NCBI GenBank assembly: GCA_030429865.1
Contig: JAUIFX010000016.1
Coordinates: 1 to 40,860 of the forward strand
From: Gammaproteobacteria bacterium
Lineage (GTDB): Bacteria; Pseudomonadota; Gammaproteobacteria; Ga0077536
Reading direction: 5' to 3'
DNA length: 40,860 nucleotides
Shown: in pieces, positions 1 through 40,860 of the stretch
Layout of the letters: each line of letters begins with the position of its first letter
Numbering within the stretch: the stretch's first letter is position 1
Translations under genes and position numbers: made by a program
Notes under the pieces: generated by a model
The model's input: only the letters and a program-made list of their open reading frames with translations
Told to the model about the DNA's origin: nothing
Databases searched by the model: none

Positions 1-2
1 CT

Positions 3-80
3 ACGCTGGGCGCGCTGGTCGGCGCGCTGCTCGCGGGCTGCGCGGGCATCCCCACCACGGTGCCGCGTCAGCCGAGGTAG
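3..80 (+). CDS. C-terminal fragment of a truncated gene, possibly a small lipoprotein
   Basis: The window opens inside an open frame that ends in TAG at 78-80. The visible 25 residues are hydrophobic, include LLAGCAG, which fits a lipobox with a candidate lipidated Cys, and finish with a short polar tail. This could be the end of a very small lipoprotein or the last membrane helix of a longer protein; the start lies outside the window, so the two cannot be told apart. It runs in the same direction as the next gene, 58 bases upstream of it. Confidence 0.4.
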   Translation, partial: TLGALVGALLAGCAGIPTTVPRQPR

Positions 81-138
81 CGATTTCGGCCGCACAGCAC
101 GTGTCATTCACCTCGCCAGGAGACCACGGAGCCGCGTG

Positions 139-1254
139 ATGAGACTGAGCCCGTTCGACGACTACCCGTTCCACCAGGCGCCGACGCCGTTCGCGACCGT
201 GGCGACCTCGGATGCTCACTACAACGACGGCTATTTCTGTGCCTTCTATGCCACGGACTGGTATTGCTGCACCGGCCTGCGCCTGCATCCCAACGTCAAC
301 GTGGTCGATGGCTGGGCAACCATCGCGCACGGCGGGCGGCAGACCTCGCTGCGCGCCTCGCGCGCGCTGCATCCTCGCTATGGCGATCTCGATGCGGGCC
401 CGCTGCGCTACGAGATCCTCGAACCCATGAGGCGCATGCGCGTGAGCGCGAGCGACAACGCGGCCGGGATCGCGTTCGACGTCGTTCTCGAAGCGCAATC
501 GCCGCCGTTCGTCGAGGAGCGCTACCAGCATTTCAAGTACGGTGCAGTGGTCAACGACCTGGTGCGCTACACCCAGGTCTGCCGCGCCACGGGCAGCGCC
601 CTCATCGCCGGCCGGCGCGTGCCGATCGACGGCTGGCACGCGATGCGCGATCACTCCTGGGGCGTGCGTTCCTCGATGGCGATGCCGACCGGTATCGCGG
701 GCGCCGCACCCGAATCCGCCGCCGCGGCGCGCCGTGCGCTGCGCCTGTGGGTGCCGTTCCAGGTCGAGGACCATTGCGGGTTCTTCAACACGCACGAGAG
801 CTCCGACGGACAGCCGCTCGATTTCGAAGGACGGCTCGATTACGCCGACGGCCGCACGGTGCGCCTGCGTGCGGTGCGCCATGAACTCGAGTACCTCACC
901 GGCACGCGGCAGCCGCGCGGCGGCACGCTCGAGCTCGACGGCGAGGACGGCGTGACGCGCCGCTACACCCTGTGCCTCGCCGGCACGCCCGCCGACGTGC
1001 AGGGTGGCGGCTACTACCGCGGCTGGCGCGACAACCTCGGCCCCGGCATCTACCGCGGCGCCGAGCACGTCGAACATGACAGCTACGAGGTTGCGGCCGG
1101 CGGACTGCCCGGCGGTCCGCCGCACGTGCCGGCCGCGCAACGGCTCGGTCCGACGGAATACCCGATGGCGATGACCGGACCGGGCGGCGCCGTCGGCATG
1201 GCGCATTTCGAGCACACCTTGAGCGGTCCTTACCCGCGTTACGGCTTCGAGTGA
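139..1254 (+). CDS. DHSWG-motif protein of unknown function (DUF7064/7065-like, possible AttH/CrtC lipocalin-type fold)
   Basis: This gene encodes a 371-residue soluble protein without a signal peptide or membrane helix. The clearest landmark is WHAMRDHSWGVR near residue 175; a DHSWG block of this kind is known from uncharacterised proteins distantly related to AttH and hydroxyneurosporene hydratase (CrtC), which have a double lipocalin-like fold. The C-terminal third contains a second beta-rich segment. I chose the ATG at 139 because GGAG lies seven bases upstream; the GTG at 136 in the ORF track would be too close to that site. No substrate can be inferred. Family placement is from memory of the motif and is uncertain; that it is a real gene is much more certain. 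Confidence 0.72.
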   Translation: MRLSPFDDYPFHQAPTPFATVATSDAHYNDGYFCAFYATDWYCCTGLRLHPNVNVVDGWATIAHGGRQTSLRASRALHPRYGDLDAGPLRYEILEPMRRMRVSASDNAAGIAFDVVLEAQSPPFVEERYQHFKYGAVVNDLVRYTQVCRATGSALIAGRRVPIDGWHAMRDHSWGVRSSMAMPTGIAGAAPESAAAARRALRLWVPFQVEDHCGFFNTHESSDGQPLDFEGRLDYADGRTVRLRAVRHELEYLTGTRQPRGGTLELDGEDGVTRRYTLCLAGTPADVQGGGYYRGWRDNLGPGIYRGAEHVEHDSYEVAAGGLPGGPPHVPAAQRLGPTEYPMAMTGPGGAVGMAHFEHTLSGPYPRYGFE

Positions 1255-1390
1255 GGCCGGGGCCCGGTAGCGACGTTGGCCGTCCGCGCGGCAGGGTCCG
1301 TGTCCGCCAAGCGGCCTTGCACGGGTACTGGCGTTTCTCGGGTGCGTGCGTCAGGATACGGCCCCGGTAACAACACGCGAGGAGGTATTC

Positions 1391-1771
1391 ATGTTTTCGC
1401 ACATCATGGTTGGCAGCAACGACATCGACCGTTCGAAGAAATTCTACGACGCCCTGCTGGGCGCGCTGGGCGCGAAGGAGGCGATGGTCGATGACAAGAA
1501 CCGCCTGATCTACATGCACAACAACGGGCTGTTCCTCGTCAGCCAGCCGATCGACGGCAAGCCGGCGACTGCCGCCAACGGCGGTACCATCGGTTTCGCC
1601 TGCGAGTCGCAGGAACAGGTCGATGCGTGGCATGCCGCGGGCTGCGCCAACGGTGGCAAGAGCATCGAGGATCCGCCGGGCATTCGCGAGAGCGGTTTCG
1701 GTCCGCTGTATCTCGCCTACGTGCGCGATCCGGACGGCAACAAGCTCTGCGCGATGTACCGCGCCGGCTGA
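1391..1771 (+). CDS. VOC family (glyoxalase/bleomycin-resistance fold) protein
   Basis: A 126-residue protein with the layout of a single-module vicinal-oxygen-chelate protein. It starts with FSHIMVGSNDIDRSKKFYDA, the first beta-alpha unit with a metal-ligand-position His, and ends with YVRDPDGNKLCAM, the usual final strand. Members are metal-dependent lyases, isomerases, dioxygenases or resistance proteins, and the exact reaction cannot be read from sequence. The start at 1391 is preferred over the track start at 1346 because GAGGAGGT lies just upstream of it and family members begin at this point. It appears monocistronic, with a strong intrinsic terminator about 45 bases after the stop. 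Confidence 0.88.
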   Translation: MFSHIMVGSNDIDRSKKFYDALLGALGAKEAMVDDKNRLIYMHNNGLFLVSQPIDGKPATAANGGTIGFACESQEQVDAWHAAGCANGGKSIEDPPGIRESGFGPLYLAYVRDPDGNKLCAMYRAG

Positions 1772-1815
1772 GCCGGGCGCGCGTAGCCCGCTGGCTGCGC
1801 AGCGCTTGAAGACAT

Positions 1816-1864
1816 CCCGCACGGTGTCCGCGCCCGGGCGCAGACACCGTGCGGGTATTTTTTT
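1816..1864 (+). terminator. Rho-independent terminator after the VOC gene
   Basis: A perfect 13-base stem pairs CCCGCACGGTGTC (1816-1828) with GACACCGTGCGGG (1843-1855). The loop is 14 bases and GC-rich, and TATTTTTTTT follows directly. It sits between two convergent genes; the T-tract is on the plus strand, so it mainly stops transcription from the VOC gene. Confidence 0.93.
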
Positions 1865-1915
1865 GGCCGCGTCCCGCGTCCCGCGTCCTCCGGCATCCCG
1901 GAGGGCCGCGCGGGC

Positions 1916-2638
1916 TCAGGCGATGTAGGGGGCTACCGCCTCGCGCACGGCCTTGGCCACCGCGACCGAGTCGGGCGTGTCGGAATGTACGCAGATGGTG
2001 TCGACGCGGGTCGCTACGTCCTTGCCGTTGACCGACCGGATGCGCCCCTCGGAGACCACGCGCATGATCTGCTCGACGGCTTTCTCCGGGGCGACGGGAG
2101 TGTGCTGCCGGGTGATGATGCAGCGACCCTCGTCGTCGTAGTCGAGATCGGCGAAGATCTCCCACTTCACGTCCGTGTATTTCGGCCACACGGTTTCGTG
2201 CAGCGTGCCGGTGGTGCCGTACATGGGCACGCCGAAAGCCTGCGCGGCCTCGGCACACGCGATGGCGACGTCTTCGTCCGTCCACGCCGCGCCGTACAGC
2301 GCGCCGTGGGGCTTGACGTGGTTGAGCGTCATGCCTTCGATATCGAGAAAGCCTTTCAGCGCGGCGACCTGGTAGATGATGCTGTCGCGCAGCTCTTCGC
2401 GGTCCATCTTCATCACGCGCCGCCCGAAGCCGTCACGGTCCGGGTAGGAAGGGTGTGCGCCCACCTTCACGCCGTGCTGCTTGGCGAGCCTGACCGTGCG
2501 ATGCATGACGACCGGGTCGGAGGCGTGGAAACCGCATGCCACGTTGGCCGAGGTGATGTAGGGCATGATCGCCTCGTCGTCACCACAGGTGTAGATGCTG
2601 TACGCCTCGCCCATGTCGCAGTTGATGTCGATGTTCAT
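1916..2638 (-). CDS. pxpA: 5-oxoprolinase subunit A (LamB/YcsF family)
   Basis: The 240-residue product opens with MNIDINCDMGEAY and contains ANVACGFHASDP, KVGAHPSYPDR and VKPHGALY, all hallmarks of the LamB/YcsF family. PxpA works with PxpB and PxpC to cleave 5-oxoproline (pyroglutamate) to glutamate with ATP in the cytoplasm. Length matches the family (about 240-255). The start at 2638 is supported by AGGAGG seven bases upstream; the track extension to 2983 runs antisense into the neighbouring gene and should be ignored. PxpB and PxpC, usually adjacent, are absent here; the next minus-strand gene upstream is a glycerate kinase. Confidence 0.92.
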   Translation of the reverse strand: MNIDINCDMGEAYSIYTCGDDEAIMPYITSANVACGFHASDPVVMHRTVRLAKQHGVKVGAHPSYPDRDGFGRRVMKMDREELRDSIIYQVAALKGFLDIEGMTLNHVKPHGALYGAAWTDEDVAIACAEAAQAFGVPMYGTTGTLHETVWPKYTDVKWEIFADLDYDDEGRCIITRQHTPVAPEKAVEQIMRVVSEGRIRSVNGKDVATRVDTICVHSDTPDSVAVAKAVREAVAPYIA

Positions 2639-2738
2639 CGGAAACCTCCTTGCTGAGTGCACGGACCGGACCGGGCCATCTTCGCACCCGCAGGGCTGGA
2701 CCGCTACCCGCGCGGCGGGGCCGCGGCGCGCCGCCGCT

Positions 2739-3890
2739 TCAGTCGCGCAGCCGTGACGCGAGCTGCAACCATCGCGCGACGCGTGCGCCGGCCCGGCGCA
2801 GCGCGGCCGGCGCGTCGTGCAGGGCTTCCCCGAGTGACAGCGGGTGCGTGACGCAGGCCTCGATGGCATCGAAGCGCGCCGCGAGGGCGGACTCTGCATC
2901 GGCGGCGATGGCACCGCCGATGGCGACGACCGGGATGCCCAGGGCACGGGCGGTAAGCGCGACCCCGCTGGGCGCTTTGCCATGCAGGGTCTGCGCGTCG
3001 AGTCGCCCCTCGCCGGTGATCACGAGCGTGGCGCCGCGCAGGCGTGTCTCGAGATCCAGCGCGTCCATCACCAGCGTCGCTCCGGGTTGCAGCGTTGCGC
3101 CCAGGAAGGCCAGCAGGGCGGCGCCGGCACCACCGGCGGCGCCCGCGCCGGGCCGTGCGCGCACGGCGCAGCCCAGGCTTGTCTCGACGATGTCGTAGAA
3201 GTGTGCCAGCGCGGCGTCTAACTGCAGTACCTGCGCCGCGGTTGCGCCTTTCTGCGGCCCGAACACGGCCGCAGCGCCCTGCGCGCCGAGCAGGGGATTG
3301 TCGACGTCGCAGGCGACGCGCAGGCCCGCACGGCGCACGCGGGGATGCAGATCGGTGACGTCCACGCCGGCAACCTCGGTGAGCAGCGCGCCGGTCATCG
3401 GTTCGGTGATCACGCTGCCGTCGGCGCGCCGGAACACCGCGCCGAGCGCTTGCACGAGGCCGGCACCCCCATCGATCGTGGCCGAGCCGCCGATCGCGAT
3501 CACGATCGATTCGAGCCCCGCGTCGAGCGCTGCGCGGATCAGTTCGCCCGTGCCGTAGCTCGTCGTCGCGAGCGGGTTGCGCGCCGGCGGCGGTACGAGC
3601 GCGAGCCCGGAGGCACTGGCCATCTCGACGACCGCGGCGCGGCCGGCGCCGAGCACGCCGTAGCTGGCGCGCAGCCGTTCGCCGCGCGGACCGGTGACCT
3701 CGCTGGTGACAAAACGCCCACCGCTCGCCGCGATCAACGCGTCGGCGGTGCCTTCGCCGCCGTCCGCCAGGGGCAGCTCGTCGAGTACGGCGCCGGGCAG
3801 CACGATGCGCACCCCGTCGGCGATGGCGTGCGCGACGGCTGCCGCCGGCAGGCTCTCCTTGAACGAATCCGGGGCGATGACGATTCTCAC
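2739..3890 (-). CDS. Glycerate kinase (GarK/GlxK type)
   Basis: A 383-residue protein starting MRIVIAPDSFKESLPA, the signature beginning of type-I glycerate kinases. These phosphorylate D-glycerate with ATP, giving 2-phosphoglycerate in the GarK/GlxK branch, and feed glyoxylate or glucarate breakdown products into lower glycolysis. Further family blocks are LPLADGGEGTADAL, AIGGSATIDGGAGL and VITGEGRLDAQTLHGKAP. Length is typical. It lies 100 bases upstream of pxpA on the same strand, so the two may be co-transcribed, but no functional link is obvious. It is divergent from the SDR gene, so a promoter region must lie at about 3891-4020. Confidence 0.95.
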   Translation of the reverse strand: MRIVIAPDSFKESLPAAAVAHAIADGVRIVLPGAVLDELPLADGGEGTADALIAASGGRFVTSEVTGPRGERLRASYGVLGAGRAAVVEMASASGLALVPPPARNPLATTSYGTGELIRAALDAGLESIVIAIGGSATIDGGAGLVQALGAVFRRADGSVITEPMTGALLTEVAGVDVTDLHPRVRRAGLRVACDVDNPLLGAQGAAAVFGPQKGATAAQVLQLDAALAHFYDIVETSLGCAVRARPGAGAAGGAGAALLAFLGATLQPGATLVMDALDLETRLRGATLVITGEGRLDAQTLHGKAPSGVALTARALGIPVVAIGGAIAADAESALAARFDAIEACVTHPLSLGEALHDAPAALRRAGARVARWLQLASRLRD

Positions 3891-4027
3891 GGCAGCGACA
3901 CGCTACCACGCGCCTCCCGGGTCAGGCGATCGGTTCGTAGCGAACGGCGGTGCGCCGTGATTAATCCCGCACCTGGCCCTATCCTGTCGTACGGATCAAG
4001 CCGGACTAGCCGTAAGGAGGGTGTTCG

Positions 4028-4768
4028 ATGAAGCAGCAGAACGCGGGCAAGGTGGTCGTCATCACGGGCGCGAGCAGCGGTCTCGGCGAGGCCGCCGCAC
4101 GCCGCCTGGCCGCGGAGGGGGCCAAGCTCGTGCTGGGCGCGCGGCGCCTCGAGCGGCTGCAGGCGCTGGCAGATGCCTTGTCACCGGCCGCGGTCAGCGT
4201 CGTGCAGACCGATGTCACCGACGCGGCGCAGGTCCAGCGTCTCGTCGATCACGCCGTCGAGGCGCATGGCGCGCTCGATGTCATCGTCAACAATGCCGGG
4301 CTCATGCCGCACTCGCCGCTCGAGCGCGGCAAGATCGCGGACTGGGATCGCATGATCGACGTCAACATCAAGGGCGTGCTCTACGGTATCGCGGCCGCCT
4401 TGCCGCACATGAAGGCGCGCGGCAGCGGGCACATCATCAACGTCTCGTCCGTCGCCGGTCACAAGGTGCGCCCGGGCAGCGCGGTGTATGCCGCAACCAA
4501 GGCGGCGGTCCGCATGATCTCCGAAGGGCTGCGCCAGGAGGTCAAGCCGTACAACATCCGTACGACCGTGATCTCGCCGGGAGCGGTCGAAAGTGAGCTG
4601 CCGGACAGCCTCACCGAGCCCGATTTCGCCAAGGCGGTGCACGAGTTCTACGAAAAATTCGCGATTCCGGCCGAGTCCTTCGCCAACATGCTCGCGTTCG
4701 CGATGAGCCAGCCGCCGGACGTCGACGTCAACGAGATCCTGTTTCGTCCGACGAGCCAGGAGTTCTGA
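4028..4768 (+). CDS. Short-chain dehydrogenase/reductase (classical SDR)
   Basis: A 246-residue classical SDR, a cytoplasmic NAD(P)-dependent oxidoreductase of Rossmann fold. Visible motifs are the cofactor-binding TGASSGLG near residue 13, NNAG near 90, the catalytic Ser in INVSSVAG, and the YAATK active-site Tyr/Lys near 157. The Arg residues after the second strand (GARRLERL) suggest NADP preference. It resembles the YdfG-like group that acts on hydroxy acids or small carbonyl compounds, but the substrate is not determinable. TAAGGAGGG seven bases before the ATG supports the start. It faces the SH3 protein gene downstream with an 11-base gap. Confidence 0.93.
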
Positions 4769-4779
4769 GCGCAGCGGTG

Positions 4780-5436
4780 CTAGTCGCGCAGCGGCAAACC
4801 GCAGCAGCCCGACAGCAGTGATACGCCATCCGCGCGGCGCCACAGCAGGTCCGCCGCCCAGCCGTAGAGCCGTTCGCTCATGCCGTCGGAACACTGCGCG
4901 GGCCGCACCAGGAGCGTGTAGTGTGCGGACGCGTCGCGGGCTTCGAGCGCGACCGGGAAATGGAGGCCGTTGCGCGATTCGGCGTGGTCGACCACGTCGG
5001 CGTCGCGTGGCGACCCGGCCCCGAGCAGGTCGAGGTGCAGTTCGCCTGCGACCGTCAGCGCGGCACTCCAGAACGGTTCGGTACCGGCGCAACGCAGCCC
5101 GGCCGGCAGGGACGTACCCGCGACGCGTGGCAGGTCGACCGGGGCGAGGTAGCGCAGCGCGACCCAGGCATTGCCCTCGCGCCACAGGATCCGGCCCCAC
5201 GCGCCGCTGCCATCGACTTCGAGGATCTCGAGCGGCGCAGCGCCGGCACCCAGATCGCCGAGGTCGGCGGCGCTGCCCGACGGCGCGGCACGCACGTTGA
5301 GCACCGAGCCGTCACCGATACCGCTTACCCGGTAGGTTCGCGGTGCGGCCGGGGGTTCGGCGAGCGTGACGGTGCTCGCGAGGGCCAGCGCAGCGAGGCC
5401 GGCGAGGGCGCGGGACCTGCACTCAGGCGCGCACAC
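4780..5436 (-). CDS. Secreted SH3-domain protein with CxGTEPFW domain
   Basis: A 218-residue exported protein. An N-terminal signal peptide (ALAGLAALALASTVTLA) is followed by a bacterial SH3 domain (GSVLNVRAAPSGSAADLGDL through AWVALRYLAP, residues about 40-100). A C-terminal domain contains RCAGTEPFWSAAL, a motif of uncharacterised periplasmic proteins of the COG3650 type. The start codon is GTG at 5436, 12 bases after the stop of the amidase gene, so it is probably the last gene of the msrB-amidase-SH3 transcript. Six Cys residues remain in the mature part, and SGCCGLPL lies near the end. A role in envelope or peptidoglycan stress is plausible from the neighbour, which also carries an SH3 domain. 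Confidence 0.82.
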   Translation of the reverse strand: MCAPECRSRALAGLAALALASTVTLAEPPAAPRTYRVSGIGDGSVLNVRAAPSGSAADLGDLGAGAAPLEILEVDGSGAWGRILWREGNAWVALRYLAPVDLPRVAGTSLPAGLRCAGTEPFWSAALTVAGELHLDLLGAGSPRDADVVDHAESRNGLHFPVALEARDASAHYTLLVRPAQCSDGMSERLYGWAADLLWRRADGVSLLSGCCGLPLRD

Positions 5437-5448
5437 GTAACCGGACGC

Positions 5449-6288
5449 TCATCGCGGGGCGAGCCAGTGGCTGTGGACCCAGCCGGTATCATCTTCGGCG
5501 CCGTCGCTGATCTCGGCCACCAGCCACCACAGGCCGTCGGTCTCGATAGCCGAGACCAGCGTGCCGTGGCCGAGCAGCTTGATGCGTTCGTGCTCGATAC
5601 CGGGCCCGCTGCGCATGTTGAGCCCGCGGCGGGCATGAACCTCGAACACCGCCATGGCCGCGGCTTCCTCGGCACGGCCGCCGAGCATCGCGCGAAAGCG
5701 TTGCATGTCCCAGGCAGGGCCCGGATCGGACTTGCGCTGGGGGGAGATATCGTCGTGGCCGAGCACGGCGTCCGGCGTGATGCCATAGGTTTCGCCGAGC
5801 GCGCGGACGATCTCGGCAACCACCCGTACCTGCGCGGCGTCGAAGATTTCCCAGCCCGTGACCTGCCCCGGGTGATGGCGGTGCGCCGCCTCGACGACGC
5901 GATCGTCGGTGAGCGGCGTTCCGGTCCACGTCTTCCAGCGTCCGGCGGCGCCCTGCAGCTTGCCCCAGTTGACGATCTCGATGCCGACCGAGCAGGCGTT
6001 GAGGCCGTCGCGCCCCATCCAGCTGCTGCGGCCGGCGTGCCAGGCCCGCTCGTTGAACGGCACCATCTGCGTGACCTCGCCATCGTGGCCGACGACCAGG
6101 TGTGCCGAGACCTTGTTGGCCGGGTTCCTGAAGAACTCGACCGTGCCGCGCGCGCTGCCGTTCGCGGTGTAGTGGATGACGACGAATCGCGGCTTGTTGC
6201 CGACGAGCTTGCCGCCCTGGTTCGCGGTGGCCTCGAACGGCACGGCATTGCCGTCGGCATCGAACAGCCTGTGCCTGGTGATGTGCAT
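5449..6288 (-). CDS. N-acetylmuramoyl-L-alanine amidase (Amidase_2) with C-terminal SH3 domain
   Basis: A 279-residue protein with two modules. Residues about 20-190 are an AmpD-like zinc amidase; the three expected zinc ligands are visible as His in VVIHYTAN, His in VLGHDDISP and Asp in RKSDPGPAWDM. Residues about 205-279 form a bacterial SH3 domain (RRGLNMRSGPGIEHE through GWVHSHWL). The family cleaves the bond between MurNAc and the stem peptide. I see no signal peptide at the chosen start, so it may act in the cytoplasm on recycled muropeptides or be exported in a non-standard way. The start at 6288 is preferred to the track start (6375) because GGGAGAA precedes it. Confidence 0.9.
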   Translation of the reverse strand: MHITRHRLFDADGNAVPFEATANQGGKLVGNKPRFVVIHYTANGSARGTVEFFRNPANKVSAHLVVGHDGEVTQMVPFNERAWHAGRSSWMGRDGLNACSVGIEIVNWGKLQGAAGRWKTWTGTPLTDDRVVEAAHRHHPGQVTGWEIFDAAQVRVVAEIVRALGETYGITPDAVLGHDDISPQRKSDPGPAWDMQRFRAMLGGRAEEAAAMAVFEVHARRGLNMRSGPGIEHERIKLLGHGTLVSAIETDGLWWLVAEISDGAEDDTGWVHSHWLAPR

Positions 6289-6323
6289 ACGGCTTCTCCC
6301 GGTGCCGTGCCCGCGGCGCGGCC

Positions 6324-6782
6324 TCAGGCGGTTGCGTCTTGTTCGACCTTGCGAAGCGACAGCGCGTTCATGCAATAGCGCAGACCGCTCGGTGGCGGTC
6401 CGTCAGGGAAGACGTGGCCGAGATGGGCGTCGCAGGTATTGCAGACCGCCTCGATGCGGCGCATGCCGTGAGAATCGTCGGCGCGGTAGGCGACTGCATT
6501 CTCGGCGATCGGCTGGTCGAACGACGGCCAGCCGGTGCCGGAGTCGAACTTCGTCGCCGCGTCGAACAGCAGGGAGCCGCAGCACACGCAGGCGTAGCGG
6601 CCCGGTTCGAAGCGGTTGCAGCTGTCCGAGCTGAACGGCATCTCGGTGCCGGCCTCGCGCGCGATGGCGAACTGCTCGGGCGTGAGGAGTTGCCGCCACT
6701 CGTCGGCGCTCTTCTCCACGCGCCGCGCGGGTTGCGGGTTGCCCTCGGCGGCGAAGCGCAGGACGGCGGTCCAGTCAAGCAT
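6324..6782 (-). CDS. msrB: Peptide-methionine (R)-S-oxide reductase MsrB
   Basis: A 152-residue MsrB that reduces methionine-R-sulfoxide in proteins. The two zinc-binding CxxC pairs are CVCCG and CNTC, the substrate-site block is FDSGTGWPSF, and the catalytic Cys lies in GLRYCMNALSL. Family members usually read RYCINSASL here, so the Ser-Ala stretch is slightly altered while the Cys is kept. There is no signal peptide, so it is cytoplasmic. The start at 6782 has AGGAG nine bases upstream; the longer track ORF to 7034 crosses the intergenic region. It is probably the first gene of the cluster with the amidase and the SH3 protein, and divergent from the ABC exporter. Confidence 0.95.
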   Translation of the reverse strand: MLDWTAVLRFAAEGNPQPARRVEKSADEWRQLLTPEQFAIAREAGTEMPFSSDSCNRFEPGRYACVCCGSLLFDAATKFDSGTGWPSFDQPIAENAVAYRADDSHGMRRIEAVCNTCDAHLGHVFPDGPPPSGLRYCMNALSLRKVEQDATA

Positions 6783-7043
6783 CGAATTCGCTCCTGTCAT
6801 CGTGGTCGTCACGCGAATCGTGGGTGAAACCGCATGGTAATCAGGGCCGGTCCGCACTGGCAATCGCGCGCCGGTCCCGCGATCGCGCGTGGACGGTACC
6901 GCGCCGCCCGGCGCCCGGTAAGCCCGGCCCGTGCCGGAGGACGCGGTCTCCGGGTCCCGCGGCGCGCGCAGACGAATGTGATCCCGATCATGCCGCGCGC
7001 CGGGCATCTCCCCTAGGCTGAACCGCCTACGCATGGAGCCGTC

Positions 7044-7793
7044 ATGCCCCGAACCACGACGATGGCGAGTTCGGCATCATCAACCGCCAGGAAGATCGCC
7101 CTGCGTGGAGCCGCTCTGAGCAAGGTCTATCGCGCAGGTGATGTCGCCGTGCACGCGCTGCGGGACGTCGACATCGAACTCTACCGGGGCGAGTTCGTCG
7201 TGCTGCTGGGACCGTCGGGCAGTGGCAAGTCGACCTTGCTGAACATTCTCGGCGGACTCGACGTCCCGAGCAGCGGACAGGTCTACTTCGACGGCGCAGA
7301 GATCACGGCGCGCGACGAAGCGGCATTGACGCGGTTTCGCCGCGATCATGTCGGTTTCGTGTTCCAGTTCTACAATCTCGTGCCGAGCCTGACGGCGCGC
7401 GAGAACGTGGCCCTGGTTACCGAGATTGCCCGCGACCCGATGACGCCCGAGGCGGCCCTCGAGGTCGTCGGGCTCGCCGGCCGCCTGGACCATTTCCCGG
7501 CGGAGCTGTCCGGCGGCGAGCAGCAGCGCGTGGCGATAGCCCGCGCGATTGCCAAGCGGCCGGACGTGCTGCTGTGCGACGAGCCGACCGGCGCGCTCGA
7601 CAGCGTCACCGGGATACTGGTGCTCGAGGCGCTGGAGGGCGTCAACCGTGAGCTCGGTACGACCACCGTGGTGATCACGCACAATGTCACCATCGGCGGC
7701 ATGGCCGACCGCGTGATTCGACTTGCCGATGGCCGCATCAGCGAGATCACCCGCAACGCGCAGCGCCGCCGGGCCGCGCAACTCAGCTGGTAG
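7044..7793 (+). CDS. ABC transporter ATP-binding protein (MacB/LolD type)
   Basis: A 249-residue nucleotide-binding subunit. Motifs in order are Walker [10 protein letters not shown] (about residue 56), Q-loop [14 protein letters not shown], signature LSGGEQQR, Walker [13 protein letters not shown], and the H-loop His in VVITHN. The FQFYNL and DEPTGALDS wording is typical of the MacB/LolD/FtsE branch that pairs with FtsX-like permeases. The next two genes provide that permease and an adaptor, so this is the motor of a tripartite export system. The ATG at 7044 has GGAG upstream; an ATG at 7062 is also possible because the first ~15 residues are not conserved. The stop is four bases before the permease start, implying translational coupling. 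Confidence 0.95.
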
Positions 7794-7797
7794 GACG

Positions 7798-10164
7798 ATG
7801 TTCAGCGCGCTCGACCGCAAGCTGCTGCGCGACCTCTGGCGGCTCAAGGGCCAGGTTCTCGCGGTATCGCTGGTCGTGGCGTCGGGGGTCGGCGTGCTGG
7901 TGATGTCGCTGACCGCGCTGGAGTCGCTGCAGGCCACGGCGGCCGCGTACTACGAGCGCTATCGATTCGCCCACGTTTTCGCCGGGGCCAAGCGCGCGCC
8001 TGAACGCCTTGCGCGCGAGATGGCGGCGATCCCCGGCGTACAGGCCGTGGAAACACGCATCTCACGGCTGGCGACGCTCGACCTGCCGGATTTTCCCGAG
8101 CCGGTCATGGCGCGCCTGATATCCGTTCCGGAACGCGGTGCGCCGCGCCTGAACCGTCTCGCGATGCGCGCCGGACGCTGGGTTGCGCCGGGGCGGCCGG
8201 ACGAGATCGTACTCAGCGAACCGTTCGCCCTCGCCCACGATCTCACGCTTGGCAGCCGCTTCGAGGCGATCATCAACGGCCACCGGCGGCGTCTCGAGGT
8301 CGTCGGCATCGCCTTGTCTCCGGAGTTCGTCTACGCGATCGGGCCCGGGTCGTTGATGCCCGATGACCGGCGCTTCGGCATCGGCTGGATGGGGCGGCGG
8401 GCGCTCGCCGCGGCCTTCGATCTTGACGGGGCGTTCAACGACGTCTCTCTCACGCTCCTGCGCGGGGTCGACCCGGCCGCGGTGCTGGCCCGCGTCGACG
8501 CGATTCTCGAGCGCTACGGCGGAACGCCCGCGATCGCGCGCGCCGACCAGATCTCGAACTGGTTCCTGATGAACGAGCTCGACCAGCTGAGGACGGTGTC
8601 GACGCTGCTGCCGGCGATCTTTCTCGCTGTCGCCGGCTTTCTCACGAACATGGTCCTGGCGCGCATCGTCGCCACCGAACGCGCCGAGATCGGACTGATG
8701 AAAGCCTTTGGTTACTCGAACCGGCAAGTCGCCTGGCACTACGTGCAGATGGTGATCGCGATGACGGCGGTCGGTATTGTCCTGGGGGCCATCGTCGGCA
8801 CCTGGTTGGGACGCATCAACACTGAAACCTATTCGGAGTTCTATCGCTTTCCGTTCCTGTACTTTCGCCCCACGGCCGACGTCTATGCCCTGGGCGCGTT
8901 GATCAGCCTTGCCGTCGCGCTGAGCGGGACCGCGTTCTCCGTGCGTCGTGCCGCCATGCTGCCGCCGGCCGTCGCCATGCAACCCCCCGCGCCGCCCGCC
9001 TACCGGCGCCGCGGACTGAGCGGAATGCGATGGTCGCGTCATCTCGACCACCCGACACGAATCATCCTGCGCCAGATCGAGCGGTGGCCGCTGCGTTCGG
9101 CGCTGACCAGCGTGGGCGTGGGACTGTCGGTTGGCGTCCTGGTGATGGCCAACCAATGGATTGATTCGATCGATGCCATTGCCGAGGAGTTCTTCTTCAG
9201 ATCGCAGCACCAGGACGTGATGGTCGGGCTCGTCGAACCACAATCAACCGCTGCACTGTACGAGTTTCGGCGTATGCCCGGCGTGCTCGCCGCCGAACCC
9301 TTGCGCATCGTCAGTGCCGATTTTCGCGTCGACAACCGGCGCCACCGCGGCGCGGTCGAAGGCGTCCGTGCCGATGCCAGGCTGCATCGCCTGTTCGATG
9401 CCGGCGGCGCGATCGTCTCCGTTCCTCCGGACGGTCTCGTGATGTCCACGGTGCTGGCGAAGAAGCTCGGCGTCGGCGTGGGCGACCAGGTCTGGCTCGA
9501 GCTGCGCGAGGGGCGCCGCCCGGTACGCGCGGTGCGTGTCGTGCGCTTGTTCGAGACGATGATAGGCATGTCCGCGTACATGGATGCGCGCGCGCTCGAC
9601 AAGCTGTTGCTCGAACGGCCCAGCCTGGAGTACGTCAACCTGCTCGTCGATCCGCTGCACGAACACGCGCTGTTCGCGCGCCTCAAGGCCTCACCCGAGG
9701 TCAGCGCGGTCATGAAGCGGCGTGCCGCGGTCGAGACTTTTCACGACACGCTCGGGGACACGCTGCTGGTCTACGTGGCCTTTTTCACGGGCTTCGCTGC
9801 CGCGCTCGGTTTCGGGGTCGTGTACAACAGCGCGCGGGTGGCGCTCTCGGAGCGCGCGCACGAGCTCGCGACCCTGCGTGTGCTCGGCTTCAGTCGCGGC
9901 GAGATCGCCTACATACTGCTCGGCGAGGTGGCTCTGCTGACGGTCCTCGCCTTGCCGATCGGCTGCCTGATGGGGCGCGGGCTGGCCTGGATCATGACCG
10001 CCGGGTTCGAGACGGAGCTCTACCGCGTGCCGCTGGTGGTCGATGACGCGACCTACGGCACGGCGGCGGCGCTCGCCCTCGTCGCCGCGGCAGTGTCGGC
10101 CGCCCTGGTCGGTCGGCGCGTGGCGGCTATCGATCTCGTCTCGGCCCTGAAATCCCGTGAGTGA
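7798..10164 (+). CDS. ABC transporter permease with two FtsX domains
   Basis: A 788-residue inner-membrane protein. Helix 1 ([21 protein letters not shown], about residues 20-45) is followed by a large periplasmic region. Three helices near 270-390 ([18 protein letters not shown] onward) complete the first FtsX unit. The pattern then repeats, with a helix near 445, a second periplasmic region and a final helix bundle from about 655. This duplicated layout is seen in permeases that drive substrate handling at the periplasmic side rather than moving solutes through a channel. The start at 7798 immediately follows the ATPase stop; the track start at 7723 overlaps the ATPase. The substrate is unknown. 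Confidence 0.93.
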
Positions 10165-10171
10165 ACCTGGT

Positions 10172-11380
10172 ATGAGCGCAGCCCGACGCCGCGGCATCCT
10201 GTGGGGCCTCGTCGCAGTGCTCCTCGTCGCCGCACTCGTTTATGCATTCCGCCCGCAGCCGGTGCCGGTGGACGCGACGAAGGTCGGGCGCGGCGAACTC
10301 GTCGTGACGGTCGATGAAGAGGGCGAAACGCGCATTCGCGACGTGTTCGTCGTCTCCGCCCCGGTGACCGGCTGGGTCAAGCGTATCGAGGCGGAGGTCG
10401 GCGACGAGGTCGTTGCCGGAGCCACCGTCGTCGCCGAAATCGAGCCCATCGACCCGGCGTTCCTCGACCTGAGGTCGGAAGTGCAGGCCGAAGCCGACCT
10501 GAATGTCGCCCGTGCCAACCAGGCGCTCGCCGCGGCGGAGCTCGAACAGGCACGCGCGGAGTCCGAGTTCGCGCAGGCCGAGCTCGCGCGCGCTCGCAAG
10601 CTCGTTGCCGGCGCGACCATCTCGCAGCAGGCGCTGGACGATGCCGAGCGGCGCGCCAGGACCACGCGGGCGGCGCTTGCCACCGCGCGCGCGCGGCAGC
10701 AGGTACGTGAGTTCGAACTCGCGCGCGCCGAGGCCCAGTTGCTGTCACCGCGCGAGAGCCGGGCGGAGCGCGGGTCGTGTGAGTGCGTGCCGCTGACCGC
10801 ACCCGTCAACGGCCGCATCCTCAGCCTGGCACACGAGAGCGAAGGCGTGATCGAGGCCGGTGCGCCGCTGATCGAGATCGGCGATCCGTCGAAGCTCGAG
10901 ATCGTGGTCGATTTCCTGTCGGTGGACGCGGTGCAAATCGAGCCCGGCCAACGCGTCATCGTCGAGCAGTGGGGTGGCGGTACGGCGTTGGCGGGCGAGG
11001 TGCGGCGGGTCGAGCCCGCGGGGTTCACCAAGATCTCGGCGCTCGGCATCGAAGAGCAGCGTACCAACGTCATCATCGACTTCACGAGCCCGGCGACGGT
11101 GTGGCAGCGCCTCGGCCACGGCTACCAGGTCGAAGCGCGCGTGGTCCTGTGGGAGGGAACAGGCGTGCTGACGGTTCCGCTTACCGCGCTGTTTCGGCAT
11201 GGCGACGCTTGGGCCGTGTTCGTCATCGACGGCGGGCGCGCGCGGCTGCGCGACGTGCAACTCGGCCACCGCAACGGTTACGACGCCGAGGTGCGTGCAG
11301 GCCTCGCGGCAGGCGACGAGGTCGTTCTTTCGCCGAGCGACCGGGTGAGCGATGGCGTGCGCGTCGTCACGCGTGATTGA
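10172..11380 (+). CDS. HlyD-family periplasmic adaptor subunit
   Basis: A 402-residue membrane-fusion protein, the third member of the ABC operon. It has an N-terminal helix (GILWGLVAVLLVAALVYAF) and a biotinyl-lipoyl-like half (VTGWVKRIEAEVGDEV). A long helical hairpin rich in Ala/Glu/Arg (about residues 95-190) follows, then a second lipoyl half (LTAPVNGRILSLAHESEGV) and beta-barrel domains to the end. Such adaptors bridge an inner-membrane pump to the outer membrane. No outer-membrane TolC-type gene is adjacent. The ATG at 10172 is taken as start; the GTG at 10157, overlapping the permease stop, is an equally possible coupled start. Neither has a strong ribosome site. Confidence 0.9.
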   Translation: MSAARRRGILWGLVAVLLVAALVYAFRPQPVPVDATKVGRGELVVTVDEEGETRIRDVFVVSAPVTGWVKRIEAEVGDEVVAGATVVAEIEPIDPAFLDLRSEVQAEADLNVARANQALAAAELEQARAESEFAQAELARARKLVAGATISQQALDDAERRARTTRAALATARARQQVREFELARAEAQLLSPRESRAERGSCECVPLTAPVNGRILSLAHESEGVIEAGAPLIEIGDPSKLEIVVDFLSVDAVQIEPGQRVIVEQWGGGTALAGEVRRVEPAGFTKISALGIEEQRTNVIIDFTSPATVWQRLGHGYQVEARVVLWEGTGVLTVPLTALFRHGDAWAVFVIDGGRARLRDVQLGHRNGYDAEVRAGLAAGDEVVLSPSDRVSDGVRVVTRD

Positions 11381-11442
11381 GCTTGCGGGAAGAACCCGGC
11401 CCGCGCCAGGCTGGCAGGCGGGGTGGGGCCGCGGCAGGCCGT

Positions 11443-12303
11443 TCACTCGCCGGCTGGTGTGCCGCCGAAGTCGAACTGCCAGCTCAGCGATGCGCCTACC
11501 GTGAACTGGTCGGGGCTGCCGCGCAGGTCGACCAGCGGCGCGTCGGCGATGTCCCCGAGCAGGCGGTCGTAGCCGCCGAACAATACCAGGGTGAGGTTTC
11601 TCTGCTGCGGGATGATGGCACTGAAGCCGATGCCGACGCTGTTCGCGCCGCCGTCGGCATCGAAGGTCGGCAGGCCGGAGCGCGCCGACTGGACCGCGTC
11701 GACGCCGAAGTAAGCGGACACGAAATCGGCCGAGCCGAAACGCATGCGCGGTCCGATCGCGTAGCGCCAGCGGCGGTCGCCGCCGGTGTAGTCGAGGGAT
11801 ACGTCGCCGACCACGCCGTCGTGCCCACCGAGTCCGCGCCGCAGCTCCACGCGCGCACGCCACGCGTCGCGCTGGTAGCTCGCGAACGCGCCGAGTTCCG
11901 CCGCGGCATCGACATCGCCCAGGCCGTCGAGGTCGCCGGCCGAGCCGCTGACGAGGAACGGTGAGCCGCCGTCGCGCTCGTCGCGCCCGAAGCGGATACG
12001 CGCGATCGGGCCCGCCTTGAAGTGGCTGCCGTTGACCAGCCGGTAGCGCACGCCTTCGGGTACCGAGGCGAAGAAACGGTCGCGGTACTGGAAGCGGATG
12101 TCCGGGAAGATGGAAAAGCCGTAGTCGTCGGCGCCCTCGTACACGGGACTCACGACCGGCGCGAGCCCCAGGCCCACGCGCCACCCGGCCGGTCCGCCGG
12201 GCCGGCGCTCCGTGGCAGGAGTGTCGGCTGCCCCGGCAAGACCGGCGAGCAGGCAGAGCAGCGTGAGCAGGGTGGTCGATTGGCAAGCGCGGAAGCGCGG
12301 CAT
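11443..12303 (-). CDS. MipA/OmpV family outer-membrane protein
   Basis: A 286-residue exported protein. The signal peptide (TLLTLLCLLAGLAGAADT) is followed by alternating beta strands and ends in WQFDFGGTPAGE. The region WRVGLGLAPVVSPVYEGADDYGFSIFPDIRFQYRDRFF is diagnostic of the MipA/OmpV family, beta-barrels first described as an MltA-interacting scaffold and later as porin-like or drug-response proteins. It is convergent with the ABC exporter operon, with a 62-base gap, so co-regulation is not implied. Its role is not specific from sequence. Confidence 0.9.
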   Translation of the reverse strand: MPRFRACQSTTLLTLLCLLAGLAGAADTPATERRPGGPAGWRVGLGLAPVVSPVYEGADDYGFSIFPDIRFQYRDRFFASVPEGVRYRLVNGSHFKAGPIARIRFGRDERDGGSPFLVSGSAGDLDGLGDVDAAAELGAFASYQRDAWRARVELRRGLGGHDGVVGDVSLDYTGGDRRWRYAIGPRMRFGSADFVSAYFGVDAVQSARSGLPTFDADGGANSVGIGFSAIIPQQRNLTLVLFGGYDRLLGDIADAPLVDLRGSPDQFTVGASLSWQFDFGGTPAGE

Positions 12304-12775
12304 GGGGCAACTCGTTCATCAGGCCTGTAGCGCCTTACGTCGCGCCAGGACATAGCGATCACCTTGCCACGGCAAACGCCCTCGACGGTCAAGTGTGACC
12401 GGCCGAGGGCACGCTCGGCGCCGCCGTGGGATCTGGTGCGATGCGGGCGTGGCGTGTGCAGTTTCGCGCCGTGAGGCCCGAGTCCGCCTCGTTAAAGGCG
12501 GGCCTGAGCCGGATCGCGCGGCGGGTCACGATGACGTTCATCGACGATGGTGCCGCGCTTCGCAGCGCGGACGCCCCGTGTGCAGTGCAGGGCGCCGCCG
12601 GCGCGATACACTGCACGCTGAACGAGGGTGGCACGGTGTGCATCTGGGCGAGACCGTTCACCAAGCCACGCGAACCGCCTACACGGACGAGTTCGCCGCG
12701 TTGTCGCTGCGCCAACCGGGCGAGAATCGCACGAGCTCGCTCCCCGGGCAGTCCGGGAGCCGGTTTTCGCGCGGC
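12304..12775. other. 472-base gap with no confident gene
   Basis: This is the promoter-side region of the MipA gene and the 3' flank of the secreted protein gene. Open frames of 108 codons (12389-12715, minus) and 127 codons (12426-12809, plus) overlap each other. Neither has a clear ribosome site, signal peptide or recognised motif, and both have the high third-position GC that any frame has here. I leave them uncalled. Confidence 0.5.
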
Positions 12776-14599
12776 TCAGTTCAGGCGCTTCATTTCGACG
12801 GCTTCGTAGGATTTCGCTTTCCCCTTGACGCCCGACTCATACAGGACGCGCTCTTCCAGCGGATAGGTCCTGCTGCCGGTGAGTCGCATCGTGCCGAAGA
12901 ACGGATGCGCTTTGCCCGGCGTGCTCTTCCAGGGATTGAAACCCAGTGCTTTGAGTTCATCAGGGTCCAGCAGGCATCGTGCGTGGATGTGGTACTCATT
13001 CGGCTCTTTGGGAAAATGCAGGGTGACGTGATCCTTGGAAGCGTGGCCGCTGACGGAAAAGTGCGTTTGCGTGATATGTGGCGTGGCGTGGTTCTTGCCG
13101 CCTTTGTCGATGTAGCTGCCGTTGGCCAGTTCGCAGTCGAAGAGCCCCTGCGGTTGGGAGAACGGCTGAGTCTTGACCAGGTAGGAGCGCCCGCTGCCGC
13201 CCTGGTACTTCCCGGAGCGAATGGTGAAGTCCACATCGGTGCGCCAGAACACGATCATCCCGCCGTCGATCGTCCCGCCTTCGATGCCGTGATAGGCGTA
13301 GCCGTAGTAGGAGTATCGCCAATTCTGGCCTGTCGATAGCTTGATGCTCCTGGCGGTGGATCCCTTGCCGCCGGTGAGGTTCAGAAACCTCATTTGGCCG
13401 CCATGGTCTGTCTCGTCCAGCAGGTCTGCCTGCTTGTTGAGCGACGCGGTTACCGTCCTGGTCTCTTTCGGATCGAGCATGCCCGATGCGGCCTGGACGG
13501 AAGCCCAGGCGACATCCGTGTCTATTCTGAACGATAAAGGTGCTTCTCCGACGTTGGTTAGCGTGTAAGTCCTGGTGCGTGGTTGGAACGGTGTCTTCCT
13601 CGTTGATCGCTTGGCGGTGAACGGAGCGCTGGGTGTGACTGCCAGCTCCGGCCCCGAGCCTGCGGGCGCCCCGGCTGACACGCCGGTGATGGTGACCTTT
13701 ACCGTGCCATCGATTCGTTCGAACGTACTCAGTTTCGCGCCCGTGCCCGGCGGCGTGACGGATGCGGACTCCTGTTGGAATGGAACCGTATGCTCGATGA
13801 CCCGGCCTTGCGTAGCTGCGGCAAGGAGTTCATCGCAGGTCAACGCAGCGCCCAGATCAACCCGCTGATCCTTGCCGAGGAGGGCACCGACGAGGATGTC
13901 CCAGTTACCGGGCGGCACGATTCGCTCCACGGCCACCCTGATCGACGGCATCTGGAGTTGTCCGGTGCCTTGCGTGTCGCTGCTGCAAACGTGATCCCAG
14001 CCGAATTCCCTGCGTTCCAGGTCAACGGCGTATGCCGACGTCGCATCGGAAGATATCGATCCGAACGTATCCCCGCTCGGCAACAAGCCCTGGCTCGGGC
14101 GAACGAGGCCGTAAGTCGCTTGCGCGGCAACGATGTCGGCCGATGCCGCATCTGCCGACTCGGGACCCGTGACTTCGATGCGCGACCAGTCTCCGCTGCC
14201 GCCAGGCTGCGAGATGATCATGGCGCACGCCGGGTAGCGCTCGCTCATGGTCATCCGCACCGAGGTGGGCGGGCCAATGCGACTCGCCGGCGTGCGCTCC
14301 TCCTGCTGATGGAATTCCCAGGTCAGATCGACGTCGAGCGGACGGCACGCGTAACCCGCGACACTGCCGTACTGCTTCAGCTGGGTGACCCGCGCACGGC
14401 ATGCGCGGCACGGTCCATCGCCATGCGGCTCAGCCGGCTGCGCCTGGCCTGCAGCGCCGAACTGCGCCTGCATGGCTTCAACAACGCTTTGAATACAGGC
14501 GATGTCGCTACCGCACGCCAGCGCTTGCTGCTGAAGCTCGAACGACGGTTGCGCGAGCGCGGACGGCGGCATGGCCAAGAGCAGCATCAGGTGGAGCAT
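12776..14599 (-). CDS. Secreted protein of unknown function with a BACON-like central segment
   Basis: A 607-residue exported protein I do not recognise. The hydrophobic stretch LHLMLLLAMPPSALAQ serves as signal peptide directly after the chosen ATG. Starts further upstream (14737 or 14815) would add an Arg-rich extension, and no start has a convincing ribosome site. The mature part begins with a Cys-containing helical segment (ACGSDIACIQSVVEAM) and a CRACRA motif. A central beta-sandwich-like stretch (YTLTNVGEAPLSFRID through VTASLNKQADLLDE) looks like BACON or ASPM-type Ig folds. The C-terminal third is beta-rich and ends in MKRLN. Codon use is less GC-extreme than its neighbours, which may indicate acquisition. 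Function is unknown. Confidence 0.7.
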   Translation of the reverse strand: MLHLMLLLAMPPSALAQPSFELQQQALACGSDIACIQSVVEAMQAQFGAAGQAQPAEPHGDGPCRACRARVTQLKQYGSVAGYACRPLDVDLTWEFHQQEERTPASRIGPPTSVRMTMSERYPACAMIISQPGGSGDWSRIEVTGPESADAASADIVAAQATYGLVRPSQGLLPSGDTFGSISSDATSAYAVDLERREFGWDHVCSSDTQGTGQLQMPSIRVAVERIVPPGNWDILVGALLGKDQRVDLGAALTCDELLAAATQGRVIEHTVPFQQESASVTPPGTGAKLSTFERIDGTVKVTITGVSAGAPAGSGPELAVTPSAPFTAKRSTRKTPFQPRTRTYTLTNVGEAPLSFRIDTDVAWASVQAASGMLDPKETRTVTASLNKQADLLDETDHGGQMRFLNLTGGKGSTARSIKLSTGQNWRYSYYGYAYHGIEGGTIDGGMIVFWRTDVDFTIRSGKYQGGSGRSYLVKTQPFSQPQGLFDCELANGSYIDKGGKNHATPHITQTHFSVSGHASKDHVTLHFPKEPNEYHIHARCLLDPDELKALGFNPWKSTPGKAHPFFGTMRLTGSRTYPLEERVLYESGVKGKAKSYEAVEMKRLN

Positions 14600-14969
14600 T
14601 CGTGCGAGGGCGCGCAGGGCGCGTCTGCGCGGATCCGCGACGCGCCGGAAAATCGCACGCGGACGGTGCGCGATGATCGCGCGCCATCGGTCAACCACAC
14701 CGGATGGGCCCGGGGGGCGGGTGGAGATCATCGACGACATCGCACCGTTAACACAGAGCGGGCAAGCAGCGCGCCAGGACCCCGATACTCGCCGCGGCCA
14801 GGTAATGACATTCACTCGGTATGCGGGCGACTACTCGATTCCGAATCGGGAACGGGCACGCCACTAGCCTTGAGTATATCTGCAGTGCCGCGTTCGATTC
14901 ATGACCGACCGCCGTGCATGTGGTCGAAATCCGTACCCGAGGCCAGCGCCTCCAGGTTGGATGCTCGAG

Positions 14970-16550
14970 TCAGGGTCTGCCGTTGCGTCGTTGGCGGGCG
15001 CGCCGCAAAGCGACATAGAACCGAATTCCCAATGCGGCCAGACCGCCAACGAGAGCGATGACAGCACCGCTGATGGCGCCGTTCTGCAGCGGTCTGCCAA
15101 GCGGGAACAGGAAGTTCCACTTGTGCAGGAAGCTGAAACTGTAACGCTCGGGCCGTTCGCTGTTGCTTAGCGCGTCGGCGAGCACGCCGGTGCGCGTGTC
15201 CACGAACAGGCTCGTGTCGAGCGGCGCGCCATAGTCGAGCCGCCACACCGGCAGGCGCTTGTTGCGGAAGTCGTAACCGGGGCCGAAGCGCGTGACGAGC
15301 GCGACATCGGTCAGGGCATCGCGCGGCAGGCCGCTGAAGCGCTCGCCGAGCTGCAACGCGAACTCACGGTCGCCCGCCGGCCACGGCGCACCGCTGGCGG
15401 CGTCGACGTAGAGCGCGGGACCGGTTCGCGGTACACCGTCGAAGCGGGCGTTGCGGATGGCGCTCGCTCCCCGCGGCTCGGCGGCGGCCGGCGCGAGCTC
15501 GAGCCGGTAATAAAGCCTGCCCGCGGCGTTCTCGACGAGCGAGAGGCCGCTGACATCGAGCCCACGCGCGAGGTCGGACCATTGCGCGCGCAGCGGGTAG
15601 ACGATGGTCTCGGTGGTGAGCGGTGGCGACAGGCGCTGGCCGGTCGGTGATGGCGCGATGCTCGCCTGCAACAGGTGGTAGAGGCCGCTCACGGCGAAGC
15701 CTGCCGCCGGCAGGAGCAGCACCCAGGCCGCCGTGCGGTGCCAGCGGCGCGCGCCCGATGTACGAGCGGCGCGCCGCGATGTCCACAGCATCACCGCGCC
15801 GCTCAGTGCCATGCCCAGCATGGCCAGGAGCAGCACGGCGAGTGCGGCAACGCGCACCCATTCGCCCCGGGGTGGCATCCAGCTCCAGGTGTGTACGAGC
15901 TGGAACCAGCGCTGCACGCGCTGTTTGAAACGATTGTCGACGGCGGCGAGTGCGCCGGTCTCCGTGTGCACGTAGGCGACGAGCGCGTCGGGCGTGGCGA
16001 ACTGCACGCGGTAAACCGGCAGCAGGCGGTTGATCGGCGGATAAGCGGGGCTGAATTCGTGGATCGCGGTGATCGCGGCGATCGCGGCGGCCTCGGCTGG
16101 CAGCGCGAGGTAGTGCCGCGCCAGGAACGCGGCCTGGAGCGGATCGTGGTCCGGCAGCTCGGCACCGGTGTCGAGCGCGAAGTAGCGGCGCGGTGCGCGC
16201 GCTGCTGTGGTGACCTGCAGCAGCGGGCCGCGCGGTCCGGTGACGACGCGCAGGGCCTGGGCCTGCGTGATGCCGGCAGCGGTGAGGATGGCATGGATCT
16301 CCGGTCCCCCGGCCAGGGCGAGCGGCGCGCGTGGCGGATAGTACACGCGCTGCTGGGGCCCGAACGTCGTCATGAGCGGATGCAGCAGGCCGGACAGGCC
16401 CCACAGCACCAGCGTGGCGGCGCCGAGCAGGGCGAGTTGCCGGTGCCAGCGCAGTGCGCGCAGCCGCCACGGCACCCGGCGTTTGGTCGTGACGGGCGAA
16501 CCAGGCGCGGCCTGGGCGGCTCGATCGCTGGTCTCGGGAATGCTGCTCAT
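14970..16550 (-). CDS. PepSY-associated transmembrane protein
   Basis: A 526-residue inner-membrane protein. Helix 1 (LALLGAATLVLWGLSGLLHPL, about residues 38-58) is followed by a periplasmic PepSY-like segment (VDNRFKQRVQRWFQLVHTWSW). Two helices come near 265-330, then a second PepSY-like region, LFVDTRTGVLADALSNSERPERYSFSFLHKWNFL. A last helix (AISGAVIALVGGLAALGIRFY) leads into a basic tail. Proteins of this type are often encoded beside TonB-dependent receptors and include ferrisiderophore reductase candidates such as PiuB/FpvG-type proteins. The receptor gene ends 20 bases upstream, so the two form an operon. GGAGAA before the ATG at 16550 fixes the start; the track ORF to 16802 overlaps the receptor. 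Confidence 0.88.
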   Translation of the reverse strand: MSSIPETSDRAAQAAPGSPVTTKRRVPWRLRALRWHRQLALLGAATLVLWGLSGLLHPLMTTFGPQQRVYYPPRAPLALAGGPEIHAILTAAGITQAQALRVVTGPRGPLLQVTTAARAPRRYFALDTGAELPDHDPLQAAFLARHYLALPAEAAAIAAITAIHEFSPAYPPINRLLPVYRVQFATPDALVAYVHTETGALAAVDNRFKQRVQRWFQLVHTWSWMPPRGEWVRVAALAVLLLAMLGMALSGAVMLWTSRRAARTSGARRWHRTAAWVLLLPAAGFAVSGLYHLLQASIAPSPTGQRLSPPLTTETIVYPLRAQWSDLARGLDVSGLSLVENAAGRLYYRLELAPAAAEPRGASAIRNARFDGVPRTGPALYVDAASGAPWPAGDREFALQLGERFSGLPRDALTDVALVTRFGPGYDFRNKRLPVWRLDYGAPLDTSLFVDTRTGVLADALSNSERPERYSFSFLHKWNFLFPLGRPLQNGAISGAVIALVGGLAALGIRFYVALRRARQRRNGRP

Positions 16551-16570
16551 GCCGTTCTCCAGTGTTCGAC

Positions 16571-18718
16571 TCAGAAGCTCACCGAGACGCCGGCGAACGC
16601 GCCGATACCCTGGCCCGGGGTGAACACGCGGCCGTTCTCGCGGGCCTGGTTCGCGTTGGTGGTGAAGTTCGCGATGTAGTGCTTGTCGAAGACGTTCTCC
16701 ACCGAGCCGAAGAGCTTCGCGCCAGGTGTGAGCTGCCACCCGGCGGTGATGCCGAGCAGCTCGTAGCCCGGGGTGTCGGTGGTGTTGGCGAAGTCCACCC
16801 ACGGGCCGCTCGGTACCCAGCGCAGGTTGACGCCGAGATACCAGCCGCGCACCGCGTCGAGGCGCAGCTCGTTGACGTAGAGCCAGGCCGGTACGCCGGC
16901 GAGAGCGTTGTCGCCGAATACGGGGTCGTCATCGAAACGGAAGTCGTTCCAGGTCATGACGTGGCGCCAGGTAAGGCGCAGCCCGCGCGCGGCGAGCCGG
17001 TCGGACAGGAGGGTCACGTCGAGCCCGGCCTCGAGGCCCTGGTGAATCGTCGCCTCCGCATTGTCGGTGAACGACACGAAGCCGAACGCGCCGGGTGCGC
17101 CGAAGTCGAGCAGCTCCTTGTCAATCCAGCTGCGGTAGAGGGCGATGTCCCAGGCGATCGCGGCACGGCGACCGCGCGTGCCGGCTTCGATCGTGGTCGC
17201 GCGCTGGGCCTTGAGCGGCGTGAACGGCAGGGCGCCGCCGGCGGTCAGGTCGGCGGTGCCGGGGGGCTCGAAGCCGCGGTTGACGTTGAAGAAGACCTGC
17301 GCGTCGGCGTCGATATCCCACAGCAGGCCGAAGCGCGGGCTGAGCTGCGAACTCGTGACCCGTCCGCTGACGTCGTTCAGGATGGCGTCGTTGTCGCGCA
17401 CGGCGTACTGGTACTGCAGGCCGAGCACGGCCACGAGCCCACCACCCAGTGGCAGTTCCGCCTGGCCGTAGGCGTGATGATTCGCGGCGTCCTGGTCGCT
17501 GTGCGTGCGCAGGCTGCCGCGCGTGCCGAAGTCGTTGCGCCAGGTGCGCGCGTCGTTGCTGGCGGCGTTGCCATAGGTTCCGAGCGTCCAGCGCAGCGGA
17601 CGCGTGCCGAGCACCAGCGTGCCGGTAACGTCGACGAAGGCGCCGACCTCGTGCTCGGACTGATCGATGATGCCGGCGAAGCGCGTGATCGCGTGATCGA
17701 GGCCACGCCAGGCGTACCACGCGCCGCCGGCGAGCGTGGTGGTACCGAGGCGCGCAACGGTACGATTGGCGACGCGCAGCACATCGAGGTTGCGATCCCA
17801 GTCGTCGGCCACCGGGCCCGGGTCGAGCACCGTCACCGGGCCGCCGGGAAAGAACGGGCCGGCGGTGACCGGACGCCCGGCGGCGCGCGGGTCGTCGAGG
17901 GCATCGTCCCGCGCGAGACTGCCGGCGAGTTCGAAATTGTCGCTGAGCGCGGTCAGGTAGACGCGCGTCTCGACGTCCTCGGAGACGCGGTAGCCGATGT
18001 TGGCGAACCCGTAGGCGCTGTCGACACCGCTGTGTTCGCGAAAACCCTCGCTGTGCAACCCGGTCGCGGTCGCGTAAACGTCGAAACGCTCACCAGCGTG
18101 GGCGAAGCCGGCATTGCCGCGCACGGTCTCGAAGCTGCCGCCTTCGAGGCGGCCGTGGCGCGCGGCGGTGGCGGTGCGCCCGGTCGGTGTGACGATGTTG
18201 ATCGCACCGCCGAGCGACGCGCCGCCGTAGCGCAGCCCGTTGGCACCCTTGTAGACCTCGATGTAACGGGCCGACAGCGGGTCGACTTCCTGGAACTCCG
18301 TCAGGCCGCTGGCGCGGGTGATGGGGATACCGTCACGCAGCAGCGTGATGCCGCGGCGTTCGAACGACGAATTGAGGCCCGAGCCACGGACAGAGATGCG
18401 GTTTTCGCGCTGCGCCGAGGTATCGGCGAACACGCCCGGCGTGAACAACAGCGCGTCGCCGATGCTCTGCGCGAAATCGTCGAGGTAGGTCTCGGCTTCG
18501 ACGAAGCCGATGCCGCCGGGGATACGCTCCAGCGTTCCGCGTGCCGCCTCGGGGGATGGGGCGGTGAGCGAACCCGGCCCACGCGTCGCCGTGACGAGGA
18601 CTTCCTCGTAGCGCTCGCGCTGACCCAGTCCCTGCGCAGGCGCGAGCAGCGGGCAGACCGCGAGCAGCCAGGCTGCGATGGTGAGGATGTGCTGCGGCGA
18701 GCGCGCGGTGCGTGGCAT
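16571..18718 (-). CDS. TonB-dependent outer-membrane receptor
   Basis: A 715-residue receptor. The signal peptide (HILTIAAWLLAVCPLLAPAQG) is followed by a TonB box-like YEEVLVTATR. A plug domain spans about residues 50-180 (DALLFTPGVFADTSAQRENRISVRG; RRGITLLRDGIPITRA; YIEVYKGANGLRYG; SLGGAINIVTPTG), and a 22-strand-type barrel ends in the expected terminal Phe (GVSVSF). The plug wording resembles FecA/FhuE-like ferric-siderophore receptors, and the downstream PepSY gene supports metal-chelate uptake; the ligand is unknown. The ATG at 18718 is chosen because GGAAG lies nine bases upstream and the signal peptide starts there. A perfect palindrome 64 bases upstream may be its operator. Confidence 0.94.
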   Translation of the reverse strand: MPRTARSPQHILTIAAWLLAVCPLLAPAQGLGQRERYEEVLVTATRGPGSLTAPSPEAARGTLERIPGGIGFVEAETYLDDFAQSIGDALLFTPGVFADTSAQRENRISVRGSGLNSSFERRGITLLRDGIPITRASGLTEFQEVDPLSARYIEVYKGANGLRYGGASLGGAINIVTPTGRTATAARHGRLEGGSFETVRGNAGFAHAGERFDVYATATGLHSEGFREHSGVDSAYGFANIGYRVSEDVETRVYLTALSDNFELAGSLARDDALDDPRAAGRPVTAGPFFPGGPVTVLDPGPVADDWDRNLDVLRVANRTVARLGTTTLAGGAWYAWRGLDHAITRFAGIIDQSEHEVGAFVDVTGTLVLGTRPLRWTLGTYGNAASNDARTWRNDFGTRGSLRTHSDQDAANHHAYGQAELPLGGGLVAVLGLQYQYAVRDNDAILNDVSGRVTSSQLSPRFGLLWDIDADAQVFFNVNRGFEPPGTADLTAGGALPFTPLKAQRATTIEAGTRGRRAAIAWDIALYRSWIDKELLDFGAPGAFGFVSFTDNAEATIHQGLEAGLDVTLLSDRLAARGLRLTWRHVMTWNDFRFDDDPVFGDNALAGVPAWLYVNELRLDAVRGWYLGVNLRWVPSGPWVDFANTTDTPGYELLGITAGWQLTPGAKLFGSVENVFDKHYIANFTTNANQARENGRVFTPGQGIGAFAGVSVSF

Positions 18719-18781
18719 CGACGATGGCTTCCATGCGGTAAGTCGGGCGGCAAGCGTACGAGGTCGGTGTGCTCGCGCCAA

Positions 18782-18798
18782 TGCGACAATTTGTCGCA
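18782..18798. promoter_or_regulatory. Perfect 17-base palindrome, candidate operator of the TonB receptor
   Basis: TGCGACAATTTGTCGCA has two 8-base arms around one central base. It lies 64 bases upstream of the receptor start and about 200 bases upstream of the divergent hydrolase gene. It does not match the Fur consensus. A role as a repressor or activator site for the receptor-PepSY operon is inferred from position only. Confidence 0.5.
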
Positions 18799-19001
18799 GT
18801 CGATTCAACAAGCGCGGCGGAGGGCGTCAGCGGGGGGGGGCGTTCGCGCTCCAACGGAACGCGCCTTGCGCGTCTCGCCCGTGGTGCTGCCTCGATTGGC
18901 GAGTCAATCGCGTCGACAGGCAACCGTATGCGCGCATGAACTTGGGTACACTGACCTCGGCCACAGGTAGGGTCGTGGCGAGTTTCGGGGAGAGTGGATA
19001 G

Positions 19002-19856
19002 ATGCAGCTCAGGTGGAAGATCGGTAACGTCAGCATCACGCGCGTCGTCGAGCACGAAGCGCCGACATCCGTCCGTTTCATGTTCGACGGCGTGACGAAA
19101 GCGGATCTCCACGCCATCGATTGGCTCAAACCGCACTTCGTGACCGATGACGGGTACATGCTGTTCAGCATCCATGCACTGCTGATCGAATCCGAAGGTC
19201 GTCGCATCATCGTCGATACCTGCCTCGGCAATGACAAGGAGCGGCGCGTCGATGGCTGGGGCATGCGCAACGGGCCGTTCCTCGACGACATCGCCCGCGA
19301 GGGCTTCGCTCGTGAACGGGTGGACGCGGTGCTCTGCACCCACCTGCACGTGGACCACGTGGGCTGGAACACGATGCTCGTTGATGGCCGCTGGGTACCC
19401 ACTTTCCCCAACGCGGAGTACCTCTTCGCGCGCGAGGAATGGGCTTACTGGAGCGAGCACGAACAGGAAGAGTTCGGAACCGTGGTCGAGGATTCGGTGC
19501 GGCCGATCGTCGACGCAGGCCTGGCTCGGCTGGTCGAACCGAACCATCGCCTGACCAGCGAGGTGTGGCTCGAACCGACCCCGGGACACACGCCGGGCCA
19601 CGTCAGCGTGCGCATCAGCTCGCAGGGCGAAGAGGCCGTGATCACCGGTGACATGACCCATCATCCCTGCCAGATGGTGCACCCGGAATGGGCCGCCAAC
19701 GCCGACTATGACAAGCAGCAGTCGACGGCTACGCGTCGTGCCTTTTATGCACGCTATGCCGATAGCCCGGTGCTCGTGATTGGGACTCACTTCGCAACGC
19801 CGACGGCCGGCCGGCTGGTACGCGATGGCGATGCCTACCGGTTCGACGTCGACTGA
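19002..19856 (+). CDS. MBL-fold (metallo-beta-lactamase) hydrolase
   Basis: A 284-residue cytoplasmic metal-dependent hydrolase. The di-zinc motif is CTHLHVDHVGWNT (HxHxDH, about residue 111). The third His block is TPGHTPGHVSV, the bridging Asp lies in VITGDMTHHP, and the last His in LVIGTHF. The overall pattern is close to AHL-lactonase-like and related esterase members of the superfamily, but the substrate cannot be named. GGGGAGAG nine bases before the ATG supports the start. It is transcribed alone and divergently from the TonB receptor; a run of nine G residues (18832-18840) lies between the two genes. Confidence 0.93.
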   Translation: MQLRWKIGNVSITRVVEHEAPTSVRFMFDGVTKADLHAIDWLKPHFVTDDGYMLFSIHALLIESEGRRIIVDTCLGNDKERRVDGWGMRNGPFLDDIAREGFARERVDAVLCTHLHVDHVGWNTMLVDGRWVPTFPNAEYLFAREEWAYWSEHEQEEFGTVVEDSVRPIVDAGLARLVEPNHRLTSEVWLEPTPGHTPGHVSVRISSQGEEAVITGDMTHHPCQMVHPEWAANADYDKQQSTATRRAFYARYADSPVLVIGTHFATPTAGRLVRDGDAYRFDVD

Positions 19857-20155
19857 AACCGTAACGCCCGGGCGACGTCACCGGCAACGGGATGGCCGTA
19901 ACTCGACCCAACGCCCTCCGGTGTCATCCTGGCCTTCAGGGCACCGGGCCTTGACCCTGTTCCCGTGCAAGCAGTCCGCCGAGCGGTGGCCATGGCGCCC
20001 GGACGTGACAGCGGATCCCGTTGCCGGACGACGCAGACCGCGCCTGGCAGTCCTGCGTTTGCGGTAGTCTTTCACGCTTCGCGGCTCGCATGGTGGTTCG
20101 CACCTGGTGCACGGCCTAGCCTTTGGCGCGAGGCTCCAGGGAGGGTTCGTGAAGC

Positions 20156-20956
20156 ATGCACACCACCATCAAGACGCTCTCGGCGCTCTTCGCGCTCGCA
20201 CTCGGCGCGCCTGCTCACGCGGCCGCAATCGCGATCGTTAACGCGGGCTTCGAAGATCCTTACCTCGGCAGCAATCTGCCGCCGATTTACGCCGGCGACG
20301 TTCCTCCCACGGCTTTCCCGGTCGGCCCGGCGCCAGGCGGATGGTCGGCCTTTGGCGCCACGGGCAACGGCGCTTCGATCGGCGTTTTGAACCCCGGTGT
20401 GGCCGGCGTTGACCCCGGCGCGAGCTTTTTTCCTGGCGGCGCCCCCGAGGGCGACAACGTGGCCTTGCTCTACGCGAACGGCGCTGGCAGCGGCGCGGAG
20501 TTTGGTATCGCGCAGACCCTCGTCGCAACCCTGCAGGCGCATACCCGTTATACGCTCGAGGTGGATGTCGGCAATATCGCCAGTGGAACCAGCACCGAAC
20601 CCCTGCTGTTCGCGGGATTCGGGTTCTTCAACCTCGATGGTTTCCCTGGATATCGTATCGATGTCCTCGCCGGCTCCACGCTGGTGGCGCAGGACACGAA
20701 CGGAGTCAGCCCCGGTGAAGGCGAGTTCCTGACCAGCACGCTGCAGTGGACCACGGGCGCGGCACCCGTGGGTTTCGGCGAGGCGCTGAGTATCCGCCTC
20801 GTGAACCTGCGCAACGCCGACGATCCGGCCGCCACGGGCCTCGAGGTTGATTTCGACAACGTGCGGCTGGACGCGGCACCGGTCCCCCTGCCACCGGGCC
20901 TGGCGCTGTTCGGCTTGCCGCTCGTCCTCGGATTGCGCCGGCGCCGCGCCGGCTGA
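20156..20956 (+). CDS. PEP-CTERM-type secreted protein (VPLPP tail)
   Basis: A 266-residue protein with a signal peptide (TLSALFALALGAPAHAAAIA) and a mature start VNAGFEDPYLG. That opening is shared with a family of secreted proteins that have a jelly-roll or carbohydrate-binding-like N-terminal module. The C-terminus is the sorting signal: APVPLPPG, a hydrophobic helix (LALFGLPLVLGL) and RRRRAG. PEP-CTERM proteins are cleaved at this tail by an exosortase and usually end up in the exopolysaccharide or cell surface. GGGAGGG lies eleven bases upstream of the ATG. This is the first of the PEP-CTERM series that fills the right half of the window. Partner and ligand are unknown. Confidence 0.87.
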   Translation: MHTTIKTLSALFALALGAPAHAAAIAIVNAGFEDPYLGSNLPPIYAGDVPPTAFPVGPAPGGWSAFGATGNGASIGVLNPGVAGVDPGASFFPGGAPEGDNVALLYANGAGSGAEFGIAQTLVATLQAHTRYTLEVDVGNIASGTSTEPLLFAGFGFFNLDGFPGYRIDVLAGSTLVAQDTNGVSPGEGEFLTSTLQWTTGAAPVGFGEALSIRLVNLRNADDPAATGLEVDFDNVRLDAAPVPLPPGLALFGLPLVLGLRRRRAG

Positions 20957-21421
20957 ACGGGCCCACGCGTCATCAGCGCGGCCTGGCAGCGGAGGCTCAC
21001 CCGCTTGGTTCACCTGCCCTTGCTGCGGAGTGCGGAACCTTGGTCCGCCGGTAGCATGCCCGTATAGAGCGCCTGAGCGGACTCGCCGGTGAAGCAATCC
21101 ATCGTCGCGGTGTCACTATCGTGGGCGCAGGGCACTGCCGTTGCCGGTGTCCAGCGCGCGTCCGGGATGTGAACAATCGTATCCGCGCGCGAACGCCCCT
21201 CGTGCAGGCCTGCGGCTGGATGCATCAGCGGCTGTCCGTGCGAACCTGTTGATTCTGCGTCGCTCGTTCTTCGCGTCGCCGGTCGACCAACGCCCGGCGG
21301 CCAGTTGACTGCGGCCGGTACCACGGGTGCCGCTTGCGCACTCGCGAGCGCCTGACCTTGATCTGAAGCGCGGCTGCTCTATGGTCGAGTCAGGGGTGAC
21401 GCACATCGACGGGAGGGTGAG
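20957..21421. other. 465-base gap, promoter side of the next PEP-CTERM gene
   Basis: No gene is supported here. Near the end, TTGATC (21358-21363) and TATGGT (21380-21385) are spaced by 16 bases and could be a sigma-70-type promoter for the gene at 21422. No hairpin terminator or repeat of the RAYT family was seen. Confidence 0.35.
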
Positions 21422-22420
21422 ATGACACGACGGATTCAGTTCCTGACCGCGCTGCTGGCCGGGCTGGCGTCGCTTGATCTACACGCGGCCGCGCTTTATT
21501 ACACCGAGACCGGTTGGAGCGACAGTGCCTCGCGGATCGACCCGGTGCCCGGCATCGCCGGCGCCAGCCGCGAGACGCTGGAGGCGTTACCGAACGTCGA
21601 CCCGCGCGGGATCGCGGTTGATAACGTGAACGGGCACATCTACTACTCGAGCGGCTTCTCGATCAAGCGCGCGAATCTCGATGGCGCCGGCGCAACCACG
21701 ATCCTGACCGCCTCTTCCGGCATTGGCGATGTCGAAGTCGACCCTGTCGGCGGCAAGCTCTACTACTCGACCATTTTCGCTGCGCCGACCGACGGAATCT
21801 GGAGCGCGGCTCTGGATGGCAGCGGAGCGACGCTGATACACGATGCGGTGACGCTGGCGGCGGCCGGTGCGGAGGCCACGATTACGACTCGCGACGTATT
21901 CAACATCAAGGTCGACGCTGATCTCGGCCTGCTCTACTGGACCGCCGACGACGGCGGCGTGGCTGGACGCACCGCGCTCAACGTTTCGAGCATCGGTGGC
22001 GGTGACGCTAGCCAGTTGTGGGTTGCCGCCGGCCGCAGTAGCGCGATCGACAAGATGGCCATCGACTTCGACAGCGACACGCTCTACTACTCGGTCGGTA
22101 GTACCAGCAACGAGATACGCCGATCGGCACTCGACAACAGTGGCCTGGTCACGCTGGTCTCTGGCGTCGGGCGCCCCGGCGCGCTGGCTATCGACGTCGC
22201 CGGCGATGATCTCTATTTCTGGGTCGGGAACACGCTCTACGCGGGGGCGCTCGACGGCAGCGGGCTGGTCAGTCGCTCGTTCGTCGGTAGCGGCCTGTTC
22301 GATGTCTCGGATCTGGAACTCGGCATCTCCGTCGTGCCGCTGCCGCCGGCGGTCGCGCTGTGCGTCACGGCGCTCATTGGGCTGGGCGCTACCCAACGGC
22401 GCCAGCCAGTCCGCGGCTGA
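21422..22420 (+). CDS. PEP-CTERM-type beta-propeller-like secreted protein
   Basis: A 332-residue exported protein. The signal peptide is FLTALLAGLASLDLHAAA. The body carries repeated units of the form GIAVDNVNGHIYYSS, VEVDPVGGKLYYST, IKVDADLGLLYWT and MAIDFDSDTLYYS, each followed by a polar loop. This is the cadence of YWTD/LDL-receptor-type beta-propellers, here with about six blades. The C-terminus is VVPLPPAV, a hydrophobic helix and QRRQPVRG, a somewhat weakened tail because the Arg cluster is interrupted by Gln. GGGAGGGTGAG directly before the ATG gives a firm start. Propellers of this class usually mediate surface protein or sugar interactions; that role is inferred. Confidence 0.87.
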   Translation: MTRRIQFLTALLAGLASLDLHAAALYYTETGWSDSASRIDPVPGIAGASRETLEALPNVDPRGIAVDNVNGHIYYSSGFSIKRANLDGAGATTILTASSGIGDVEVDPVGGKLYYSTIFAAPTDGIWSAALDGSGATLIHDAVTLAAAGAEATITTRDVFNIKVDADLGLLYWTADDGGVAGRTALNVSSIGGGDASQLWVAAGRSSAIDKMAIDFDSDTLYYSVGSTSNEIRRSALDNSGLVTLVSGVGRPGALAIDVAGDDLYFWVGNTLYAGALDGSGLVSRSFVGSGLFDVSDLELGISVVPLPPAVALCVTALIGLGATQRRQPVRG

Positions 22421-22530
22421 GGGCAAATGCGCCGCAGCGACGGGCTGGTCGGGCAGGTTCGAAGCTGCCGGTCGGCGCCAGGTTGGTCTGTCCGTCCCGT
22501 GGTTCCCGCCTGTCTCGCTTCGGCCGCTCG

Positions 22531-23196
22531 TCAGGATCGGCCGCGGCGCATGCGGCGTCGTGAGCCGAACCCGGTCGCCATGGCCAGCAGGGCAAGCGTG
22601 AAGGAGGCCGGTTCCGATACTTGAACCCGTTGCGTCACGCTGAACTGGCAGGTGTAGTTGCCAGGAAATGCCGCGGACGGACGCCGGCAATCCTGCGCGC
22701 CGGCCAGTTCGACCTCGAAGCCCGATGGATGGAACTCGTCGAAGACGACGCGGTTGCCGGCAGCGCCGAACACGACATCGGTCGCCCCGGTCTGCACGAC
22801 GCCGAGATTCGGAGCGATGAACTGCAGGAACGAGCCGTCCGCCGCGAAGACCACGCCGTCGGGACCGGCAGGGCTGGGCACGAGATCGCTTTGCGTCAAC
22901 GTGGTGCCGTAGATGTCGAAGTTCAGCGCGGTCAGGTCGGTGACCGGTACGAAATGCGAACCGGCTGGCGGGTATGGGGCAGTCAGCATGACGCCGTTCA
23001 GATCGATGCCGGCATCGCGCACGCTCTGCTCGACCTCGAGTGAACCGGTGCCGATGACATTACTGCCGCTATCGAAGAACGTGAAGTCGTAGATGAGCCC
23101 GGCGTGGGCCGCCGGCACGGTCATCACGGCGAGTGCGGTGACAAGCGCGCCGTGGCGCAGAACGCGCCGCGTGTTCGAGATGATTGGTTGCGACAT
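22531..23196 (-). CDS. PEP-CTERM secreted protein (SEPAS tail)
   Basis: A 221-residue protein with a signal peptide (GALVTALAVMTVPAAHAGLIYDFTF). The mature part is beta-rich with two Cys residues about a dozen residues apart (QDCRRPSAAFPGNYTCQF), suggesting a disulfide. The C-terminus reads SEPASFTLALLAMATGFGSRRRMRRGRS, a classical PEP-CTERM tail with Ser in place of the first Pro. The mature opening LIYDFTFFDSGSNVIGTGSL is a common beginning for small PEP-CTERM proteins of unknown function. GGGGAGGG is six to eight bases before the ATG. It is convergent with the propeller-like gene. Confidence 0.85.
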   Translation of the reverse strand: MSQPIISNTRRVLRHGALVTALAVMTVPAAHAGLIYDFTFFDSGSNVIGTGSLEVEQSVRDAGIDLNGVMLTAPYPPAGSHFVPVTDLTALNFDIYGTTLTQSDLVPSPAGPDGVVFAADGSFLQFIAPNLGVVQTGATDVVFGAAGNRVVFDEFHPSGFEVELAGAQDCRRPSAAFPGNYTCQFSVTQRVQVSEPASFTLALLAMATGFGSRRRMRRGRS

Positions 23197-23557
23197 GAGC
23201 CCTCCCCCTGTTGCTGCATCCCGGTTGATGGACAGCCATGCCCGCGGGCCCCGGCCGTCACGATCGAAGGCATTTCATACTCCTGCGGTGGCGTCGTCAG
23301 CTAGCGCGTCGAACGTCAGGAAACACAAATTCACAATCTGGTCTGCTACCCGGCTCGGGGGCAAACCGCGATTCTGCTGAGCGTGACGACTGGCGCTTGT
23401 GTGTCCGGCGCGACCGAGCGGCGACATCGGACTTCAAGGCGGTCGCCGGTGCGCACTGTGTTCCGCTTGCACGGCCGCATCGCGACTGCGTCCCTCATCC
23501 GCCAGTCGGACGCATGCGGGTCCGGAAATGCAGTGCTGTGAACTGCGTGCAGCCCGT
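23197..23557. other. 361-base gap without a gene
   Basis: This stretch holds the promoter side of the minus-strand PEP-CTERM gene and the 3' flank of the NTF2-like gene. I see no coding frame, repeat or terminator hairpin that stands out. Confidence 0.4.
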
Positions 23558-23929
23558 TCAGGCCTCGCGGTGGTAAGCCTTCGACGTCACCAGCCAGTTG
23601 TCGTTGATCTTGTGGTAGCAGAGATAGTCGACGAAGACGTTGTCGTTGATGCGCACGCGTACCTTGGCCAGCGCCTGGGTCGGCGAGGTGAAGTCCATCA
23701 GCAGCACCTCGTGTTCGCGCGGCGCGCCCTGGTCCTTGGGCGAGGTGCGCCCCGCGAGGATCTCCTTGTACTGTGCGGCGCTCCAACAGCTCATCTTGTT
23801 GTCGCGGAAACCGTGCAACTGCGCGGTGGACGCGAAGACGCGGTCGAAGTCGGCCACGTCGCAGTCGTACATGAGATCGAAATAGCGGTCGATTGCGGCG
23901 CTGAGCGCGGCGATGTCGATCATGTTCAT
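23558..23929 (-). CDS. NTF2-like protein (SnoaL/lumazine-binding-like)
   Basis: A 123-residue single-domain protein of the NTF2 cone fold: an N-terminal helix pair (IAALSAAIDRYFDLMYDCDVADFDRVF), HGFRDNKMSCWSAAQYKEIL, and then beta strands (EHEVLLMDFTSPTQALAKVRVRIN, VDYLCYHKINDNWLVTSKAYHRE). The last strand with NDNWLVTSKAYH is typical of the putative lumazine-binding/DUF4440-like branch. Such proteins are small enzymes or ligand binders with no common reaction. The start at 23929 has only a weak purine-rich site upstream; the in-frame Met at residue 3 is an alternative. It is probably monocistronic. Confidence 0.82.
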   Translation of the reverse strand: MNMIDIAALSAAIDRYFDLMYDCDVADFDRVFASTAQLHGFRDNKMSCWSAAQYKEILAGRTSPKDQGAPREHEVLLMDFTSPTQALAKVRVRINDNVFVDYLCYHKINDNWLVTSKAYHREA

Positions 23930-24338
23930 CGATGGTCGGTTCCCCTGGTCGGACGCCCTGGAGCGGTGTTCACCCTAGCGACAGAGTAGTACCGTGAGAA
24001 GATCGCGGGGCGACCGCGCACCGGGCGAAGCAGGCACTCGCACGACGTCGCCGGCGCAGACCGCCAGCGCGGCCGTGTTGCCGCGCGCTGCGAGCCGCGA
24101 GACGATGTCCGCGAGCGCATCCGGTGGCGAGGCGTCGATTTCCGCCGTCTGCCTGGTTCAGCACATTTCCCGCCCGCCTTCATCGTCCGTCGTGCCGCTA
24201 ATCGGCGCGCCCGTCCGGCGCTCGCCATGCGCGCCCGGTCGTCGTACGCGACGTCACCGTACGGCGCACCTATACTGCATGGGACGCAGGCCGGTGCGGG
24301 GCCGAGGTCTGCGTCTACACAGCGGGGAGGGCGTCACG
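23930..24338. other. 409-base intergenic region between divergent genes
   Basis: This is the shared upstream region of the NTF2-like gene (minus) and the amidase (plus). It ends with GGGGAGGG, the ribosome site of the amidase. The frames that extend into it in the ORF track lack motifs and are not called. Confidence 0.4.
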
Positions 24339-25760
24339 ATGGACGACAAGGACCTGTGTTACCTGAGTGCGACGGAAGCACTCGCGAAGTTCCACGCGCG
24401 CGAGCTGTCGCCGGTCGACGTGGTCAAGGCGCAGATCAAGCGCAACGAGGCGGTCGGCAGTCAGCTCAACGCGACGACCTACACGTTCTTCGAGCGCGCG
24501 CTGAAAGAGGCCCGTGCGGCGGAAGCGAAGTATCTCAAGCCGCGCGCGCGGCGCCTGCGCCCGCTCGAAGGCATCACGGTCGGGATCAAGGATTTCCATT
24601 CGATCAAGGGCGAGATCACGACCTACGGGTCGAAGGCATTTGCCAATCACCGCCCGGACCAGACCGCGCCCACGGTCGAGCGGCTGCTGAAAGCGGGAGC
24701 AATCCTGCTCCTGCGCACCACCACCCCCGAGTTCGCCTACTCGGGGATCACGCGCAGCCCGCTATGGGGCGTGACGCGCAATCCGTGGAACATTGAGTGC
24801 ACCCCCGGAGGATCTTCGGGCGGCGCCAGCGCAGCCATCGCGGCTGGCCTGGTGACGCTGTGCGATGGCACGGACGGCGGCGGTTCGAACCGGATCCCGG
24901 CGAGTTTCGGCGGGGTGGTCGGTTACAAACCGCCGTTCGGACGCAATCCCATGGATCGCGAACACCCGCTCGAGAACCTCCTGCATTACGGACCCATCGT
25001 ACGCAGCGTCGGCGATGCCGCGTTGATGCAGAACGTGATGTCGGGACAGCACGTCGCCGATATCTGCTCGTTGCGCGAGCCGATGACGTTACCGGAGTCC
25101 TTCGAGTCAATCCGCGGCATGAAGATCGCCTATACGCCGGACTACGGCTTCATGCAGATCGCGCCCGACGTTGCGCGCAATACGCGCGCCATGGTCACGG
25201 TGCTCAAGCGCCTCGGCGCTAAGGTCGAGGAAGTCGACCTCGGCTGGAACTGGGGCGCGCTGGATACCTGGATGACGCGCTGGGAAGGTGCGTTCGCCGG
25301 GCTCATCGGCGACATCCTGCCGCGCTGGCGTTACGAGATGTCGCCGTTCTGTCTACGCATCGCCGAGCAGGGGCTGCGCCACAGCGCGGCGCGCTTCTAT
25401 CGCACCAATGCCGGCCGCTGCGAGCAGTGGCAGACCCTGGGGCCGATTCTCGAAAAGTTCGATGCCCTGGTGGGTCCAACCCTCGCGGTGTCGAGCCTGC
25501 CGGTGACGCACGACGAGGCTGCTTCCGACTTCACCATCAACGGTGAGCCGGTAGATCCTTACGTCGGGTGGTCGTCGACGTGGCTGTTCAACAACCTCTC
25601 ATGGTGCCCGGCGATGAGTGTGCCGAGCGGGTTCGGCGATAACGACATGCCGACCGGGCTGCAGATTGTCGGCCGGACCTTCGACGACCTCGGCGTGTTC
25701 CGTATCGCCGCCGCGATCGAGAAGGCCCGGCCCTGGCGGGAGCGCCGCCCCGAGCTATGA
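24339..25760 (+). CDS. Amidase signature family enzyme
   Basis: A 473-residue cytoplasmic amidase. The catalytic Ser-cisSer-Lys triad is visible: Lys in GITVGIKDFHS (about residue 85), the Gly/Ser-rich signature CTPGGSSGGASAAIAAG, and the nucleophile Ser in DGGGSNRIPAS. The family hydrolyses amides such as aryl or short-chain amides, or serves in transamidation; the specific substrate is unknown. GGGGAGGGCGTCACG before the ATG at 24339 fixes the start and rules out the longer track ORF from 23994. Its last six bases overlap the end of the convergent GDSL gene. Confidence 0.94.
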   Translation: MDDKDLCYLSATEALAKFHARELSPVDVVKAQIKRNEAVGSQLNATTYTFFERALKEARAAEAKYLKPRARRLRPLEGITVGIKDFHSIKGEITTYGSKAFANHRPDQTAPTVERLLKAGAILLLRTTTPEFAYSGITRSPLWGVTRNPWNIECTPGGSSGGASAAIAAGLVTLCDGTDGGGSNRIPASFGGVVGYKPPFGRNPMDREHPLENLLHYGPIVRSVGDAALMQNVMSGQHVADICSLREPMTLPESFESIRGMKIAYTPDYGFMQIAPDVARNTRAMVTVLKRLGAKVEEVDLGWNWGALDTWMTRWEGAFAGLIGDILPRWRYEMSPFCLRIAEQGLRHSAARFYRTNAGRCEQWQTLGPILEKFDALVGPTLAVSSLPVTHDEAASDFTINGEPVDPYVGWSSTWLFNNLSWCPAMSVPSGFGDNDMPTGLQIVGRTFDDLGVFRIAAAIEKARPWRERRPEL

Positions 25761-26690
25761 GGCGCGGCGGCGCCGGCCGGCGAGCACGCCGACAGCAGGC
25801 ACCAGCATCCACGCGGCTGCGGGCAGCGGTACGGCACTGACTTCGGCGAACGCGGCGGCGCCGATGTAGGCGTGCGCCGCGGCGGTCGGGTGCACCTCGT
25901 CCCACAGCAGGTAGCTGTCCGGGTCCGCGCACACCGTGTTGCCGTCGTAACACGGGTCGAACACGTTGGTGAAACCGAACAGCGCACCGCCGTTGCCAAG
26001 GGCATCGCCGATGAACGTCGCGAACAGGCCGTTGACGTCGAGGCGCATGAGGTTGAGCAGCGGGTTGCTCGCTTCGACACCGTCCAGCATCGTACCGACG
26101 GCGGCATTGAGCTGCACGAAAGGCGCGCCGATCTCGGGCAGATTGGGCACCAGGAAATTGCGCGCGCCGGAGGCGGCAAGACCGTTGATGACGTTCTCCA
26201 GGTTGGAGGCGGAGTTCGTCACGTCGTTGGCGAGCGCGTCGTTACCGCCTCCCCACACGACGTAGAGCGCGTCGGGATCGGCGACGCCGGCGACATCGTT
26301 CAGAAACAGTCCCGTCTGCACACCGAGATCGAGCGGCGCGAGCGGACCGGGCTGTCCACCAGTCCTGGCGCCACCCCAGGCGTAGTTGTTGCCGCCGCCG
26401 AAGGATGGCGAAACGGCGAGCCCGAGCGAACCCGCGAGATGTTCGACCCACACCGGGCCGTTCGAAAAGCGGCCGCTCGCGTACGGTGGCGGGTAAGCCA
26501 GCGCGCCGGCGCCCGCGGCCTCGTAGTTACCGGTTTCCGACAGGCTGTCGCCGAAGACGAAGATGTCCGAATAGGCGGCCATCGCCGCTTGTGCGGGCAT
26601 GCTGACAGCGAGCACCAGCGTAAGCGTCAGCGCGAGCCGGGAGAGGTGCGAAGCGAGGCGCGAGAAGGGCGCTTTCTCTTGGTTTGGCAT
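25755..26690 (-). CDS. SGNH/GDSL hydrolase with VPLPA-type PEP-CTERM tail
   Basis: A 311-residue secreted esterase or lipase-like enzyme. After a signal peptide (LALTLTLVLAVSMPAQAAMA), block I FVFGDSLSETGN holds the nucleophile Ser. Block III appears as VVWGGGNDAL, and block V, LLWDEVHPT, holds the catalytic Asp and His. The C-terminus AVPLPAAA, a hydrophobic stretch (WMLVPAVGVLAG) and RRRRAS form the sorting tail. GDSL enzymes with such tails are known in PEP-CTERM genomes and resemble autotransporter-type esterases. It is therefore probably displayed at the surface and acts on an ester in exopolysaccharide or on lipids. It is the only member of the local PEP-CTERM set with an evident catalytic site. 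The ribosome site is weak. Confidence 0.92.
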   Translation of the reverse strand: MPNQEKAPFSRLASHLSRLALTLTLVLAVSMPAQAAMAAYSDIFVFGDSLSETGNYEAAGAGALAYPPPYASGRFSNGPVWVEHLAGSLGLAVSPSFGGGNNYAWGGARTGGQPGPLAPLDLGVQTGLFLNDVAGVADPDALYVVWGGGNDALANDVTNSASNLENVINGLAASGARNFLVPNLPEIGAPFVQLNAAVGTMLDGVEASNPLLNLMRLDVNGLFATFIGDALGNGGALFGFTNVFDPCYDGNTVCADPDSYLLWDEVHPTAAAHAYIGAAAFAEVSAVPLPAAAWMLVPAVGVLAGRRRRAS

Positions 26691-26778
26691 GTCCGTGGTT
26701 TCCCTGCTTTTTCTCGGAGCGCCTAGATGGTCCGTGCCCGCGGGGGTGATTGCAAGGCATGCGGCCGCGGGAATTCGG

Positions 26779-26973
26779 AAATTCAGTACGGAAATTCCAG
26801 AAATTCAGTGACCAGAAATTCAGTGACAGTTACTGTATTAGCCAGCACCGCAGCGTCGGACGCACGAGCGAATCGTGCGCCAGTGCGGGGAAATACAGTT
26901 ACTGTCACCGAATAAGCCGAATCGTGCGCCAGTGCGGGAAATACAGTTACTGTCACCGAATTAGCGCACCGAA
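26779..26973. repeat. REPIN-like palindrome with partial copies on both sides
   Basis: The complete unit runs from 26816 to about 26914. It has the left end AAATTCAGTGACAGTTACTG, an inner segment with hairpin CGCACGA-GCGAA-TCGTGCG, and the right end GAAATACAGTTACTGTCACC. An outer CCGCA/TGCGG pair also brackets the hairpin. On the left lie three broken copies of the left end (starting at 26779, 26792 and 26801). On the right the last ~45 bases are repeated at a period of about 49 (26918-26963), and CACCGAATTAGCG is then doubled. It lies just after the stop of the PEP-CTERM gene at 26987. The ends match those of the RAYT element at 32.6 kb, so this is a nonautonomous relative. Confidence 0.9.
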
Positions 26974-26986
26974 TTAGCGCGGGCGC

Positions 26987-27649
26987 CTAGGCGCGCCGCC
27001 GACGAGAACCTGCAGCGGCCAGCGCGATTCCGAGCAGTGCGAGTGCACCGGGCTCGGGAACGTCGTTCGCTGCCTGCGTGTTCAGGACGACATTGTCGAT
27101 ATACTGGAACGGCGTGGCACCCAATCCACCCGTGGTAGTGAAATTGCGGCGCATCCGGAAACGAACCTCGTACGTTCCGGCGGCGACGGTGTCGTTGTAG
27201 CTCAGCGAACTACGGACGACGTCGCAGCATGCGGGCGAGCCAAAGTCGTGCGAATCCACCACGACGTTGTTGACCAGCAGTTCGAACAGCCCCCAGTCCG
27301 AGTTGCTGCCATTGAAATCCGTCGAGTCGAAGGCCGCGATATCGGCGGAGACGCTGAATGCACCCGCGCCGACGTTGACGCTCTGGTAGATGCCGCCACC
27401 ACTGTTACCGGGATTGCTGAGGTTGCCGACCTGGAACCTGGCTGCGAGCGATGCGCCACCGCCGGTGACGTCGAAGCTCGTGACCACCGGCGTGCCGGTC
27501 GTGCCGTTGCTCGTGGTGAACTGCGTCCAGCCGGAAAAATCACCGGTCTCGAAATCGCCGTTGATCAGCGTGGCCGACGCTCCGTCTGCAAGAAGCAGGG
27601 AGGCCGCGAGTGCCACGAGTGCAGCCCCGGTCTTCGTCCTTGTCACCAT
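26987..27649 (-). CDS. PEP-CTERM secreted protein (VPEP tail)
   Basis: A 220-residue exported protein. The signal peptide (GAALVALAASLLLADGASA) is followed by TLINGDFETGDFSGWTQF, a frequent opening of PEP-CTERM proteins with a carbohydrate-binding-like jelly roll. The middle is beta-rich with a CC pair (FGSPACCDVV). The tail is the canonical DVPEPGALALLGIALAAAGSRRRRA. This is the only perfect PEP motif in the set; most others are VPLP. The start at 27649 has AAGGA eight bases upstream; the track start at 27727 lies in an AT-rich promoter region (AAAATAGT, TTTTAAAA). The gene ends 14 bases from the repeat cluster at 26779-26973. Confidence 0.9.
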   Translation of the reverse strand: MVTRTKTGAALVALAASLLLADGASATLINGDFETGDFSGWTQFTTSNGTTGTPVVTSFDVTGGGASLAARFQVGNLSNPGNSGGGIYQSVNVGAGAFSVSADIAAFDSTDFNGSNSDWGLFELLVNNVVVDSHDFGSPACCDVVRSSLSYNDTVAAGTYEVRFRMRRNFTTTGGLGATPFQYIDNVVLNTQAANDVPEPGALALLGIALAAAGSRRRRA

Positions 27650-28116
27650 GGTGGAATCCTTCTGAATATTCGACACGGAGGCTGCCCTGCATTTTTCGGG
27701 CCGGAAATTCACTATTTTTAAAATCAATTAGTTATGATCTTCGAATGCGGATCATGGCTGCCACTATAAAATTTCTTGACGGTCGAGATGGTGGCGGTCG
27801 GCGCTACGCCCCGGGATCCCAGGTGAGGTCAACGATTTTTCCCGGCGCTTCATGGTGTTAGGCCAGTTGTAAAGTTCCTTGACGAGGGCTCCCTGGTGAC
27901 CTTGGCCGTGGTGCCGGATCTTGCCTTCTATCGGGCAACTTCGCCCGCATCGAACGGCGAAGCTTGGTGGCGTGACGCGTGGTGCTCGATCGGTCTGGCG
28001 GACAGGACCCCGGGGCCCGCATGCGCCCGGGCTATACGTCCTGGCCACGCCGGCCGGCGAGCACGCCGAGCGCCGGCACCATGATCCGCGCCGAAGCGGG
28101 CAGCGCCGGCCGTTGG
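27650..28116. other. 467-base gap with an AT-rich promoter-like part
   Basis: No gene is supported. The first 100 bases are clearly AT-richer than the rest of the window (ATTTTTAAAATCAATTAG at about 27714), fitting the promoter of the minus-strand PEP-CTERM gene. Two loosely similar pieces, TAAAATTTCTTGACGG near 27767 and TAAAGTTCCTTGACGA near 27870, lie about 100 bases apart in direct orientation; their meaning is unclear. Confidence 0.35.
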
Positions 28117-28770
28117 TTACCGAGCGTGTCGGCGCCCGAAGCCGGCCAGGCCCGCGAGACCCGCACCGAGCAGCCAGACACCCGCGGGCAGGGGCACCGG
28201 GTGCGGTTCGCGGTAGAGCCAGAAACCGACGATGTCCGCATTCTCCTGGTCGATGTCGGAGCGGTCATCGGTCTGCAGCTTGTCGAAGAACGGATTGTTG
28301 TCGATACGCCCGAGATAGGCACCGGTTGCCGGGTCCGGATCCTTGTCGCGCGTCCAGCCGAACACGCGCTCCTCGACACCGCCGAACAGCGCCGTGATGT
28401 GGAACACGCCGGTGTCGGGGCCGGGTCCATCGTTATCAATCAGTGCCGGCGCCCACGTGCTGTTGGCGATTTCGTACTCTTGCGGCTCGGCGGTGAAGAA
28501 GCCTGCTCCGCCGGAGAGTTCGTGGAACAGCGTGTTGAGGGTCGCGACGTTGGCCCAGCGCCAGCCGTCTAGATTGATGCCGCCCAGCGTGCCTGCGCAG
28601 ACACCGGTACCGACATCGCAGACCGGAACGACGTCGAACCACGTGAAACCGAGCGTGTCGGCTGGTTGCAGCCACTCGCGGCCCAACCCGTCAACGTAAG
28701 CGACGTCGGCACGAGCGACGAGCGGCAAGCTGACAACGAACGCGAGCAGTATGACGACAGGGCGTTTCAT
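28117..28770 (-). CDS. PEP-CTERM-type secreted protein (VPLPA tail)
   Basis: A 217-residue protein starting MKRPVVILLAFVVSLPLVARA, a clean signal peptide. The mature opening DVAYVDGLGREWLQPADTLGFTW is followed by a short Cys pair (VCDVGTGVCAG) and WRWANVATLNTLFHEL. This pattern recurs in small PEP-CTERM proteins whose role is unknown. The tail is PVPLPAGVWLLGAGLAGLAGFGRRHAR, close to the VPLPA-CTERM consensus. GGAGGAAACATCG before the ATG at 28770 fixes the start. It is upstream of the VPEP-tailed gene on the same strand but separated by 467 bases, so it is probably an independent transcript. Confidence 0.9.
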   Translation of the reverse strand: MKRPVVILLAFVVSLPLVARADVAYVDGLGREWLQPADTLGFTWFDVVPVCDVGTGVCAGTLGGINLDGWRWANVATLNTLFHELSGGAGFFTAEPQEYEIANSTWAPALIDNDGPGPDTGVFHITALFGGVEERVFGWTRDKDPDPATGAYLGRIDNNPFFDKLQTDDRSDIDQENADIVGFWLYREPHPVPLPAGVWLLGAGLAGLAGFGRRHAR

Positions 28771-28988
28771 CGATGTTTCCTCCGGCAACAGGTGTCGAAC
28801 CCGAACGATGGTTGCTTGTATGCCGAGAGCTTATCCCTGCGCGCGCGACGAAGTCGACGCGCCGGCGGGACGACAAGTTGCTCCACGTCAATTCTTCGGA
28901 CGCTATGCCGTTGCCGCAATGTTTGTTTGCAATGATCGACGGCGATACGGGTGCCGCGCGAGGAAGCGACCTTGGCGCCTGGAGCTGG

Positions 28989-29566
28989 CTACTGCGGCCG
29001 TCGTCTGCGCGAGACTGCCGCCGCGGCCCCCGAGCCCGCGATCAGCATCAAATTCAGTGACAGTAACTGTATTTGCTAGCACCGCAGCGTCGGAGGTACG
29101 AGCGAATCGTGCGCCAGTGCGGGAAATACAGTTACTGTCACCGAATAAGCGCAAGCAGCCCGCCGACCCGCAGGATGGCATACGTCTGGCCGAGATCCAG
29201 CGTGTGCGGCGGGATCATTTCGATATCGGGCGTGCCGCCGCTGAGACACACGTTTCCCGTGACGTCATAGAAATCGTGCTCGGAACCCTGGGCGAGCCCT
29301 GCGAGCTCCACCGCCAGCGAGCCGACGTTGCCGAGCCAATAGTCGCCATTGATCGTATCGACGTTCAGCACGCCGCCAGGCAACTCGAACCTGCCGCCCG
29401 GGTGGACGTCGACCTGGACGGCGCTGAGCGCCCCCCTGACGAGCGCGAGCGTTCCCGCGTTGACCTGCACATCACCGAAGAACGTGCTGTCGCTGGTGTC
29501 GGCGGCTACCTCGTTGGGCAGGCCACCGATGTCCACTGGCCGCCCATGCATGTGCGACGGTCGCAC
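28989..29566 (-). pseudogene. PEP-CTERM gene broken by a REPIN
   Basis: Two remnants of one gene flank the repeat at 29050-29148. The upstream part (29566 down to 29138) encodes a beta-helix or autotransporter-like segment (VDTINGDYWLGNVGSLAVEL, then DLGQTYAILRVGG) and runs into a stop inside the repeat. The downstream part (about 29064 to 28989), in another frame, encodes LMLIAGSGAAAAVSRRRRPQ and a stop, which is a PEP-CTERM helix with its Arg cluster. The VPLP-like motif and any linker between them are missing, so a deletion accompanied the insertion or followed it. The upstream part also lacks a signal peptide and so is truncated at its 5' end. Confidence 0.72.
29050..29148. repeat. REPIN-like palindrome, second copy
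   Basis: This ~98-base element has the same ends and inner segment as the one at 26816-26914. The left end here reads GTGACAGTAACTGTATTT, so with its right end GAAATACAGTTACTGTCACC it forms a nearly perfect long inverted repeat. The inner hairpin is GGTACGA-GCGAA-TCGTGCG; relative to the first copy one arm has changed, but a T-G wobble keeps part of the stem. The copies agree at most other positions, so they are recent relatives. It interrupts a PEP-CTERM gene. Confidence 0.9.
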
Positions 29567-29672
29567 GACGGTTGCGCCGCTGCGTGGTGTGGTCGCGATA
29601 TCACGGCGCCGTTGGGCACTTGTACCCGTTATCGGACAACTTCGTCACCACGGCGACGTTCGGAAGGGGCGT

Positions 29673-30518
29673 TCAGCCAGACACCACCGCGCGCCGTCGC
29701 CGCAGACCAAGCAGCGCGGCGGCGGATGCGAACAGCCATAGCGGGGCCGGCAGTGGAACGGGCGCGATGCCGGCGCGCAATGCCTCGGGTGCGAGTGGCG
29801 GCGGTTCGATCGTGAGCGGGTCCTCGAATTCGAACGCGACAACTTCGGCGTAGTCGTCGATTGCCGCGATGATGTCCAGTTGGTACGCGAATTCGACCGT
29901 CTGCCCCGGGTTGAGCGTACCGAGGGCAACGCTTTGGAAACTGAACGGAATGTTGACGCGCCAGCCGAGCGATGGATCGCGGACCGCGCCGATGTCAGCG
30001 CCGAACGTCGTGAAGCCGGGGTGCCCGGCGGCGTCGTCGCCGGTCAAGCCGATGCCTGTTTGAAACACGATGTCGGCGTCGACGCTGAGCGTCAGCTGCA
30101 GATGGAGCGTCGACAAGGGGCCGGCGAGGAAGCTCAGTTCGCCACCGTCGATGATGAAATTGGCCTCGGCATCGCGCGGGCCGCCAAACGGCGGCGTGCT
30201 GACGTCGGCTTCGATGAGTACCTGCGCCCGGAGCTCCCCGCGGGTGAATATCGTGCCGCTTACCCCGTAGTTGCCGAATTCGCCGACGGAGCCGATGGCG
30301 TTGTATCCGGGACCGGCAATCGATGCGATCAATGCGCGGTTGATGTCGGCTTCCGTTGCGCCATCGATCCTGTCGCTATCCACGATGCTGTCACCGAATA
30401 CAGCCGGGTCGGGATCGAATTCGAGGAAGACTTGTTGACTGATAGCGGCCGCACTCGAATCGGCAAACAACAGCCCAGCGATAACTGCACCGACGATGCA
30501 TCCTGGTCGCGCGCTCAT
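29673..30518 (-). CDS. PEP-CTERM-type secreted protein (VPLPAP tail)
   Basis: A 281-residue exported protein. The signal peptide (GCIVGAVIAGLLFADSSAAA) is followed by a long beta-rich body without Cys in the mature part and without recognised domains; SQQVFLEFDPDPAVFGDSIVDSDRIDGATEADINRA near its start suggests a regulated or metal-binding acidic region. The tail is APVPLPAPLWLFASAAALLGLRRRRAVVSG. AAGGAGGTTCTT directly upstream of the ATG at 30518 is one of the strongest ribosome sites in the window and rules out the track start at 30788. It is divergent from the gene at 30901. Function is not known. Confidence 0.88.
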   Translation of the reverse strand: MSARPGCIVGAVIAGLLFADSSAAAISQQVFLEFDPDPAVFGDSIVDSDRIDGATEADINRALIASIAGPGYNAIGSVGEFGNYGVSGTIFTRGELRAQVLIEADVSTPPFGGPRDAEANFIIDGGELSFLAGPLSTLHLQLTLSVDADIVFQTGIGLTGDDAAGHPGFTTFGADIGAVRDPSLGWRVNIPFSFQSVALGTLNPGQTVEFAYQLDIIAAIDDYAEVVAFEFEDPLTIEPPPLAPEALRAGIAPVPLPAPLWLFASAAALLGLRRRRAVVSG

Positions 30519-30900
30519 AAGAACCTCCTTGTAGACGGAACTGGCCGCGGATCCCTGCATGCCTTCGGCCATCGGATACGCGATCGCCGCTCGTGAATAC
30601 AAGCAGGGTGCGGGCACGGCGTGCGCTTTGCTTCGCCGGCCCCAGTTGAACCTAGCGAAAGCGTGCGGGGCGCGATAGCACGGCGCGGGAGAAATGTGCG
30701 CGACTTCCGCATTCGCTCGTGCACCGACGCACGGGTGAGTCGGTGGCTGTGCACGCGGGACATAGCCCGGCGCGCCACGGGCGAGCACGGCGCCGAGGTG
30801 CGCTGAATCTACCTTCCCGTGAAGTATTTCCGGGCAGGCAGCCGGCGCGCTGGTGGTATGATTATAACTATCGAGCGCGGTTCACACGGAGGGGCCAACG
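30519..30900. other. 382-base divergent promoter region between two PEP-CTERM genes
   Basis: No gene is supported. Close to the plus-strand gene, TATGATTATAACTATCG (about 30857-30873) is the only AT-rich patch and could hold the -10 element of the gene at 30901; its -35 partner is not clear. No RAYT-type repeat occurs here. Confidence 0.35.
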
Positions 30901-31734
30901 ATGCGTGAACGAACGAAGTGCGCCGCGTGCGCCGCGGTACTCGGAAGCGCGCTGCTCGCTGCCGGCGGCGCTGCGGCGGCCGTGCAGGCGACGGCACAGG
31001 GAACCGTATGGGGCACGGTGAACGGAACGCCGGTGCTGCTGGACGTGCTCGACATCGCAGTGCTCCCCGACACCCACGCGTCCGTCGACGACACCCTCGT
31101 CCAGGACGGGTTCACGTTCGACTTCGAGGCCTCGGCCGATTTCGCGACCGGCCTGCTCAAGGTCCGTACGGTCGCTTCCACGAGCGCCAGCGCGAGCGGC
31201 TCGGCGGACGCGACGTCCGGCTCGGGTCTGCCGACGGCGTTCGCTCGCCTCGTCGAGCAGCTGACCTTCACGCCGTCGAACGCAGACCCGTATACCGTCA
31301 CCGTCACGATGACCTCGGACGGGACCTACACGCTGGATCCCACGACAGCCTTCGGCTGGGGCAACGCCCAACTTTCGCTCACCGTGGACGGCAGTACCCA
31401 GAACGACTTCGACCAGGTCGACATCCTCCCGGCCACGGGCCTCATCGTCGAGACGCTGACTACCGAGCTACAGCTGCAGGGCACGCGAACCGTGAACCTG
31501 TTCGCGCAGCTCGCCGGGCAGTTCGACAGCATCGCCGGCCCGAACGCGTTTTCCGCCTTCGAGTTCGGGAACTCGGCCCAGCTCGCGCTGAACGTCCCGG
31601 CATCGGTGAACGTCACCAGCGGCAGCGGTGTGTTCTTGACCGCGGTGGTGCCGCTTCCGCCCGCTCTGCCGCTGCTCGCCGTCGCGCTTACCGTGTGCGC
31701 GCGGCGCCGCCGCCAGACCGAAGGCGCAGCGTAA
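30901..31734 (+). CDS. PEP-CTERM-type secreted protein (VPLPP tail)
   Basis: A 277-residue exported protein. The signal peptide contains three Cys (CAACAAVLGSALLAAGGAAAA). The body is beta-rich and Ser/Thr/Ala-rich, for example TVASTSASASGSADATSGSG, with no recognised domain. The tail is VVPLPPALPLLAVALTVCARRRRQTEGAA, with the Arg cluster followed by seven extra residues. CGGAGGGGCCAACG precedes the ATG. Surface display through an exosortase is expected from the tail; nothing in the sequence points to an enzyme. Confidence 0.87.
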   Translation: MRERTKCAACAAVLGSALLAAGGAAAAVQATAQGTVWGTVNGTPVLLDVLDIAVLPDTHASVDDTLVQDGFTFDFEASADFATGLLKVRTVASTSASASGSADATSGSGLPTAFARLVEQLTFTPSNADPYTVTVTMTSDGTYTLDPTTAFGWGNAQLSLTVDGSTQNDFDQVDILPATGLIVETLTTELQLQGTRTVNLFAQLAGQFDSIAGPNAFSAFEFGNSAQLALNVPASVNVTSGSGVFLTAVVPLPPALPLLAVALTVCARRRRQTEGAA

Positions 31735-32167
31735 GTGTCAGCTCTTGCTTTTCGCCTGGGTGCCGCAGCCCGCGTCGAACCGCAGTGATTGAGGGCGTTG
31801 CGCTTCTGCCCGCATGGACTGCCGGGAAGGTTTCCTGATGCCACGTCCCTCGCGCTTGACTTGTGACCGCTAGTAGCGCCCGGAGGCTGCGGAAAATCAG
31901 TGATTGCTTCGGTTCGCCCGGCTCCCGAGTTGATCGAATCGTGTGTGCAGCCCGCAAGGAGCGGGCAAAGGGCAAGACCCGACACCACACGCGAACTCCC
32001 GAGGCGCGTGCACAGCACTCGCTGGCCCGGTGGCATAATCCCCGTAGCGCGCAGCGTCACAATGTGGTTGTCTCGACCTTCGCGCCCGCGATGCGCCAGC
32101 GTCGGACCCTTTGCCATTTGTGCACGCGGCGCGAGTCGCCATGAACCTGCACAGGAGACTCTTCAGC
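31735..32167. other. 433-base gap without a gene
   Basis: It carries the upstream region of the His-rich protein gene. Frames in the ORF track that cover it on both strands have no motifs or ribosome sites. No terminator hairpin or RAYT-type repeat was seen. Confidence 0.4.
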
Positions 32168-32518
32168 ATGACTAATACTTTTTCGTCATCCGCCACGCTC
32201 GGTGCGTTATTGGTGGCCACTGTATTCACGGTGGCGGCACCTTCGGTCCTCGCGGCAAATAACGACGCCACTTCGGCGCCCCACGCGACGGTCCACGATC
32301 ACCATCACGGGCAGGATGGTCACATCGACGAGCACGCACACCACCACGGCAGCGACGGCCATGCCGACGAGCATGAGCACCACCACGGTGACGACGGTCA
32401 CGCTGATGAGCACGAGCACCACCATGGCAGTGATGGCCACGCCGATGAGCACGAGCATCATCACGACGATCCGCCCGGCGGACACGAAGACCATCACCAT
32501 CACGCCGACGACGCCTGA
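32168..32518 (+). CDS. Secreted histidine-rich protein with 13-residue repeats
   Basis: A 116-residue protein. A signal peptide (LGALLVATVFTVAAPSVLAANN) is followed by a mature part made almost wholly of His, Asp, Glu and Gly. The unit GHADEHEHHHGDD, 13 residues or 39 bases, is repeated about four times with small changes, and the protein ends in HHHHADDA. A chain like this should bind Zn, Ni, Cu or Co in the periplasm, as a buffer or metallochaperone; this is inferred from composition. AGGAG lies ten bases before the ATG at 32168; ATGs at 32111 and 32141 are possible but would lengthen the signal peptide. No metal transporter is adjacent. It lies immediately upstream of the RAYT element. Confidence 0.8.
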   Translation: MTNTFSSSATLGALLVATVFTVAAPSVLAANNDATSAPHATVHDHHHGQDGHIDEHAHHHGSDGHADEHEHHHGDDGHADEHEHHHGSDGHADEHEHHHDDPPGGHEDHHHHADDA

Positions 32519-32610
32519 TCGCCCGCGACGGCCCCAATCGCGCGCAACCAGCAGAGGGGCGCTGCCGTGTGCCGCGGCGGAGGTTACGGGGCCGACCAAA
32601 TTCGATCTCC

Positions 32611-33393
32611 GAATTCGGTGACAGTTACTGAATTTCCAACAGCTGGATGAAGGCGGGTATAGACTGAGCCCGTGCCGCATATCACACGGAGGTGATGGCA
32701 TGAGCAGGATCGCCCGAGTCGTGGTGGCGGGGTTGCCCCACCACGTGACGCAACGAGGCAACCGTCGGCAGACGACGTTCTTCGAGCCGTCGGACTATCG
32801 GACCTATCTGTCGATGCTTGCTGTCGCTTGCCGGCGGGCGGGGACGCGTGTCTGGGCGTATTGTCTGATGCCCAATCACGTACATCTCGTCCTGGTGCCG
32901 TCAGCGGAGGATGGCCTGCGGGCCCCCTTGAGTGGTACGCACCGCCGTTACGCCGAGGGCATCAACCGCCGCTTCGGATGGCGAGGCCACCTTTGGCAGG
33001 AGCGCTTTCACTCGTTTCCGATGGACGAAGGATACTTGCTGGCCACGGTTCGCTACGTCGAACGTAACCCGGTAGCGGCGCGCCTCACGCGCACGGCGGC
33101 GCAATGGCCGTGGTCGAGCGCACGAGCGCACCTCGCGGGGCGTGACGACGAGTTGGTGGAAGTCGGCCCCATGCTGGAACGCATCAACGATTGGGCGGCC
33201 TACCTTGCACAGACACCCGGCTCGGAAACACTGGAGGTGATTGCCCGTCACACCCGAACCGGCCGGCCGCTGGGTGAGGGAGAATTCGTGGCGCACCTCG
33301 AGCGGCGCCTGCAGCGGCCGTTAGCGCCGCAGCGCCGTGGGCGCAAGCCGACGGTGCGCGATTGAGGGAAATACAGTTACTGTCACCGAATAT
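32611..33393 (+). mobile_element. RAYT element, complete copy with inverted REP ends
   Basis: The 783-base element begins with GAATTCGGTGACAGTTACTG and ends with GGGAAATACAGTTACTGTCA plus CCGAATA. The reverse complement of the right end matches the left end at about 24 of 27 positions, so the ends are inverted. Between the left end and the gene lies a ~65-base leader containing GGGTATAGACTGAGCCCG. The transposase stop codon directly abuts the right end. A near-identical leader and gene start recur at 40718-40860, and shortened derivatives occur at 36.5 and 39.2-39.7 kb, so this is a repeated family and not a single domesticated RAYT locus. Confidence 0.87.
32700..33365 (+). CDS. REP-associated tyrosine transposase (RAYT, Y1/HUH family)
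   Basis: A 221-residue Y1 transposase. The N-terminus is VAGLPHHVTQRGNRRQTTFF, the RAYT signature. The HUH metal-binding motif is in MPNHVHLV (about residue 60), and the catalytic Tyr is in VRYVERNPVAARL (about residue 118), followed by WPWSSARAHL. Such enzymes cut and rejoin single-stranded DNA at REP hairpins and are thought to spread REP/REPIN elements. All catalytic residues are present, so the protein is probably functional. The last ~57 residues (from DWAAYLAQTPG) are the part preserved in the shortened derivatives. CGGAGGTGATGGC precedes the ATG. Confidence 0.95.
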   Translation: MSRIARVVVAGLPHHVTQRGNRRQTTFFEPSDYRTYLSMLAVACRRAGTRVWAYCLMPNHVHLVLVPSAEDGLRAPLSGTHRRYAEGINRRFGWRGHLWQERFHSFPMDEGYLLATVRYVERNPVAARLTRTAAQWPWSSARAHLAGRDDELVEVGPMLERINDWAAYLAQTPGSETLEVIARHTRTGRPLGEGEFVAHLERRLQRPLAPQRRGRKPTVRD

Positions 33394-33509
33394 CCCGCGA
33401 ATGTCGCGTGCCCTACAATGTGAACGGCTTCGCAGCGGAGTGGCGCCGATGCGTGTCCACTCTGTCAGCGGGTAAGATGGATATCGGCAAACTGCCAGGG
33501 AGACACGAC

Positions 33510-34496
33510 ATGCGGCCAGTATCGAGATACGCCACGCGAGGGATCGTTCTGCTTCTCGGGATCGCGATGCTGCCTGTGCAGGCGGCCCAGCTCTATGCCA
33601 ACTCGACGGCGCGCTATGGTTCCGGCAACACCACCCTGGCCGAGGACGCGGTATCCGGGTTTGCCCTGCCGGCCGACGGTTCCACCGGTCTGCAGTCCAT
33701 CAACAATGGCAGCCTCGGCGCCGCGGCGACCGGTAGCGCTTCGCTGTCGAGCAACAGTATCGGTGCCGCATCCGCCTGGGCCGGGACGAGCATCCTGAGT
33801 TCGCCAACGTCGGGTCCCATCTGGACCACGGTCGGGATTGCCGAAGTCACTTTCATCGACACGCTCTCGGTGACCTCCTCGGTATTGGCGCCGGGGACGC
33901 CCGTGACGGTGAATTTCTCACTCGCCGCCACGAGCCTGCTGGCGGCAAACCATTCCGTGAGTCAGGGTGGGACCAACAACCAGGCGCTCGCGGAGGCACG
34001 GGTCAGTGGTTCTGTCACCACCCTGGGTGGGCCCGGTGAGAGTTTCTTCATCAGTTCCGGCGACCATCGCGGGCTGCTCGGCACGAGCGGTTCGCTGCTG
34101 TCGCTTGCCTCCGGCCTGCTCGACCCGTCCACGCCGACGCTCGATTTCAGCATCAACAGCAAAGTCGGCGACGACCTGCAGTTCTTTCTGCGGGTGCGCA
34201 CGAATGCCATCGGCGGCGTTGCGCCACGCAGCGTGACCGGCCCCTTCGGCCCGTTGGTGAATCAGAACGGTGCCGCGAACGCCGCGCTGGGCTTGGCCTT
34301 CGGAGCAACGGCTGCAAGTCCGGACGTTACACTCGCTTCGGAACTCTATGGCGGTAGCTTCCCATTGGCTGCGCTGGCGACGCTGTCGGCAGCGCAGGCG
34401 GGGCAGCCTGTGGTAGCCCCCATCCCGCTACCGCCGGCCGTGCTGTTGCTGATCGCGCCGCTGCTGGGAATCGTTCGGCGCCGTACACGCGACTGA
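33510..34496 (+). CDS. PEP-CTERM-type secreted protein (IPLPP tail)
   Basis: A 328-residue exported protein. The signal peptide (GIVLLLGIAMLPVQAAQ) is followed by a Ser/Gly/Ala-rich beta-sheet body without Cys (GSASLSSNSIGAASAWAG) and no recognised domain. The tail is APIPLPPAVLLLIAPLLGIVRRRTRD, with Ile for the first Val of VPLP. GGGAGA eight bases upstream supports the ATG at 33510; an in-frame ATG at 33477 would add a charged stretch before the signal peptide. The gene starts about 115 bases after the RAYT element, so the element's right end lies in its upstream region and could affect its expression. Confidence 0.86.
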   Translation: MRPVSRYATRGIVLLLGIAMLPVQAAQLYANSTARYGSGNTTLAEDAVSGFALPADGSTGLQSINNGSLGAAATGSASLSSNSIGAASAWAGTSILSSPTSGPIWTTVGIAEVTFIDTLSVTSSVLAPGTPVTVNFSLAATSLLAANHSVSQGGTNNQALAEARVSGSVTTLGGPGESFFISSGDHRGLLGTSGSLLSLASGLLDPSTPTLDFSINSKVGDDLQFFLRVRTNAIGGVAPRSVTGPFGPLVNQNGAANAALGLAFGATAASPDVTLASELYGGSFPLAALATLSAAQAGQPVVAPIPLPPAVLLLIAPLLGIVRRRTRD

Positions 34497-35388
34497 GCGG
34501 CGCCCGTTTGCGGCGATGGCGGACACCAGGCGCAAGGATCCGCGCGGCGTCTTGCCGTTCAGCCCGCGCAAGGCCGGGCCACATACCGTCAGCCACTGGC
34601 ACGGATCGCCGGCGCCCAGCTCATGCTGGACGACGGCGCCCGGCCGTAAGCGGTGCTACCACGGAAAGGGATACCTGGCAGGAATCATGACCATGAAACG
34701 ACTATTCGCGTACATCTCGTAGACCGCCGAGAGGACCAACGAGGTGCCCGTCGCTCGTTCGTCCATCCATCCGCCTCAGCCCCGCCAGCCTGCGCGCCTT
34801 GCCCGCCCCGCAACCCCGCACCAGCGCCCACGGCATCGCCGCCGGATCGACCTTCCGCCGACGACAGGGCATCCCGCTCTCTTTCGCCTGCACTTCCAAC
34901 TCGCGCTGTGCTAGCAGCTGGTCGAGGTCTCCCGGATACGAATAGGCTTGCCACAGGGCACGGCATTACTTCTGCCTCTACTGAGGCGGCGCAACCACGA
35001 ATAATTTTGAGGCCGGTTCTAGACGCCTCCGCTTATCCGAACACGGACGTCGCAACAGGCACCGTGCCTGCTACCGCCCTGTTGCCGTACGGCGGTGCAA
35101 CGCTGGTATGGCGTGCGGATGTTACGTTGCGTGAACTCCCTCCTCGCGTTCGTTCGGCGCGTTGAAATATTTCCCTCGTTCCGTACCATCGTTGGGGTAT
35201 TTCACGTGCACGGACGCTCACGACGACATGGCGAGTCGCCCAGCGATTTCCTCCGACGAGCTGCCCCTGCCATCTCAGCCCCGATTTCGTTCCGGGTTAT
35301 ACCGTCCGCCCCGCCCAGGTGAGCGTCTCATCCGAACGCGTACCCGCCGGGTGTAGGGCTCGCGCGCTGTCAAAGGAGACGCCTTGTC
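34497..35388. other. 892-base region without a clear gene; possible gene remnants
   Basis: This is the longest stretch without a supported gene. At 34687-34722 a ribosome-site-like CAGGAATC is followed by an 11-codon frame, MTMKRLFAYIS and a stop, which looks like the start of a signal peptide cut short. The rest has no frame with a signal peptide or known motif. Codon-like structure is weak and T-rich tracts occur, for example around 35160-35200. I read it as decayed sequence, but I cannot name the parent genes. Confidence 0.4.
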
Positions 35389-36312
35389 ATGAAGACCCCT
35401 GCCTCGACCCGTACGAATCGCGTGCCCGGGAGGCCACTGCTGCCGTCGATGACCGTGTTGGCCGCGACAGCCGCACTGGTCGTCACCGTTACCGCACCTT
35501 CGGCCCAGGCACAGCGACTCGAGCAGGCAGAATACTTGCCGTATGCGTCCAGCCTGGTGAACCTCGATCCGGGCGGTTTCGAAACCTCGCCGGACGGCTT
35601 CCTGTCCAACGCTGGCGAGGCCGAGGTCACCCGGCAAGGCAGCACGGTGCAGGTGAAGGCCGAAGGGCAGACCTTCGGCGGCGCCAACCCGACCGTCATC
35701 GCGCGCGCAGAGGCCCACCTGCTGGCTCGCAACGCTGCACGTTTCTTTACCGCCAGTGCGCACGCGCAGCTGATCTACTGGATCGGGGTCGAGCCGACGC
35801 TGTTCCAGCCAGGGGACCTGTTCGACGTGCCGGTTACCATCTATGGCAACATGTCGGTGCAGGATACCGGGATCCCGTTCGGCGATGGCGGCAGCACCGG
35901 GACGGGCAGCATCGACGTCGGGCGATTCCACTTCGACGATCGCTCGATTCCGCCAGAGAATCGCGTCGGCGATGTATGGGATTTCGACGGCGACTTCACC
36001 ATCCGCACGGGGACCGAGGTGGCGGTCGAGTTGAATGCCTACGCCACGGCCATCGTCGAATCCGCCTCCAATGGCGTTCATCACGCGGTGGCCGAGGTGA
36101 TCGTCGACCCCATCTTCGAATTCAACCAGGCGGCGTACGATCTGATGCGGGCCGACGACCCGTCGCTGCCCGATATCGTCCTCGCTGATTCGTTCAGACT
36201 CGTGGTCGGGCCCGGACTCACACCGGTGCCGGTACCATCGGCGATACTGCTGCTTCTTTCAGCACTGCCCGCAGGCTGGATGGCCATGCGCCCCAGGCGG
36301 TCGTCGCGCTAG
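35389..36312 (+). CDS. PEP-CTERM-type secreted protein (VPVPS tail)
   Basis: A 307-residue exported protein. The N-terminal region is basic (MKTPASTRTNRVPGRPLL), followed by the signal helix MTVLAATAALVVTVTAPSAQAQ. The beta-rich body has no Cys and includes RAEAHLLARNAARFFTASAHAQLIYWIG and GRFHFDDRSIP; no domain is recognised. The tail is TPVPVPSAILLLLSALPAGWMAMRPRRSSR, where the Arg cluster is interrupted (RPRR). AAGGAG ten bases before the ATG supports the start. It is followed, within 170 bases of its stop, by a RAYT-derived repeat. Confidence 0.83.
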   Translation: MKTPASTRTNRVPGRPLLPSMTVLAATAALVVTVTAPSAQAQRLEQAEYLPYASSLVNLDPGGFETSPDGFLSNAGEAEVTRQGSTVQVKAEGQTFGGANPTVIARAEAHLLARNAARFFTASAHAQLIYWIGVEPTLFQPGDLFDVPVTIYGNMSVQDTGIPFGDGGSTGTGSIDVGRFHFDDRSIPPENRVGDVWDFDGDFTIRTGTEVAVELNAYATAIVESASNGVHHAVAEVIVDPIFEFNQAAYDLMRADDPSLPDIVLADSFRLVVGPGLTPVPVPSAILLLLSALPAGWMAMRPRRSSR

Positions 36313-36480
36313 CGAGGGGCGCCATTGCTGCGGCTCGATGCGACTTCGCCGCGTATGCGGGCGATTCCGGCCTCGGCTGTCGCGGCACGCGGCTGACGGA
36401 TTCTCGCCGCGACGCGGCCGGCACGAGATCGACGATGTCGGCCGCTGGCCGTGGCCTGCAACGTACCGGCGGCGGCTGTC

Positions 36481-36723
36481 AAATTCAGTGACAGTTACCG
36501 TATTGCCTAACGTCATTGATTGGGCCGCCTACCTCGCACAGATGCCCGGCGCGGAAACACTGGAGACGATTGCCGGTCACACCCGAACCGGCCGGCCGCT
36601 AGGTGAGGGAGAATTCGTGGCGCACCTCGAGCGGCGCCTGCAGCGGCCATTAGTGCCGCACCGCCGTGGACGTAAGCCAATGGCGCGCGATTGAGAGAAA
36701 TACAGTTACTGTCACCGAATATC
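36481..36723 (+). mobile_element. Internally deleted RAYT derivative
   Basis: This ~243-base element has the left end AAATTCAGTGACAGTTACCG and the right end GAAATACAGTTACTGTCACC. Between them are only a short joint (TAACGTCATTGATTGGG) and the last ~57 codons of a RAYT, read as DWAAYLAQMPGAETLETIAG onward to a stop at 36694. By eye it is roughly 90 percent identical to the end of the complete gene. The catalytic HUH and Tyr regions are missing, so it can only move in trans. The right end is followed by two extra partial copies of TCACCGAATATCCC. Confidence 0.88.
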
Positions 36724-36807
36724 TCGTCACCGAATATCCCTCACCGAATATCCCAGGCACCGAGCGGCCAGCGGGGATGGCGCGCAATCGCTGCCGGGCA
36801 TCGGCAC

Positions 36808-37716
36808 TCAACAATCCTCCCATTCCGGGTGGTCGCCCCAGCGCGCGGCGAGGAAGTCGATGAAGGCGCGCAGGCGGCGCGGCAAACTGCGCGTCTGCGG
36901 GTAGACCGCGTAGACCGCGATGTCGCTCCACTCGTGGCGCGGAAAGACCGGTTCCAGCAGCCCCGCCCGAATGGCCTGGTAGCAGATGAAGCGCGGTTGC
37001 AGGATCACGCCGAGCCCGGCGATGGCCGCTTCGAGCAGGTAGTCGCCGCTGTTCGCGGTGAGCACACCCGGCACGCGCACGCTGCCGTTGGCGCCGCTAC
37101 CGGGTGCGCGGTAGCGCCAGGTGGAGGAGGCGCGGTAGGCGTATTCCAGGGCCTGGTGGCGGGCGAGATCGGCGGGGCGCCGCGGGCGGCCGTGGCGCGC
37201 CCAGTAGGCGGGGCTGGCGGCGACCGCCATCGTCGCGCGGGCAAGCGGGCGCGCGACGAGACGCGAGTCCTGGATCTTCGTGATGCGGATGGCGAGATCG
37301 AAGCCTTCCTCGATGAGATCGATGCGGCGGTCATTGAAGTCGATGTCGAAGCGGATCTGCGGGTGCTCGGCGATGAAGTCGTTGATCGCCGCGCCGAGAT
37401 GCAGGCGCCCGAAGGAGCCGGGCGCAGCGAGCCGGATACGCCCGGACAGCGCCGCCTCCGCGCTGCCGAGTTCGGCTTCCGCCGCCGCGAGTTCGCCGAG
37501 CAGGCGGCTCGCCTCCGCGTAGAAGCGATGGCCGGCATCGGTCAGTGTCATGCGACGCGTGGTGCGGTTGAGCAGCTGCACGCCGAGGCGCGTCTCGAGA
37601 TCGGCGAGACGCCGGCTGACGGCCGACTTCGCGGTATGGCCGAGCGTCGCCGCGCGCGTGATGCTGCCGGCATCGACCACGCGCACAAAATTGCGCATTT
37701 CCTCGAACCTGTCCAT
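36808..37716 (-). CDS. LysR-family transcriptional regulator
   Basis: A 302-residue regulator. The N-terminal winged helix-turn-helix is MRNFVRVVDAGSITRAATLG through AVSRRLADLETRLGVQLLNRTTRRMTLTDAG (residues 7-57). It is followed by the linker helix and a two-lobe effector-binding domain (GRIRLAAPGSFGRLHL; IAVYAVYPQTRSLPRRLRAFIDFLA). Length and architecture are typical. The inducer is not predictable. It is divergent from a 34-aa ORF, and an AT-rich T-N11-A-type box (37749-37763) lies between them, the usual arrangement for autoregulation. The gene lies between two RAYT derivatives and PEP-CTERM genes, and no typical target enzyme is adjacent. Confidence 0.95.
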   Translation of the reverse strand: MDRFEEMRNFVRVVDAGSITRAATLGHTAKSAVSRRLADLETRLGVQLLNRTTRRMTLTDAGHRFYAEASRLLGELAAAEAELGSAEAALSGRIRLAAPGSFGRLHLGAAINDFIAEHPQIRFDIDFNDRRIDLIEEGFDLAIRITKIQDSRLVARPLARATMAVAASPAYWARHGRPRRPADLARHQALEYAYRASSTWRYRAPGSGANGSVRVPGVLTANSGDYLLEAAIAGLGVILQPRFICYQAIRAGLLEPVFPRHEWSDIAVYAVYPQTRSLPRRLRAFIDFLAARWGDHPEWEDC

Positions 37717-37748
37717 TGTTCAGATAACGAGAACAATAATTTGAAAAG

Positions 37749-37763
37749 TTGATTATTTATCAA
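37749..37763. promoter_or_regulatory. LysR-type T-N11-A box
   Basis: TTGATTATTTATCAA is a perfect 5-base inverted repeat with a 5-base AT spacer, matching the T-N11-A pattern of LysR operators. It is located 33 bases upstream of the LysR start and 62 bases before the divergent small ORF. The surrounding ~40 bases are the most AT-rich of this part of the window. Confidence 0.6.
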
Positions 37764-37824
37764 CACGCGGCGCGCTTCCATACTGCATCCCAGGTTCTAC
37801 GCCATCACACGCAAGGAGAAAGCC

Positions 37825-37929
37825 ATGAACGTCGTCAAGCATGCCGCCACCGTCACCGTCCTCAAGCTCATCGGAATCGCTGTCCTCATGCAGGTCGTGG
37901 TCGCCACGACGCCGGGCGTATTGGTCTGA
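37825..37929 (+). CDS. Short ORF, 34 residues, probable small membrane peptide
   Basis: It is not in the ORF track because of its length. The frame reads MNVVKHAATVTVLKLIGIAV and continues LMQVVVATTPGVLV to a TGA; apart from a Lys/His start it is one hydrophobic helix. Support for real translation comes from an excellent ribosome site, AAGGAGAAAGCC, directly before the ATG, and from its place opposite a LysR gene with a LysR-type box in between. It may be a small membrane protein under LysR control, or the surviving 5' end of a longer target gene. I have no functional assignment. Confidence 0.5.
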   Translation: MNVVKHAATVTVLKLIGIAVLMQVVVATTPGVLV

Positions 37930-38055
37930 AGTAGTGCTGCCCGGCGCTCGGCGTCCAGGTTTGTAACTGTGAACCATTTCGGCTTGGCAGTGTTGCCGGG
38001 GAGCGCACGCGCGTGTAGCTTCGCCGCCGACCTACCAGGAGAAAGGGAGTTCGGC

Positions 38056-38718
38056 ATGGCTACCACGTCGGCAAGGGCGCCTGGCGCGCGTTCATCGCGG
38101 TACCTGGCAATCGCCGCGATGCTTTCCATTACTGCGCTGCCAGCATCCGCCACGGTTGTCGAGCTCGATCGCGACGAGTTCGACGATGCCTTCGCCGGGC
38201 GGCAGAGTTTCGTCGACGACTTCGAGTCCTATACGCCGGGACTGCAGGTGGCGCCGCTGAAGCTGTCGAATGGCATTGTCTTCGATAATGTGGCCCCCTT
38301 CATCACGAGCGACGGGGTCAACCAGGCTCTTCTCGGCAACGATTTGCCATTGACCGCACCGCGCCGCTTCATCGCGTTCTCCCCCGACGCAAGCCTCGTC
38401 GGCATGGATGTGCTGGTGGGTGACGACGACGAGTTCGATGTCACCGTCACGTTGACGAGCGGCGAAACCCTGGTCATCGAGGCACGACGTGGCAATGCCT
38501 TCGACGGCTTCTTTGGAATTCTGCTGAGCGGCGGCCTGGTGAGCATAACGTTCGAAAACGTCGGTGGATCTTCCGGACCGGGCAGTGGCGGTGGCGGCAT
38601 CGGCAATTTCGGCTTCGACAACCTCGTCGTCGACGCCATGGCGCCCGTACCCGTGCCTGCCGGAATCCTGCTGTTGACCGCGCCGATCGCGCTAGTCGTG
38701 CGCAATCGTCGGCGCTGA
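38056..38718 (+). CDS. PEP-CTERM-type secreted protein (VPVPA tail)
   Basis: A 220-residue exported protein. The signal peptide (YLAIAAMLSITALPASATV) is followed by DRDEFDDAFAGRQSFVDDFESYTPG, a common opening in secreted proteins with a jelly-roll domain of the PEP-CTERM set. A Gly-rich linker (GGSSGPGSGGGGIGNFGFDN) comes before the tail APVPVPAGILLLTAPIALVVRNRRR. The phrase GFDNLVVD before the tail is typical. GGGAG seven bases before the ATG supports the start at 38056; the track's GTG start at 37969 is unlikely. Ligand and role are unknown. Confidence 0.87.
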   Translation: MATTSARAPGARSSRYLAIAAMLSITALPASATVVELDRDEFDDAFAGRQSFVDDFESYTPGLQVAPLKLSNGIVFDNVAPFITSDGVNQALLGNDLPLTAPRRFIAFSPDASLVGMDVLVGDDDEFDVTVTLTSGETLVIEARRGNAFDGFFGILLSGGLVSITFENVGGSSGPGSGGGGIGNFGFDNLVVDAMAPVPVPAGILLLTAPIALVVRNRRR

Positions 38719-38799
38719 CATCATCGATCGTCGCGTGCAGGCGGGCGGTTATCTCCAGCCCGCTGACAGCGCTGTCGCCATTCTTGCGGAGCCGCCACC

Positions 38800-38979
38800 C
38801 TGCACGTCGGAATCATCGGCGTCGGCCGCATGGGTCACGCTATTGAGCGCAACGTTCTGCAGCGTGGCGGTTTCCCGAGCGCGTTTTACGCGATCGCCGA
38901 CGGCCTCGCGGCAGCACTCGGTGCAGTGGTCGCGCAGGTGACGGTCAGGCTGACCGTCAGGCCTTCGTGCCGGCGTTGA
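38800..38979 (+). pseudogene. Fragment of a 3-hydroxyisobutyrate dehydrogenase-like NAD-binding domain
   Basis: An open frame of 59 codons and a stop, absent from the ORF track, begins LHVGIIGVGRMGHAIERNVLQRGGF. This is the first beta-alpha-beta unit of the 6-phosphogluconate/3-hydroxyisobutyrate dehydrogenase family, with the GxGxxG nucleotide loop. The similarity fades after about 30 residues and a stop follows, so most of the enzyme is missing. No start codon or ribosome site lies in the expected place (CTG where ATG would be). It is best read as a decayed remnant, close to the RAYT-derived repeats at 39.2 kb. Confidence 0.6.
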
Positions 38980-39181
38980 GCCGCGTGTTGCAGCGCTGAG
39001 CGGCCGCGCCCGCGCAGAGTGTCAACGCTTGTGCTCGGGGCTCACGCGCAGCAATCCTCGCGAGCCGCACAATGCGCCGGGCTGGCCGGCTTGGCATGGC
39101 TCCGCTCGCGAGTAGGCTGCCGTCAGCGCTGCGCGCGGCGTCGGAATCGCGGCGCGGCCACGAGTGCACCGGCCAGGCGCG

Positions 39182-39424
39182 AATTCAGTGACAGTTACCG
39201 TATTTCCTAACGTCAGTGATTGGGCCGCCTATCTCGCATAGATGTCCGGCGCGGAAACACGGGAGGCGATCGCCCGTCACACCCGAACCGGTCGGCCGTT
39301 GGGCCACGAAGACTTCGTGGCGCGTCTCGAGCGACGACTACAGCGGCCGATAGCGCCGCAGCGCCGCGGGCGGGATCCGATTGAGCGCGATTGGGGGAAA
39401 TACAGTTACTGTCACCGAATATGC
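39182..39424 (+). mobile_element. Internally deleted RAYT derivative, first unit of a tandem pair
   Basis: It has the same layout as the derivative at 36.5 kb (left end, TAACGTCAGTGATTGGG joint, RAYT C-terminal codons, right end) but comes from a more diverged transposase lineage. The reading frame has an in-frame TAG early (DWAAYLA, stop) and then MSGAETREAIARHTRTGRPL, with GHEDFVARLERR where the complete gene has GEGEFVAHLERR. The original stop is also lost (GATTGGGGG instead of GATTGAGGG). It is nearly identical to the next unit at a period of 239 bases. Confidence 0.87.
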
Positions 39425-39426
39425 CA

Positions 39427-39663
39427 ATGACAGTTACCGTATTTCCTAACGTCAGTGATTGGGCCGCCTACCTCGCATAGATGTCCGGCGCCGAAACACG
39501 GGAGGCGATCGCCCGTCACACCCGAACCGGTCGGCCGTTGGGCCACGAAGACTTCGTGGCGCGTCTCGAGCGACGTCTACAGCGGCCGATAGCACCGCAG
39601 CGCCGCGGGCGGGATCCGATTGAGCGCGATTGGGGGAAATACAGTTACTGTCACCGAATATGC
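39427..39663 (+). mobile_element. Internally deleted RAYT derivative, second unit of the tandem pair
   Basis: This is a head-to-tail copy of the preceding unit, shifted by 239 bases and differing at only a few positions. Its left end is trimmed to ATGACAGTTACCGTATTT, missing the first bases of the left repeat. The right end GAAATACAGTTACTGTCACC is intact and lies 27 bases from the stop of the next PEP-CTERM gene (39690). The tandem arrangement fits either unequal exchange of a single unit or insertion next to an existing end. Confidence 0.87.
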
Positions 39664-39689
39664 ACCGATAACAGTCGCGGAGATCTAGC

Positions 39690-40517
39690 TCATTCACTCA
39701 GCCGCGATCGGCGTCGCCATGCGAGCAGTCCGAGTGCACTCGGCAACAAGACAAGAGGCGGCGCGATGGGCACGGGTGTGAGTCCCGCGACATTGCCGCT
39801 GGTGAACGAGAGGGCCAGGGAGCTGTAGGCATCCGCGTTCGAACCGCGGGTACCGCGAACGCGTAAGCTCGCCCAGATCAGGACTTCGTCACCATCGTCG
39901 AGGGTAAAGGCAAGCGTCTCGGTCGCGCTCTGCGAGCCCAGGTTGAACAGGCCGCGCGCGGCGAAGTCGATGCCGCCGTCGACCAGCAGGCTCGCGTTTG
40001 GATCGAGTGCTACGTTCTCCAGGATGAAGGTCCCGGGATCGATCGAGAAGTCCACCGCCGGCGCGAGGACGACAGCGGCATTGCCGGCGAGCAGCGCGGT
40101 ATCGGCCTGGGCCGCATTGACGCTGCCGTCGATCGCGAGCTGCAGCACGAACTGGCTGTTGTCCGGTCCGTTGTAGATGTATTTCTGCATCGCACCGGCA
40201 TCCGCGACGACCTGGCCGTCGATCGTCGGATACGCCTCAGCGCCGAGTTCGGGCAGCACGAGTCCACTGCCGATGATCTGCGCGCGGCTGCGCCCGTTAC
40301 CTGCCGGCCCGCCGGACAGCGAAGCAAACGCCGAAGTAAAGCCTTCGCCACCATCGCCGTCGAACGATGCGACGGATCCGGGACCGCCGCACAGGGTGGG
40401 GCAGGTCACCGTGAACACACCGGCCTGTGCGGCGACCGTGGCGGCATCGACAGAAAGAGGCAGCCAGCAAACAGCCAGCGCGAGAACTGCAAGACGGCGG
40501 ATTTCGATGATGTTCAC
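39690..40517 (-). CDS. PEP-CTERM-type secreted protein (VPIAPP tail)
   Basis: A 275-residue exported protein. The signal peptide (RRLAVLALAVCWLPLSVDAATV) is followed by a mature N-terminus with a Cys pair (TCPTLCGGPG) and a beta-rich body (GSQSATETLAFTLDDGDEVLIWASLRV). The tail is TPVPIAPPLVLLPSALGLLAWRRRSRLSE, a loose version of the VPLP motif. I prefer the GTG at 40517 (product begins MNIIEIRRLA) because GAGG lies eight bases upstream; the GTG at 40523 in the track is too close to that site. Its upstream side abuts the REP cluster that leads into the second RAYT copy, and its 3' side abuts the derivative pair. Confidence 0.85.
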   Translation of the reverse strand: MNIIEIRRLAVLALAVCWLPLSVDAATVAAQAGVFTVTCPTLCGGPGSVASFDGDGGEGFTSAFASLSGGPAGNGRSRAQIIGSGLVLPELGAEAYPTIDGQVVADAGAMQKYIYNGPDNSQFVLQLAIDGSVNAAQADTALLAGNAAVVLAPAVDFSIDPGTFILENVALDPNASLLVDGGIDFAARGLFNLGSQSATETLAFTLDDGDEVLIWASLRVRGTRGSNADAYSSLALSFTSGNVAGLTPVPIAPPLVLLPSALGLLAWRRRSRLSE

Positions 40518-40636
40518 GGGCACGACCTCACTGTCAGAAGACCCTGTCGACCCTAGACAAGGCGCGCGGCGGCGTTCTGATTGCGGTCAGATCCCGGTGC
40601 AATACTAATGGCGCAATCGCGCTGAACGGCCACGGG

Positions 40637-40806
40637 AAATTCGGTGACAGTTACTAAATTTCGAAATTCAGTGACAGTTACTGTATTTCCCAACGCCTGG
40701 ATGAAGGTGGGTATACCGAATTCGGTGACAGTTACTGAATTTCCAACGCCTGGATGAAGGTGGGTATAGACTGAGCCCGTGCCGCATATCACACGGAGGT
40801 GATGGC
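40637..40806 (+). repeat. Stacked left ends and leader of the second RAYT copy
   Basis: Three left-end copies follow one another: 40637-40661 (end only), 40664-40715 (end plus leader down to GGGTATA), and 40718 onward (end plus the full leader to the gene start). Units two and three are spaced by 54 bases and share CAACGCCTGGATGAAGGTGG. The leader of the last unit is nearly identical to that of the complete element at 32.6 kb. This indicates repeated truncation or insertion at the left end. Confidence 0.87.
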
Positions 40807-40860
40807 ATGAGCAGGATCGCCCGAGTCGTGGTGGCGGGGTTGCCCCACCACGTGACGCAA
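40807..40860 (+). CDS. REP-associated tyrosine transposase, start of a second copy (cut by window end)
   Basis: The first 18 codons (MSRIARVVVAGLPHHVTQ) are present before the sequence stops. They are identical in protein to the complete RAYT at 32700, and the preceding ribosome site (CACACGGAGGTGATGGC) is also identical. Whether the gene is complete, or is another shortened form, lies beyond the window. Confidence 0.9.
   Translation, partial: MSRIARVVVAGLPHHVTQ

Follow-up and report, generated by a model that had tools for sequence, protein, structure and literature searches.

A short inverted-repeat element, probably a non-autonomous TIRtron copy, in what remains of a probable PEP-CTERM beta-helix gene

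Within the 40,860-nucleotide stretch of gammaproteobacterial DNA analyzed here (the window; contig C243 of genome G000), a short inverted-repeat element stands between a beta-helix body and a hydrophobic helix with an arginine cluster, raising the question of whether a mobile repeat has severed a surface protein from its anchor. This had been proposed in an earlier note, which placed the element between body and tail accurately to the base and correctly had the body frame stop inside it. The features of the locus, compared throughout with a congener (genome G001), are as follows.

28989..29051, minus strand: tail remnant, LMLIAGSGAAAAVSRRRRPQ and a stop; hydrophobic helix and Arg cluster, lacking a PEP/VPLPA motif
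29052..29146, no strand assigned: 95-bp TIR pair (the "REPIN" of the earlier note), apparently a TIRtron with an internal deletion; TIRs at 29052-29074 (left) and 29124-29146 (right), core at 29075-29123
29138..29140, minus strand: stop (TGA) of the body ORF, inside the right TIR
29147..29512, minus strand: what is left of the body, 122 codons with homology to PEP-CTERM beta-helix proteins in their C-terminal domain
29513..29672, no strand assigned: spacer behind the next gene; the congener retains it at 90% identity, but there it borders a TIR element and not the body
29673-30515, same strand as the body: PEP-CTERM gene, ending 160 bp upstream of the body

The arms of the 95-bp element are 23 nt long and 96% complementary, and one strand by itself folds with a free energy of −28.1 kcal/mol (z = −6.4). 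Its unit ACAGTNACTGTNNNNGAAT is present in 14 copies in the window (at most one mismatch), as compared to 0.00 expected. The core matches the right end of a complete TIRtron, 3.5 kb away and bearing the same TIR ends (ATTCGGTGACAG...CTGTCACCGAAT), at 80% over 71 bp; the element consists of two TIRs and the final ∼50 bp of a transposase gene, the core being the 3' end of such a gene. Related copies in the window are as follows.

26818..26913, no strand assigned: 96-bp element closest to the 95-bp one (94% identity), accompanied by an additional right TIR at 26943-26961
32613..33391, plus strand: complete TIRtron, with its Y1/HUH transposase gene at 32700-33365 and flanking TIRs of 25 bp that match at 22/25
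36483..36720, plus strand: deleted TIRtron copy (TIR, transposase gene 3' end, TIR), its left edge a synteny breakpoint with the congener
39183..39661, plus strand: deleted TIRtron copy (39183-39420) and a second 3'-end copy to 39661
40639..40860, plus strand: TIR units together with the 5' part of a second, 98% identical TIRtron copy that the end of the contig truncates

The transposase (221 aa) matched PF01797 (Y1_Tnp) above cut-off (E 4e-10), with HVH and Y...NP motifs readable in the sequence; a C-terminal HTH extension as in subclass 2.1 was sought, and Pfam gave Y1_Tnp only. The 3' end of the second TIRtron copy was found on another contig (C44:3861-4060), and C243 and C44 are therefore probably adjacent in the genome. 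In the congener, a contig that begins at the element carries a 423-bp deleted copy (C303:1-423), which the core of the 95-bp element matches at 83%. Its left TIR is the same, and after it come the 9-mer GCTAGCGCC and, 324 bp further on, a second 9-mer, GCTAGCACC; deletion between the two would leave 99 bp arranged like the 95-bp element. Because this larger deleted copy exists, the form of the 95-bp element is explained: judged from sequence, it looks like an internal-deletion derivative of the TIRtron, a MITE whose autonomous parent lies in the same genome. The readable series from complete TIRtron through 423 bp to 95 bp indicates that a REPIN-like TIR pair can arise by internal deletion.

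Identification of the element as a REPIN did not hold. Like REPINs and BIMEs mobilized by RAYTs (PMC3116915, PMC8266576), it is a hairpin-forming pair of inverted short palindromic units, ∼95 bp in all with a long hairpin, in a genome that encodes a REP-type tyrosine transposase. However, the GTAG or GTGG tag sought at the palindrome foot is absent from both feet, all listed units ending in GAAT outside ACAGTNACTGT, and the core is transposase-gene DNA. Rather than hundreds of dispersed units, sequence searches of the genome found 23, confined to C243 (26.8-40.7 kb), C44 and C5, and the transposase scored 59 bits against NF047646 (REP_Tyr_transpos), below the cut-off of 80. The parent element instead fits the TIRtron/TIRYT class of Di Nocera et al. 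2013 (PMC3733652), defined by a TIR-associated tyrosine transposase and, in most but not all members, a GGGGWSAS motif in the TIR. As in that class, the window gene encodes a Y1/HUH transposase between long TIRs and not GTAG REPs, TIR copies occur elsewhere in the genome as dimers and clusters, and family relatives of the transposase (in G007, G009 and G010) adjoin repeats with GGGGACAG or GGGGACAC, fitting the published motif. The window family differs from the published elements in that its own motif, GGTGACAG, is one base from GGGGWSAS, its copies are restricted to a few loci beside PEP-CTERM genes (two TIR loci adjoin PEP-CTERM-type genes in both species), it shows graded internal deletions down to 95 bp, and it has at least two nearly identical transposase copies. 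No literature tying PEP-CTERM genes to TIRtron-type elements was found at the level of titles and abstracts.

Target duplication is not expected of Y1/HUH elements, and a by-eye check for one at the 95-bp element revealed nothing beyond AA. In its Y1/HUH parent, with duplication neither expected nor seen, the element departs from the MITEs of bacterial insertion sequences (Nezha, NEMIS; listed in PMC3733652), which it resembles in size (70-300 bp), in TIR length (15-30 bp) and in being non-coding and internally deleted from an autonomous element. The 4-mer TCAA stands both to the left of the 95-bp element and to the left of 36483; other copies have different 4-mers, and so no target motif is claimed. 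Insertion into coding DNA, presented in the earlier note as exceptional, is not without precedent, as REPs within genes have been described (PMC3733652) and 14 of 1,067 SBW25 16-mers overlap genes (PMC3116915).

The minus-strand ORF that contains the body (29566..29138) ends in YAILRVGGLLALIR and a stop. Nine C-terminal domains of PEP-CTERM beta-helix proteins, taken from this genome, from relatives and from a Phycisphaeraceae MAG, were combined into a profile, against which the body scored 76 bits (E about 1e-25, search space 1), while no significant family was found in Pfam, NCBIfam or PHROGs and none of the PEP-CTERM models matched the ORF. Since GC content by codon position is 0.70/0.43/0.84, the body appears to have been coding until fairly recently. 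Homologues in the same genome make up the C termini of 797-aa and 1784-aa open frames, whereas only 122 codons of the body are left; it also lacks ∼20 conserved codons (GG.LAPGDSPG) that the profile homologues have, an inner gap that could be natural variation. The body does not duplicate another gene of this genome, in which its best paralogs are 34-37% identical. Neither an intact, uninterrupted ortholog, for which the earlier note had proposed a search of related genomes, nor an empty site was found in the congener and other relatives (96 genomes), the order, or the GTDB r220 contigs; the last yielded body homologues only in Phycisphaeraceae, at 38-40%. As the closest homologues are in a Phycisphaeraceae MAG (40%) and not in same-family relatives, the gene may have been acquired from elsewhere.

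Also gone is the 5' part of the gene. The body ORF opens with 18 codons (29513-29566) of conserved spacer DNA, shared with a congener that lacks the body, and at the 5' boundary (29512/29513) the congener sequence switches to a TIR element exactly. There is no room for the missing part, because a same-strand gene (29673-30515) comes to its end just 160 bp upstream. The ORF start, lying in conserved spacer, shows no hydrophobic segment of a signal peptide upon reading of the sequence.

On the other side of the element, minus-strand positions 29051..28992 encode the 20-residue tail in a frame other than that of the body ORF, with TAG at 28991-28989, directly abutting the left arm. The hydrophobic helix and Arg cluster resemble the PEP-CTERM/VPLPA-CTERM signal (PF07589, TIGR02595, TIGR03370), complete examples of which are borne by neighboring genes, but the defining PEP/VPLPA motif is absent from the tail and from between body and tail. 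A tail of this kind might be no more than GC-rich spacer whose translation resembles a helix with arginines by chance, unrelated to the body. Arg-rich frames are common in GC-rich DNA, a helix and Arg tail before a stop being expected 0.87 times per 40.9 kb (six frames, second-order Markov model); two other matches in the window look like chance, and with 20 residues and 0.9 bits against the profile the tail might conceivably be that of another gene. However, it lies on the right strand, abuts the element (by our estimate a coincidence of roughly 1 in 300 to 1 in 1000), falls in frame with the body when the 95 bp are omitted, and resembles the tail of the closest homologue (AGSGA....SRRRR). 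A chance origin of the tail is thus in our view very unlikely. Homologues have the same body domain followed by a similar tail on the same strand (Phycisphaeraceae, ...VPEPASLTVAGSGALTLLSRRRR), and removal of exactly 95 bp restores one frame (a 1 in 3 chance); body and tail therefore probably derive from one gene, in keeping with the idea that the element splits a single gene.

The split is not a clean one. The closest homologue reads ...VGGALSG, then 40 residues ending in VPEPA, then SLTVAGSGALTLLSRRRR, whereas the order in the window is ...VGGLLAL, element, LMLIAGSGAAAAVSRRRR; at the element, ∼40 codons are absent, among them those of the PEP/VPLPA motif. These absences bear on the possibility that a REPIN cleanly entered an intact PEP-CTERM gene, ended the protein early and cut off its tail, all other damage being later. 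Such a history would account for the in-frame join, the exact abutment of the tail and the coding GC periodicity that the body keeps. Against it stand the ∼40 codons that homologues possess at the junction and the 5' part, replaced by conserved spacer, while the in-frame join is a 1-in-3 coincidence; we regard a clean insertion as highly improbable. The gene lacks its 5' part, signal peptide, inner segment and PEP motif, and because it is broken in these places too, the supposition that insertion alone removed anchoring from a working protein is not supported. The region is to a large extent broken apart from the repeat (5' part, inner segment and ∼40 codons gone), a finding that the earlier note had named as one that would count against its reading. 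The locus, at first seen as a protein cut off its anchor by a mobile repeat, is better described as a scar in a pseudogene.

We consider it probable, then, that a short non-autonomous TIRtron copy has come to lie in a PEP-CTERM beta-helix gene of which a degraded 3' end remains. Internal deletion of a TIRtron would have produced a short TIR pair with ∼50 bp of the transposase gene 3' end, the transposase would have moved this element into either the gene or what was left of it, and a loss of ∼120 bp may have accompanied or followed insertion. The remainder would be a pseudogene from which the 5' part, the inner segment and ∼40 codons at the element are gone, and the insertion would accordingly have no present effect on anchoring beyond added damage. 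As no empty site or intact ortholog was found, the insertion point, the 120-bp loss and the event order rest on homologues of ∼40% identity or less, and the order cannot be fixed from one genome.

The surroundings of the element would also fit a different history, in which recombination or adjacent deletion at TIR elements united a 3' gene fragment, an element and the spacer, the junctions being scars of segment loss. Three of the four large differences between the two genomes in this region have a TIR element at an edge (the 29512/29513 junction, 30714-33353, and 36482 to C44:3805), and in the congener a TIR end abuts 29513 directly. Yet the 95-bp element is a tidy TIR pair with both ends complete, and body and tail still follow one another correctly on one strand and in frame, an outcome not favored by recombination between distant copies; we judge this course of events unlikely. 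A lodged TIRtron copy remains our preferred reading of the locus itself.

The segment from 36483 to C44:3806 has TIRs on both sides and contains a LysR gene, two PEP-CTERM-like genes and the second TIRtron copy. The congener has 57 other bases in its place, and TIR elements are therefore associated with loss of target bases elsewhere in the island as well. The link between TIRs and differences is not universal, since no TIR is present at the left end of synteny (18837) or at a 95-bp difference between the genomes (34676-34770). From 18838 to 29512 (∼10.7 kb, with several PEP-CTERM genes) there is no close match in the congener over most of the length. Within the window, 32111-32518 encodes a small protein with many histidine, aspartate and glutamate repeats, possibly metal-binding, for which no Pfam family scored above cut-off.

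A broader proposal would be that PEP-CTERM genes are gained and lost through the action of the TIRtron family, TIR-bounded segments such as that from 36483 to C44:3806 being inserted or deleted as units with loss of edge bases and the broken gene being one such scar; this we hold to be speculative and rather improbable. Should TIR-bounded differences prove general, surface-protein genes would owe part of their turnover to these little-studied elements, and the graded deleted copies, together with their position at differences between species, merit a further look.

An orthologous locus (L094, 4280-4770 of contig C5; L096, 153-690 of contig C100 in the congener) adjoins a VPVPGA-CTERM gene. There the element stands to one side of a 95-bp flank in one species and to the other side in the other, the element copies being 97% identical and the gene side 89%; because of this difference in position, the arrangement speaks for local movement or independent insertion.
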